Origin: Cryptococcus deneoformans JEC21
Lineage: Eukaryota > Basidiomycota > Tremellomycetes > Tremellales > Cryptococcaceae
DNA: 64,000 bases
NCBI RefSeq assembly: GCF_000091045.1
Contig: NC_006687.1
Coordinates: 777,001 to 841,000, forward strand
Direction of reading: 5' to 3'
In this document: one piece after another, positions 1 through 64,000 of the stretch
Position numbering within the stretch: the stretch's first letter is position 1
Layout of the letters: each line of letters opens with the position of its first letter
Made by a program: the position numbers and the translations under genes
Notes under the pieces: generated by a model
The model's database searches: none
What the model saw: the letters and a program-made list of their open reading frames with translations, nothing else
Told to the model about the DNA's origin: nothing

Positions 1-402
1 CTGAGGAGGTAGCGATGGCTAACAGGGTGCAGGAGAGTCACACCCAAGGCAACAAAAGCAATAGAAGGGCCAAGCCGAGGGAATGGACTGAGAATGGTGC
101 AGTATCCATAAAGTGCCTAGTCACAATACCAGAGACTGCTCTCTCAGGAAGTTCAACAATAACCACAGTCAGTCAGGTCAGGCTAGGGTGGGTACCGGTG
201 AATTTGCTAAGGCAGAAGAGCTGGCATCTACCTTCCATGCTGTAGCAGCAACTACAACCTGTTTCCATGACAACACCTTCATAGTGGACTCAGGGGCTTC
301 ACACCACATGGTCAGCAACAAAGACTTACTTCGCAACTATTGGCCACCAACAACTGTCAGAAGTGTAAAGGTTGGTAATGGCACTATCCTTCTGATTGCT
401 GG
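1..402 (+). pseudogene. Truncated Ty1/Copia gag-protease fragment
   Basis: This stretch aligns base by base with the gag 3' part and protease start of the intact Copia at 18892 onward. It includes the basic NKSNRRAKPREW segment and the protease motif FIVDSGASHHMVSN. It is broken: one A is missing near position 92 (gagaatgg instead of gagaaatgg), which shifts the frame before the CCHC-like knuckle. Homology stops at about 402 after ATTGCTGG. The left side runs off the window, so its true 5' extent is unknown. It is a decayed relic, more diverged than the two full Copia copies. Confidence 0.9.
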
Positions 403-998
403 TGTAACAAGCCTGGAGGGTTGTCCACTAGGGCAGTGAAAAAAAAACTGCATATAAAGGGCTGAAAAAGGAGAGCAACAGCTGAACTGGAATATGGACA
501 GCAAGGCAGGCAAACAGCCAACAGTCTACATGTGCATGTGCAAAGGGCTGGGCAGAGGAGCCAATAAATAAATCTACACCAGACACACCAGAAGACTGCA
601 ACAAAAGGAGGGCTCTCTTCTGGATGAATGGGGAAGAAGAGAGAAATCTAGAAGGATCTGTGGTCTTATACTCTTGGTGTCTGGGATGGCATGGGAAAAA
701 AAGGGAAGCAAAGAGAAGCTGCACATGACCAGCAAGATTGGAAGAAGACTCATGTGTGGGACTAGGATCTAAAGAAAATATACATATAAACCTACAGGAA
801 AAAAACTTTATATCATGGTGGCACATTTTCTCCTGTTGATCATGTTATCCAAGGTTTTACAGATTTCCTGCAGTCAAATTTCTGGATGATATCCAGGCCA
901 GCAATGGGCTTGGGATGTCCTTGTGCCACACAATAGCTGTCTGCAATGATGCTGTTGTGTCCCCATCTTCAGGACATTCACTGAAGACCACCTATCGT
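403..998. other. Unassigned AT-rich, purine-rich spacer
   Basis: About 600 bases with no similarity to any other part of the window. It begins TGTAACAAGCC exactly where Copia homology stops, so it could be the edge of another LTR, but no matching end or target duplication is visible. Open frames here are short, show no recognisable motif and I do not call them genes. The last 100 or so bases may be a 5' extension of the E-like gag that follows. Confidence 0.5.
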
Positions 999-1800
999 CT
1001 GTGGGCTCTGGAGAAAATTTGGCTTCATCAACAACCTCAAACGTGGTGCCTTTGGTGCCTGACTTACCTGAAGAAAAGATGGTAAATTACACCGCTCCTG
1101 TACACGATAACATGGGTGCAAATTACCAAAAGACCCCGGGCCTTAGCCACTGCCTCTTCTGGCACGGCCATTCCTGAGATCGACGAGCTCAAGTCTATTG
1201 TCGCTGGACTCCTCCATTCCACCCAAGCTCTGGACTCCTCCATTCCACCCAAGCTCTAGCTGATCAAGCCACCACCGGCCACGACCGTCATGTGGCCCCC
1301 TCTACACTCGGGTCCCACCTGGACAAGATCTCTCCGCCGAGGCTTGGGTCTCACTCCCACGCTGACGTGTTTGCTCTCCAGCGACACCTCCTCGCTTTGG
1401 AGACTTACTTCCACGATGCTCTGCTGCACTGGAGCCCTGGATTGACTGAACAGGCGTGGAAGATTTCTGTGGCAAATACTTCGATCTCCCAATCAGGCAG
1501 CCGTTTCACCACGTGGCTTGAACTCCATGGCAAACATGCAGAGAGCTGGGAAGCATGGCAAGTTTCTTTGAAGTCCCACATTCTCGCCTGCGGCTGGGAA
1601 CACAAACTCTGCCACAAATTCATGCAGCTCCGTTGTTTGGACACCACTCCTGCAGCGTTCGATGCATTTTTTCACCTTGTTATTAGTTACCAGGGTATCC
1701 TTCATGACTTTGAGGACCCTCTCAGTGAGGTGGATGTCAGCTGCCGGCTATTGGATGGTGTCGATGCCTTGGTTACTCACCGCACCAAAGCTGCCCTCTG
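999..1800 (+). pseudogene. Decayed E-like Gypsy gag 5' portion (E')
   Basis: The translation matches the N-terminal gag of the E element at 63979-63218 (VPDLPxEKMVNY, then KISPPRLGSHSHADVFALQRHLLALETYF and on to the THRTKAAL region), but is clearly diverged. Damage: one extra base near 1146, then a perfect 26-bp tandem duplication (1204-1229 and 1230-1255). Together these add 27 bases and restore the frame, but a TGA lies between them. The copy ends abruptly at 1800 where the LTR of the A element begins, in the KAAL region. No ATG is seen at the start; the gag probably begins further upstream. Confidence 0.85.
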
Positions 1801-2827
1801 TGTAAGGCATGCATGCCAAACACGGTCATTATGATCCCAAGGTCTGTTTCACTTCTTACATAGATTTGCTGCCGCTTTTCTCTTATTTTGATTCCATTTA
1901 TTTTTGCGCACTCCTCACAGGCCTCAAAGGAATTTGCAGCAAGAAAAAGCCTCTCTTCTTTATCTTTAGAAAGAGTGTAGACACTGGGTGTCTCACTGAG
2001 TGTCGTTGTAGTATAGTGTGTAGTTGACTAGCAAAACATGCACTGGTTGTAATACATGTGGATTGAGTATTCAAGAACTACAACAATATGCGACTACTAT
2101 TTTACTAAGTACCAACTGTGTGTCAGAAAGTAAAGTTACACACATCAAATGCCATGTCATTACTAAGTATTTCAAATGTAACATTATACACATGGAATGT
2201 TACATCATCTGGATGAATACATACACAACAAATATAGCTGAATATTCATACAGCTTATACATGGGAATGCATGCATGTAAATGCACTGCATAAATTCCTG
2301 CATGTAAATGCAATGCATAAATTCCTGCATATGCAATATGCATAGGAAGATGCATGCACAAAGACTGCATGCATAGAGAATAAATGAGTATAGTGCTCTG
2401 CACTTACAAAGAGAGCCCTTTTCCTTTGGTTGTCCGCGACCTGCTGTAGTTCTTTTGAGTGCTTGTGAGTCCCACTTCCTACTTGGATTGTGGTTTTATG
2501 CTAACTGGGCAGACTTTAGTAATTATAGCTTCGTTGACACTCTGCCCAGGTATGCTTGTAACTTCTTCTTTATCTTTAGAAAGAGAGCCCTTTTCCTTTG
2601 GTTGTCTGCGACCTGCTGTAGTTCTTTTGAGTGCTTTAATTATAGCTTCATTGACACTCTGCCCAGTGATCAACAAACATATGCAAACTTATAGACCGCT
2701 TCTGCGCCCAGACAATCCTACTACCTCTTTCCTTGCCACCGACTAGACAACAGTCGTGTTCCAGCTGTCTCTCTTTCAATCAAATTAAGCCGAACTCTTC
2801 AGTGAACATCCCCCCTGGGTTGTTACA
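1801..2827 (+). repeat. 5' LTR of the plus-strand A element, split by a solo LTR
   Basis: Begins TGTAAGGCATGC and ends GGGTTGTTACA. Removing the inserted solo LTR plus one target duplication (438 bp) leaves 589 bp, exactly the length of both LTRs of the other A copy. It holds an internal duplication: the block from TCTTTAGAAAGAGAGCC to TTTTGAGTGCTT and the block AATTATAGCTTC..CTGCCCAG each occur twice. Confidence 0.93.
1976..2408 (-). repeat. Solo B-type LTR (C family), minus orientation
   Basis: 433 bp running TGTAGACACTGG..GCTCTGCACTTACA, matching the LTRs of the C element. It is flanked by the perfect 5-bp target duplication AAGAG (1971-1975 and 2409-2413). With no internal sequence left, it is a solo LTR produced by LTR-LTR recombination after insertion into the A LTR. 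Confidence 0.96.
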
Positions 2828-2852
2828 CTTTTTTTAAGCGAATCTCAACTGC

Positions 2853-5800
2853 ATGAGCTCTGCTGAGCCACCAGAAAAAGTTTTCCAGCTTACCTGCCAA
2901 ATCAGAGTCCCCTCATCCTCCTATTATGTATGATTCTCTCCCCCAACCCAAATATTCCTTTCCAGTCCTCTCTGAACATGCCGACGCAGCGGCTATTCAC
3001 CAACACATCTCGAAGCTTCGCAGCATCTTTACCCTCATGGCCGCTGGTTACCGCTATGAACCCACCGCTTTTGAGGCCCGCAAGCTCGCCCACGCCGCCC
3101 AGTCTCTTACTGGTATCCGCCATCTTCAATTCCTCGAAGGTGATGGCCTCCAATGTCGCACCTTTGATGACTGGGCAAAAGCTTTCAAGTCTGCAATGCT
3201 TCTGCTCGGCTGGGTATCCGAGACCGAAAAGAAAATCTATTCTCTTCAACCCCAGCTCCTCCGACTTGACAAAATCCCATCGGCCATCATGGATTTCAAA
3301 CAGTGGTTCGCCCTCCTGAAGGATTCCGACAGCCCCATGTCCGAAGACGTCGCTACACACTGGCTGCGAAACCACATGACACCTGGTCTTTTGGCAGAGC
3401 TTGAACGGGACTTTGGTGGTGAGAATCAGCTTCGTCAGGCCAGTTTAGCTGAACTTCTCAAGCATATGGAAATCTGTGCCACCAGACTCCTTCGCTACCA
3501 GTCCGCTTTCGCCCCCATCGCGCTCACCCGCACGCCGATCGCTGCTGTCTCACCTGAAGCGTCTTCACCCATTGACATTGTTCAATGGCTCAACCTGCGA
3601 CTTCCGCTCCCCAAGGGTGGTACTGGTCGCCGCGCTCGAGCTCACCTGGCAAGTGAACAGCGTTGTTTCCTCTGCCGCCAACCCGGTCACAAGTCTCCCG
3701 ACTGCCCAAAGCGCAAGGAACCCATGGCAATCGCTGCTGTAAGCACCTTCGACCATGAGGAAGCGGAATTTGAGCAGGAGGAGGGAGAGATGTTTGCCGA
3801 GGTATTAGCCACACACCTTGCGCCGGAGCTGTCAGTCCCACCCATCCTTCTCGAATGTCGCATAGGCACTAATGGGTCACCCTTCCTCACCCTCTTCGAC
3901 ACAGGAGCAACAGTCACTCTAGTTGATCCGTCCCTCATCACCACCCACCAACTCCAAACTTATCCATCAGAGCAACGGCGGGTGGTATCGTTAGCAGGAG
4001 GAGCACGGGGTCCAGCTTTACAATGTCGTGTAGGAGTAGAGGTATGCATCCAGAATCAAGTCTTCGCACTACATGGTTATGTCATGCCCCTACATGCCCG
4101 CTATAAAGTCATCCTAGGCCTGGATTTCATCCGCTCTCATGGGCTCCTCAGCGGTGCTTCTCGGCTAGGCAATCTCGCTCCTGACCTCCTTGGCCCCGTG
4201 GTTGCTTCAGTGACGACCGCTGATGGGTATGAGGACCTCCGCCTAGCAATCCTGCATGAGTATCATGACATTTTCCCAGACAATATTGGTGAAGTTGCAA
4301 ATTACCCACCGATCTGTGATGCCAACTCAAAGGTCCGCCACCATATCAACCTCACCCCCAGTGCGATACCCTTCAAATCCGCGAGTTATCGATCCCCTCA
4401 CATGTGGCTACAACAGTTAATTGAAGAGATCCAGAAACATCGGGAGGCTGGCCGATTGCGACCCTCCAGTTCGCCGTGGGCAGCACCGGCATTCTTGGTT
4501 AAGAAGGAGAATGGAAAATTTCGGTTTATCTGTGATTATCGGGGCCTTAACAAAGTCACTACTCCAGACTCCACGCCAGTTCCCAATGTCGACGACATCC
4601 TCCATCGAGCTGCTTGTGGTAAAATCTTTGCCAAAATTGACCTGTCTGATGCTTTCTTCCAAACACTTATGCATGAACCAGACATTGAAAAAACGGCCAT
4701 TACTACCGAACTCGGCCTATTTGAATGGGTAGTTATGCCACAAGGTGCTTGCAACTCACCTGCTACTCAACAACACCGACTAAATGAGGCCCTCCGTGGG
4801 TTGCTGGGGGATTCTTGTGAGGCTTATGTTGATGATATCATTGTCTGGGCTGCTGATGCCGAGGATCTTGACAAACGGTTGCGAGCAGTGCTGGCTGCCT
4901 TACGAAAATCGGGGCTTGTGTGCTCTCCCACCAAGTCTGAATTTTTTCGCCACAAAGTCATTTTTCTTGGTCACGTGATATCTGCCAACCACATCGGCCC
5001 AGACCCTGCCAAACTCCGCACCATCGCCTCCTGGCCGCTCCCTCAGTCCGTCAAAGAGCTGTGATCCTTTCTAGGCCTCCTTCAATACCTCAGAAAATTC
5101 ATACCGAGCCTAGCTACCCACACACGAACCCTCACCGCCCTCCTCCCGCCAACTCCAGCCGCTGAGAAAGCCTGGGAGAAGCAACAGCGTGCACTCCGGA
5201 AGGGCCAGTCCCCCAAGGATGTCCTGTCATGGGTCTGGGCATGGTCTAGTGAAGCGACTGCCGCGTTTGAGATTCTGAAGGCGAAAGTGGCGGAGATTTC
5301 TGGCCTCCGGCCATTGGACTATGCAGCTGCGTTATCCGGCGAGTGCCCCATCTACCTTTTCACTGATGCAAGCAATCACGGCACTGGCGCCTGGCTTGGT
5401 CAAGGCCCTGACCCCGATCATGCATTTCCAGTTGCTTACGACTCTCGCAGTTTATCAGCCGCCGAACGCAACTATCCAACACATGAGAAAGAACTCTTGG
5501 CCATCGTCCGTGCCCTCAAACTCTGGCGGCCTCTCCTTCTGGATGTCCCCATTCAAGTTCAGACCGACCACTTCACTCTCAAATGGTTCCTCCAACAGCG
5601 CGACCTATCCGAACGCCAAAAGCGCTGGCTAGGCATCCTATCCCGGTTCGACTTGCATATTGACCACATCTCAGGTGTCAATAACTTCATCGCAGATGTC
5701 CTCTCTTGGCTTGGCGGTGTTGACGATGAGCAGGATGGTATGGAGACAGCTGAAGTCAGTGTAGCAGTCCTCGGTCTCCTCGGCCAAGACATATCCACCA

Positions 5801-6880
5801 TCACCAAGGTCGCGCAAGGCTACACTCAAGATCAGGTCATGGGAGCATGGTTGCAAGAGGAGGATAGGGCACCTGGAGTAACGCTGGAGAATGTTGAGAA
5901 TGGTCAAGGACGGAGTACATCAGGTGTTGCGATGGGAAGGCAGGCTATGTGTGCCCGATACCAGTGAGCTCCGAGAAGGTTTCATCCGCCAGTGTCATGA
6001 TGATGTGGGCCATTTCGGCATAGCGAAGACATTGGAGATGGTGCACCGCAGCTATTACTGGGAGGGCATGAGGCAGGATGTTGTGGACTATGTAAGCTCG
6101 TGTGCACCCTGTCAGACTTCAAAGAGCACTACTGTCAAGCCCGCAGGCCGCCTTCACTCTCTACCAGTTCCACAGGCGAAGTTTCTCGACATTGGCATTG
6201 ACTTTGTGGGCCCTCTCCCCACGTTGCAAGGTTTTGACCAACTCATTGTCATCACCGACCGCCTCACTGGTTATGTGGTCCTCATTCCTACCACCATCAC
6301 AGCAAATGCGCGAGAGGTTGCCCGACTTTTTTACGACCACTGGCTTTCCAAATTCGGCTGCCCTCGCTCCATCGTCTCCGACCGCGGCAGCATCTTCCAG
6401 TCTGGGGTTTGGCGTCATGTCACCAAGCATATCGACACCAAGTCTATGCTTTCAACCTCATATCACCCCCAGACCGATGGTATCTCTGAACAGTCCAACA
6501 AATCAGTCATCGAGTCGCTTCGAACCCTCACTGACATCCGTGGGCATACATGGGCTGACCATTTGCAGCGCATTGCTTTTGCTCTCAACAACCATGTCCG
6601 TGCATCAACCAAGCACACTCCTGCCGAGCTGGTTTTTGGCAAGCGTCTCTCTCATGTTCCTCCCTTGGTGGCTGACACTCCAGCGAAAATTGCCGAAGCC
6701 TTGCAGTTCATGGTACCTTCGGAAGATGAATGGGAAGCAGCAGCTCGGCATATGCGGCTCGACGAAGGGGAAGCACGAGACAATCTCCTCATGGCCAAAC
6801 ATCGACAAGCAGTTCAAGCCAACAAACATCGCCGGCCTGATCCCATTTACAAGGTCAGTGACCAAGTGCTGGTGAACACC
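2853..6880 (+). pseudogene. gag-pol: Gypsy gag-pol of A element, 5' part, inactivated
   Basis: Starts at the same ATG context as the intact A protein (MSSAEPPE) but after eight codons jumps over about 250 bp, removing the coiled-coil N terminus. The frame reopens before 2926. The product then shows the capsid region, the CCHC knuckle CFLCRQPGHKSPDC, protease LFDTGA, RT with YVDD, RNase H TDASNHGTGAW, and integrase with the HHCC finger and the DFVGP and VSDRG motifs. Defects: TGA at 5062-5064 where the intact copy has CGA (Arg in KELRSFLG), and a 4-bp insertion near 5909-5913 that shifts frame between RNase H and integrase. The reading frame is then cut by the H element inserted after 6880. 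Confidence 0.93.
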
Positions 6881-7440
6881 TGTTACGACTCGTCCCCAAC
6901 AAGGTCTGGCCTTGGAGACGAGATAGAAAGCCGTAGTTTAACTAAGCAATGAGATATATGTATGATATACCTCTTGACACTTCTTGTCTGTTGGCGTATG
7001 GTATAGGGCAGAGGTATATTCGCTTGGGAAGATCAGGCAAGCTTATATACTAGTGGAGTAAGTTTATGTCGAAGGTGGTGCAAGGTAAGACGAGAGTGAG
7101 CACTGGGAGCTCGAGGACCTTTCGCAAAGTAACTTATGAAATATTGATCTTCAAGGGGAAGAAGATCAAGATCAAGGACAAAGCTCCCCTTTATATACTT
7201 CTACAGAAATCTATTTATATCCTTTGAGGTCCAGCTGGAGGTCCAGCTGGAGGTCCAACTGGAGGTCCAACTGGACGTCCAGTTCTTTTCTCGGAGGTCC
7301 AACTGGACGTCCAGTTCTTTTCTCGGAGGTCCAACTGGAGGTCCAGCTGGACCTTCTTATCTGAATCGGATCTTGCCTTCCTATTACGTAACTCCCTCCT
7401 ATGATATCTTATCTCTTCTTCTTTGTGCAGGCTCGTGACA
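6881..7440 (-). repeat. 3' LTR of H
   Basis: Plus-strand ends are TGTTACGACTCG and GGCTCGTGACA. It is 560 bp against 525 bp for the other copy. The 35-bp difference is a 3-bp indel (ACTTCTTGTC versus ACTTGTC) plus one extra 32-bp unit in the GGAGGTCCAACTGG minisatellite around 7227-7350. Confidence 0.95.
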
Positions 7441-7659
7441 GTCACCCCCCCCTTTGAAGACGGTCGCTCCATCGTGCCGTCTGCGGCTTGTTCTGTTGTG
7501 TACTTGTAACTAAAATTTGCTGGAGCTATGGAATAAATTTCTATGAACTGGTTGTGAAGAATTCGTCTTTGAAAAATCTATGAACTAAGTCTATGAACTA
7601 AAAATGTTTTCGCAATGTTTGGAATAATTTCTCTGAACTGTTACTATGAACTTGGTTTC
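7441..7659 (-). other. 3' untranslated region and polypurine tract of H
   Basis: Non-coding stretch between the pol stop and the 3' LTR. On the minus strand it ends AAAGGGGGGGGTGAC directly against the LTR, which is the expected plus-strand priming site. Nothing else is recognised. Confidence 0.75.
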
Positions 7660-10600
7660 CTATAATCGGTGTGTTGACTTATACTGATCAACAATCTCTG
7701 AAGCATTTTCTAGAGCGGTTTCGGGTTCCCAACTGTTGTGTTCGGCACTGTAGCCGAGCCACTTGATAAGGAATTGGCGGCGTTTTCGGTAAAATCGATG
7801 ATTGAGGATGCACTCGACTTCGTATTCTAGGTCACCTTCGACTTCGATAGGTGATGGTGCGACTTGTGTTCGCCCTGGGATCTCATTCTCAATATATTTC
7901 TCAAGCAATTGGACATGGAAGACGTCGTGGATACGCATTGATTTCGGCAACTCAAGGCGATACGCGTGGGAAGAAACGCGCGCGATAATGGTGTAGGGAC
8001 CGAGATAGCGGTGATTAATTTCTTGGTGGGTCGTTTCGTTTTGATGTTACAGGCAGATAGCCAGACTTTGTCGCCGATAGTATATTCGGGAAGTGGGGCA
8101 CGGTGCTTATCAAACTGTAGTGCTGCACTCTCTTGTGCTTTGGACATTTCTATCTTGAGGTGTTCGTGGAGCTTGCTCAAGTCGGTGATGGAGGCTCTGG
8201 CAGGTGGGCTGAAAATAGGGACATTGTCATCGGGGGTAAACGATGCCCTGGGATGGTACCCTTTGTTGGCAAAGAAGGGGGACATAGTAGTGGACGAATG
8301 GGGCGTATTGTTGTAAGTGAATTCCGCAACTGGGAGTAGCGGTGCCCATTCCTTTTGCTTATAATCGGTATAAAGGCGCAGATATTGTTCTAAGACCTGG
8401 TTCACTCGTTCGGTTTGTCCATCTGTTTCTGGGTGAAAAGCTGTACTGAGTTCTAACTCGATGTGTAGGAGTTGTGTGAATGCTCGCCAAAAGCGGGATG
8501 TGAATTCAGATCCACGATCTGATACAATACTGGTCGGAATCCCATGCTTGGAGAAGACGTGGGTGACATATAATTGGGCGAGTTCCTCGGCGTTGAGGCT
8601 AGTCGTTGTGGGGATAAAGAGAGCCATCTTGGTGAGTCGGTCTACGATCACAAGGATGGTGTTGTAGCCGTGTGATGGGGGAAGTTGTTCAATGAGGTCC
8701 ATCAATACAGATGACCAGGGATATGGGGGAATGGGTAGAGACTTGAGTTCGCCATAGGGCTGATGACGTCTTGTCTTAGTTCGGCAACAAAGATCGCAGG
8801 AATCAATGTAGTGATTGATGAAGCCTTTTAGGCCTGGCCACCAGTAATGGCGTCGGATGAGTTGGATAGTCTTGCGTCGTCTGGGATGCCCACTAGTGAG
8901 TGCATCATGGCATTCTTTCATGACGAGGGTACGTAGCTCGTTATTGGCTGGGACATAGAACGATTCGCCATATCTGAGGAGTCCTTCATCGTCTCGAGTA
9001 TATGGGTGAGCTTCAGAGGGATGGTTGGCTTTGTCCAAGAATGGTTTTGCTGATTCATCGGTTTCTAGACCGGTTTTCAACAATGACTTGATGGGCGAAG
9101 ATATTTCCAACCGATCGAGTCCGGTTGTGGCAGTACCCAAGTACTGTCCAGGGCGAAGGAGAGTCTGGAAATTCTGAGGATTGGCAGCAGTAGTAAGGCT
9201 GGAACCTTTCTCGAGTGGATGATAATCATGTCTTCGGGTGAGTGCGTCAGGCTTTGTGCCTTGTACGCCTGGTCGGTAGATGATATTGAAGTCAAAGTCG
9301 GCTAGGAGTTCAGACCATCGCGCCTGTCATCGATTGAGTTGCTTGGTTGTCATAAAGTATTCCAGGCTTCTGTGGTCGGTGTAGACACGAATGGTTTCTC
9401 TAGCACCTTCGAAGTAATGTCGCCATTCTTTGAATGCTGAAACAATTGCTAACATTTCTTTGTCGTGAATAGGATAGTTTAACTCGGCAGGCAACATTTT
9501 GTGAGAGAAGAAAGCAACTGGTTCGAGTTTCTTGTCGATTTCATGTGATAAGATACCTGCAATGGCATAGTCGGAGGCGTCGGTTTCAAGGATGAGTTGC
9601 TTGGTCGGATCGTAATGACGTAGGAGATCAACAGAGGTGAAACTCTTTTTGAGTGCTTCGAAAGATGTTCGTTGAGGTTTTTCCCATACAAAGGGTAAGT
9701 CCTTCTTTGTCAAGTCGATAAGAGATTTGGCGATACTAGAGTAGTTCTTGATGAACCTTCGGTAGAAGTTACAGAACCCAAGGAAGGATTGGGTATCACG
9801 GAGATTGCGAGGTGTCGGCCATTCCGTGATAGACTTTACTTTCTTGGTGTCCATTGATAGACCTTGATCACTGACAACGAAACCTAGGAACTCTACTGAG
9901 GTTTGATGGAACTCGCACTTTGAAGCTTTGGCATATAACTGGGTTTGGCGGAGGTGATCTAGGACTTGTATGACGTGTGACTGGTGAGTCTCCAAGTCTG
10001 GGCTGTAGATGAGGATGTCGTCGAGGTAGATGATAACAAATATGTCTAGCAAGTCGCGGAAATTGTGGTTCATGAGATGTTGGAAGGATGCAGGGGCATT
10101 GGTGAGGCCAAACGGCATTACCAAATATTCGAAATGCCCGTAGCGAGTACGGAAAGCTGTTTTCCATTCTTCGCCTGCCTTAATGCGAAGTAAATTGTAG
10201 GCTCCTCGCAGGTCGATCTTGGTGAATACTTTGGCTGATTTGAGTCGATCTAGGAGTTCGGCGATCAATGGTAGAGGATAGCGATTCTTGATGGTGATCT
10301 TGTTGATTCCCCGGTAATCGACACACATCCTAAGCGATCCGTCTTTCTTTTTGACAAAGAGTATGGGTGCTCCGGCTGGTGATTCGGACAGTCGGATAAA
10401 ACCTTTCTTAAGATTCTCATCAAGGTATTCGCGGAGAGCTTCAAGTTCTGTTTCAGAGAGATTGTATATGGGGTTCTTTCCTTCTTCGAGAGGGATATGG
10501 TGGTCGAAAGACCTATGTTCTGGGAGTGTATCGGCGCTTTTCTTGTCGAATACATCTAGATATTGATGGTATTCTTTAGATACTATTTCGGCATCGGTGT

Positions 10601-11129
10601 TTTCTTTTGGAGGTTTGTCATTGGTGATGACCATGGCTAAGTTGGCACTCGTCGTCTGTGATACAGGTGGGTGTATGGAAAGTGTTTCCCAGCTGATGGA
10701 CGGATTGTGCTCTTGTAACCAGGTGATACCTAAGACGATGGGATAGGAGCCGATGTCGGTTATGAGGAGTCGGAGTAAGGTGTGTCCGAATGGTTTCTGG
10801 AAGTTAACCAGGATGTTGGCTTCTTCTTCAATTATAGTTCGCTGACCCGCAGCGTTGAATAGGTATAATGGGATCGAATCTTCTGTTTTCATGGTTTTGA
10901 GGTTAAAGGTCTGGACGAATCTTTTGTCGATGAAGTTTGTAGAGGCACCGGAATCGATTAAAGCTTGATAAACATTGTTGTGAAAGAGGAAGTCGATTGT
11001 GAGTTGGTTTTTGTTGTTTTTGTTATTATCTTCGAGTGTTTGGAGATATTCGCAGGAGTCTGTATTGGCCGGTTTGATAGTACGCTCTTGTTCCCGGCTA
11101 CCTTCTTCGACTTTGGCAGACAAGAGCAT
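7660..11129 (-). pseudogene. pol: H pol: protease, RT, RNase H, integrase, chromodomain; inactivated
   Basis: Pol starts at an ATG four bases past the gag stop, in the -1 frame. Domains in order: retropepsin (LIDSGASTNFID), RT (CVDYRGINKIT and YLDDILIYS), RNase H (ETDASDYAIAG, YTDHRSLEYF), integrase with zinc finger, DLIEQLP, VSDRGSEF and HPETDGQTERVNQ, and a C-terminal chromodomain (VECILNHRFYRKRRQFLIKW then LGY and SWEP). Two lesions: TGA at 9327-9329 after TTKQLNR, where an Arg (CGA) is expected, and a frameshift near 8018, where an A appears lost from KK[I]NHRYLGPY. Beyond the shift the GPY region and chromodomain read cleanly in the new frame. Chromodomains of this type are known to steer integration to heterochromatin. 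Confidence 0.95.
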
Positions 11130-11131
11130 AT

Positions 11132-12433
11132 CTAGTTTTTAGAAGGGAGAGTAGTATTGGATTGTTGCGAGGGGACCACTGGGCACTTGGCGACTTGATG
11201 GTTTTTGTCGGCGCAATAGAGGCAGAGGTTATGATCCTTTCGCCTCTGATATTCTTCTGGAGTCAGACGTCCACGTCTGGTTATCCTAGCTGAACTTGGG
11301 ACAAATGCAGCCCTCAGGTTGACTGCCGGCGTCACCTCTTTATTGAAGGTGGTGTTGGCAGTGGTAGACCTTATCGGCATGCTATTCGCCGCAGAGAAAC
11401 GTCTGAAGTTGTTGGGGTGATTGTTATTGTAAGAGGTGCGGGTGTAGTCGCTTCGGGTGGCGTTGAAAAGCGCCTTTGGTTGCTGGTCTCGCTTTGCTAA
11501 TACCCGTTCATATCGACAGCTGTCGATGCGGATTGCCATGTCTTGGAGGTTCTTGAATGACTTGGCTTTGGGTAGTCTGGCAAGTTCGTCTTTGATGTCA
11601 TCCTTCAAGCCCTTGTAGAAGCAAGCCTTCTTCGCTTCGTCGTTCCACTGAACCAAGGTGGCATAACGCATAAAGGTTGCGAGGTATGAGGATACAGAAC
11701 CTTGCTGACGAACGGTGTTTAGTTGTCGTTCTGCTGTCTGTTCTTCGTCTGGATCTCCGAAGTTCTTCCTTAATTCGGCACAAAATTTCTTGAAGTCCAG
11801 CATAAACTTGGGCTGGGGATCGATGGTTACGAAGGGTTGGAACCATAAGAATGGGGTATCTCGGAGGAAAGATCCGGCGTATAGGACTTTGGAGGTCTCG
11901 GTAGGGAAACGAGAAGGTTGGAGGGTAATCACCATTGTCACTTGAGTGATAAAGGTTGAGAGCTTGGTATACTGCCCATGGTAGTACTCGGGTTGGGATA
12001 CCTTCGGTTCTTGAGGTCTACTGGAGGGTACTGAGGTGCGTTGTCGGCTGTATTCCCTTTCAACTTCTGGGTATGGTGTTTGCGCTGACAGGTCGCGGCT
12101 GGATCTAGGTTCTTCGTCTTCTTCATCCAATTCTTGTTCGTTTTCGCCCTCATTATCTTCGCTATTATCAAACATCTGTCGTTCAACTTTGCTCTCTTCC
12201 AACTTATGCGTCAACTCTTACTTCTGTTGCTCAAGTCTTGCAATATGGTTGCGCATCATCTCGAGTTGGGTTTGGGTGTCGTTTGATGTGTTGTCGGCGG
12301 TAAATGGATCGGATTGAGGGTTGGTGTTGAATGAACCTGCGGGATTGTGGTCATCATCGAGGGTATGTTCTACTTCCTTGCCTTTTTCGACCTTTTCCAC
12401 AGCTCAACCACTACGAGTGGATGGACCTGACAT
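11132..12433 (-). pseudogene. gag: H gag with CCHC knuckle, two nonsense codons
   Basis: The likely start is the ATG at 12433-12431 (MSGPSTRSG). The frame is cut by TGA at 12406-12404 and by TAA at 12220-12218, then stays open for about 360 codons. It contains an acidic N-terminal stretch, a Ty3/Gypsy capsid region (FLRDTPFLWFQPF and following) and near the C terminus the knuckle CLYCADKNHQVAKC. The gag stop TAG lies in TCT AAA AAC TAG, with the pol ATG just after in the -1 frame, so pol could be reached by -1 slippage on the A run or by reinitiation. Confidence 0.9.
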
Positions 12434-12596
12434 GATATAGGATATGGTATACGAAGTGGTGGTATGAGGTTATAGGTGGCTGAGGTTGTTGATGAAGTTG
12501 CTGATGAAGTTGTATAAGGGTATACGTATGTGTCGAAGGTAAAAGGTGCTTGAAGTCTATACCAACCAACCACAAGTGTGGAAGATCAATATTTAC
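12434..12596 (-). other. 5' leader of H, with candidate primer site
   Basis: Non-coding segment between the 5' LTR and the gag start on the minus strand. The first bases after the LTR are GT followed by AAATATTGATCTTC (plus-strand positions 12594-12581). No TGG-type tRNA primer site is present. See the paired LTR sequence at 12852-12865. Confidence 0.7.
12581..12594 (-). promoter_or_regulatory. Candidate self-priming PBS of H
   Basis: Minus-strand sequence AAATATTGATCTTC, two bases inside the 5' LTR boundary. It is perfectly complementary over 14 nt to GAAGATCAATATTT within the LTR (plus-strand 12865-12852). The primer strand has its 3' end pointing at the LTR, as needed for minus-strand strong-stop synthesis. 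A TATATAAA box lies about 40-45 nt upstream of that primer, so it would sit near the 5' end of the transcript. The arrangement resembles Tf1 self-priming; function is inferred. Confidence 0.6.
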
Positions 12597-13121
12597 TGTT
12601 ACGACTCGTCCCCAACAAGGTCCGGCCTTGGAGACGAGATAGAAAGCCGTAGTTTAACTAAGCAATGAGATATATGTATGATATACCTCTTGACACTTGT
12701 CTGTTGGCGTATGGTATAGGGCAGAGGTATATTCGCTTGGGAAGATCAGGCAAGCTTATATACTAGTGGAGTAAGTTTATGTCGAAGGTGGTGCAAGGTA
12801 AGACGAGAGTGAGCACTGGGAGCTCGAGGACCTTTCGCAAAGTAACTTATGAAATATTGATCTTCGAGGGGAAGAAGATCAAGATCGAGGACAAAGCTCC
12901 CCTTTATATACTTCTACAGAAATCTATTTATATCCTTTGAGGTCCAGCTGGAGGTCCAGCTGGAGGTCCAACTGGAGGTCCAACTGGACGTCCAGTTCTT
13001 TTCTCGGAGGTCCAACTGGACGTCCAGCTGGACCTTCTTATCTGAATCGGATCTTGCCTTCCTATTACATAACTCCCTCCTATGATATCTTATCTCTTCT
13101 TCTTTGTGCAAGCTCGTGACA
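12597..13121 (-). repeat. 5' LTR of H
   Basis: 525 bp, same termini as the 3' LTR. On the minus strand it holds the GTCCAGTTGGACCTCC minisatellite, then TATATAAA (plus-strand 12903-12910), then the candidate self-primer (12865-12852). U3, TATA box and start of R are therefore in a sensible order. Confidence 0.94.
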
Positions 13122-13126
13122 ACACC

Positions 13127-13555
13127 CGTCATGTCAGGCATGAATACAAGTCCTCATCAGGCTTCAAAAATTCTGCTAAGTTCATCCCACGTTATGATGG
13201 TCCTTACACTATTGTCAAAGCTTTTCCAAATCAATCCCTCTATGAACTCGATGTCCCTACTCGCGCCAATGACACCGCCCGACGCCATGTCTCCCTCCTC
13301 AAGCCTTACGTGGTCTCTGAACGCTATCATTCCTTTTCACCTCCCCTCCAACCCCAAGTCCCAGCTCCACCTCACCCCCAGGTCCTCGAGGTCCTTGACA
13401 TCCGCACCAGGAAGAACACTGAGGAGGTCCGAGTCCGGTTAGTTGGTGAGCCAGCCCTTGGCAAGTGGCTACCCCGAGTTGAAGTCGAGTTATGGGATGG
13501 TTTCAAGGCCGCGTGGGAGGTGTATGATGGCCCAGATGAGTCGTTGTTGGAGTAA
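13127..13555 (+). pseudogene. gag-pol: A element gag-pol, C-terminal part after the H insertion
   Basis: Continues the reading frame interrupted at 6880: RHVRHEYKSSSGFKNSAKF, then the GPYTIVKAF motif of the integrase C terminus (GPY/F), then the module LEVLDIRTRK..WDGFKAAWEVYDGPDE and a TAA stop at 13553-13555. The reading is open and nearly identical to the intact copy at 47475-47905. Confidence 0.92.
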
Positions 13556-13710
13556 TTTTGATGTTTTTTCTTTCTTCTTTCAAACATGGACCCCACTTAT
13601 TACCCTTTAGCCTAGTTGTTTCACCAATGGACCCCACTTATTTTTTTACCTAGTTTTTCTTGCTCTCGCCTTTTCTTCCAAGACCATGGCCTTTTTCAGG
13701 AAGGGGAGGG
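13556..13710 (+). other. A element 3' untranslated region with polypurine tract
   Basis: The sequence ends CAGGAAGGGGAGGG immediately before the 3' LTR start TGTAAGG. The same string precedes the 3' LTR of the minus-strand A copy. It is the plus-strand primer site. Confidence 0.8.
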
Positions 13711-14077
13711 TGTAAGGCATGCATGCCAAACACGGTCATTATGATCCCAAGGTCTGTTTCACTTCATACATAGATTTGCTGCCGCTTTTCTCGTATTTTG
13801 ATTCCGTTTATTTTTGCGCGCTCCTCACAGGCCTCAAAGGAATTTGCAGCAAGGAAAAGCCTCTCTTCTTTATCTTTAGAAAGAGAGCCCTTTTCCTTTG
13901 GTTGTCCGCGACCTGCTGTAGTTCTTTTGAGTGCTTGTGAGTCCCACTTCCTACTTGGATTGTGGTTTTATGCTAACTGGGCGGACTTTAGTAATTATAG
14001 CTTCGTTGACACTCTGCCCAGGTATGCTTGTAACTTCTTCATTATCTTTAGAAAGAGAGCCCTTTTCCTTTGGTTGT
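13711..14077 (+). repeat. Truncated 3' LTR of the plus-strand A element
   Basis: The first 367 or so bases of an A LTR, broken in CCTTTTCCTTTGGTTGT and joined directly to the middle of a B-type LTR (ACCAACTGTGTGTC). The join is not at an LTR end and has only about 2 bp of shared sequence. It marks the outer edge of the left arm of the inverted duplication. Confidence 0.9.
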
Positions 14078-14362
14078 ACCAACTGTGTGTCAGAAAGTAA
14101 AGTTACACACATCAAATGCCACGTCATTACTAAGTATTTCAAATGTAACATTATACACATGGAATGTTACATAATCTGGATGAATACATACACAACAAAT
14201 ATAGCTGAATATTCATACAGCTTATACATGGGAATGCATGCATGTAAATGCACTGCATAAATTCCTGCATGTAAATGCAATGCATAAATTCCTGCATATG
14301 CAATATGCATAGGAGGATGCATGCACAAAGACTGCATGCATAGAGAATAAATGAGTATAGTG
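14078..14362 (-). repeat. Truncated 3' LTR of C1
   Basis: The minus strand starts CACTATACTC, missing the first 13 bases of the LTR. On the other side it is cut at the junction with the A LTR, so the last 130 or so bases are also missing. Confidence 0.92.
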
Positions 14363-17300
14363 ATGCCAGGAAGCGTGCGGAGGCGGCGGCCAAAGACAAG
14401 CTGAATGGGAGAGTACCCTGTAGAACGACGGACAGTATTGTTCATAGCCTGAGAAATACGAGGAAGGAACTTAGCCCATGAAGTGCCCTGTCTGTTAACC
14501 CAACTCCGCAACAATTGTCCGACTGTCTTGTTGGATCTCTCTGAAGTCCCATCAGTTTGCGGATGAAAAGCAGTCGACATCTTCAACCGGACACCCTGTT
14601 CATCCCAAAGGGTTGTCCAAAAGCGAGAGGTGAAGAGAGCGTCACGATCCGAGGTGATGGAGAGCGGTAAGCCATAGCGAGAGACCCAACAGTTCCGGAA
14701 GAGAAGGGCGAGGTCGCGAGCGTTGAGGGTGGTGGAGCATGGGACGAGTTCGATGAAGCCAGTTAATCGGTCAGTGATGGTGAGGAGATAGTCGTGGCCG
14801 CCAGCGCTGGGTAGAGGACCAACAAAATCCATAGCGATATCGTCGAATTTGTCGCGAGGGACCGGCAGCGGATGCAAGGGACCGACAGGTTTTTTGGTGG
14901 ATGCATTTGCCTGTTGACATGAGTGACAAGCACGGACGAACTCACGGACATCTCCAACCAAGCCTTCCCAGAAGTAGCCTTCACGTAATACCTCCACTGT
15001 TTTCTCTATGCCCAAGTGTGCTGCAGTGCCTTCATGTGCTTGACGCATAAGGTCCTCACGAAGAGTGTCAACGTCGGGGATGCAGAGACGGTTATCGAGA
15101 AGGAGGAGAGTATGAGTGTCATGGGGGATGGTAGAGACGCCGGGAGCTGTGGTAGGATCAGCGAGCCAGTCCTTGAACAGATTCTCACGGTCATAACCCT
15201 GGGCAATGGTACGAATAATCTCCGGTGCTAATGTGGGAGCGAAGGTGACCACGGGGGCGAGAATACAATTGTCGGTCTCGGGCAGGGCGGGATCGGTGGG
15301 CGGAAGAGTGTCGGAGCCAATGTGTCGTGAAAGATGGTCGGCTAAGACGTTATGTTCACCCTTGATATACTCTATACGAACATCGAAGTCTTTGAGGATG
15401 TCCAGCCAGCGGATTTGTAGAGAGGACAAGTTGCGTTGACCTAAGAACCATTTGAGCGTAAAATGATCTGTGAAAGCATACACGGGAATACCATAAAGGA
15501 AAGGGCGCCAATGATCAAGAGAATGGACGATGGCCAGGAGTTCGCACTCGTGTGTGGAGTAGTTGCGTTGTGCCGAGTTGAACGAGCGGGAATCATAGGC
15601 GACAGGTTGAGCGTTTTCCTTGGTAGTACCGACGCCTATCCAGGCGCCCATGCCAACTTTGGATGCATCTGTGGTGAGGAAAACCTTGAGAGTACCAGCC
15701 TTGACAGCATCATAGTCGATTGTAGTCAAGCAGGGAACAGTACTCACGGCGCGACGCAAAGCGTCAAAGGCTACCCGTTCCTTAGGCCCATAGTTCCACC
15801 TCCAACCCTGCCATGACTCTTGCAAACGGCCCTTATGCTCCTTCAAGTGCCTGTAGTAGGCTTTCTCGGCGGCGGTGTTGGGAGGGAGACATGCGTGCAA
15901 GACCGAAGCGTGAGTAGCAAGGCTGGGTATGAACTCACGGAGATAGTTCAATAAACCAAGAAACGAGTGTAAAGCCTTGGGAGTCGTGGGGTGAGGGAAC
16001 TGTTCAATGCGTGCGATTTTCGTGGGGTCGGGGAGTATCTGACCAGGACGGATGACATGGCCGAGGAAAGAGGTTTCGGTGAGGTAGAACTGTGATTTCT
16101 CACGAGAACAGCGCAAACCACTCCGACGCAGAGCTGCGAGAACACTCACACAATTTCGACGAAGATCCTCGCTGTCTGTTCCCCAGATGATGATATCGTC
16201 CACGTACGCCTCGCAACATTCTCCAGCGAGACCTTGCAGTGCTTCATTGATGCGACGTTGTTGGGCAGCAGGTGCATTCCGAATGCCCTGCGGCATGACG
16301 ACCCATTCCAGCAACCCAAGCGGTGTTGTAATCGCCGTCTTGTGAATGTCGTCGTCCTTCATCAACGTCTGAAAGAAGGCATCCTTACAGTCGAGCTTGG
16401 CGAAAAGATTGCCGCGTCGAGCAGCACGGTGCAAGATGTCCTGGATGTTTCCCATAGGATACATGTCGGGCACGGTCTGGTTATTGAGTGCGCGAAAGTC
16501 GCAGACGAGACGGTGTTGGCCATTGGGTTTCTTGACGAGAAAGGCAGGTGACGCCCAAGGAGAACTAGAGTAGCGTAGACGACCTGCATTCAGATGTTCA
16601 GCAATCATCTCACGGAAGCGGGGCAAAAGAGTTTCAGGAACCTGGTAGGGAGCTGCATGACTGGGCGTAGCGTTAGGTTTCAAGATGATTTCGAACCTAA
16701 CACCACTCTTGGTCTTCGTAATGCTTGGGAAATCGGCTACATCACCCAGTTTGTCACAAAAAACTTCTGCAAAGTCGTTCTTGAGTTGTGCAATGATCTC
16801 GGCGTAGGAAGCAGTTTCGGCCGCACCAAGAGAGACAGAATTTGATGAAGGAATCGCCGAAAATTTGGTGGTTATCGCCGAAGGCTGAGGCGCGACAGGA
16901 GTTTGCGAAACTTTTGACTTGTGAAAAATTTTGGAGTGGCGCATGGGAACGGTGATGTCAGTCCCGGCGAGAGGAGAAATTTTCGCATCATGAGAAACTG
17001 GTGGGGGACTCGTGGGAACGGCGACGTCATTGCCGGTGAGAACTTTCCCAGAGCTGCTCAAGAGACGCCGAAAAAGAGGACTTTGATCAAGTAGATGATA
17101 GCGCTTGCAGAAATTGAGACCCAAGATCCCATCATATGTACCGTTCAACTCCATGACAACTCCTTCGCCTGAATATATTGCATGTCGAACCCTAAACGTT
17201 CCACTCGTCACATCTCTGACTACCGGCCCAGGTTTCCCACCAGCCAACCGCACAGTACGCTCCACTGCGTCCTTTCGGACTTTCCAACCTAGTCTAGCTA

Positions 17301-17740
17301 CCACTGACGGATCAAAGAAAGATGTACCAGCGCCCGTGTTGAGGAGAAATCGGAGAGGAGGGGGAGGGGCAATCGAGGTACGTCCGTCAGCGGCAGCAGA
17401 GGCTTGAATGACTAGAGGAGGATGAAACAGTGCGTACGAGGTCTCGTCTGAGTCAATAGACGTCTCAAGCTGGAGATGGTCGTCAAGCTGACTGGTAAGT
17501 TCTTGGATGAGAACCTCGTGGTTGTCGACGTGGCGAGAGTTGACACGCGTAGGACCACGGCGGTTGGGACAGGTTTTGAAGTTGTGGCCCACCTTGCGGC
17601 AGTCATTGCATCGGTTTTCTTTGGCGAAAAGTTCGCGAATGTGTTTACCGGCAGGAGAGAGATAGTAAGGTAGGGGGTTTTGAGCTTGATAATAGTGGCT
17701 GATTGGATGAGCCAGGTGCGGTTGGGTCTGCGAAGTGACC
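14363..17740 (-). pseudogene. gag-pol: C1 gag-pol, distal part (end of gag, PR, RT, RNase H, IN)
   Basis: Continuous reading frame with knuckle CNDCRKVGHNFKTC, protease, RT (CDFRALNNQT, YVDDIIIWG), RNase H (TTDASKVGMGAW) and integrase (DFVGPLP, TSDRDALF, HPQTDGTSERSNK). The protease motif reads LLNTGAG: the catalytic Asp is Asn (codon AAC at 17340-17338), while copy C2 has Asp (GAC), so this copy could not process Gag-Pol. The frame is separated from its gag start by the Copia insertion and lacks its own C terminus. It differs from C2 at only about ten residues overall. Confidence 0.93.
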
Positions 17741-17745
17741 GAGGC

Positions 17746-18020
17746 TGTCAAAATGATTGATCCAACCTGGATCTGGAGAGATCAGTAGGGATCTGGAGAG
17801 ATCAGTAGGGATCTGGAGGCATGGGAATTGTTGGTGGAGGCATGGGAATTGTTGGTGGTGGCATGGGAAGAAGGGGAGATTAGATTACATAAGCCAGGAC
17901 ACTTACAATATCGAAACAAATAAAGACAAAGGATTGTAGAATAGTTTCCATGCAACTTAGACATCTCTGGCAATCGACACCGCGTGCTCAAGCTCTCTCT
18001 AGACAACTCTACATCTGACA
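17746..18020 (+). repeat. 5' LTR of Copia copy 1
   Basis: 275 bp, TGTCAAAATG..CTACATCTGACA. It has short tandem repeats: two GATCTGGAGAGATCAGTAGG units and two AGGCATGGGAATTGTTGGTGG units, probably in U3. Copia copy 2 has one and three of these. Confidence 0.96.
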
Positions 18021-18032
18021 GGTTATGAGCCT
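18021..18032 (+). promoter_or_regulatory. Copia primer binding site, half-tRNA-iMet type
   Basis: GGTTATGAGCCT lies directly after the 5' LTR. It is complementary in 11 of 12 positions to the anticodon-arm sequence GGGCTCATAACC typical of initiator tRNA-Met. Drosophila copia is known to prime with an internally cleaved half of that tRNA, and its PBS begins GGTTATG. The same site follows the LTR of copy 2 at 28621. Assignment is by similarity only. Confidence 0.65.
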
Positions 18033-18299
18033 TGCTGCTTAACAGCACTAGACTCTAGCAAACACATCAGTCAACCAACACAAATCCTGCAGGTCACTAT
18101 TGCATTAGTACCACAGGTACTGCTTGATACCAACAAGTGGTGAGAAAATCTGGTGCCCCCCAGTGGCAAGTCACTGCGCCTAGTGCACAAGCAAACTTGC
18201 CTTGCGTTAGCTAAGTACAACCTGGACGTCTCTTTATCTCTATTACAAAGAACACGACTCTCACTTCTCCTATAGAGCTCTGAAAGCTACACACACATC

Positions 18300-21200
18300 A
18301 TGTCCAACAATACAGACAACAACACATCCTACCAGGGGGTCATCTTAACTGGCCCCCAGAACTATGCTGAATGGGAGCTATCTATCAAAACATCTCTCAT
18401 CCTCAAGGACCTGGAGATTGGTACTCCAGTCAGCCTTGACAGCATGTCCTCCAAAGAGGACAAGGAGAAGTACAAGAGGTCCAGGCAAGCTTTTGCCCTT
18501 CTTATCAAATCACTCTCACCAGAAGTCCAGGCATCCCTCCCTGCCAACATACGATCTGTAGAGACAGCAGACAGCTCAGCACTCTGGGAGGAGCTCAAAT
18601 CCCAGTACTCAGCAGCAGTGGGCGCAAGACAGGCTCAACTTTTGCAACAAATGTGGATATCCCCTGTCATTGAAGGAGAAGACCCAAACAAGCGCATGGC
18701 AGAAATCAGATCAGCCCATGCTCAGATCAACAGCAGTGGTGAGAACCTCTCGGACCGAATGCTTGCCTATGCCATGACCCTAGCTCTTCCAGAATCATTC
18801 ACCACTGTCAAGCAAACTCTCTGGCTCAGGGAACCACTTACCTCTTCGGCTGTGCAGGCAGCAGTCCAAGCTGAGTGGACAAGGAGGTCCAGTGAGGAGG
18901 TAGCAATGGCTAACAGGGTGCAGGAGAGTCACACCCAAGGCAACAAAAGCAATAGAAGGGCCAAGCCAAGGGAATGGACTGAGAAATGGTGCAGTATCCA
19001 TAAAGTGCCTACTCACAATACCAGAGACTGCTCTCTCAGGAAGTTCAGCAATAACCACAGTCAGTCAGGTCAGGCTAGGGTGGGTACCGGTGAGTCTGCT
19101 AAGGCAGAGGAGCTGGCATCTACCTTCCATGCTGTAGCAGCAACTACAACCTGTTTCCATGACAACTCCTTCATAGTGGACTCAGGGGCTTCACACCACA
19201 TGGTTAGCAACAAAGGCTTACTTCACAACTATGGGCCAGCAACAATTGTCAGAAGTGTAAAGATTGGTAATGGCACTATCCTTCCAGTCGCTGGCCAGGG
19301 AACTATGACCATTGGAGCTACCACTCTTCAGCAAGTCCTCCATGTTCCCCAACTCCAGTGCAACCTTCTCGCTGTTAACAAGGTCCCATCTGGTTTCCAC
19401 TGGGCATTCAGCAGCAGTAAAGGTGAACTTTTTGATCAATCTAACCAGGTCTGCTTGTCTGCCCCATTCAAAGATGGTGCCTACTCCCTGCAGGTAGATC
19501 CATCTGGCCATGCCTATCCTGTTCAACTGGCTGATACTCTCTCAGAATGGCATCATAAGCTAGGGCATTTGGGGATTGAGAAAGTGGTTAGGCTTGCAAA
19601 AGAAGGGAGACTTGGTCAGAATAATCAATTGAAGAATGCAAATGCTGGTGATACCAAAGATTTCTATTGTGAAGCATGTATTAAGGGGAAAACTGGGCGA
19701 CTTCCTTCACCACCTGAACCCAACATCAGAGCTTCCAGGCCACTTGAACTATTGCATATCGACATCTGGGGACCAGCACCAGTCGCTTCCAAGGGAGGTA
19801 TGCGATACTTCCTGACTGTCTATGATGATTACAGCCACCGGATTTCCCTCACCTTGATGAGAATGAAGTCTGAGACACTGCAGAGTTTCAAAAACTTTGT
19901 CAATCATGCTGAAACTCAGACTGGTCATAAGGTTCAATCTATTCGGTCTGATAGGGGCGGAGAATTTACATCAGCAGCATTCCAGAGGTATATCAGGGAG
20001 AAAGGGATTGAGCATGTCATGGTGCCACCTGATGCTCATGCACAGAATGGGAGAGTGGAGAGGGTGCATCTTACTATCCTCAATGGTGTGAGAACTTTGC
20101 TTGTGGAGACTGGACTGCCAGCTAGCTTCTGGGGTGAGGCTGCTAAATACATTGCCTTCTCTCGCAACTGCTCCTTTGACTCCAACAATGGAATTCCCTT
20201 TGAACGCTGGTATGGCAAGAAACTGTTGTTCACTCAACTTCACGCATTTGGAGAAAATATTTTCTTTAGGGATTATACCAACACCAACAAATTGAAGCCT
20301 CGCTATCGACAAGGAAGGTTTATGGGGTATGCCAGTGATAGCAGCACTTCCAGTTATCGAATTCTGGATGATGAAGACAAGAAGATCAAGGTGTCAAGGG
20401 ATACCATTTTGCCAAAGAAGCTGGACATTCCTCATTCCAAGATGCCAGCAAGGGGGAGTATTCTTAGGCTGGAGGAGTGGGATGACAACAAGAACAGAGA
20501 CACATCAACACATGCTCAAGATCCATTGGCAGAAATACCTGACAGAATCATCCCTGCCCCCATGGAAGTGAATCCTCAGGATGAAGTAAGACCTAGAGCA
20601 GTTCCAGCTGAGCATCAATCACCCATGGAGCTTCTTCGTAGGCTGGCAAGGTATGACACTGGAATACAGCAACAACCTGAGGCATCACCATCATCCAACG
20701 CATCAGAAGAGACAAACAGTGATGTTTCATCCATTGATCCTCTTGCCCTGACTGACAATCCAGAGACCTGGGGTACTATCGCAACAGCTCTGAATGCTAT
20801 GGCAATCAACACACCCAATACCTACAGAGAAGCTATTCAGTCAGGCGAGGGGGAGCAGTGGCATCAGGCTATGATGGAAGAATTGGAAAAGATGGAGAAG
20901 TATAATGTGTGGAAGGTGGTGGATAGGGCACCAGGACAGAGGGTCCTGAAGGCAAGATGGGTTTATACCAGGAAGATTGATGGGACAACAGGGAAACCAG
21001 CAGCATACAAGGCAAGATGGGTTGCCAAAGGATTTTCTCAAAAGGCTGGAATTGATTACAATGAGGTCTTCTCTGCTGTTGCCCACAAAGACTCGATTAG
21101 GGTATTCCTCTCTCTGGTCAACCATCTTGACATGGAATGTGACCAGGTGGATATCAAGGCAGCCTTTCTCAATGGCGATCTCGAAGAAACCATCTATCTT

Positions 21201-22385
21201 GAAGCACCAGAAGGAAGCGACATCCCAGCAAACAAGATCCTACTCTTGAACAAGTCACTCTATGGGTTGCGACAGTCACCAAGATGTTTCAACAAAGCAC
21301 TTGATCAGTGGTTAAAGTCTCAAGGGCTGAAGCCAACCAGAGCTGACCCCTGCTTCTATGTTCGACGTTGTGAGGGGGAATTGCTCATGCTCTCTGTCCA
21401 TGTGGATGATCAGCTCATTGCCTGCAATTCAAGAAAGACATTGGACGAATTCAAGCAGGCACTTAACAGCAAATTTGAGTGCTCTGACTCTGGGCCTGCT
21501 GGCTACTTCCTGGGCATCAATATATACCGGGACAGGCCACAGAAGAAACTCTATCTCTCCCAGGAGCATTATATGGAGTCCCTGCTTGACCGCTTTGACA
21601 TGTCCAATTGCAATCCAGCAAAGACGCCTCTTCCTTCAGGCTTCAAACCGATTCCAGCAACAGATCAAGAGCATGAGCTAGCACAACATCGACCATATCC
21701 AAAGCTAGTGGGCTCTATTCTCTATGCAGCAACAGTGACACGGCCAGATCTAGCCCATGCAGCAAGTGTTCTGTCAAGATTCATCAGCAAATGGAATGAG
21801 TCCCATTGGCTTGCAGCGAAACATTGTCTGAGGTATATCAGAGGCACTTCAGATCTTTCATTGACCTTTGATGCCCACTCAAGCAAGCGAGTTGCACTGG
21901 GATACGTTGATGCAGATTGGGGAGGAGACCTTGACACAAGGAGGTCCACCACTGGTTATGTTTTCAAGATATATGGAGGTGTAGTTGGCTGGAAATCAAA
22001 GAGGCAACCTACTGTGGCTCTCTCAACCACAGAGGCCGAATACATGGCCTCCGCTGATGCAGCAAAGCAGGCTATTTGGCTAAGGCTGCTCTTGGATGAT
22101 ATAGGACTTGGCCTGGGTGATCAGCCACTCCAGCTGCTCAATGACAATGCTGGGGCCATTGCCTTGTCAAAGAATCCAGTGAACCATGAAAAGTCTAAAC
22201 ACATTGATATGAGGCATCATTTCATTCGAGAGAAGGTTGAGGATAAGGCTATCTCACTTGCCCATGTCCCATCAGTGGAAAACATTGCTGATCTTCTGAC
22301 AAAGAGCCTTCCAGCTGAAGCTTTTGTCAAGTTGTGCCATCTCCTTGGAATGCAGAGGTTGGATCAAGGGGGAGTGTCAAAATGA
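18300..22385 (+). CDS. gag-pol: Copia Gag-Pol polyprotein, 1361 aa, intact
   Basis: Starts at the ATG in CACACATCATGTCC, 279 bp after the 5' LTR. Gag occupies about residues 1-260 with a knuckle-like C231-S-I-H..H-N-T-R-D-C243. Protease: DSGA at D294. Pre-integrase HHCC finger about 417-460 (WHHKLGHLG..CEACIKGK). Integrase triad D488, D551, E587, with the D-35-E spacing. RT about 857-1100, with WVAKGFSQKAGIDYNEVFSA and VDD at 1035-1037. RNase H about 1195-1300, with VDADWGG and TTEAEYMA, and NHEKSKHIDMRHHFIRE near the end. The order PR-IN-RT-RH defines Ty1/Copia. The last residues and TGA stop lie inside the 3' LTR. Expressed as one polyprotein, no frameshift needed. All catalytic residues are present. 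Confidence 0.97.
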   Translation: MSNNTDNNTSYQGVILTGPQNYAEWELSIKTSLILKDLEIGTPVSLDSMSSKEDKEKYKRSRQAFALLIKSLSPEVQASLPANIRSVETADSSALWEELKSQYSAAVGARQAQLLQQMWISPVIEGEDPNKRMAEIRSAHAQINSSGENLSDRMLAYAMTLALPESFTTVKQTLWLREPLTSSAVQAAVQAEWTRRSSEEVAMANRVQESHTQGNKSNRRAKPREWTEKWCSIHKVPTHNTRDCSLRKFSNNHSQSGQARVGTGESAKAEELASTFHAVAATTTCFHDNSFIVDSGASHHMVSNKGLLHNYGPATIVRSVKIGNGTILPVAGQGTMTIGATTLQQVLHVPQLQCNLLAVNKVPSGFHWAFSSSKGELFDQSNQVCLSAPFKDGAYSLQVDPSGHAYPVQLADTLSEWHHKLGHLGIEKVVRLAKEGRLGQNNQLKNANAGDTKDFYCEACIKGKTGRLPSPPEPNIRASRPLELLHIDIWGPAPVASKGGMRYFLTVYDDYSHRISLTLMRMKSETLQSFKNFVNHAETQTGHKVQSIRSDRGGEFTSAAFQRYIREKGIEHVMVPPDAHAQNGRVERVHLTILNGVRTLLVETGLPASFWGEAAKYIAFSRNCSFDSNNGIPFERWYGKKLLFTQLHAFGENIFFRDYTNTNKLKPRYRQGRFMGYASDSSTSSYRILDDEDKKIKVSRDTILPKKLDIPHSKMPARGSILRLEEWDDNKNRDTSTHAQDPLAEIPDRIIPAPMEVNPQDEVRPRAVPAEHQSPMELLRRLARYDTGIQQQPEASPSSNASEETNSDVSSIDPLALTDNPETWGTIATALNAMAINTPNTYREAIQSGEGEQWHQAMMEELEKMEKYNVWKVVDRAPGQRVLKARWVYTRKIDGTTGKPAAYKARWVAKGFSQKAGIDYNEVFSAVAHKDSIRVFLSLVNHLDMECDQVDIKAAFLNGDLEETIYLEAPEGSDIPANKILLLNKSLYGLRQSPRCFNKALDQWLKSQGLKPTRADPCFYVRRCEGELLMLSVHVDDQLIACNSRKTLDEFKQALNSKFECSDSGPAGYFLGINIYRDRPQKKLYLSQEHYMESLLDRFDMSNCNPAKTPLPSGFKPIPATDQEHELAQHRPYPKLVGSILYAATVTRPDLAHAASVLSRFISKWNESHWLAAKHCLRYIRGTSDLSLTFDAHSSKRVALGYVDADWGGDLDTRRSTTGYVFKIYGGVVGWKSKRQPTVALSTTEAEYMASADAAKQAIWLRLLLDDIGLGLGDQPLQLLNDNAGAIALSKNPVNHEKSKHIDMRHHFIREKVEDKAISLAHVPSVENIADLLTKSLPAEAFVKLCHLLGMQRLDQGGVSK

Positions 22386-22649
22386 TTGATCCAACCTGGA
22401 TCTGGAGAGATCAGTAGGGATCTGGAGAGATCAGTAGGGATCTGGAGGCATGGGAATTGTTGGTGGAGGCATGGGAATTGTTGGTGGTGGCATGGGAAGA
22501 AGGGGAGATTAGATTACATAAGCCAGGACACTTACAATATCGAAACAAATAAAGACAAAGGATTGTAGAATAGTTTCCATGCAACTTAGACATCTCTGGC
22601 AATCGACACCGCGTGCTCAAGCTCTCTCTAGACAACTCTACATCTGACA
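22375..22649 (+). repeat. 3' LTR of Copia copy 1
   Basis: 275 bp, identical by eye to the 5' LTR. It supplies the last codons (VSK) and stop of gag-pol. Confidence 0.96.
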
Positions 22650-23437
22650 GAGGCTTGAGGTTTGAGGCGAGCATGAGTGGGTTGATCCCGGTTCTCCAAG
22701 TACTTGACAACTGTCAGTTCTAACAGGTTGCGTACCTCGTCCAAGCTTCCATTCCTGAACTCCGGCGTCGTCATCAAACGAATGAATAATGGCTCGGGAC
22801 AAGCGCCGCGGTAAAGGGTGGCCATAGAGGTGTCACTGGGATAGAGGTCAGTGCCCATCAAATTGTGTCGGTGTTGTATGGCTTGGTTATCGAAGGTTTC
22901 CCAGTCGCTAACCTGATTGAACTGTAGGCGGAGGAGGGAACGAAGTTCTTTCTGATCCCATGCGAGCGGCATCGCTGCCTTTTTGAAAGCCACTGTCCAT
23001 GCGTCCCATCCCGACTCGCCATCTGCTTCCATCATCCGACCAGTAGTCCTCACCCATGCTTTCAGCGCGGTACATTCGATAGAGTTGTTCGCCACCTCCA
23101 GGATAATGACTCGCAGTTTCTCTGTCTGGGCGTCGTCATCTTGAGGGGAAAAAAGCGAATTAGTCCGGAGAAGCTTCTCTAGACGATCAATGTGAAGAAG
23201 GACAGCTGGAGCATCACGAATGGGACCAGTAAAGTTCGGAATGCTGGACGCTTGTGGGATAGTTACTTCTCGAGGTTTGTGATTCCCCTGAGTACCGAAG
23301 AGGCTTTGCTGACTGGTTAATTTCGACAGGTGGAGGATAACTGCTGCCACCTGAGCATTGATGTCTCCTTCGGCAGGAGATGCGTTTGCCTCCTCCGAGG
23401 GAGGAGTGTCTTTGAGCGTTTGACCCTTGGGGGGCAT
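22650..23437 (-). pseudogene. gag: C1 gag, N-terminal part
   Basis: Starts at the ATG of MPPKGQTLKDTPPSEE and runs about 262 codons to the Copia insertion. It contains the conserved gag segment IILEVANNSIECTALKAWV, shared in pattern with D and G (VIELANNSIECAGLVGW). It differs from C2 at a few residues (ESGWDAW versus ELGWDAW, LLRLQF versus LLHLQF). Confidence 0.92.
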
Positions 23438-23504
23438 GAGGGGCGTTTGAGCGTTTGGTGAGTGGGCGTTTGGCGTTATTTTGTGTGCGTTGTTTTGAAA
23501 AAAG
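23438..23504 (-). other. C1 leader with oligo-T start and ACGC-rich repeats
   Basis: On the minus strand it begins CTTTTTTCAAAACAACGC right after the LTR and contains several CAAACGC units before the gag ATG. No tRNA-type PBS is visible. Confidence 0.65.
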
Positions 23505-23937
23505 TGTAGACACTGGGTGTCTCACTAAGTGTCGTAGTAGTATAGTGTGTAGTTGACTAGCAAAACATGCACTGGTTGTAATACATGTGGATTGAGTATT
23601 GAAGAACTACAACAATATGCGACTACTATTTTACTAAGTACCAACTGTGTGTCAGAAAGTAAAGTTACACACATCAAATGCCACGTCATTACTAAGTATT
23701 TCAAATGTAACATTATACACATGGAATGTTACATAATCTGGATGAATACATACACAACAAATATAGCTGAATATTCATACAGCTTATACATGGGAATGCA
23801 TGCATGTAAATGCACTGCATAAATTCCTGCATGTAAATGCAATGCATAAATTCCTGCATATGCAATATGCATAGGAGGATGCATGCACAAAGACTGCATG
23901 CATAGGGAATAAATGAGTATAGTGCTCTGCACTTACA
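23505..23937 (-). repeat. 5' LTR of C1 (B-type LTR)
   Basis: 433 bp, complete, same termini as the solo copies. It is rich in TGCATGCA palindromes and has a near-perfect repeat of about 26 bp (ATGTAAATGCA..TGCATAAATTCCTG). Confidence 0.95.
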
Positions 23938-26900
23938 CCCAAGCCTCCTGCCAACCTGCATAGTCCTGCGCTGTATCGCGACTGAGCCACCGAGCCTTGG
24001 GGCCTTCACCGGCGAGGCGGGCGCGCACTTGGTAAACCTTTGGATGATTTCCCTTGGGGGTGAGGGTGCGGTCTTCAAGGATTTGGAGGATGCGTGGCGA
24101 GGAAACTGCCGGGCGGTCGAGTAGGCGAGGAACCGCGTGCTGGTGATACTGTTCGGACTCCCGGTATGGCTTGAGGCGCGAAACATGGCGGCGAGGCGTC
24201 GACTGTGTTGAGGTGACGGGGACATCCAATTCATAGAGTGATTGCTCAGGAAAGGCCTGGAGGATGGTGAAGGGGCCTTCCCAGCGGGGCATGAACTTCG
24301 CAGAACGGTTAGTGGCGGTCTTATATTCGTGACGGAACTCAGCTGTGTTCAAGTAGACTTTGTCTCCCGGGTGGTAAACAGGGTCCGGCCGACGATGTTT
24401 GTTGGCTTGAACACTTTGCCGATGCTTAGCGAGAAGCAGTTCGTCACGAGCGATGCCCTCTTCGAGGGCCATGCATTGGGCAGCGAGATCCCATTCGGAA
24501 GCCGTAGGTTGAGCGAGGGACGGATCCGTAGCTGATGTTGAGGGGAGGAGCGGCGGAGTGAGTGACAGGCGTTTTCCGAAAACGAGCTCGGCGGGGGTGT
24601 GGTGGGTTGAGCGTCGGATGGTGTTGTTCATTGCGAAGGCGACCCGCTGTAGGTTAGCTGCCCAATTTCGGCCTTGGTCGTCAGTCCAGGTGCGCAGGAT
24701 CTGAATGACTGTCTTGTTAGATCGTTCTGATATACCATCGGTCTGGGGGTGATATGCTGTGGACATCTTTAGCTTAGTGCCCAGGAGGGAATTCAACCGA
24801 CGCCATGACGCAGCAGTGAATAACTTATCGCGGTCTGAGACGATGGATTGTGGTACCCCATATTTAGAAACCCAGTGGTCGTAGTAGAGTTGAGCGAAAG
24901 CGGAGGACGTGAGCGTCGTGACTGTTGGTATGAGAGCGACCCAACCGGTGAGGCGATCGGTAATGACGATGAGATAGTCGAAGCTGTGTGATTGCGGTAG
25001 TGGCCCCACGAAGTCTATGCCTATGTCGGAGAATTTGGCGGGAGGAACTGGTAATGAGTGTAGTAGTCCGGGAGGTTTGGTGGTGGTAGCTTTGGATGTC
25101 TGACAGGCTGGGCAAGTGCTGACAAAGTCCTTTACGTCACTAGCCATACCATCCCAGAAGTACTTACAACGCAATAGTTCAAGTGTTTTCTCCACCCCGA
25201 AATGGCCCATCGCATCGTGACATTCCTGTAGGCACTGTTCTCGCAAGGTGAGTACGTCGGGAATGCAGAGCCGGTCCTCATATGTCAGCACCGTTCTGAC
25301 CCCCCGTGCTCCGTTGACTTCGGTAGTGCGGACACCCGGAGGGCAGCGGTCCACTTCCCTCCAAATACTCATTACCGGGTCCTGCCCGTACCCTTCAGCT
25401 ACTTCATCTAGGAAGGTTGCGTTTGGTGAGAGAACCATCATGGTGAGGGCGTTGACGTGGGCGTCGGAGTTGCGGAGCCGGGAGAAAGCGTCGGCGATGA
25501 CATTAGTGGCCCCTGGAATGTGGGAAATCTGGAGGTCGTAATCGGCGAGTACTAGTAGCCACCGCTTCTGACGTTCGGACAGATTTGGTTGTTGAAAGAA
25601 CCACTTGAGAGTCGCATGGTCCGTCATGACGTGCACCGGGACGCCGAGAAGTAGAGGCCGCCACTCTTTGAGGGCGTGGATGATGGCGCATAACTCTTTT
25701 TCGTGTACCGGATAATTTCGTTCGGCGGCGGTGAGAGAGCGGGAATCGTAGGCGATAGGTTGAGCGTTGTCGGGGGATAAACCCGTGCCCAACCAGGCGC
25801 CGAGGCCGGTATTGCTTGCGTCGGTGAAAAGGTAGAGATTGGTTTGACCTGCGAGGATAGCTTCATGGGAAAGAGGGGACAGACCTGTGATACGTGCCAC
25901 CATTTCCTTCAGCGCCTCAAACGCATCTTGCGCCGACGTTGTCCACTTCCATACCCAACTCAGTGATTCTAATCGCTCGGCTGGGAGGCCCTTAGCTAGT
26001 TGACGTTTACGGGATTCATACGCTTTCTCTGCTGTCTTGTTCGGAGGGAGAAGAGCCGTGAGAACGGACGTCTTGGTGGCGATGTGTGGGATGAATTTGC
26101 GTAAATACTGGAGAAGGCCAAGAAAAGATCGGAGGTCTTTCACACAACCGGGAGATGGCCATGCGCGTAGTGCTTCGACTTTCTTCAGATCTGGCCCAAT
26201 GTGATTGGGGGAGATTACGTGGCCCAGGAAGGATACTGAGTCGACGAAAAATTTCGACTTGCTAGGCGAGCAAACAAACCCGCTGTTACGTAAAGCCGTG
26301 AGAACCGCGCGGATATTTTTCGCTAAGTCAGAGTCGGTTGCGCCCCAAATGATGATATCATCGACATAAGCTTCACAACAAACGCTGATGAGGTTACGTA
26401 AAGCCTCGTTGAGGCGGCGTTGTTGTGTTGCCGGCGAGTTGCACGTGCCTTGCGGCATCACAACCCATTCGTATAAACCCCAGGGAGTGCTGATTGCCGT
26501 TTTCTCGATATCGGGCTCGTGCATGAGCGTCTGAAAAAATGCATCGGTAAGGTCGAGTTTGGCGAAAACCTTGCCACGGGCGGCGCGTTGGAGAATGTCG
26601 TCAATGTTGGGAACCGGGGTGCGATCTTTAACCGTGACACTGTTGAGGCCGCGAAAATCGCAGAGGAACCGGAATTTGCCATTTTCTTTCTTAATGAGGA
26701 AAGCAGGGGCAGCCCAAGGGGAACTGGATGGACGGAGGCGGCCTGCGGTACGGTGTTTCTCGATTTCTTGTCGAAGGGTGTCGCGCCACGCTAACGGTAC
26801 TCGAAATCCAGCTCGAGCGACAGGCATCGCATCAGGAAGAATGTTTATTCGGTGGCGGACTTGGGAGGTGGACGAACAAATGGGCGGGTAGTGGGAAACG

Positions 26901-27003
26901 TCAGAGATATTGGCTGGAAGGATGTCGGCAAATTCACGGAGGATGGCGTCGGAGTGGGAGTGGCGTTCAGTGCTTACAGTCGGGGATTCGACTGGTGTGA
27001 TGG
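23938..27003 (-). pseudogene. pol: E-family Gypsy pol (RT, RNase H, integrase), copy E1
   Basis: Open frame with RT (FLCDFRGLNSVT, YVDDIIIWG), RNase H (LFTDASNTGLGAW, DHATLKWFFQQ), the integrase finger (CHDAMGHFGVEKTLELL..CPACQTSK), DFVGPLP, VSDRDKLF and HPQTDGISERSNK, then GPFTILQAF and the C-terminal module ILQILEDRTL. It ends at GWQEAW followed by GTG TAA, where the TAA comes from the inserted C LTR; the native end (EDFIGEDELHLD..) is displaced. The upstream half of the gene lies beyond the D element at 38175-39306. Positions 23938-25294 are repeated inverted at 40251-41607 with equal length. Confidence 0.93.
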
Positions 27004-27505
27004 TGTAGGCACTGGGGGTGCCTCACTGCGTTCGGTTGGCGTTCGAGAAGGATGGGCGTTCATGGTATAGGTCTAGAGGGCGTTCGGATGCGTTCGAGGA
27101 AGCGTTCGGTGTTTGTTTATAGTTATAGTGGTCTACTGGATGCGAAACTAGCAATGGTTGATATGCATGAGTTTCGCTTAGAGAAAGAGAAAACTATAAC
27201 TATGTATGAGATCTATATATATATGTATGTGTGGATGTATGCAGAAACAAACAGAAGTCCATCGAAAAAAAGGGGCAGAGATCCGGCGAAGTCCGCCGCC
27301 GCGTTTCGGCAGCAATTGCCGGTCCTATGCATGAGAATAAAATATCATGCATAGGATAAGGCCGGACAGAGCTCGATGCCGCGTTTCGGCGAAGTCCGAA
27401 AAACGCGTTTCGGCATCAAATCTCACTTACCAACATCGACCAATGCATAGGAATAAATCCTACCATATGGTGAGAATGAATGGTGGTAAGGGCTCTGCAC
27501 TTACA
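27004..27505 (-). repeat. 3' LTR of D
   Basis: 502 bp, plus-strand TGTAGGCACTGG..CTCTGCACTTACA. On the minus strand: U3 with CCGAAACGCG inverted repeats, a TATATATATA box, then TGCTAGTTTCG, then a U5 with six CGAACGC units. Confidence 0.95.
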
Positions 27506-27874
27506 CTCTCCCCTGTCCAGATGAGGGCCAGGGGAAGACTCGACGACTCGACCGGACCAAAAGATGAAAGAAAGAATTAAGAGAAAGGGCAAAGGAACGT
27601 AAAATTGAAAAGGAGGGAATAGAGGCAAAAGAACGAATGATCACCAGGCCGTGGGGCCTGCCAGCGCCCCCCTGTTAACACGTTACTTTCCAAATCCATC
27701 CACGTTGGAAGGACTGGGCAGGAGAACACTCTGTGAGAAAGTCCTGTTAATTTAGTCTTGCTGAGCGCAAGCCAGGGAAAAAAAACCAATAATGGCCAAA
27801 AAACCCACAGAGAAGCGCAAGCAGCCCCCGAATTACACGGAAAGAGAGACAGAAAAAGAAAACACCAAGGGGAC
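27506..27874 (-). other. D 3' untranslated region
   Basis: 369 bases between the gag-pol stop (27877-27875) and the 3' LTR. It closes with a purine run against the LTR. A similar segment follows the G gag-pol at 53106-53464. No gene is seen. Confidence 0.7.
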
Positions 27875-28344
27875 TCACAATGCCAATTCGTCTTCACCTA
27901 TGTATTCGTCATAAAGAGTCTGGAAGCCATCATAGGCGCGTAAATCGTCGATGTTCCGCCATTGACCGTTCGGGCTGTCGCCAGATAGTACTACCCGGAG
28001 TTGCCTTTGGCCTCGGTACTTCCGGTCGTCCAGGATCTGGAGAATGCGGTGACGGTCGGTGTCAGGCGGTTGGGTGACAGGCGAGGTTTGATGGAACCGA
28101 GGAGACGACAGGTATGGCTTGAGGAGGTGGCCGTGAAATTTGGAGTAAGTTCGGTCATTCATATGGAGACGGTACACTGAAAGAGTAGGGTCAGCTTCCT
28201 GCACTTGGTAAGGCCCCTGGAAGCGGGGGAAGAACTTAGCAGCGCGATATTCCCCGTCTCCAGCACGAAACTCCTTCAACCTATTTCGGGTATCCAACCA
28301 CACCCAATCCCCAACCTTGTAAACTACTTCCGGACGGCGATGGC
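27875..28344 (-). CDS. gag-pol: D gag-pol, C-terminal exon-like part after Copia insertion
   Basis: Continues the D frame after the Copia: RRPEVVYKVGDWVWLDTRNR, GPYQVQEADP (GPY/F motif), HLLKPYLSSPRF, then the C-terminal module ILQILDDRKYR..GQWRNIDDLRAYDGFQ and YIGEDELAL with TGA. Joined with 33251-37444 (minus one ATGGC duplication) it gives about 1,550 codons, the size expected from the G relative. The disruption is the Copia alone; this part has no internal stop. Confidence 0.92.
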
Positions 28345-28620
28345 TGTCAGAATGAATGATCCAACCTGGATCTGGAGAGATCAGTAGGGATCTGGAGGCA
28401 TGGGAATTGTTAGTGGAGGCATGGGAATTGCTGGTGGAGGCATGGGAATTGTTGGTGGTGGCATGGGAAGAAGGGGAGATTAGATTACATAAGCCAGGAC
28501 ACTTACAATATCGAAACAAATAAAGACAAAGGATTGTAGAATAGTTTCCATGCAACTTAGACATCTCTGGCAATCGACACCGCGTGCTCAAGCTCTCTCT
28601 AGACAACTCTACATCTGACA
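28345..28620 (+). repeat. 5' LTR of Copia copy 2
   Basis: 276 bp, TGTCAGAATG..CATCTGACA. One GATCTGGAGAGATCAGTAGG unit and three AGGCATGGGAATTG-type units, unlike copy 1. The half-tRNA PBS GGTTATGAGCCT follows at 28621. Confidence 0.96.
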
Positions 28621-28899
28621 GGTTATGAGCCTTGCTGCTTAACAGCACTAGACTCTAGCAAACACATCAGTCAACCAACACAAATCCTGCAGGTCACTAT
28701 TGCATTAGTACCACAGGTACTGCTTGATACCAACAAGTGGTGAGAAAATCTGGTGCCCCCCAGTGGCAAGTCACTGCGCCTAGTGCACAAGCAAACTTGC
28801 CTTGCGTTAGCTAAGTACAACCTGGACGTCTCTTTATCTCTATTACAAAGAACACGACTCTCACTTCTCCTATAGAGCTCTGAAAGCTACACACACATC

Positions 28900-31800
28900 A
28901 TGTCCAACAATACAGACAACAACACATCCTACCAGGGGGTCATCTTAACTGGCCCCCAGAACTATGCTGAATGGGAGCTATCTATCAAAACATCTCTCAT
29001 CCTCAAGGACCTGGAGATTGGTACTCCAGTCAGCCTTGACAGCATGTCCTCCAAAGAGGACAAGGAGAAGTACAAGAGGTCCAGGCAAGCTTTTGCCCTT
29101 CTTATCAAATCACTCTCACCAGAAGTCCAGGCATCCCTCCCTGCCAACATACGATCTGTAGAGACAGCAGACAGCTCAGCACTCTGGGAGGAGCTCAAAT
29201 CCCAGTACTCAGCAGCAGTGGGCGCAAGACAGGCTCAACTTTTGCAACAAATGTGGATATCCCCTGTCATTGAAGGAGAAGACCCAAACAAGCGCATGGC
29301 AGAAATCAGATCAGCCCATGCTCAGATCAACAGCAGTGGTGAGAACCTCTCGGACCGAATGCTTGCCTATGCCATGACCCTAGCTCTTCCAGAATCATTC
29401 ACCACTGTCAAGCAAACTCTCTGGCTCAGGGAACCACTTACCTCTTCGGCTGTGCAGGCAGCAGTCCAAGCTGAGTGGACAAGGAGGTCCAGTGAGGAGG
29501 TAGCAATGGCTAACAGGGTGCAGGAGAGTCACACCCAAGGCAACAAAAGCAATAGAAGGGCCAAGCCAAGGGAATGGACTGAGAAATGGTGCAGTATCCA
29601 TAAAGTGCCTACTCACAATACCAGAGACTGCTCTCTCAGGAAGTTCAGCAATAACCACAGTCAGTCAGGTCAGGCTAGGGTGGGTACCGGTGAGTCTGCT
29701 AAGGCAGAGGAGCTGGCATCTACCTTCCATGCTGTAGCAGCAACTACAACCTGTTTCCATGACAACTCCTTCATAGTGGACTCAGGGGCTTCACACCACA
29801 TGGTTAGCAACAAAGGCTTACTTCACAACTATGGGCCAGCAACAATTGTCAGAAGTGTAAAGATTGGTAATGGCACTATCCTTCCAGTCGCTGGCCAGGG
29901 AACTATGACCATTGGAGCTACCACTCTTCAGCAAGTCCTCCATGTTCCCCAACTCCAGTGCAACCTTCTCGCTGTTAACAAGGTCCCATCTGGTTTCCAC
30001 TGGGCATTCAGCAGCAGTAAAGGTGAACTTTTTGATCAATCTAACCAGGTCTGCTTGTCTGCCCCATTCAAAGATGGTGCCTACTCCCTGCAGGTAGATC
30101 CATCTGGCCATGCCTATCCTGTTCAACTGGCTGATACTCTCTCAGAATGGCATCATAAGCTAGGGCATTTGGGGATTGAGAAAGTGGTTAGGCTTGCAAA
30201 AGAAGGGAGACTTGGTCAGAATAATCAATTGAAGAATGCAAATGCTGGTGATACCAAAGATTTCTATTGTGAAGCATGTATTAAGGGGAAAACTGGGCGA
30301 CTTCCTTCACCACCTGAACCCAACATCAGAGCTTCCAGGCCACTTGAACTATTGCATATCGACATCTGGGGACCAGCACCAGTCGCTTCCAAGGGAGGTA
30401 TGCGATACTTCCTGACTGTCTATGATGATTACAGCCACCGGATTTCCCTCACCTTGATGAGAATGAAGTCTGAGACACTGCAGAGTTTCAAAAACTTTGT
30501 CAATCATGCTGAAACTCAGACTGGTCATAAGGTTCAATCTATTCGGTCTGATAGGGGCGGAGAATTTACATCAGCAGCATTCCAGAGGTATATCAGGGAG
30601 AAAGGGATTGAGCATGTCATGGTGCCACCTGATGCTCATGCACAGAATGGGAGAGTGGAGAGGGCGCATCTTACTATCCTCAATGGTGTGAGAACTTTGC
30701 TTGTGGAGACTGGACTGCCAGCTAGCTTCTGGGGTGAGGCTGCTAAATACATTGCCTTCTCTCGCAACTGCTCCTTTGACTCCAACAATGGAATTCCCTT
30801 TGAACGCTGGTATGGCAAGAAACTGTTGTTCACTCAACTTCAAGCATTTGGAGAAAAGATTTTCTTTAGGGATTATACCAACACCAACAAATTGAAGCCT
30901 CGCTATCGACAAGGAAGGTTTATGGGGTATGCCAGTGATAGCAGCACTTCCAGTTATCGAATTCTGGATGATGAAGACATGAAGATCAAGGTGTCAAGGG
31001 ATACCATTTTGCCAAAGAAGCTGGACATTCCTCATTCCAAGATGCCAGCAAGGGGGAGTATTCTTAGGCTGGAGGAGTGGGATGACAACAAGAACAGAGA
31101 CACATCAACACATGCCCAAGATCCATTGGCAGAAATACCTGACAGAATCATCCCTGCCCCCATGGAAGTGAATCCTCAGGATGAAGTAAGACCTAGAGCA
31201 GTTCCAGCTGAGCATCAATCACCCATGGAGCTTCTTCGTAGGCTGGCAAGGTATGACACTGGAATACAGCAACAACCTGAGGCATCACCATCATCCAATG
31301 CATCAGAAGAGACAAACAGTGATGTTTCATCCATTGATCCTCTTGCCCTGACTGACAATCCAGAGACCTGGGGTACTATCGCAACAGCTCTGAATGCTAT
31401 GGCAATCAACACACCCAATACCTACAGAGAAGCTATTCAGTCAGGCGAGGGGGAGCAGTGGCATCAGGCTATGATGGAAGAATTGGAAAAGATGGAGAAG
31501 TATAATGTGTGGAAGGTGGTGGATAGGGCACCAGGACAGAGGGTCCTGAAGGCAAGATGGGTTTATACCAGGAAGATTGATGGGACAACAGGGAAACCAG
31601 CAGCATACAAGGCAAGATGGGTTGCCAAAGGATTTTCTCAAAAGGCTGGAATTGATTACAATGAGGTCTTCTCTGCTGTTGCCCACAAAGACTCGATTAG
31701 GGTATTCCTCTCTCTGGTCAACCATCTTGACATGGAATGTGACCAGGTGGACATCAAGGCAGCCTTTCTCAATGGCGATCTCGAAGAAACCATCTATCTT

Positions 31801-32985
31801 GAAGCACCAGAAGGAAGCGACATCCCAGCAAACAAGATCCTACTCTTGAACAAGTCACTCTATGGGTTGCGACAGTCACCAAGATGTTTCAACAAAGCAC
31901 TTGATCAGTGGTTAAAGTCTCAAGGGCTGAAGCCAACCAGAGCTGACCCCTGCTTCTATGTTCGACGTTGTGAGGGGGAATTGCTCATGCTCTCTGTCCA
32001 TGTGGATGATCAGCTCATTGCCTGCAATTCAAGAAAGACATTGGACAAATTCAAGCAGGCACTTAACAGCAAATTTGAGTGCTCTGACTCTGGGCCTGCT
32101 GGCTACTTCCTGGGCATCAATATATACCGGGACAGGCCACAGAAGAAACTCTATCTCTCCCAGGAGCATTATATGGAGTCCCTGCTTGACCGCTTTGACA
32201 TGTCCAATTGCAATCCAGCAAAGACGCCTCTTCCTTCAGGCTTCAAACCGATTCCAGCAACAGATCAAGAGCATGAGCTAGCACAACATCGACCATATCC
32301 AAAGCTAGTGGGCTCTATTCTCTATGCAGCAACAGTGACACGGCCAGATCTAGCTCATGCAGCAAGTGTTCTGTCAAGATTCATCAGCAAATGGAATGAG
32401 TCCCATTGGCTTGCAGCGAAACATTGTCTGAGGTATATCAGAGGCACTTCAGATCTTTCATTGACTTTTGATGCCCACTCAAGCAAGCGAGTTGCACTGG
32501 GATATGTTGATGCAGATTGGGGAGGAGACCTTGACACAAGGAGGTCCACCACTGGTTATGTTTTCAAGATATATGGAGGTGTAGTTGGCTGGAAGTCAAA
32601 GAGGCAACCTACTGTGGCTCTCTCAACCACAGAGGCCGAATACATGGCCTCCACTGATGCAGCAAAGCAGGCTATTTGGCTAAGGCTGCTCTTGGATGAT
32701 ATAGGACTTGGCCTGGGTGATCAGCCACTCCAGCTGCTCAATGACAATGCTGGGGCCATTGCCTTGTCAAAGAATCCAGTGAACCATGAAAAGTCTAAAC
32801 ACATTGATATGAGGCACCATTTCATTCGAGAGAAGGTTGAGGATAAGGCTATCTCACTTGCCCATGTCCCATCAGTGGAAAACATTGCTGATCTTCTGAC
32901 AAAGAGCCTTCCAGCTGAAGCTTTTGTCAAGTTGTGCCATCTCCTTGGAATGCAGAGGTTGGATCAAGGGGGAGTGTCAGAATGA
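28900..32985 (+). CDS. gag-pol: Copia Gag-Pol polyprotein, copy 2, 1361 aa, intact
   Basis: Same length and domain order as copy 1 (gag, DSGA protease, D-D-35-E integrase, VDD reverse transcriptase, RNase H). I count six residue differences: VERA for VERV beside the integrase Glu, QLQ for QLH, GEK for GEN, DEDM for DEDK, TLDK for TLDE, ASTD for ASAD; the last residue is E instead of K because of the LTR variant. None touches a catalytic residue. Start and 279-base leader are as in copy 1. Apparently a functional polyprotein gene. Confidence 0.97.
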   Translation: MSNNTDNNTSYQGVILTGPQNYAEWELSIKTSLILKDLEIGTPVSLDSMSSKEDKEKYKRSRQAFALLIKSLSPEVQASLPANIRSVETADSSALWEELKSQYSAAVGARQAQLLQQMWISPVIEGEDPNKRMAEIRSAHAQINSSGENLSDRMLAYAMTLALPESFTTVKQTLWLREPLTSSAVQAAVQAEWTRRSSEEVAMANRVQESHTQGNKSNRRAKPREWTEKWCSIHKVPTHNTRDCSLRKFSNNHSQSGQARVGTGESAKAEELASTFHAVAATTTCFHDNSFIVDSGASHHMVSNKGLLHNYGPATIVRSVKIGNGTILPVAGQGTMTIGATTLQQVLHVPQLQCNLLAVNKVPSGFHWAFSSSKGELFDQSNQVCLSAPFKDGAYSLQVDPSGHAYPVQLADTLSEWHHKLGHLGIEKVVRLAKEGRLGQNNQLKNANAGDTKDFYCEACIKGKTGRLPSPPEPNIRASRPLELLHIDIWGPAPVASKGGMRYFLTVYDDYSHRISLTLMRMKSETLQSFKNFVNHAETQTGHKVQSIRSDRGGEFTSAAFQRYIREKGIEHVMVPPDAHAQNGRVERAHLTILNGVRTLLVETGLPASFWGEAAKYIAFSRNCSFDSNNGIPFERWYGKKLLFTQLQAFGEKIFFRDYTNTNKLKPRYRQGRFMGYASDSSTSSYRILDDEDMKIKVSRDTILPKKLDIPHSKMPARGSILRLEEWDDNKNRDTSTHAQDPLAEIPDRIIPAPMEVNPQDEVRPRAVPAEHQSPMELLRRLARYDTGIQQQPEASPSSNASEETNSDVSSIDPLALTDNPETWGTIATALNAMAINTPNTYREAIQSGEGEQWHQAMMEELEKMEKYNVWKVVDRAPGQRVLKARWVYTRKIDGTTGKPAAYKARWVAKGFSQKAGIDYNEVFSAVAHKDSIRVFLSLVNHLDMECDQVDIKAAFLNGDLEETIYLEAPEGSDIPANKILLLNKSLYGLRQSPRCFNKALDQWLKSQGLKPTRADPCFYVRRCEGELLMLSVHVDDQLIACNSRKTLDKFKQALNSKFECSDSGPAGYFLGINIYRDRPQKKLYLSQEHYMESLLDRFDMSNCNPAKTPLPSGFKPIPATDQEHELAQHRPYPKLVGSILYAATVTRPDLAHAASVLSRFISKWNESHWLAAKHCLRYIRGTSDLSLTFDAHSSKRVALGYVDADWGGDLDTRRSTTGYVFKIYGGVVGWKSKRQPTVALSTTEAEYMASTDAAKQAIWLRLLLDDIGLGLGDQPLQLLNDNAGAIALSKNPVNHEKSKHIDMRHHFIREKVEDKAISLAHVPSVENIADLLTKSLPAEAFVKLCHLLGMQRLDQGGVSE

Positions 32986-33250
32986 ATGATCCGACCTGGA
33001 TCTGGAGAGATCAGTAGGGATCTGGAGGCATGGGAATTGTTAGTGGAGGCATGGGAATTGCTGGTGGAGGCATGGGAATTGTTGGTGGTGGCATGGGAAG
33101 AAGGGGAGATTAGATTACATAAGCCAGAACACTTACAATATCGAAACAAATAAAGACAAAGGATTGTAGAATAGTTTCCATGCAACTTAGACATCTCTGG
33201 CAATCGACACCGCGTGCTCAAGCTCTCTCTAGACAACTCTACATCTGACA
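32975..33250 (+). repeat. 3' LTR of Copia copy 2
   Basis: 276 bp, two substitutions from its 5' partner; it carries the stop codon of gag-pol. Confidence 0.95.
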
Positions 33251-36200
33251 ATGGCGATTGGCCTGGACGGCCATACGATGTTTCGCCAAAATGAGGTTAT
33301 CGCGAGCGTCGGCGAGCGAGAGGTCAGTGCGATCCGCAGCGAGAGTCCATTCAGCCCGCGTAGGAAGAGACGCCTGGATGAAGGAGGGAGGTCGGGGAAG
33401 GCTTGGAAGGGTACGTAGTCGGCGACCAAAGACCAGTTGTGCCGGAGAGAAACCTGTGGAACGTCTGACAGTATTATTCATGGCTTGGGAAACACGAGGA
33501 AGGTACTTAACCCAAGATTTGCCATGTCGGTCCACCCAGCTACGAAGGAGTTGAACTACCATCTTGTTCGTACGCTCTGAGGCGCCGTCGGTTTGCGGAT
33601 GGAAAGCCGTGGACATTTTGAGCTTGACGTTCTGCTGCTCCCAGAGGGTCGTCCAAAATCGTGAGGTAAATAGTGTATCGCGATCGGACGTAATAGAGAG
33701 CGGGAGGCCATAGCGAGAAACCCATCTGTCCCAAACCAAGATAGCGAGGTCGCGAGCGTTAATAGTGGTAGAACATGGAACCAATTCAATGAACCCGGTT
33801 AGTCTATCCGTGATCGTGAGAAGATAGTCATGTCCGCCGGAAGAAGGGAGTGGTCCCACAAAATCGATAGCGATGTCATCGAATTTATCGCGTGGGACCG
33901 GGAGCGGATGCAAAGGACCAGCCGGTTTCGTCGTAGGGGCATTTGCCTGTTGACATAAGTGACACGCACGGACAAACTCACGGACATCCTTGGACATTGT
34001 CTCCCAAAAGTATCCACTCCTGAGTATCTCCATAGTTTTCTCCACTCCCAGATGTCCAGCAGTTCCCTCATGTGCTTGCCGCATAAGTTCCTCACGAAGG
34101 GTATTAACGTCCGGGATGCATAAACGGTTGTCAACGAGGAGGAGTTGGTGTGTATCGTGATTATGGAGGGTAACACCTGGAGCAGTAGACGGATCAGCAA
34201 GCCATTCTTTGAATAATACATCACCTTGATAACCCTGCGCAATCGCGCGAAGGGTGTCCGGATCCAAAGTGGGCTCGTATGTCATTGTGGCATGAACTGA
34301 AACCGGTGATTGATCCAGGGAGGGGTCGGCAGGTTCGGCGGCATCCGAAGGGGCGTGACGAGAGAGATAATCGGCGAGAGTATTGAACTCCCCTTTGATG
34401 TATTCGATGCGGAGGTCGAAATCCTTCAGAGTACTCAGCCACCGAAGCTGACGGGGAGAGAGATTACGTTGACCTAAGAACCATTGAAGGGTAAAGTGAT
34501 CGCAGTAGACGTGGACTGGAATGCCGTATAGCAGAGGGCGCCAATGATCGAGGGCATTAATAATCGCCAGCAGCTCACGGTCGTGTACCGGATAGTTCCG
34601 TTGTGCACTATTGAAGGTGCGCGAATCGTAGGCCACGGGCTGGGCGGACTCCCGAGAGGTACCGACACCAATCCAAGCGCCAGTACCTGTGTTGGAAGCG
34701 TCGGTGAATAGAAAGACCTGCTGCTTTCCCGCTTTGACAGCATCATAATCGATAACGGCAAGACAGGGGACAGTACTCACCGCGCGTCGAGTCGCTTCAA
34801 AGGCCGCCTTCTCCGCAGGGCCGAACGACCATCTCCAACCAGTCCATCCCTCGGGGAGGTGTCCCTTATGCATCTTGACAGCCTTGTAGTAAGCTTTCTC
34901 AGCCGCCGCATTCGGAGGAAGAGTGGCGTGAAGCACGGCGGTGTGGTCGGCCAGGTTTGGTACGAAATCGCGAAGGTAATTAACGAGACCAAGGAACGAG
35001 TGGAGTTGGTGAGAATTGACCGGGAGGGGGAACTGCTCGACACGTGCGATTTTGGCGGGGTCGGGCAGAATCTGTCCGGGGCGGATGATGTGGCCTAAGA
35101 ACGCTACTTCGTCGAGGAACAGCTTTGACTTCTCACGCGAGCAGCGAAGACCACTTCGACGTAGGGCAGAAAGAACACTCACAATATTATCATGCAGGTC
35201 CTTCGCATCCTTCCCCCAGATGATGATATCATCCACGTAAGCCTCGCAACATTCCCCAGTTAAACCTTGTAACGCCTCATTAATGCGACGCTGTTGTGCG
35301 GCCGGCGCGTTCCGAATCCCTTGAGGCATTACCACCCACTCTAGGAGACCGAGAGGAGTGGTGATAGCGGTTTTCGGGATGTCCTCCTCCTTCATTAGCG
35401 TTTGGAAAAAGGCATCCTTACAGTCAAGTTTTGCGAAAATCTTGCCCTTCCTGGCGGCACGGTGGAGTATATCCTGGACATTCCCCATAGGGTACATGTC
35501 GGGGACCGTGACGTTGTTCAGAGCGCGGAAATCACAGACCATTCGGAATTTGCCATTACCTTTGGACACGAGAAACGCCGGGGAGGCCCAAGGGGAACTA
35601 GAGTATCGAAGACGTCCTGCATTCAGATGTTCTAATAACATCTCGCGGAAACGTGGAAGCAGGGCTTCCGGTACTCGATAGGGTGGCGAGCGGTGGGGAG
35701 TAGCCCCATGTTTCAAGTTAATTTCGAAACGCACGCCAGACTTTGTTTTGGAGATGGTGGGGAAATTTCGCACGTCGCCTAGGTCGTCGCAGAAAACATC
35801 GTGGAATTCGGTCTGAAGCTTGCGTAGAACATCCGTCAGACTGTCGGACTCGGCGGCCGCGCGGGTCTGCGAAAGATTGGGGCGGGTGTCGGCGAATGAC
35901 ACTGTGGCGGTAGTCGAGGCGGGATTTGCGGCGGCGTGGGAAACTGGCGCACCTAACTTTTGCAAGCCTAACGCAGACAAGTTCACACCGCCCGCCTCCA
36001 ATAACCGGATGAAAGAATTTGATTCCGCGAGTAATCCGTGCCGCGCGAAGAAATTTAGTCCTAAGATACCATCGTAGGTACCGTGCAGATCCATCAGGAC
36101 ACCATCGACTCGATACATGCGACCACCTAGGGAAAACGACCCGACGACCATATCTGTGACCAACGGACCCGCCAAACCTCCGGCTAGACGCACTCGCATC

Positions 36201-37444
36201 CGTACCAACCCTTTCTTCACTTCCCAGCCCAGTCTCGCCGCCAACCTCGGATCCACAAAGGTTGTGGACGCCCCCGTGTCGAGTAAGAATTTAGGGGAGG
36301 GGGCTGATAAACGGCTGTCAGCGGAGACTGGGACGGATATGGAGAGCAAAGGATGGAAAAGAGCGTACGTCGCGTCACAGGTATCATCATTGGCTGGAGG
36401 AACGGTTTGGGCTAACGTCAGATAGGCCGAGGTGGCATCGCCTGCCGTCAGTTCAGTCTCGAGTTGGTTGACCTTAGGAGTCGGAGCGCGTGTACGGGTA
36501 GGGCACTTGGAATGCTGATGCCCCGTTTTACGACAATCGTAGCATCGGTTCTCCTTGCGGAAGACTTCACGGATATGGCGGCCCGCCGGGGAGAGATAGT
36601 ATGGCAGAGCGTGGGAAGGGTCATGATAGTAGGACATAGAGTGGGGTAATTGGACGTTGTCGGAAGAAACCTGGTTGGTGGGACGGGACCTAATCCGAGA
36701 GGCGGCATCCTCGTGTTGAATTCGTTCGACATGATTGCTGATCAAGGCCCGCAGTGCGTCCAGATCGTCGACGTGAAATTCGGGCAAGTCAACCAAGCGA
36801 AGAAAAAGGCGTTCGGGACAGGCCGCACGATAAAAACTGGTGAGTTGTTGGTCGGTCGGGTATAGCTTACTCCCAAGGAGGTGGGCACGGTGCAAAATCA
36901 CCGCATTGTCGAATTTTTTCCAACCCTCCGACGACGCCTCGTGGAAGGAGAGACGAAAAAGAGCACGGCTTTCGCGGAACTCCCAGTTGGACGGCATGGC
37001 CTTAGCCTTGAAGGCAGCTGACCACGTCTCCCATGTCGTTATTCCATCGGCCTCCATACGGCGACCGTCTTGCTCAACCCAACCAACGAGACCAGCGCAC
37101 TCAATCGAATTGTTCGCCAGCTCAATCACTGTCACACGGCGTCTCTCTTCCACCTCCTCGTCATCCGAGGGAGTCAGAAGGCCGTGCGTTCGCAAAACCT
37201 GTTGAAGCCGACGCAAATGGGTAAGGGCGCGGTCTGCATCGCCAAGGGGACCCTCGAAACGAGGGATGTCTGACGCCTTGGGCAATGGTATACCTCGGGG
37301 TGTATAGCGTTCCTTGGTAGCTGATAGTTTGTTTTGTTTAGCCAGCAGCTCAGTGAGGAGCGCCAGCGTATCGTCTTGTTGTTGGACGCGGTCGACCAGA
37401 CGCGCGAGCAACTCCGTTGGAGAGTCTTGAGCTGATTTGGGCAT
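33251..37444 (-). CDS. gag-pol: D Gag-Pol, N-terminal 1,397 codons, interrupted by Copia
   Basis: Starts at the ATG of MPKSAQDSPTELL, preceded by a 44-base leader. Gag about 1-300, with VIELANNSIECAGLVGW and the knuckle CYDCRKTGHQHSKC; retropepsin LLDTGAST (Asp about residue 389); RT (VCDFRALNNVTVPDMYPMGN, YVDDIIIWG); RNase H (LFTDASNTGTGAW, DHFTLQWFLGQRN); integrase finger (HEGTAGHLGVEKTMEIL..CHLCQQAN), DFVGPLPSSGGHDYL, TSDRDTLF, HPQTDGASERTNK. No stop or frameshift before the Copia insertion. From RT onward it is almost identical to G; gag and protease are clearly diverged from G. Confidence 0.94.
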
Positions 37445-37488
37445 GATGGATATGGTGTAAAAAAGGTAGGTGCTAGTTTCGAAAAAAG
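37445..37488 (-). promoter_or_regulatory. D leader with candidate self-priming PBS
   Basis: On the minus strand the LTR is followed by CTTTTTT and then CGAAACTAGCA (plus-strand 37481-37471). This 11-mer is exactly complementary to TGCTAGTTTCG in the LTR (plus-strand 37638-37628), about 60 nt downstream of a TATATATATA tract (37699-37709). No TGG-type tRNA PBS exists. The equivalent pair in G has a different but still matching sequence. Self-priming is inferred from pairing and position. Confidence 0.6.
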
Positions 37489-37990
37489 TGTAGGCACTGG
37501 GGGTGCCTCACTGCGTTCGGTTGGCGTTCGAGAAGGATGGGCGTTCGTGGTATAGGTCTAGAGGGCGTTCGGATGCGTTCGAGGAAGCGTTCGGTGTTTG
37601 TTTATAGTTATAGTGGTCTACTGGATGCGAAACTAGCAATGGTTGATATGCATGAGTTTCGCTTAGAGAAAGAGAAAACTATAACTATGTATGAGATCTA
37701 TATATATATGTATGTGTGGATGTATGCAGAAACAAACAGAAGTCCATCGAAAAAAAGGGGCAGAGATCCGGCGAAGTCCGCCGCCGCGTTTCGGCAGCAA
37801 TTGCCGGTCCTATGCATGAGAATAAAATATCATGCATAGGATAAGGCCGGACAGAGCTCGATGCCGCGTTTCGGCGAAGTCCGAAAAACGCGTTTCGGCA
37901 TCAAATCTCACTTACCAACATCGACCAATGCATAGGAATAAATCCTACCATATGGTGAGAATGAATGGTGGTAAGGGCTCTGCACTTACA
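37489..37990 (-). repeat. 5' LTR of D
   Basis: 502 bp, one difference from the 3' LTR. Six GCGTTCG units occur on the plus strand between about 37513 and 37595 (U5). Confidence 0.95.
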
Positions 37991-38174
37991 GAAAAGGGCT
38001 CTCTTTCTAAAGATAAAGAAGAGAGGCTTTTCCTTGCTGCAAATTCCTTTGAGGCCTGTGAGGAGCGCGCAAAATAAACGGAATCAAAATAAGAGAAAAG
38101 CGGCAGCAAATCTATGTATGAAGTGAAACAGACCTTGGGATCATAATGACTGTGTTTGGCATGCATGCCTTACA
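37991..38174 (-). repeat. Fragment of an A-family LTR
   Basis: 184 bp corresponding to the start of an A LTR in minus orientation, ending CATGCATGCCTTACA. It abuts the D LTR at a non-terminal point and E gag at its true terminus. The remainder of that A insertion is gone. Confidence 0.93.
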
Positions 38175-39306
38175 AATAGGCGGTGTTGACGACAGAACTG
38201 TAAACCGAGGATAAGGCGGTATCGTGGACCAAGGGCCATGGCGTAGAATGGGGTAGCGTTGTAGGTAGTGTCACCAATGATTACATCCACTACATACTCC
38301 TGGTCTACAACTGGACCCGCCCGATTGTCTGCCATTTTGGTCCCCACCGGTATAATCGGCCGTCCTTGCCATCCCTGTTGCTCTGCGTACGCCCGGTCGA
38401 CGACGTTGATGCCAGCGCCGCAATCAACGAGTGCTGGGACAGTGTCTCCGTCAGCCTTGAAATGGCAATTGACCATGATGAGAGGTACTGACCCAGCGAG
38501 CGCAGACGAGGCATCCTGTACTAGAGTGTCTGTGACAGGGTCGACAGCGAAAACGCCGTGGTGGTCGGACTCGTCGTCGTCAGCAAGGGAGACGAGGTTA
38601 GCGACCGGCACGGACGCGGAGGCGTTGGGCGGGGTGGAGGGGGGGCGGGTTGGGCAGATAAGGCGGTGATGGCCGACAACGCGGCATGAGAAACACGCGT
38701 TGATGCTTTGAAGATAGGCGCGGGCAGATCGGCCAGCGTCACCGAGGGGGAGCCGTTTGGCGGGGTCGAGCCAATCGAGCTGTTGTGCGGTGTGGCCCTT
38801 CGTGGTGGTGGAGGGGGCAGGGGCGAGTTTGGCAATGAGTGGAGGCGCGGGGGTGGGAGCGATGACGTTGGCGACGGTTGGTGGGTGGCGGGGGCGTGTC
38901 GGCACCTGAAGGAAACGCGCCTCAAGCATGGCATCATCGATGACGTCCATCATGATCTCGTATAGGTCGGCCGACGTTGCGGAGAGCACCGTTTTGCCTC
39001 GTGCGCGGAGAGCAGCTTTGGTGCGGTGAGTAACCAAGGCATCGACACCGTCCAATAGCCAGCGGTTGACGTCCACGTCGCTGAGGGGGTCCTCGAAGTC
39101 ATGAAGAATGCCTTGGTAACTGATAACAAGGTGAAAGAATGCATCGAACGCGGCGGGTGTGGTGTCCAAGCAGCGGAGCTGCATGAATCGGTGGCGGAGT
39201 TTGGACTCCCAGCCGCGGGCGAGAATGTGAGACTTAAGGGAGACTTGCCATGCATCCCAAGTTTCGGCGTGTTTGCCATGGAGCTCGAGCCACGTGGTGA
39301 ACCGGC
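38175..39306 (-). pseudogene. gag-pol: E1 gag-protease segment, truncated at both ends
   Basis: Upstream half of the E1 gene, separated from its pol by D. The frame is open: gag segment WLELHGKHAETWDAWQVSL, knuckle CFSCRVVGHHRLIC, protease VPALVDCGAGINVVD, flap-side ILGLQFCRQHRLF. The protease has Asp-Cys-Gly in place of Asp-Thr/Ser-Gly; the third E copy has the same. It is cut at 39306 by the F LTR. Relative to the third E copy, 80 bp (equivalent to 62314-62393) are missing between this piece and 27003. Confidence 0.9.
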
Positions 39307-40250
39307 TGTAAGGTCCGGACAATAGACCTTCACTGTACTGTTGGGGCTAGCTCGGAGGGACAAGGCTTGGAGAGAACTGGTGGGCTCTTAGGGCTGGCAG
39401 GGCTCGAGGCTTAACTTCGGACTGGAGAGAAGCAAACAAGATCCCAAATGCATACGCTGATTATGTCCTATCAGCGACTAGTAAAGGAGACAAGATGAAG
39501 AATTGATAGGAACAAGAGGAGAAGGCAAGGTACTTGTGACTGTAAAGTCGGAAGAAGGAAAGGTTGAACACAACAAGGATAAAAGAATAAAGGAAGTTTG
39601 TGTGAAACCCGAAGAGCCCGAAGCTTACCTGATTATGTCCTATCAGCGACTAGTAAAGGAGACAAGATGAAGAATTGATAGGAACACTGATCAGGATTAG
39701 CCAGGGGGTCTGAGGGGAGAAGGTAATTAGTAGAGAGCTCTGCTTACAGAGGAGAAGGCAAGGTACTTGTGACTGTAAAGTCGGAAGAAGGAAAGGTTGA
39801 ACACAACAAGGATAAAAGAATAAAGGAAGTTGTGTGTCAACCTTTCCATGCACTTTGCCTTCGCTCTCGAAACCAGTCGCGACCAAAGCCCGGTAAACAC
39901 CGGGGCTTGTGGCATGAAAAATCGGACAAGAAACTCGGACTTAGGACGAGAAATGGAAGAGAAAGCAAGAAGAGAAAAAGCGGAAGTAAAATGATGCACG
40001 TGACCTGGGAGGGAGAGTGCGGATGCAATTTGACGCGCGCGACTTGGAGGAAAGGAGCGGAAGTAAATTGAGACGCGGCTCGGAGAAACAGGGGAAAAAT
40101 AAAGCACGTGACCTGGGAAAGGGAGCGCGGATGCAATTTGACACGCGCAACTTGGAGGAAGAAGCGGAAGCAAATTGAAACGCGGCTCGAAACTAGAAGC
40201 TGGGGAAGGTGGTGACCGTGGGTCACTGGGTCGGAGGCTAGCCTCTTACA
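39307..40250. repeat. F: candidate 944-bp solo LTR at an inversion breakpoint
   Basis: Bounded by TGTAAGGTCCGG and TAGCCTCTTACA, the TG..CA form of the other LTRs. No coding potential. It has an internal duplication (39457-39598 against 39629-39831) in which the second copy carries 63 extra bases (39686-39748). The flanking 5-mers are CCGGC and ACGGT, which do not match. Left flank is E gag in minus orientation, right flank is E pol in plus orientation. LTR status rests on termini only. Confidence 0.6.
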
Positions 40251-41607
40251 ACGGTGCTGACATATGAAGACCGGCTCTGCATTCCCGACGTACTCACCTT
40301 GCGAGAACAGTGCCTACAGGAATGTCACGATGCGATGGGCCATTTCGGGGTGGAGAAAACACTTGAACTATTGCGTTGTAAGTACTTCTGGGATGGTATG
40401 GCTAGTGACGTAAAGGACTTTGTCAGCACTTGCCCAGCCTGTCAGACATCCAAAGCTACCACCACCAAACCTCCCGGACTACTACACTCATTACCAGTTC
40501 CTCCCGCCAAATTCTCCGACATAGGCATAGACTTCGTGGGGCCACTACCGCAATCACACAGCTTCGACTATCTCATCGTCATTACCGATCGCCTCACCGG
40601 TTGGGTCGCTCTCATACCAACAGTCACGACGCTCACGTCCTCCGCTTTCGCTCAACTCTACTACGACCACTGGGTTTCTAAATATGGGGTACCACAATCC
40701 ATCGTCTCAGACCGCGATAAGTTATTCACTGCTGCGTCATGGCGTCGGTTGAATTCCCTCCTGGGCACTAAGCTAAAGATGTCCACAGCATATCACCCCC
40801 AGACCGATGGTATATCAGAACGATCTAACAAGACAGTCATTCAGATCCTGCGCACCTGGACTGACGACCAAGGCCGAAATTGGGCAGCTAACCTACAGCG
40901 GGTCGCCTTCGCAATGAACAACACCATCCGACGCTCAACCCACCACACCCCCGCCGAGCTCGTTTTCGGAAAACGCCTGTCACTCACTCCGCCGCTCCTC
41001 CCCTCAACATCAGCTACGGATCCGTCCCTCGCTCAACCTACGGCTTCCGAATGGGATCTCGCTGCCCAACGCATGGCCCTCGAAGAGGGCATCGCTCGTG
41101 ACGAACTGCTTCTCGCTAAGCATCGGCAAAGTGTTCAAGCCAACAAACATCGTCGGCCGGACCCTGTTTACCACCCGGGAGACAAAGTCTACTTGAACAC
41201 AGCTGAGTTCCGTCACGAATATAAGACCGCCACTAACCGTTCTGCGAAGTTCATGCCCCGCTGGGAAGGCCCCTTCACCATCCTCCAGGCCTTTCCTGAG
41301 CAATCACTCTATGAATTGGATGTCCCCGTCACCTCAACACAGTCGACGCCTCGCCGCCATGTTTCGCGCCTCAAGCCATACCGGGAGTCCGAACAGTATC
41401 ACCAGCACGCGGTTCCTCGCCTACTCGACCGCCCGGCAGTTTCCTCGCCACGCATCCTCCAAATCCTTGAAGACCGCACCCTCACCCCCAAGGGAAATCA
41501 TCCAAAGGTTTACCAAGTGCGCGCCCGCCTCGCCGGTGAAGGCCCCAAGGCTCGGTGGCTCAGTCGCGATACAGCGCAGGACTATGCAGGTTGGCAGGAG
41601 GCTTGGG
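40251..41607 (+). pseudogene. pol: E integrase region, right-arm inverted copy
   Basis: 1,357 bp, the inverted counterpart of 25294-23938 with no length difference. Encodes LTYEDRLCIPDVLTLREQ, the HHCC finger, DFVGPLP, VSDRDKLF, HPQTDGISERSNK, GPFTILQAF and ILQILEDRTL, ending GWQEAW at the C insertion. It starts mid-gene against the F LTR, so it has no RT. The last five bases TTGGG are the target duplication of C2. Confidence 0.93.
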
Positions 41608-42040
41608 TGTAAGTGCAGAGCACTATACTCATTTATTCCCTATGCATGCAGTCTTTGTGCATGCATCCTCCTATGCATATTGCATATGCAGGAATTTATG
41701 CATTGCATTTACATGCAGGAATTTATGCAGTGCATTTACATGCATGCATTCCCATGTATAAGCTGTATGAATATTCAGCTATATTTGTTGTGTATGTATT
41801 CATCCAGATTATGTAACATTCCATGTGTATAATGTTACATTTGAAATACTTAGTAATGACGTGGCATTTGATGTGTGTAACTTTACTTTCTGACACACAG
41901 TTGGTACTTAGTAAAATAGTAGTCGCATATTGTTGTAGTTCTTCAATACTCAATCCACATGTATTACAACCAGTGCATGTTTTGCTAGTCAACTACACAC
42001 TATACTACTACGACACTTAGTGAGACACCCAGTGTCTACA
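41608..42040 (+). repeat. 5' LTR of C2 (B-type)
   Basis: 433 bp, TGTAAGTGCAGAGCAC..CCCAGTGTCTACA. The leader that follows (42041-42107) starts CTTTTTTCAAAACAACGC and has repeated AAACGC units. Confidence 0.95.
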
Positions 42041-42107
42041 CTTTTTTCAAAACAACGCACACAAAATAACGCCAAACGCCCACTCACCAAACGCTCAAAC
42101 GCCCCTC

Positions 42108-45100
42108 ATGCCCCCCAAGGGTCAAACGCTCAAAGACACTCCTCCCTCGGAGGAGGCAAACGCATCTCCTGCCGAAGGAGACATCAATGCTCAGGTGGCA
42201 GCAGTTATCCTCCACCTGTCGAAATTAACCAGTCAGCAAAGCCTCTTCGGTACTCAGGGGAATCACAAACCTCGAGAAGTAACTATCCCACAAGCGTCCA
42301 GCATTCCGAACTTTACTGGTCCCATTCGTGATGCTCCAGCTGTCCTTCTTCACATTGATCGTCTAGAGAAGCTTCTCCGGACTAATTCGCTTTTTTCCCC
42401 TCAAGATGACGACGCTCAGACAGAGAAACTGCGAGTCATTATCCTGGAGGTGGCGAACAACTCTATCGAATGTACCGCGCTGAAAGCATGGGTGAGGACT
42501 ACTGGTCGGATGATGGAAGCAGATGGCGAGTTGGGATGGGACGCATGGACAGTGGCTTTCAAAAAGGCAGCGATGCCGCTCGCATGGGATCAGAAAGAAC
42601 TTCGTTCCCTCCTCCACCTACAGTTCAATCAGGTTAGCGACTGGGAAACCTTCGATAACCAAGCCATACAACACCGACACAATTTGATGGGCACTGACCT
42701 CTATCCCAGTGACACCTCTATGGCCACCCTTTACCGCGGCGCTTGTCCCGAGCCATTATTCATTCGTTTGATGACGACGCCGGAGTTCAGGAATGGAAGC
42801 TTGGACGAGGTACGCAACCTGTTAGAACTGACAGTTGTCAAGTACTTGGAGAACCGGGATCAACCCACTCATGCTCGCCTCAAACCTCAAGCCTCGGTCA
42901 CTTCGCAGACCCAACCGCACCTGGCTCATCCAATCAGCCACTATTATCAAGCTCAAAACCCCCTACCTTACTATCTCTCTCCTGCCGGTAAACACATTCG
43001 CGAACTTTTCGCCAAAGAAAACCGATGCAATGACTGCCGCAAGGTGGGCCACAACTTCAAAACCTGTCCCAACCGCCGTGGTCCTACGCGTGTCAACTCT
43101 CGCCACGTCGACAACCACGAGGTTCTCATCCAAGAACTTACCAGTCAGCTTGACGACCATCTCCAGCTTGAGACGTCTATTGACTCAGACGAGACCTCGT
43201 ACGCACTGTTTCATCCTCCTCTAGTCATTCAAGCCTCTGCTGCCGCTGATGGACGTACCTCGATTGCCCCTCCCCCTCCTCTCCGATTTCTCCTCGACAC
43301 GGGCGCTGGTACATCTTTCTTTGATCCGTCAGTGGTAGCTAGACTAGGTTGGAAAGTCCGAAAGGACGCAGTGGAGCGTACTGTGCGGTTGGCTGGTGGG
43401 AAACCTGGGCCGGTAGTCAGAGATGTGACGAGTGGAACGTTTAGGGTTCGACATGCAATATATTCAGGCGAAGGAGTTGTCATGGAGTTGAACGGTACAT
43501 ATGATGGGATCTTGGGTCTCAATTTCTGCAAGCGCTATCATCTACTTGATCAAAGTCCTCTTTTTCGGCGTCTCTTGAGCAGCTCTGGGAAAGTTCTCAC
43601 CGGCAATGACGTCGCCGTTCCCACGAGTCCCCCACCAGTTTCTCATGATGCGAAAATTTCTCCTCTCGCCAGGACTGACATCACCGTTCCCATGCGCCAC
43701 TCCAAAATTTTTCACAAGTCAAAAGTTTCGCAAACTCCTGTCGCGCCTCAGCCTTCGGCGATAACCACCAAATTTTCGGCGATTCCTTCATCAAATTCTG
43801 TCTCTCTTGGTGCGGCCGAAACTGCTTCCTACGCCGAGATCATTGCACAACTCAAGAACGACTTTGCAGAAGTTTTTTGTGACAAACTGGGTGATGTAGC
43901 CGATTTCCCAAGCATTACGAAGACCAAGAGTGGTGTTAGGTTCGAAATCATCTTGAAACCTAACGCTACGCCCAGTCATGCAGCTCCCTACCGGGTTCCT
44001 GAAACTCTTTTGCCCCGCTTCCGTGAGATGATTGCTGAACATCTGAATGCAGGTCGTCTACGCTACTCTAGTTCTCCTTGGGCGTCACCTGCCTTTCTCG
44101 TCAAGAAACCCAATGGCCAACACCGTCTCGTCTGCGACTTTCGCGCACTCAATAACCAGACCGTGCCCGACATGTATCCTATGGGAAACATCCAGGACAT
44201 CTTGCACCGTGCTGCTCGACGCGGCAATCTTTTCGCCAAGCTCGACTGTAAGGATGCCTTCTTTCAGACGTTGATGAAGGACGACGACATTCACAAGACG
44301 GCGATTACAACACCGCTTGGGTTGCTGGAATGGGTCGTCATGCCGCAGGGCATTCGGAATGCACCTGCTGCCCAACAACGTCGCATCAATGAAGCACTGC
44401 AAGGTCTCGCTGGAGAATGTTGCGAGGCGTACGTGGACGATATCATCATCTGGGGAACGGACAGCGAGGATCTTCGTCGAAATTGTGTGAGTGTTCTCGC
44501 AGCTCTGCGTCGGAGTGGTTTGCGCTGTTCTCGTGAGAAATCACAGTTCTACCTCACCGAAACCTCTTTCCTCGGCCATGTCATCCGTCCTGGTCAGATA
44601 CTCCCCGACCCCACGAAAATCGCACGCATTGAACAGTTCCCTCACCCCACGACTCCCAAGGCTTTACACTCGTTTCTTGGTTTATTGAACTATCTCCGTG
44701 AGTTCATACCCAGCCTTGCTACTCACGCTTCGGTCTTGCACGCATGTCTCCCTCCCAACACCGCCGCCGAGAAAGCCTACTACAGGCACTTGAAGGAGCA
44801 TAAGGGCCGTTTGCAAGAGTCATGGCAGGGTTGGAGGTGGAACTATGGGCCTAAGGAACGGGTAGCCTTTGACGCTTTGCGTCGCGCCGTGAGTACTGTT
44901 CCCTGCTTGACTACAATCGACTATGATGCTGTCAAGGCTGGTACTCTCAAGGTTTTCCTCACCACAGATGCATCCAAAGTCGGCATGGGCGCCTGGATAG
45001 GCGTCGGTACTACCAAGGAAAACGCTCAACCTGTCGCCTATGATTCCCGCTCGTTCAACTCGGCACAACGCAACTACTCCACACACGAGTGCGAACTCCT

Positions 45101-46469
45101 GGCCATCGTCCATTCTCTTGATCATTGGCGCCCTTTCCTTTATGGTATTCCCATGTATGCTTTCACAGATCATTTTACGCTCAAATGGTTCTTAGGTCAA
45201 CGCAACTTGTCCTCTCGACAAATCCGCTGGCTGGACATCCTCAAAGACTTCGATGTTCGTATAGAGTATATCAAGGGTGAACATAACGTCTTAGCCGACC
45301 ATCTTTCACGACACATTGGCTCCGACACTCTTCCGCCCACCGATCCCGCCCTGCCCGAGACCGACAATTGTATTCTCGCCCCCGTGGTCACCTTCGCTCC
45401 CACATTAGCACCGGAGATTATTCGTACCATTGCCCAGGGTTATGACCGTGAGAATCTGTTCAAGGACTGGCTCGCTGATCCTACCACAGCTCCCGGCGTC
45501 TCTACCATCCCCCATGACACTCATACTCTCCTCCTTCTCGATAACCGTCTCTGCATCCCCGACGTTGACACTCTTCGTGAGGACCTTATGCGTCAAGCAC
45601 ATGAAGGCACTGCAGCACACTTGGGCATAGAGAAAACAGTGGAGGTATTACGTGAAGGCTACTTCTGGGAAGGCTTGGTTGGAGATGTCCGTGAGTTCGT
45701 CCGTGCTTGTCACTCATGTCAACAGGCAAATGCATCCACCAAAAAACCTGTCGGTCCCTTGCATCCGCTGCCGGTCCCTCGCGACAAATTCGACGATATC
45801 GCTATGGATTTTGTTGGTCCTCTACCCAGCGCTGGCGGCCACGACTATCTCCTCACCATCACTGACCGATTAACTGGCTTCATCGAACTCGTCCCATGCT
45901 CCACCACCCTCAACGCTCGCGACCTCGCCCTTCTCTTCTGGAACTGTTGGGTCTCTCGCTATGGCTTACCGCTCTCCATCACCTCGGATCGTGACGCTCT
46001 CTTCACCTCTCGCTTTTGGACAACCCTTTGGGATGAACAGGGTGTCCGGTTGAAGATGTCGACTGCTTTTCATCCGCAAACTGATGGGACTTCAGAGAGA
46101 TCCAACAAGACAGTCGGACAATTGTTGCGGAGTTGGGTTAACAGACAGGGCACTTCATGGGCTAAGTTCCTTCCTCGTATTTCTCAGGCTATGAACAATA
46201 CTGTCCGTCGTTCTACAGGGTACTCTCCCATTCAGCTTGTCTTTGGCCGCCGCCTCCGCACGCTTCCTGGCATCACTATACTCATTTATTCTCTATGCAT
46301 GCAGTCTTTGTGCATGCATCCTCCTATGCATATTGCATATGCAGGAATTTATGCATTGCATTTACATGCAGGAATTTATGCAGTGCATTTACATGCATGC
46401 ATTCCCATGTATAAGCTGTATGAATATTCAGCTATATTTGTTGTGTATGTATTCATCCAGATTATGTAA
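42108..46469 (+). CDS. gag-pol: C2 Gag-Pol, 1453 codons, C terminus replaced by LTR-encoded tail
   Basis: Starts at the ATG of MPPKGQTLKD. Gag about 1-300; knuckle C307-N-D-C310..H315..C320; protease D397 in LLDTGAGTSFFD; RT with CDFRALNNQTVPDMYP and YVDD near 775; RNase H TTDASKVGMGAW; integrase finger HEGTAAHLG..CHSCQQAN; integrase triad D1234, D1294, E1330 (35 residues between the last two). All catalytic residues are present. The authentic C terminus (GPY/F region and C-terminal module seen in D, E and G) is missing: after RRLRTLPG at about 46270 the frame runs into the LTR and adds some 66 meaningless residues (TILIYSLCMQ..). One continuous ORF, but the element lacks a polypurine tract and could not complete reverse transcription. 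Confidence 0.93.
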   Translation: MPPKGQTLKDTPPSEEANASPAEGDINAQVAAVILHLSKLTSQQSLFGTQGNHKPREVTIPQASSIPNFTGPIRDAPAVLLHIDRLEKLLRTNSLFSPQDDDAQTEKLRVIILEVANNSIECTALKAWVRTTGRMMEADGELGWDAWTVAFKKAAMPLAWDQKELRSLLHLQFNQVSDWETFDNQAIQHRHNLMGTDLYPSDTSMATLYRGACPEPLFIRLMTTPEFRNGSLDEVRNLLELTVVKYLENRDQPTHARLKPQASVTSQTQPHLAHPISHYYQAQNPLPYYLSPAGKHIRELFAKENRCNDCRKVGHNFKTCPNRRGPTRVNSRHVDNHEVLIQELTSQLDDHLQLETSIDSDETSYALFHPPLVIQASAAADGRTSIAPPPPLRFLLDTGAGTSFFDPSVVARLGWKVRKDAVERTVRLAGGKPGPVVRDVTSGTFRVRHAIYSGEGVVMELNGTYDGILGLNFCKRYHLLDQSPLFRRLLSSSGKVLTGNDVAVPTSPPPVSHDAKISPLARTDITVPMRHSKIFHKSKVSQTPVAPQPSAITTKFSAIPSSNSVSLGAAETASYAEIIAQLKNDFAEVFCDKLGDVADFPSITKTKSGVRFEIILKPNATPSHAAPYRVPETLLPRFREMIAEHLNAGRLRYSSSPWASPAFLVKKPNGQHRLVCDFRALNNQTVPDMYPMGNIQDILHRAARRGNLFAKLDCKDAFFQTLMKDDDIHKTAITTPLGLLEWVVMPQGIRNAPAAQQRRINEALQGLAGECCEAYVDDIIIWGTDSEDLRRNCVSVLAALRRSGLRCSREKSQFYLTETSFLGHVIRPGQILPDPTKIARIEQFPHPTTPKALHSFLGLLNYLREFIPSLATHASVLHACLPPNTAAEKAYYRHLKEHKGRLQESWQGWRWNYGPKERVAFDALRRAVSTVPCLTTIDYDAVKAGTLKVFLTTDASKVGMGAWIGVGTTKENAQPVAYDSRSFNSAQRNYSTHECELLAIVHSLDHWRPFLYGIPMYAFTDHFTLKWFLGQRNLSSRQIRWLDILKDFDVRIEYIKGEHNVLADHLSRHIGSDTLPPTDPALPETDNCILAPVVTFAPTLAPEIIRTIAQGYDRENLFKDWLADPTTAPGVSTIPHDTHTLLLLDNRLCIPDVDTLREDLMRQAHEGTAAHLGIEKTVEVLREGYFWEGLVGDVREFVRACHSCQQANASTKKPVGPLHPLPVPRDKFDDIAMDFVGPLPSAGGHDYLLTITDRLTGFIELVPCSTTLNARDLALLFWNCWVSRYGLPLSITSDRDALFTSRFWTTLWDEQGVRLKMSTAFHPQTDGTSERSNKTVGQLLRSWVNRQGTSWAKFLPRISQAMNNTVRRSTGYSPIQLVFGRRLRTLPGITILIYSLCMQSLCMHPPMHIAYAGIYALHLHAGIYAVHLHACIPMYKLYEYSAIFVVYVFIQIM

Positions 46470-46693
46470 CATTCCATGTGTATAATGTTACATTTGAAAT
46501 ACTTAGTAATGACGTGGCATTTGATGTGTGTAACTTTACTTTCTGACACACAGTTGGTACTTAGTAAAATAGTAGTCGCATATTGTTGTAGTTCTTCAAT
46601 ACTCAATCCACATGTATTACAACCAGTGCATGTTTTGCTAGTCAACTACACACTATACTACTACGACACTTAGTGAGACACCCAGTGTCTACA
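46274..46693 (+). repeat. 3' LTR of C2, missing its first 13 bases
   Basis: 420 bp, from CACTATACTC to GTGTCTACA. Length is exactly 433 minus 13. The lost bases include the TG terminus needed for integration. Confidence 0.94.
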
Positions 46694-46729
46694 TTGGGAA
46701 GACTTTATTGGCGAAGATGAGCTACATCT
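46694..46729 (+). pseudogene. E pol C-terminal remnant after C2
   Basis: TTGGG duplication followed by 31 bases encoding EDFIGEDELH, the direct continuation of the E frame broken at 41607. It is cut by the A element at 46730, after CATCT. Confidence 0.9.
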
Positions 46730-47318
46730 TGTAACAACCCAGGGGGGATGTTCACTGAAGAGTTCGGCTTGATTCGATTTGAAAGAGAGACGGCTGGAAC
46801 ACGACTGTTGTCTAGTCGGTGGCAAGGAAAGAGGTAGTTGGATTGTCCGGGCGCAGAAGCGGTCTATGAGTTTGCATATGTTTGTTGATCACTGGGCAGA
46901 GTGTCAACGAAGCTATAATTAAAGCACTCAAAAGAACTACAGCAGGTCGCGGACAACCAAAGGAAAAGGGCTCTCTTTCTAAAGATAAAGAAGAAGTTAC
47001 AAGCATACCTGGGCAGAGTGTCAACGAAGCTATAATTACTAAAGTCCGCCCAGTTAGCATAAAACCACATTCCAAGTAGGAAGTGGGACTCACAAGCACT
47101 CAAAAGAACTACAGCAGGTCGCGGACAACCAAAGGAAAAGGGCTCTCTTTCTAAAGATAAAGAAGAGAGGCTTTTCCTTGCTGCAAATTCCTTTGAGGCC
47201 TGTGAGGAGCGCGCAAAATAAACGGAATCAAAATAAGAGAAAAGCGGCAGCAAATCTATGTATGAAGTGAAACAGACCTTGGGATCATAATGACCGTGTT
47301 TGGCATGCATGCCTTACA
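46730..47318 (-). repeat. 3' LTR of the minus-strand A element
   Basis: 589 bp. Internal duplications: 46892-46921 equals 47009-47038, and the 70-bp block 46924-46993 equals 47096-47165. Confidence 0.95.
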
Positions 47319-47474
47319 CCCTCCCCTTCCTGAAAAAGGCCATGGTCTTGGAAGAAAAGGCGAGAGCAAGAAAAACTAGGTGAAAAAATAAGTGGGGTCC
47401 ATTGGTGAAACAACTAGGCTAAAGGGTAATAAGTGGGGTCCATGTTTGAAAGAAGAAAGAAAAAAACATCAAAA
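47319..47474 (-). other. A element 3' untranslated region
   Basis: 156 bases between the gag-pol stop and the 3' LTR, ending in the polypurine tract. Matches 13556-13710. Confidence 0.75.
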
Positions 47475-50400
47475 TTACTCCAACAACAACTCATCTGGGC
47501 CATCATACACCTCCCACGCAGCCTTGAAACCATCCCATAACTCGACTTCAACTCGGGGTAGCCACTTGCCAAGGGCTGGCTCACCAACTAACCGGACTCG
47601 GACCTCCTCAGTGTTCTTCCTGGTGCGGATGTCAAGGACCTCAAGGACCTGGGGGCGAGGTGGAGCTGGGACTTGGGGTTGGAGGGGAGGTGATGAGGAA
47701 TGATAGCGTTCAGAGACCACGTAAGGCTTGAGGAGGGAGACATGGCGTCGAGCGGTGTCATTGGCGCGAGCAGGGACATCGAGTTCATAGAGGGATTGAT
47801 TTGGAAAAGCTTTGACAATAGTGTAAGGACCATCATAACGTGGGATGAACTTAGCAGAATTTTTGAAGCCTGATGAGGACTTGTATTCATGCCTGACATG
47901 ACGGGTGTTCACCAGCACTTGGTCACCGACCTTGTAAATGGGATCAGGCCGGCGATGTTTGTTGGCTTGAACTGCTTGTCGATGTTTGGCCATGAGGAGA
48001 TTGTCTCGTGCTTCCCCTTCGTCGAGCCGCATACGCCGAGCTGCTGCTTCCCATTCGTCTTCCGAAGGTACCATGAACTGCAAGGCTTCGGCAATTTTCG
48101 CTGGAGTGTCAGCCACCAAGGGAGGAACATGAGAGAGACGCTTGCCAAAAACCAGCTCGGCAGGAGTGTGCTTGGTTGATGCACGGACATGGTTGTTGAG
48201 AGCAAAAGCAATGCGCTGCAAATGGTCAGCCCATGTATGCCCACGGATGTCAGTGAGGGTTCGAAGCGACTCGATGACTGATTTGTTGGACTGTTCAGAG
48301 ATACCATCGGTCTGGGGGTGATATGAGGTTGAAAGCATAGACTTGGTGTCGATATGCTTGGTGACATGACGCCAAACCCCAGACTGGAAGATGCTGCCGC
48401 GGTCGGAGACGATGGAGCGAGGGCAGCCGAATTTGGAAAGCCAGTGGTCGTAAAAAAGTCGGGCAACCTCTCGCGCATTTGCTGTGATGGTGGTAGGAAT
48501 GAGGACCACATAACCAGTGAGGCGGTCGGTGATGACAATGAGTTGGTCAAAACCTTGCAACGTGGGGAGAGGGCCCACGAAGTCAATGCCAATGTCGAGA
48601 AACTTCGCCTGTGGAACTGGTAGAGAGTGAAGGCGGCCTGCGGGCTTGACAGTAGTGCTCTTTGAAGTCTGACAGGGTGCACACGAGCTTACATAGTCCA
48701 CAACATCCTGCCTCATGCCCTCCCAGTAATAGCTGCGGCGCACCATCTCCAATGTCTTCGCTACGCCGAAATGGCCCACATCATCATGACACTGGCGGAT
48801 GAAACCTTCTCGGAGCTCACTGGTATCGGGCACACATAGCCTGCCTTCCCATCGCAACACCTGATGTACTCCTTGACCATTCTCAACATTCTCCAACGTT
48901 ACTCCAGGTGCCCTATCCTCCTCTTGCAACCATGCTCCCATGACCTGATCTTGGGCGTAGCCTTGCGCGACCTTGGTGATGGTGGATGTGTCTTGGCCGA
49001 GGAGACCGAGGACTGCTACACTGACTTCAGCTGTCTCCATACCATCCTGCTCATCGTCGACGCCGCCAAGCCGAGAGAGGGCATCTGCGATGAAGTTATT
49101 GACACCTGAGATGTGGTCAATACGCAAGTCGAACCGGGATAGGATGCCCAGCCAGCGCTTTTGGCGTTCGGATAGGTCGCGCTGTTGGAGGAACCATTTG
49201 AGAGTGAAGTGGTCGGTCTGAACTTGAATGGGGACATCCAGAAGGAGAGGCCGCCAGAGTTTGAGGGCACGGACGATGGCCAAGAGTTCTTCCTCATGTG
49301 TTGGATAGTTGCGTTCGGCGGCTGATAAACTGCGAGAGTCGTAAGCAACTGGAAATGCATGATCGGGGTCAGGGCCTTGACCAAGCCAGGCGCCAGTGCC
49401 GTGATTGCTTGCATCAGTGAAAAGGTAGATGGGGCACTCGCCGGATAACGCAGCTGCATAGTCCAATGGCCGGAGGCCAGAAATCTCCGCCACTTTCGCC
49501 TTCAGAATCTCAAACGCGGCAGTCGCTTCACTAGACCATGCCCAGACCCATGACAGGACATCCTTGGGGGACTGGCCCTTCCGGAGTGCACGCTGTTGCT
49601 TCTCCCAGGCTTTCTCGGCGGCTGGAGTCGGCGGGAGGAGGGCGGTGAGGGTTCGTGTGTGGGTAGCTAGGCTCGGTATGAATTTTCTGAGGTATTGAAG
49701 GAGGCCTAGAAAGGATCGCAGCTCTTTGACGGACTGAGGGAGCGGCCAGGAGGCGATGGTGCGGAGTTTGGCGGGGTCTGGGCCGATGTGGTTGGCGGAT
49801 ATCACGTGACCAAGAAATTTGACTTTGTGGCGAAAAAATTCAGACTTGGTGGGAGAGCACACAAGCCCCGATTTTCGTAAGGCAGCCAGCACTGCTCGCA
49901 ACCGTTTGTCAAGATCCTCGGCATCAGCAGCCCAGACAATGATATCATCAACATAAGCCTCACAAGAATCCCCCAGCAACCCACGGAGGGCCTCGTTTAG
50001 TCGGCGTTGTTGAGTAGCGGGTGAGTTGCAAGCACCTTGTGGCATAACTACCCATTCAAATAGGCCGAGTTCGGTAGTAATGGCTGTTTTTTCGATGTCT
50101 GGTTCATGCATAAGTGTTTGGAAGAAGGCATCAGACAGGTCAATTTTGGCAAAGATTTTACCACAAGCAGCTCGATGGAGGATGTCGTCGACATTGGGAA
50201 CTGGCGTGGAGTCTGGAGTAGTGACTTTGTTAAGGCCCCGATAATCACAGATAAACCGAAATTTTCCATTCTCCTTCTTAACCAAGAACGCCGGTGCTGC
50301 CCACGGCGAACTGGAGGGTCGCAATCGGCCAGCCTCCCGATGTTTCTGGATCTCTTCAATTAACTGCTGTCGCCACATGTGAGGGGATCGATAACTCGCG

Positions 50401-52175
50401 GATTTGAAGGGTATCGCACCGGGGGTGAGGTTGATATGGTGGCGGACCTTTGAGTTGGCATCACAGATCGGTGGGTAATTTGCAACTTCACCAATATTGT
50501 CTGGGAAAATTTCGTGATACTCATGCAGGATTGCTAGGCGGAGGTCCTCATACCCATCAGCGGTCGTCACTGAAGCAACCACGGGGCCAAGGAGGTCAGG
50601 AGCGAGATTGCCTAGCCGAGAAGCACCGCTGAGGAGCCCATGAGAGCAGATGAAATCCAGGCCTAGGATGACTTTATAGCGGGCATGTAGGGGCATGACA
50701 TAACCATGTAGTGCGAAGACTTGATTCTGGATGCATACCTCTACTCCTACACGACATTGTAAAGCTGGACCCCGTGCTCCTCCTGCTAATGATACCACCC
50801 GCCGTTGCTCTGATGGATAAGTTTGGAGTTGGTGGGTGGTGATGAGGGACGGATCAACTAGAGTGACTGTTGCTCCTGTGTCGAAGAGGGTGAGGAAGGG
50901 TGACCCATTAGTGCCTATGCGACATTCGAGAAGGATGGGTGGGACTGACAGCTCCGGCGCAAGGTGTGTGGCTAATACCTTGGCGAACATCTCTCCCTCC
51001 TCCTGCTCAAATTCCGCTTCCTCATGGTCGAAGGTGCTTACAGCAGCGATTGCCGTGGGTTCCTTGCGCTTTGGGCAGTCGGGAGACTTGTGACCGGGTT
51101 GGCGGCAGAGGAAACAACGCTGTTCACTTGCCAGGTGAGCTCGAGCGCGGCGACCAGTACCACCCTTGGGGAGCGGAAGTCGCGGGTTGAGCCATTGAAC
51201 AATGTCAATGGGTGAAGACGCTTCAGGTGAGACAGCAGCGATCGGCGTGCAGGTGAGCGCGATGGGGGCGAAAGCGGACTGGTAGCGAAGGAGTCTGGTG
51301 GCACAGATTTCCATATGCTTGAGAAGTTCAGCTAAACTGGCCTGACGAAGCTGATTCTCACCACCAAAGTCCCGTTCAAGCTCTGCCAAAAGACCAGGTG
51401 TCATGTGGTTTCGCAGCCAGTGTGTAGCGACGTCTTCGGACATGGGGCTGTCGGAATCCTTCAGGAGGGCGAACCACTGTTTGAAATCCATGATGGCCAA
51501 TGGGATTTTGTCAAGTCGGAGGAGCTGGGGTTGAAGAGAATAGATTTTCTTTTCGGTCTCGGATACCCAGCCGAGCGGAAGCATTGCAGACTTGAAAGCT
51601 TTTGCCCAGTCATCAAAGGTGCGACATTGGAGGCCATCACCTTCGAGAAATTGAAGATGGCGGATACCAGTAAGAGACTGGGCGGCGTGGGCGAGCTTGC
51701 GGGCCTCAAAAGCGGTGGGTTCATAGCGGTAACCAGCGGCCATGAGGGTAAAGATGCTGCGAAGCTTCGAGATGTGTTGGTGAATAGCCGCTGCGTCGGC
51801 ATGTTCAGAGAGGACTGGAAAGGAATATTTGGGTTGGGGGAGAGAATCATACATAATAGGAGGATGAGGGGACTCTGATTTGGCAGGTAAGCTGGAAGTG
51901 GCGGGATTGTGCGGAGGGAGGTCGCGCTTCTCGGCCTCGCGTTTGAGAAGACCTCGCATTTGTGCTTGTAGCTCCGCCATTTCGCGCTTGTGCTCCTCTC
52001 TCTCCCGCTTTCTCTCGTCCTCTATCTGTTTGATCTTCCTCTGTAGGGATTCCTTGTCTGTAGGGGGTGTTGTCATTTCGGGGAATGGTGTATCTTGCCG
52101 AAGTCGTGGTTTGGATTGATCTTCAATAGGTGTAATGGTGTCAAAAAAATTTTCTGGTGGCTCAGCAGAGCTCAT
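47475..52175 (-). CDS. gag-pol: A Gag-Pol polyprotein, 1566 aa, intact
   Basis: ATG just after a 25-base leader (MSSAEPPENFF). A charged helix likely to form a coiled coil at about 45-85, capsid region about 105-300, knuckle C354-F-L-C..H362..C367, retropepsin D432 in LFDTGATVTLVD with ILGLDFI, RT about 610-790 with FICDYRGLNK and YVDD 741-744, RNase H with LFTDASNHGTGAW and DHFTLKWFLQQ, integrase finger (CHDDVGHFGVAKTLEM..CAPCQTSK), DFVGPLP, VSDRGSIF and YHPQTDGISEQSNK, GPYTIVKAF, then a C-terminal module LEVLDIRTRK..WDGFKAAWEVY. A single ORF with no frameshift, as in many fungal Gypsy elements. All catalytic motifs are present, so this may be the master-type copy for the decayed one at 2853-13555. 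Confidence 0.96.
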   Translation of the reverse strand: MSSAEPPENFFDTITPIEDQSKPRLRQDTPFPEMTTPPTDKESLQRKIKQIEDERKREREEHKREMAELQAQMRGLLKREAEKRDLPPHNPATSSLPAKSESPHPPIMYDSLPQPKYSFPVLSEHADAAAIHQHISKLRSIFTLMAAGYRYEPTAFEARKLAHAAQSLTGIRHLQFLEGDGLQCRTFDDWAKAFKSAMLPLGWVSETEKKIYSLQPQLLRLDKIPLAIMDFKQWFALLKDSDSPMSEDVATHWLRNHMTPGLLAELERDFGGENQLRQASLAELLKHMEICATRLLRYQSAFAPIALTCTPIAAVSPEASSPIDIVQWLNPRLPLPKGGTGRRARAHLASEQRCFLCRQPGHKSPDCPKRKEPTAIAAVSTFDHEEAEFEQEEGEMFAKVLATHLAPELSVPPILLECRIGTNGSPFLTLFDTGATVTLVDPSLITTHQLQTYPSEQRRVVSLAGGARGPALQCRVGVEVCIQNQVFALHGYVMPLHARYKVILGLDFICSHGLLSGASRLGNLAPDLLGPVVASVTTADGYEDLRLAILHEYHEIFPDNIGEVANYPPICDANSKVRHHINLTPGAIPFKSASYRSPHMWRQQLIEEIQKHREAGRLRPSSSPWAAPAFLVKKENGKFRFICDYRGLNKVTTPDSTPVPNVDDILHRAACGKIFAKIDLSDAFFQTLMHEPDIEKTAITTELGLFEWVVMPQGACNSPATQQRRLNEALRGLLGDSCEAYVDDIIVWAADAEDLDKRLRAVLAALRKSGLVCSPTKSEFFRHKVKFLGHVISANHIGPDPAKLRTIASWPLPQSVKELRSFLGLLQYLRKFIPSLATHTRTLTALLPPTPAAEKAWEKQQRALRKGQSPKDVLSWVWAWSSEATAAFEILKAKVAEISGLRPLDYAAALSGECPIYLFTDASNHGTGAWLGQGPDPDHAFPVAYDSRSLSAAERNYPTHEEELLAIVRALKLWRPLLLDVPIQVQTDHFTLKWFLQQRDLSERQKRWLGILSRFDLRIDHISGVNNFIADALSRLGGVDDEQDGMETAEVSVAVLGLLGQDTSTITKVAQGYAQDQVMGAWLQEEDRAPGVTLENVENGQGVHQVLRWEGRLCVPDTSELREGFIRQCHDDVGHFGVAKTLEMVRRSYYWEGMRQDVVDYVSSCAPCQTSKSTTVKPAGRLHSLPVPQAKFLDIGIDFVGPLPTLQGFDQLIVITDRLTGYVVLIPTTITANAREVARLFYDHWLSKFGCPRSIVSDRGSIFQSGVWRHVTKHIDTKSMLSTSYHPQTDGISEQSNKSVIESLRTLTDIRGHTWADHLQRIAFALNNHVRASTKHTPAELVFGKRLSHVPPLVADTPAKIAEALQFMVPSEDEWEAAARRMRLDEGEARDNLLMAKHRQAVQANKHRRPDPIYKVGDQVLVNTRHVRHEYKSSSGFKNSAKFIPRYDGPYTIVKAFPNQSLYELDVPARANDTARRHVSLLKPYVVSERYHSSSPPLQPQVPAPPRPQVLEVLDIRTRKNTEEVRVRLVGEPALGKWLPRVEVELWDGFKAAWEVYDGPDELLLE

Positions 52176-52200
52176 GCAGTTGAGATTCGCTTAAAAAAAG
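52176..52200 (-). other. A element leader with oligo-T start
   Basis: On the minus strand CTTTTTTTAAGCGAATCTC follows the LTR and the gag ATG comes 25 bases in. No tRNA PBS and no convincing complement in the LTR were found, although the oligo-T start is shared with C, D and G. Confidence 0.55.
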
Positions 52201-52789
52201 TGTAACAACCCAGGGGGGGTGTTCACTGAAAGAGTTCGGCTTGATTTGATTGAAAGAGAGACGGCTGGAACACGACTGTTGTCTAGTCGGTGGCAAGGAA
52301 AGAGGTAGTTGGATTGTCCGGGCGCAGAAGCGGTCTATGAGTTTGCATATGTTTGTTGATCACTGGGCAGAGTGTCAACGAAGCTATAATTAAAGCACTC
52401 AAAAGAACTACAGCAGGTCGCGGACAACCAAAGGAAAAGGGCTCTCTTTCTAAAGATAAAGAAGAAGTTACAAGCATACCTGGGCAGAGTGTCAACGAAG
52501 CTATAATTACTAAAGTCCGCCCAGTTAGCATAAAACCACATTCCAAGTAGGAAGTGGGACTCACAAGCACTCAAAAGAACTACAGCAGGTCGCGGACAAC
52601 CAAAGGAAAAGGGCTCTCTTTCTAAAGATAAAGAAGAGAGGCTTTTCCTTGCTGCAAATTCCTTTGAGGCCTGTGAGGAGCGTGCAAAATAAACGGAATC
52701 AAAATAAGAGAAAAGCGGCAGCAAATCTATGTATGAAGTGAAACAGACCTTGGGATCATAATGACCGTGTTTGGCATGCATGCCTTACA
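52201..52789 (-). repeat. 5' LTR of the minus-strand A element
   Basis: 589 bp, plus-strand TGTAACAACCCAGG..CATGCATGCCTTACA, with the same internal duplications as its partner. Confidence 0.95.
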
Positions 52790-53105
52790 AAGGAGAACTA
52801 TAACTATGTACCAATATATATATATATATATATGAATGTATGAGGAAACAAACAGAAGTCCATCGAAAAAAGGGGCAGAGATCCGGCGAAGTCCGCTGCC
52901 GCGTTTCGGAAGCAATTTGCCGGCCCTATGCATGAGAATAAATATCATGCATAGGATAAGGCCGGACAGAGCTCGATGCCGCGTTTCGGCGAAGTCCGAA
53001 AGACGCGTTTCGGCATCAAATCTCACCTACCAACATCGACCAATGCATAGGGATAAATCCTATCATATGGTGAGAACGAGTGGTGGTAAGGGCTCTGCAC
53101 TTACA
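52790..53105 (-). repeat. Truncated 3' LTR of G
   Basis: 316 bp equal in length to 58374-58689 of the other LTR. It starts at AAGGAGAACTATAAC next to the A LTR terminus and includes a (TA)n tract near 52810-52830. Confidence 0.93.
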
Positions 53106-53464
53106 CTCTCCCCCGCCCAGATGAGAGCCAGGGGAAGACTCGACCAGATCAAAGAGATAAGGAAAGAATTAAGAGGTAAGGCAAAGGAACGTAAAATTGA
53201 AAAGAAGGGAATAGGGGCAAAAGAACGAACGATCACCAGGCCGTGGGGACTGCCAGCGCCCCCCTGTCAACACGTTACTTTCCAAATCCATCCACGTTGG
53301 AAGGACTGGGCAGGAGAACACTCTGTGAGAAAGTCCTGTTAATTTAGTCTTGCTGAGCGCAAGCCAGGGAAAAAAAACCAATAATGGCCAAAAAACCCAC
53401 AGAGAAACACAAACAGCCCCCAGACACTAATACAAAGGAAAACAGGAGCAAACAGGAAGGGGAC
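53106..53464 (-). other. G 3' untranslated region
   Basis: Non-coding, similar to the D 3' UTR (27506-27874). It closes with the polypurine tract at the LTR. Confidence 0.7.
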
Positions 53465-56400
53465 TCACAAGGCCAGTTCGTCGTCGCCTATATATTCATC
53501 ATATAAGGCCCGGAAACCATCGTGTGTACGCAAGTCGTCGAGATTCCTCCATTGACCATTAGGACCGTCGCCGCTGAGTACTACCCGGAGTTGTCTATGA
53601 CCGCGATACACTCGATCATCCAGGATTTGAAGAATGCTGCGACGTCCAGTGTCCGATTGGTGGGTTACCGGTGATGTTTGATGAAACCTAGGCGATGACA
53701 GATAAGGCTTAAGGAGATGACCATGGAATTTTGGGTATGTCCGGTCATTCATGTGAAGACGGTAAACTGAGAGGGCGGGGTTAGCTTCTTGTACCTGGTA
53801 AGGCCCCTGGAAGCGGGGGAAGAACTTAGCAGCGCGATATTCCCCGTCTCCAGCACGAAATTCCTTCAACCTATTTCGTGTATCCAACCACACCCAATCC
53901 CCAACCTTGTAGACTACTTCCGGACGGCGATGGCGATTGGCCTGGACGGCCATACGATGTTTCGCCAAAATGAGGTTATCGCGGGCGTCGGCGAGCGAGA
54001 GGTCAGTGCGATCCGCAGCGAGAGTCCATTCAGCCCGCGTAGGAAGAGACGCCTGGATGAAGGAGGGAGGTCGGGGAAGGCTTGGAAGGGTACGTAGTCG
54101 GCGACCAAAGACCAGTTGTGCCGGAGAGAAACCTGTGGAACGTCTGACAGTATTATTCATGGCTTGGGAAACACGAGGAAGGTACTTAGCCCAAGATTTG
54201 CCATGTCGGTCCACCCAGCTACGAAGGAGTTGAACTACCGTCTTGTTCGTATGCTCCGAGGCGCCGTCGGTTTGCGGATGGAAAGCCGTGGACATTTTGA
54301 GCTTGACGTTCTGCTGCTCCCAGAGGGTCGTCCAAAATCGTGAGGTAAATAGTGTATTGCGATCGGACATAATAGAGAGCGGGAGGCCATAGCGAGAAAC
54401 CCATCTGTCCCAAACCAAGATAGCGAGGTCGCGAGCGTTAATACTGGTAGAACACGGAACCAATTCAATGAACCCGGTTAGTCTATCCGTGATCGTGAGA
54501 AGATAGTCATGTCCGCCGGAAGAAGGGAGTGGTCCTACAAAATCGATAGCGATATCATCGAATTTATCGCGTGGGACCGGAAGCGGATGCAAGGGGCCAG
54601 CCGGCTTCATCGTGGGTGCGTTCGCCTGTTGACATAAATGGCACACACGGACAAACTCACGAACATCCTTGGACATTGTCTCCCAAAAGTATCCACTCCT
54701 AAGTACCTCCATGGTTTTCTCCACTCCCAGATGCCCAGCAGTGCCTTCATGGGCTTGCCGCATAAGTTCCTCACGAAGTGTATTAACGTCCGGAATGCAT
54801 AAGCGGTTGTCAACGAGGAGAAGTCGGTGGGTATCATGATCATGGAAGGTAACACCTGGAGCAGTAGACGGATCAGCAAGCCATTCTTTGAATAATACAT
54901 CACCTTGATAACCCTGCGCAATCGCGCGAAGGGTGTCCGGATCCAAAGTGGGCTCGTATGTCATTGTGGCATGAACTGAAACCGGTGATTGATCCAGAGA
55001 GGGGTCGGCAGGTTCGGCGGCGTCCGAAGGAGCATGACGAGAGAGGTAATCGGCGAGAGTATTGAACTCCCCTTTGATATATTCGATGCGGAGGTCGAAA
55101 TCCTTCAGAGTACTCAGCCACCGAAGCTGACAGGGAGAGAGATTACGTTGACCTAGGAACCATTGAAGGGTAAAGTGATCGCAGTAGACGTGGACTGGAA
55201 TGCCGTATAGCAGAGGGCGCCAATGATCGAGGGCATTAATAATCGCCAGCAGCTCACGGTCGTGTACCGGATAGTTCCGTTGTGCACTATTGAAGGTGCG
55301 CGAATCGTAGGCCACGGGCTGGGCGGACTCCCGAGAGGTACCGACACCAATCCAAGCGCCAGTACCTGTGTTGGAAGCGTCGGTGAATAGGAAAACCTGC
55401 TGCTTTCCCGCTTTGACAGCATCATAATCGATAACGGCAAGACAGGGGACAGTACTCACCGCGCGTCGAGTTGCTTCAAAGGCCGCCTTCTCCGCAGGGC
55501 CGAACGACCATCTCCAACCAGTCCATCCCTCGGGGAGGTGTCCCTTATGCATCTTGACAGCCTTGTAGTAAGCTTTCTCAGCCGCCGCATTCGGAGGAAG
55601 AGTGGCGTGAAGCACGGCGGTGTGGTCGGCCAGGTTGGGTACGAAATCGCGAAGGTAGTTAACGAGACCAAGGAACGAGTGGAGTTGGTGAGAATTGACC
55701 GGGAGGGGGAACTGCTCGACGCGTGCGATTTTGGCGGGGTCAGGCAGAATCTGTCCGGGGCGGATGATGTGGCCTAAGAACGCTACTTCGTCGAGGAACA
55801 GCTTTGACTTCTCACGCGAGCAGCGAAGACCACTTCGACGTAGGGCGGAAAGAACACTCACAATATTATCATGCAGGTCCTTTGCATCCTTCCCCCAGAT
55901 GATGATATCGTCCACGTAAGCCTCGCAACATTCCCCAGTTAAACCTTGTAACGCCTCATTAATGCGACGCTGTTGAGCGGCCGGTGCGTTCCGGATCCCT
56001 TGAGGCATTACCACCCACTCTAGGAGACCGAGAGGAGTGGTGATAGCGGTTTTCGGGATGTCCTCCTCCTTCATTAGCGTCTGGAAAAAAGGCATCCTTA
56101 CAGTCAAGTTTTGCGAAAATCTTGCCCTTCCTGGCGGCACGGTGGAGGATATCCTGGACATTCCCCATAGGGTACATGTCAGGGACCGTGACATTGTTCA
56201 GAGCGCGGAAATCACAGACCATTCTGAATTTGCCATTACCTTTGGACACGAGGAACGCCGGGGAGGCCCAAGGGGAACTGGAATAGCGAAGACGACCTGC
56301 ATTCAGATGCTCTAACAGCATCTCGCGGAAACGAGGGAGCAGGGCTTCGGGTACGCGGTAAGGCGCCGAGTGTTTGGGAGTGGCGCCATGTTTGAGATTA

Positions 56401-58157
56401 ATTTCGAAACGGATACCCGATCTGGTCTTTGATATGGTGGGGAAGTTTCGCACGTCGCCTAGGTCATCACAAAAGACATCATGAAACTCGGCCTGGAGAC
56501 GACGCAGGACGTCTGTCAGACTGTGAGAATCTGCGGCCGCGGTCGCCTGCGGAGTTGCCGGGTGGATCTCCGTGTGGTGTAGCCTAGTAGCGGAGACAAG
56601 CTCCGAAGGGGACGCGTCATCCTTTCGCAGTCCTAACGCAGATAGGTTCGCGCCTCCAGCCTCCAATAGGTGAACGAGGGAGGTTGTATCCGCCAATAAA
56701 CCGTGCCGAGCAAGGAAGTTAAGCCCTAAGATACCATCATACGTTCCGTGCAAATCCATCACCACACCGTTTATTTGATACATCCTGTCGCCTAGAGAAA
56801 ACGAGCCGATAACCGTATCAGTGACTATGGGACCCGCCTTTCCGCCAGCTAACCTAACTCTCATCCGTATGGCACCTGTCTTCACCGACCATCCCAGCCT
56901 CGCTGCCAGCTTTGGATCCACGAAGGTCGTGGACGCCCCTGTGTCGATTAGGAGCCTAATGAGACGAGCTGGCCAGAGGTCATCAGCCGGGATCGGAACG
57001 GATATAGCAAGAAGAGGGTGGAAAAGGGCGTACGAAGAGTCTTGAATAGGTTCGGCGGCTGACGGAATAGTTTGCGCAAGAGTGAGGTACGCCGAAGTGG
57101 TATCCCCAGCAGTTAACTCGGTCTCCAGCTGATTCACCTTAGGCTGAGTATGGTGCGTATGACTGGGGCATTGTGGGTGTTGGTGACCAATCTTGCGGCA
57201 GTCGAAACAACGGTTCTCTTGGCGGAATACATTACGAATGTACCGACCGGCTGGCGAACGATAATAAGGGAGCGGGTGGGCGGGATCATAATAGTAATTG
57301 ACCGGCTGAGGAAGTTGAGCAGAGTCCGAGGATCGAGAGGCGGAAGAAGCAGGAGTCTTAATAGAGCGCGGTACGTGTTGAGAGGCTGCATCTTCATGTG
57401 CGATTCGTTCAATATGATTGCTAATCAACACACGTAGACCATCCAAATCGTTCGTGTGAAATCCGGGCTCATCCACTAGGCGGAGAAAAAGGCGCTCGGG
57501 ACAAGCAGCACGGTAAAGGCGAGCAATTTCGTGGTCGAGGGGATAGTGGTGGGTACCGTGAAGATGGCTGCGATGAAGAATAACAGCATCGTCGAATTTT
57601 CGCCACGCCTCGGGAGAAATCTCTTGAAGTGAGAGACGGAATAAGGTACGAGACTCCCAATACTCCCAGTGTGAAGGCATGGCCTTAGCTTTGAAAGCAA
57701 CTGACCAGTCTTGCCAAGTACTCCTCCCATCCTCCTCCATACGGCGGCCCTCGTGTTCGACCCAACCAACTAAGCCAGCACAGTCTATCGAATTATTGGC
57801 CAACTCAATTACAGTAATTCGCCTTCGCGCCTCAAGCTCCTCATCATCAGAAGGAGTCAATAAGCCGTTTGTTCGAAGTAGTTGTTGTAGGCGACGAAGA
57901 TGAGTCAATACGCTGTCTGCATTCCCCAGGGGACCTTGGAAACGGGGAATGTCTGAGGGCTTAGGTAGAGGAAGACCCCGAGGATTGTACCGATCTTTAA
58001 CCGTTGACTGTTTTTGTTGTTTGAGCAGTAACTCGGTAAGGAGTGCGAGTGTGTCGTCCTGCTTCTGGGCACAGCCAACAAGGCACTCCAAAAGCGCTGC
58101 AGTAGGGGATTCGGAAGGTGAGTCCTCCACTGCTCCTTTAGTGGGTTTCGGCGGCAT
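53465..58157 (-). pseudogene. gag-pol: G gag-pol with a single homopolymer frameshift
   Basis: Starts MPPKPTKGAVEDSPSES. Gag with VIELANNSIDCAGLVGW, knuckle CFDCRKIGHQHPQC, protease LLIDTGASTTFVD, RT to KLDCKDAFF. There a run of six A on the plus strand (56085-56090; five in D) shifts the frame, giving PDANEGGG in place of QTLMKEED. The rest of RT (YVDDIIIWG), RNase H, integrase (DFVGPLPSSGGHDYL, MSDRNTLF, HPQTDGASEHTNK), GPYQVQEANP and the C-terminal ILQILDDRVYR module are open in the other frame to TGA at 53467-53465. Apart from this one base the gene is complete. Note SDRN and SEHTNK where D has SDRD and SERTNK. Confidence 0.93.
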
Positions 58158-58201
58158 CGTAGATATTGCGATTCGTGGGAAAGGCTAGTTTGAAAAAAAA
58201 G
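58158..58201 (-). promoter_or_regulatory. G leader with candidate self-priming PBS
   Basis: On the minus strand the LTR is followed by CTTTTTTTT and CAAACTAGC (plus-strand 58192-58184), complementary over 9 nt to GCTAGTTTG in the LTR (58343-58335), which lies 55-70 nt downstream of a (TA)n tract (58397-58415). Position matches the D pair, sequence differs. Confidence 0.55.
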
Positions 58202-58689
58202 TGTAGGCACTGTGGGTGCCTCACTGCGTTCGGACAGGGTTCGTTGAGCGTTCGAAGGGGAAATGAGGTTCGAGAAAGCGTTCGAGGAGAGCGTTCGTAG
58301 AGGTGTAAGATAGTTATAGTTGTCTGAATGGACGCAAACTAGCACGGGAATATGCATTAAGTTTGCTAGGTAAAAGGAGAACTATAACTATGTACCAATA
58401 TATATATATATATATATGAATGTATGAGGAAACAAACAGAAGTCCATCGAAAAAAGGGGCAGAGATCCGGCGAAGTCCGCTGCCGCGTTTCGGAAGCAAT
58501 TTGCCGGCCCTATGCATGAGAATAAATATCATGCATAGGATAAGGCCGGACAGAGCTCGATGCCGCGTTTCGGCGAAGTCCGAAAGACGCGTTTCGGCAT
58601 CAAATCTCACCTACCAACATCGACCAATGCATAGGGATAAATCCTATCATATGGTGAGAACGAGTGGTGGTAAGGGCTCTGCACTTACA
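58202..58689 (-). repeat. 5' LTR of G
   Basis: 488 bp, plus-strand TGTAGGCACTGTGG..CTCTGCACTTACA. Contains (TA)n, CCGAAACGCG inverted repeats in U3 and several GCGTTCG units in U5. Confidence 0.95.
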
Positions 58690-59633
58690 ATACAGCTCAC
58701 GACGGAGTGTGGCCATGTCGGGACCGTTAACCCTGGGTGAACATCTGAGGAACATCGGTAGTAACGTCCAGTACGTCGAGATGTAGCTCATCTTCGCCAA
58801 TAAAGTCTTCCCAAGCCTCCTGCCAACCTGCATAGTCCTGCGCTGTATCGCGACTGAGCCACCGAGCCTTGGGGCCTTCACCGGCGAGGCGGGCGCGCAC
58901 TTGGTAAACCTTTGGATGATTTCCCTTGGGGGTGAGGGTGCGGTCTTCAAGGATTTGGAGGATGCGTGGCGAGGAAACTGCCGGGCGGTCGAGTAGGCGA
59001 GGAACCGCGTGCTGGTGATACTGTTCGGACTCCCGGTATGGCTTGAGGCGCGAAACATGGCGGCGAGGCGTCGACTGTGTTGAGGTGACGGGGACATCCA
59101 ATTCATAGAGTGATTGCTCAGGAAAGGCCTGGAGGATGGTGAAGGGGCCTTCCCAGCGGGGCATGAACTTCGCAGAACGGTTAGTGGCGGTCTTATATTC
59201 GTGACGGAACTCAGCTGTGTTCAAGTAGACTTTGTCTCCCGGGTGGTAAACAGGGTCCGGCCGACGATGTTTGTTGGCTTGAACACTTTGCCGATGCTTA
59301 GCGAGAAGCAGTTCGTCACGAGCGATGCCCTCTTCGAGGGCCATGCGTTGGGCAGCGAGATCCCATTCGGAAGCCGTAGGTTGAGCGAGGGACGGATCCG
59401 TAGCTGATGTTGAGGGGAGGAGCGGCGGAGTGAGTGACAGGCGTTTTCCGAAAACGAGCTCGGCGGGGGTGTGGTGGGTTGAGCGTCGGATGGTGTTGTT
59501 CATTGCGAAGGCGACCCGCTGTAGGTTAGCTGCCCAATTTCGGCCTTGGTCGTCAGTCCAGGTGCGCAGGATCTGAATGACTGTCTTGTTAGATCGTTCT
59601 GATATACCATCGGTCTGGGGGTGATATGCTGTG
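58690..59633 (-). pseudogene. pol: E3 integrase C-terminal part and gene end
   Basis: Continues E3 downstream of the solo LTR: HPQTDGISERSNK, MNNTIRRSTHHTPAELVFGK, GPFTILQAF, ILQILEDRTL, GWQEAWEDFIGEDELHLD and a native C terminus VPQMFTQG with stop at about 58727. This is the only E copy in the window with its natural 3' end. About 37 bases of 3' UTR remain before the G LTR. Confidence 0.92.
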
Positions 59634-60066
59634 TGTAAGTGCAGAGCACTATACTCATTTATTCTCTATGCATGCAGTCTTTGTGCATGCATCCTCCTAT
59701 GCATATTGCATATGCAGGAATTTATGCATTGCATTTACATGCAGGAATTTATGCAGTGCATTTACATGCATGCATTCCCATGTATAAGCTGTATGAATAT
59801 TCAGCTATATTTGTTGTGTATGTATTCATCCAGATTATGTAACATTCCAGGTGTATAATGTTACATTTGAAATACTTAGTAATGACGTGGCATTTGATGT
59901 GTGTAACTTTACTTTCTGACACACAGTTGGTACTTAGTAAAATAGTAGTCGCATATTGTTGTAGTTCTTCAATACTCAATCCACATGTATTACAACCAGT
60001 GCATGTTTTGCTAGTCAACTACACACTATACTACTACGACACTCAGTGAGACACCCAGTGTCTACA
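59634..60066 (+). repeat. Solo B-type LTR in E3 integrase, plus orientation
   Basis: 433 bp, complete termini, perfect target duplication CTGTG (59629-59633 and 60067-60071). The uninterrupted target is visible in the right-arm E copy at 40784-40788 (CACAG). Confidence 0.96.
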
Positions 60067-60071
60067 CTGTG

Positions 60072-63000
60072 GACATCTTTAGCTTAGTGCCCAGGAGGGA
60101 ATTCAACCGACGCCATGACGCAGCAGTGAATAACTTATCACGGTCTGAGACGATGGATTGTGGTACCCCATATTTAGAAACCCAGTGGTCGTAGTAGAGT
60201 TGAGCGAAAGCGGAGGACGTGAGCGTCGTGACTGTTGGTATGAGAGCGACCCAACCGGTGAGGCGATCGGTAATGACGATGAGATAGTCGAAGCTGTGTG
60301 ATTGCGGTAGTGGCCCCACGAAGTCTATGCCTATGTCGGAGAATTTGGCGGGAGGAACTGGTAATGAGTGTAGTAGTCTGGGAGGTTTTGTGGTGGTAGC
60401 TTTGGATGTCTGACAGGCTGGGCAAGTGCTGACAAAGTCCTTTACGTCACTAGCCATACCATCCCAGAAGTACTTACAACGCAATAGTTCAAGTGTTTTC
60501 TCCACCCCGAAATGGCCCATCGCATCGTGACATTCCTGTAGGCACTGTTCTCGCAAGGTGAGTACGTCGGGAATGCAGAGCTGGTCCTCATATGTCAGCA
60601 CCGTTCTGACCCCCCGTGCTCCGTTGACTTCGGTAGTGCGGACACCTGGAGGGCAGCGGTCCACTTCCCTCCAAATACTCATTACCGGGTCCTGCCCATA
60701 CCCGTCAGCCACTTCATCCAGGAAAGTTGCGTTTGGTGAGAGAACCATCATGGTGAGGGCGTTGACGTGGGCGTCGGAGTTGCGGAGCCGGGAGAAAGCG
60801 TCGGCGATGACATTAGTGGCCCCTGGAATGTGGGAAATCTGGAGGTCGTAATCGGCGAGTACTAGTAGCCACCGCTTCTGACGTTCGGACAGATTTGGTT
60901 GTTGAAAGAACCACTTGAGAGTCGCATGGTCCGTCATGACGTGCACCGGGACGCCGAGAAGTAGAGGCCGCCACTCTTTGAGGGCGTGGATGATGGCGCA
61001 TAACTCTTTTTCGTGTACCGGATAATTTCGTTCGGCGGCGGTGAGAGAGCGGGAATCGTAGGCGATAGGTTGAGCGTTGTCGGGGGATAAACCCGTGCCC
61101 AACCAGGCGCCGAGGCCGGTATTGCTTGCGTCGGTGAAAAGGTAGAGATTGGTTTGACCTGCGAGGATAGCTTCATGGGAAAGAGGGGACAGACCTGTGA
61201 TACGTGCCACCATTTCCTTCAGCGCCTCAAACGCATCTTGCGCCGACGTTGTCCACTTCCATACCCAACTCAGTGATTCTAATCGCTCGGCTGGGAGGCC
61301 CTTAGCTAGTTGACGTTTACGGGATTCATACGCTTTCTCTGCTGTCTTGTTCGGAGGGAGAAGAGCCGTGAGAACGGATGTCTTGGTGGCGATGTGTGGG
61401 ATGAATTTGCGTAAATACTGGAGAAGGCCAAGAAAAGATCGGAGGTCTTTCACACAACCGGGAGATGGCCATGCGCGTAGTGCTTCGACTTTCTTCGGAT
61501 CTGGCCCAATGTGATTGGGGGAGATTACGTGGCCCAGGAAGGATACTGAGTCGACGAAAAATTTCGACTTGCTAGGCGAGCAAACAAACCCGCTGTTACG
61601 TAAAGCCGTGAGAACCGCACGGATATTTTTCGCTAAGTCAGAGTCGGTCGCGCCCCAAATGATGATATCATCGACATAAGCTTCACAACAAACGCTGATG
61701 AGGTTACGTAAAGCCTCGTTGAGGCGGCGTTGTTGTGTTGCCGGCGAGTTGCACGTGCCTTGCGGCATCACAACCCATTCGTATAAACCCCAGGGAGTGC
61801 TGATTGCCGTTTTCTCGATATCGGGCTCGTGCATGAGCGTCTGAAAAAATGCATCGGTAAGGTCGAGTTTGGCGAAAACCTTGCCACGGGCGGCGCGTTG
61901 GAGAATGTCGTCAATGTTGGGAACCGGGGTGCGATCTTTAACCGTGACACTGTTGAGGCCGCGAAAATCGCAGAGGAACCGGAATTTGCCATTTTCTTTC
62001 TTAATGAGGAAAGCAGGGGCAGCCCAAGGGGAACTGGATGGACGGAGGCGGCCTGCGGTACGGTGTTTCTCGATTTCTTGTCGAAGGGTGTCGCGCCACG
62101 CTAACGGTACTCGAAATCCAGCTCGAGCGACAGGCATCGCATCAGGAAGAATGTTTATTCGGTGGCGGACTTGGGAGGTGGACGAACAAATGGGCGGGTA
62201 GTGGGAAACGTCAGAGATATTGGCTGGAAGGATGTCGGCAAATTCACGGAGGATGGCGTCGGAGTGGGAGTGGCGTTCAGTGCTTACAGTCGGGGATTCG
62301 ACTGGTGTGATGGAGTTGAGTTGTAGTTGCATAAGCGATGTATAGGATGACCCCCCTGCATTGAGGAGGTGATTTAAACGCTCCGCCCCATCAAATAGGC
62401 GGTGTTGACGACAGAACTGTAAACCGAGGATAAGGCGGTATCGTGGACCAAGGGCCATGGCGTAGAATGGGGTAGCGTTGTAGGTAGTGTCACCAATGAT
62501 TACATCCACTACATACTCCTGGTCTACGACTGGACCCGCCCGATTGTCTGCCATTTTGGTCCCCACCGGTATAATCGGCCGTCCTTGCCATCCCTGTTGC
62601 TCTGCGTACGCCCGGTCGACGACGTTGATGCCAGCGCCGCAATCAACGAGTGCTGGGACAGTGTCTCCGTCAGCCTTGAAATGGCAATTGACCATGATGA
62701 GAGGTACTGACCCAGCGAGCGCAGACGAGGCATCCTGTACTAGAGTGTCTGTGACAGGGTCGACAGCGAAAACGCCGTGGTGGTCGGACTCGTCGTCGTC
62801 AGCAAGGGAGACAAGGTTAGCGACCGGCACGGACGCGGAGGCGTTGGGCGGGGTGGAGGGGGGGCGGGTTGGGCAGATAAGGCGGTGATGGCCGACAACG
62901 CGGCATGAGAAACACGCGTTGATGCTTTGAAGATAGGCGCGGGCAGATCAGCCGGCGTCACCGAGGGGGAGCCGTTTGGCGGGGTCGAGCCAGTCGAGCT

Positions 63001-64000
63001 GTTGTGCGGTGTGGCCCTTCGTGGTGGTGGAGGGGGCGGGGGCGAGTTTGGCAATGAGTGGAGGCGCGGGGGCGGGAGCGATGACGTTGGCGACGGTTGG
63101 TGGGTGGCGGGGGCGTGTCGGCACCTGAAGGAAACGCGCCTCAAGCATGGCGTCATCGATGACGTCCATCATGATCTCGTATAGGTCGGCCGACGTTGCG
63201 GAGAGCACCGTTTTGCCTCATGCGCGGAGAGCAGCTTTGGTGCGGTGAGTAACCAAGGCATTGACACCGTCCAATAGCCGGCGGTTGATGTCCACGTCGC
63301 TGAGGGGGTCCTCGAAGTCATGAAGAATGCCTTGGTAACTGATAACAAGGTGAAAGAATGCATCGAACGCGGCGGGTGTGGTGTCCAAGCAGCGGAGCTG
63401 CATGAATCGGTGGCGGAGTTTGGACTCCCAGCCGCGGGCGAGAATGTGAGACTTAAGGGAGACTTGCCATGCATCCCAAGTTTCGGCGTGTTTGCCATGG
63501 AGCTCGAGCCACGTGGTGAACCGGCCGCCCGATTGGGAGATCGAGGTATTTGCCACAGAAATCTTCCACGCGTGCTCAGCCGGGCTGGGGCTCCAGTGTA
63601 GGAGGGCGTCACGGAAATAGGTCTCCAAGGCGAGGAGGTGGCGCTGGAGCGCGAACGGGTCGGCGGAGGAGTGAGTCCCAAGTCGCGGCGGGGAGATCTT
63701 GTCCGGGCGGGACCCGCGTGTGGAGGGGGGGACGTGACGGTCGTGGCCGGTGGTGGCTTGATCGGCTAGCGCTTGGGTGGAACGAAGGAGTCCGGCAACA
63801 ATAGATTTAAGCTCGTCGATCTCAGGAACGGCCGGGCCGGAAAAGGCAGTGGTGAGGCCCGGGGTCTTTCGGTAGATTGCACCCGTGGTATCGTGTACAG
63901 GGGTTGCGTAGTTTACCATCTTTTCGTCGGGTAGGTCAGGCACCGAAGGCACCGCGTTTGAAGTTGTGGGCGAAGCCAAATTTTCTCCGGAGCCCGCGGA
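60072..64000 (-). pseudogene. gag-pol: E3 gag-pol, N-terminal through integrase core, two nonsense codons
   Basis: Best gag of the E family in the window; the frame runs off the right edge (no ATG seen before LASPTTSNAVPSVPDLPDEK). Gag; stop TGA at 63220-63218 where E1 has CGA (ALRARGKTVL); stop TGA at 62950-62948 where E1 has CGA (GDAGRSARAYL). It then stays open through the knuckle CFSCRVVGHHRLIC, protease VDCGAGINVVD, RT (CDFRGLNSVT, YVDDIIIWG), RNase H, and integrase finger and core up to the solo LTR. It contains the 80 bp missing from E1 (62314-62393). Confidence 0.93.

What the first reader, a model, noticed from the sequence alone, without database searches (positions are those of the whole stretch)
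37471..37638. Self-priming pair in D that co-varies with the pair in G
D has CGAAACTAGCA seven bases inside the 5' LTR and its exact 11-nt complement TGCTAGTTTCG inside the LTR. G has CAAACTAGC nine bases in (58184-58192) and its complement GCTAGTTTG (58335-58343). Both lie at the same place, downstream of a TATA-like tract, and the C/G difference is compensated on both sides. There is no tRNA-type PBS. Tf1 of fission yeast is known to prime with the first 11 nt of its own RNA; the 11-nt length and geometry match.
Basis: partly seen in the sequence, partly recalled or inferred. Interest (0 to 1): 0.75.

Follow-up and report, generated by a model that had tools for sequence, protein, structure and literature searches.

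The report
Retrotransposon that primes its own copying
A jumping element in a yeast chromosome appears to start copying itself by folding the end of its own RNA onto a matching site inside the element instead of borrowing a cellular tRNA, a trick known from fission yeast that had been left open for this element family.

Summary
D and G each carry an exact antiparallel match between the LTR, downstream of a TATA motif, and the leader just behind the 5' LTR (11 bp in D, 9 bp in G). The host is Cryptococcus deneoformans; D and G are two subfamilies of one Ty3/gypsy family, most likely Tcn3 (possibly Tcn5). A 2020 review says that only 'potentially novel' priming had been proposed for Tcn2-5.

In a near-exact genome search, 22 of 23 D-type leaders lying behind an R segment keep all 11 pairs and one keeps 10. 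Unconstrained RNA folding pairs the predicted 5' end with the leader site. No tRNA match was found. The D/G covariation is real, but it is one event, and primer copying would produce it anyway.

Added here: the site lies behind a 7-9 nt C+T spacer. One 3' LTR carries spacer and primer copy on its outer end, a possible unprocessed cDNA end. An inverted copy of the primer sits just upstream in U3, also in Tcn1 with another sequence, so the 3' copy of the primer in the RNA could be locked in a hairpin. RNA start, cleavage and priming are inferred. Known mechanism, new variant, moderate interest.

The parts
37489..37990 (-). 5' LTR of element D (502 bp); its partner 3' LTR is 27004-27505
37628..37638 (-). 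D: LTR segment TGCTAGTTTCG, predicted self-primer near the RNA 5' end
37482..37488 (-). D: spacer C + T6 between the LTR end and the leader site
37471..37481 (-). D: leader site CGAAACTAGCA, predicted primer-binding site
37655..37662 (-). D: U3 arm GCGAAACT, inverted copy of the primer (18/5000 by shuffling)
37680..37683 (-). D: TATA starting 45 nt before the primer
37488..37511 (-). D: U5 hairpin GTGAGGCAC-CCCCA-GTGCCTaCAC at the LTR end
58202..58689 (-). 5' LTR of element G (488 bp)
58335..58343 (-). G: LTR segment GCTAGTTTG, predicted self-primer
58193..58201 (-). G: spacer C + T8
58184..58192 (-). G: leader site CAAACTAGC
58360..58366 (-). G: U3 arm GCAAACT, inverted copy of the primer (40/5000 by shuffling)
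58201..58224 (-). G: U5 hairpin
12852..12865 (-). Comparison, Tcn1-like element: LTR segment GAAGATCAATATTT (14 nt)
12581..12594 (-). Comparison, Tcn1-like element: leader site AAATATTGATCTTC, 2 nt behind the LTR
12874..12882 (-). Comparison, Tcn1-like element: U3 arm TTGATCTTC (39/5000 by shuffling)

Best explanation
D and G are two subfamilies of a Cryptococcus Ty3/gypsy family (most likely Tcn3) that starts minus-strand DNA synthesis with its own RNA. The 5' region of the RNA, with UGCUAGUUUCG (D) or GCUAGUUUG (G), pairs with the complementary leader site, which lies behind a U5 hairpin and a C-U6..8 spacer. The paired 5' segment is cut at its 3' end (in Tf1 by RNase H between bases 11 and 12) and extended through the U tract into U5. 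Plus-strand synthesis later copies the primer and so regenerates the leader site, which keeps both sides complementary. Shown from sequence: complementarity, position, retention in genome copies, predicted fold, no tRNA match in the lists obtained, one 3' LTR bearing spacer plus primer copy. Inferred: RNA start, cleavage, use as primer.
For: Exact pairs at the same place in D and G, rare in shuffles (4/5000 and 66/5000; 1/1000 and 29/1000). 87 genome hits of the 11-mer against 6 for the reversed pattern; 23 primer/leader pairs 157-158 bp apart, one of them the L025 case. Fold without constraint pairs primer and site, P 0.73-1.0 in D and 0.49-1.0 in G. U5 hairpin with paired base changes among Tcn3-, Tcn4- and Tcn5-like LTRs. 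Tcn1-like element has its own 14-nt pair, and self-priming was proposed for Tcn1 (PMC7175516, passage). L025: 3' LTR + spacer + CGAAACTAGCA on the outside. No TGG in the leaders; no overlap, by eye, of the 87 hits with the 58 tRNA places returned.
Against: No mapped RNA 5' end. G alone is weak (66/5000; 29/1000). Covariation is one event. Copies are young, so retention is weak evidence: 74 of 384 11-column windows of the D LTR alignment are also invariant. The leader search was near-exact, so it favours intact sites. The Tcn4- and Tcn5-like elements share the C+T spacer but show no significant pair (142/1000 and 147/1000). L025 is a single rearranged copy. tRNA list is incomplete (63 of 556 candidates scored).
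Confidence: 0.82

Rival explanations
1. A variant of self-priming (overlapping with the best explanation): the RNA starts farther upstream, from the TATATATA tract at -64 to -70, so it contains both the U3 arm and the primer. A 5' hairpin must open before the primer pairs with the leader, and the primer is cut from an internal position.
For: A stronger TATA tract lies at -64 to -70 in D and -59 to -73 in G; with 35-40 bp spacing (PMC9604717) the start would lie at or before the U3 arm. The U3/R region folds strongly (z -5.3 in D, -4.8 in G).
Against: The Tcn1-like element has a TATATAAAG box at -45, and D and G have TATA at -45 and -43, giving a common start between arm and primer. The L025 junction agrees with a start at or upstream of -6, which does not separate the two.
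Confidence: 0.15
2. The pair is a real RNA duplex with another job (packaging, dimer formation, translation control), and priming uses a fragment of a tRNA or another RNA not found here.
For: Half-tRNA and other primers are known in LTR elements (PMC6317226, passages). The tRNA list is incomplete.
Against: The leader site is directly where a primer site is expected; the 11-mer has 87 genome hits, 42 in listed D-type LTRs and 29 more in primer/leader pairs, and the one hit read outside the clusters is not a tRNA by ARAGORN.
Confidence: 0.1
3. The match is chance, kept only because the copies are recent.
For: Copies are 95-99% alike; G alone reaches 66/5000.
Against: 4/5000 for D before position is considered; the D/G difference is matched on both sides; the same layout with an unrelated sequence occurs in the Tcn1-like element.
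Confidence: 0.03

Closest known systems
Tf1/Tf2 of Schizosaccharomyces pombe (self-primed, Tf1/sushi group)
   Same: Leader site complementary to the start of the own RNA; 11 nt paired in D; a U5 stem-loop next to it (Tf1 facts from passages of PMC7175516 and PMC10085805 and from a reference title).
   Different: Site displaced by a 7-9 nt C+T spacer; RNA start probably 3-10 nt upstream of the paired segment; inverted primer copy in U3. Whether Tf1 has such an arm or spacer was not checked.
Tcn1 of Cryptococcus
   Same: Same host and window; LTR/leader pair (14 nt), TATA at -45/-43, U3 arm; self-priming proposed earlier (PMC7175516).
   Different: Unrelated pair sequence, 2-nt spacer without T tract, longer LTR (about 540 bp).
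Tj1 of Schizosaccharomyces japonicus
   Same: Primer site complementary to the 5' end of the own RNA, inferred from sequence, in a centromere-clustered element (PMC4600332, passages).
   Different: Shown to transpose in an assay; D and G were not tested.

Membership tests
Self-primed LTR retrotransposons (Tf1 type) | Leader site behind the 5' LTR complementary to a segment of the own LTR near the RNA start | tested here: met
   11 bp in D, 9 bp in G
Self-primed LTR retrotransposons (Tf1 type) | No tRNA-type primer site | tested here: met
   No TGG in either leader; 11-mer hits do not overlap the 58 tRNA places returned, an incomplete list
Self-primed LTR retrotransposons (Tf1 type) | Primer is exactly the first 11 nt of the RNA | tested here: inconclusive
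   TATA spacing and L025 suggest a start 3-10 nt further upstream
Self-primed LTR retrotransposons (Tf1 type) | Leader RNA folds with primer:site duplex and further duplexes ('pretzel') | tested here: inconclusive
   Primer duplex and U5 hairpin are predicted; the two flanking LTR/leader duplexes of Tf1 were not seen in the minimum-energy folds
Self-primed LTR retrotransposons (Tf1 type) | RNase H cut releasing the primer; cDNA start at the site | not testable with these tools
   needs RNA and cDNA
Chromoviruses / Tf1-sushi clade | Chromodomain at the integrase C-terminus | tested here: inconclusive
   No Pfam chromodomain at E <= 0.1 in the D tail or G, but none in the Tcn1-like copy either; only a weak SH3_Tf2-1 match below its cut-off
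Chromoviruses / Tf1-sushi clade | RT/integrase phylogeny | not tested
   no tree made
Ty3/gypsy | Protease-RT-RNase H-integrase order | tested here: met
Tcn3 | Identity with the published Tcn3 sequence | tested here: inconclusive
   Only gene order and copy numbers against Table 5 of PMC2677675; reported TCN3 LTR of 606 bp and 4.7-kb frame fits the 47475-52190 family in size at least as well

The most novel reading that the evidence does not exclude
Self-priming elements of Cryptococcus carry an inverted copy of the primer in U3 just upstream of the RNA start (D, G and, with an unrelated sequence, the Tcn1-like element). The predicted start lies in the loop, so the 5' copy of the primer is free to pair with the leader, while the 3' LTR copy in the same RNA is locked in a hairpin: a built-in device that lets only the 5' end act as primer.
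Probability: 0.25. Interest if true: 0.62.

Novelty: new variant of a known kind. Interest (0 to 1): 0.48.

Why it matters
A 2020 review says that Tcn1 was proposed to self-prime and that Tcn2-5 might have novel priming mechanisms (PMC7175516, passage). For one of these families the sequence points to self-priming with a displaced site, which one mapping of RNA 5' ends and one of cDNA ends could settle. If the family is Tcn3, it is also one reported mobile in C. neoformans in 2026 (PMC12810828, passages). The U3 arm raises the question how a self-primed RNA keeps its second, 3' copy of the primer away from the leader site.

Tried and rejected
Covariation in more copies: two further leader variants were found; C1:995699 has lost the R segment and C2:857753 (L080) is decayed there, so neither tests it. 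L025: I first read ATGGTT as primer copy only; the target has it natively, so it is at most a microhomology. Target duplication of the L025 element: its flanks differ and its 5' LTR is broken. Tcn4- and Tcn5-like elements: no significant pair; the best Tcn4 site (41973-41984) is close to the homologous place but only 142/1000. Tcn2 LTR and leader were not located in the window. Viral contigs: no relative. Genome contigs and plasmid or phage collections were not searched. A 13-nt tRNA positive control for the copia element Tcn6 failed: 18 places, ARAGORN found no tRNA in the four that were read. Levin 1995, Atwood-Moore 2006, Lin and Levin 1997 and Goodwin and Poulter 2001 are not held, so what was proposed for Tcn2-5 is known here only through a review. 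The statement that no Tcn3 self-primer was found in print rests on searches of the held library, and on passages, not whole texts.

Full report
Where it is. The window is G000:C5:777001-841000 of a 19,051,922-bp genome in 14 contigs. The closest protein relative (90% identity) is from Cryptococcus deneoformans B-3501A. The window is a nest of LTR elements, as described for Cryptococcus centromeres (PMC7175516, passages).

What D and G are. Both encode protease, RT, RNase H and integrase in Ty3/gypsy order. Table 5 of PMC2677675 (passage) lists on JEC21 chromosome 5, in order, Tcn5, Tcn1, Tcn4, Tcn6, Tcn2, Tcn6, Tcn3. If the two copia elements (18276-22385, 28876-32985) are the two Tcn6, Tcn3 falls to the D/G group and Tcn5 to the family at 2857-6952 and 47475-52190. 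Copy numbers partly agree: C1 has two near-identical D/G pol copies (plus an 80% partial one), two Tcn4-like ones and none of the 47475-52190 family, where the table has Tcn3 twice, Tcn4 twice and no Tcn5. They also disagree: C11 has one D/G pol match for two Tcn3 entries, C13 a Tcn4-like copy without an entry, and many D/G copies have no entry. Moreover, TCN3 of C. neoformans is reported with 606-bp LTRs and a 4.7-kb frame (PMC12810828, passage); D and G have LTRs of 502 and 488 bp, and the 47475-52190 family (LTR about 590 bp, 1571 aa) fits that description at least as well. So D/G is most likely Tcn3, possibly Tcn5; both are among Tcn2-5. D is interrupted by a copia element (28345-33250) and its LTR flanks show no target duplication.

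The pair. In D the leader reads C-T6-CGAAACTAGCA and the LTR holds TGCTAGTTTCG 140-150 nt before its end. In G it is C-T8-CAAACTAGC against GCTAGTTTG. Shuffled LTRs reach 11 nt in 4 of 5000 for D and 9 nt or more in 66 of 5000 for G. Duplex energies: D 1/1000, G 29/1000, Tcn1-like 0/1000, Tcn4-like 142/1000, Tcn5-like 147/1000, Tcn6 952/1000. So the weaker G pair rests largely on its homology with D.

Genome-wide. TGCTAGTTTCG occurs 87 times against 6 for the reversed pattern. Of the 87, 42 lie in listed D-type LTRs, 29 more belong to a primer/leader pair and 16 to neither. Of these 16, C5:689372 lies outside the clusters and ARAGORN finds no tRNA in the 161 bases around it; C7:890482 is in an LTR that was read (L003); the other 14 lie within about 10 kb of other copies of the family and were not read. 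There are 23 pairs 157-158 bp apart: 22 ordinary leaders and L025. The leader search (one mismatch at most, so biased to intact sites) returned 25 places: these 23, C7:890629 with 10 of 11 pairs, and C1:995699 whose LTR has lost the R segment. In the loci found by LTR alignment, which does not select for the site, 16 of 17 ordinary D rows with a leader have the full site and one has 10 of 11; 7 of 7 G rows have the 9-nt site. G leaders in the pattern search: 8 places with T7, all alike over the letters shown; the window copy has T8. The primer is unchanged in 42 of 42 D rows and intact in 18 of 19 G rows, the exception (L050) having an inserted base. The copies are young, though: 74 of 384 windows of 11 columns in D and 34 of 457 windows of 9 in G are also invariant.

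No tRNA fit. Neither leader holds TGG. By eye, none of the 87 hits coincides with the 58 tRNA places; that list is a lower bound (63 of 556 candidates scored). My own positive control, a tRNA match for Tcn6, failed.

Covariation. D and G differ by TTTCG/CGAAA against TTTG/CAAA, matched on both sides. It is one event. In a self-primed element the plus strand copies the primer and so rewrites the leader site in each cycle; matching is then expected without independent compensatory mutations (inference).

Fold. RNA from the primer to the gag start, folded without constraint, pairs the 5' end with the leader site (pair probabilities 0.73-1.0 in D, 0.49-1.0 in G) and forms a U5 hairpin at the LTR end. 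That hairpin recurs with paired base changes: AGGCAC/GTGCCT in D and G, AGACAC/GTGTCT in the Tcn4-like LTR and L080, AACA/TGTT in the Tcn5-like LTR. That Tf1 needs a structure like the retroviral U5-IR stem-loop is the title of a paper seen in reference lists.

A possible fossil. L025 (C1:969702-970223) is a 3' LTR by position: the purine-rich tract and the internal 3' end lie upstream. Its outer end continues CTTTTTTCGAAACTAGCA and then enters an antisense copy of the family's pol gene whose native sequence is ATGGTTTTCTCC. ATGGTT is also what a longer primer copy would read (the LTR has AACCAT before TGC), an agreement expected once in 4096. The simplest reading is an unprocessed cDNA end, the primer copied for 17 nt or more, joined at a 6-nt microhomology. 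Against it: one copy, a broken 5' LTR and different flanks; an 11-nt copy plus coincidence, or joining of a leader fragment, is not excluded. [quoted passage not shown]

Where the RNA starts. In Cryptococcus the TATA box, when present, lies 35-40 bp upstream of the main start (PMC9604717, passage citing work in preparation; from which end of the box is not said). TATA begins at -45 in D, -43 in G and -45/-43 in the Tcn1-like element, which predicts a start about 3-10 nt before the paired segment; L025 agrees. TATA tracts farther up (-64 to -70 in D, -59 to -73 in G, -67 in Tcn1) keep an upstream start possible.

The U3 arm. Just upstream lies an inverted copy of the primer: GCGAAACT in D (18/5000), GCAAACT in G (40/5000), TTGATCTTC in the Tcn1-like element (39/5000). 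The U3/R region folds with z -5.3 in D and -4.8 in G, but only -1.2 in the Tcn1-like element. The predicted start falls between arm and primer in D and G and mostly so in the Tcn1-like element. Then the 5' end of the RNA has the free primer, while the 3' LTR copy would be held in a hairpin. This is inference; an upstream start would spoil it.

Literature. PMC7175516 (passages): Tcn1 proposed to self-prime, Tcn2-5 potentially novel. PMC10085805, PMC4600332, PMC6317226, PMC2864245 and PMC5445492 (passages) describe self-priming elsewhere; PMC2864245 found no primer site in a spikemoss Tcn1 relative with a T-rich leader. Searches listed no held paper that I found to describe a Tcn3 self-primer; the 2001 source paper is not held.

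Verdict. Self-priming of D and G at 0.82: a known mechanism in a family where it had been left open, with a displaced site and a U3 primer-copy arm as variant features.

Noticed in passing
window 42020-42060 and 52193-52226: The Tcn4-like and Tcn5-like elements share with D and G the U5 hairpin at the LTR end followed by C plus a T tract, although no significant primer pair was found for them.
   Followed up: partly
window 41973-41984 with 42048-42060: Tcn4-like element: GTGCATGTTTTG in the LTR can pair with CAAAACAACGCAC behind the C+T6 spacer (11 pairs with a small internal loop); 142/1000 by shuffling, so only a lead.
   Followed up: partly
L014 1502-2634 (G000:C4 near 233516-234650): An LTR plus about 66 nt of leader is followed directly by another LTR of the same family: a tandem LTR-leader-LTR arrangement.
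   Followed up: no
window 18021-18035: The leader of the copia element Tcn6 (GGTTATGAGCC) resembles a half-tRNA initiator-Met site (recalled); a 13-nt search found 18 places and no tRNA in the four read.
   Followed up: partly
L080 (G000:C2:857100-857900): Old decayed relative with the spacer, the site CAAAACTAGC and a U5 hairpin with paired base changes, while its R segment is decayed.
   Followed up: partly
window 27004-27505 and 37489-37990: D's LTRs are 99.8% identical but have different flanks without a 5-bp duplication, unlike several single LTRs elsewhere (for example L005, L008, L021, L022) that have one.
   Followed up: no
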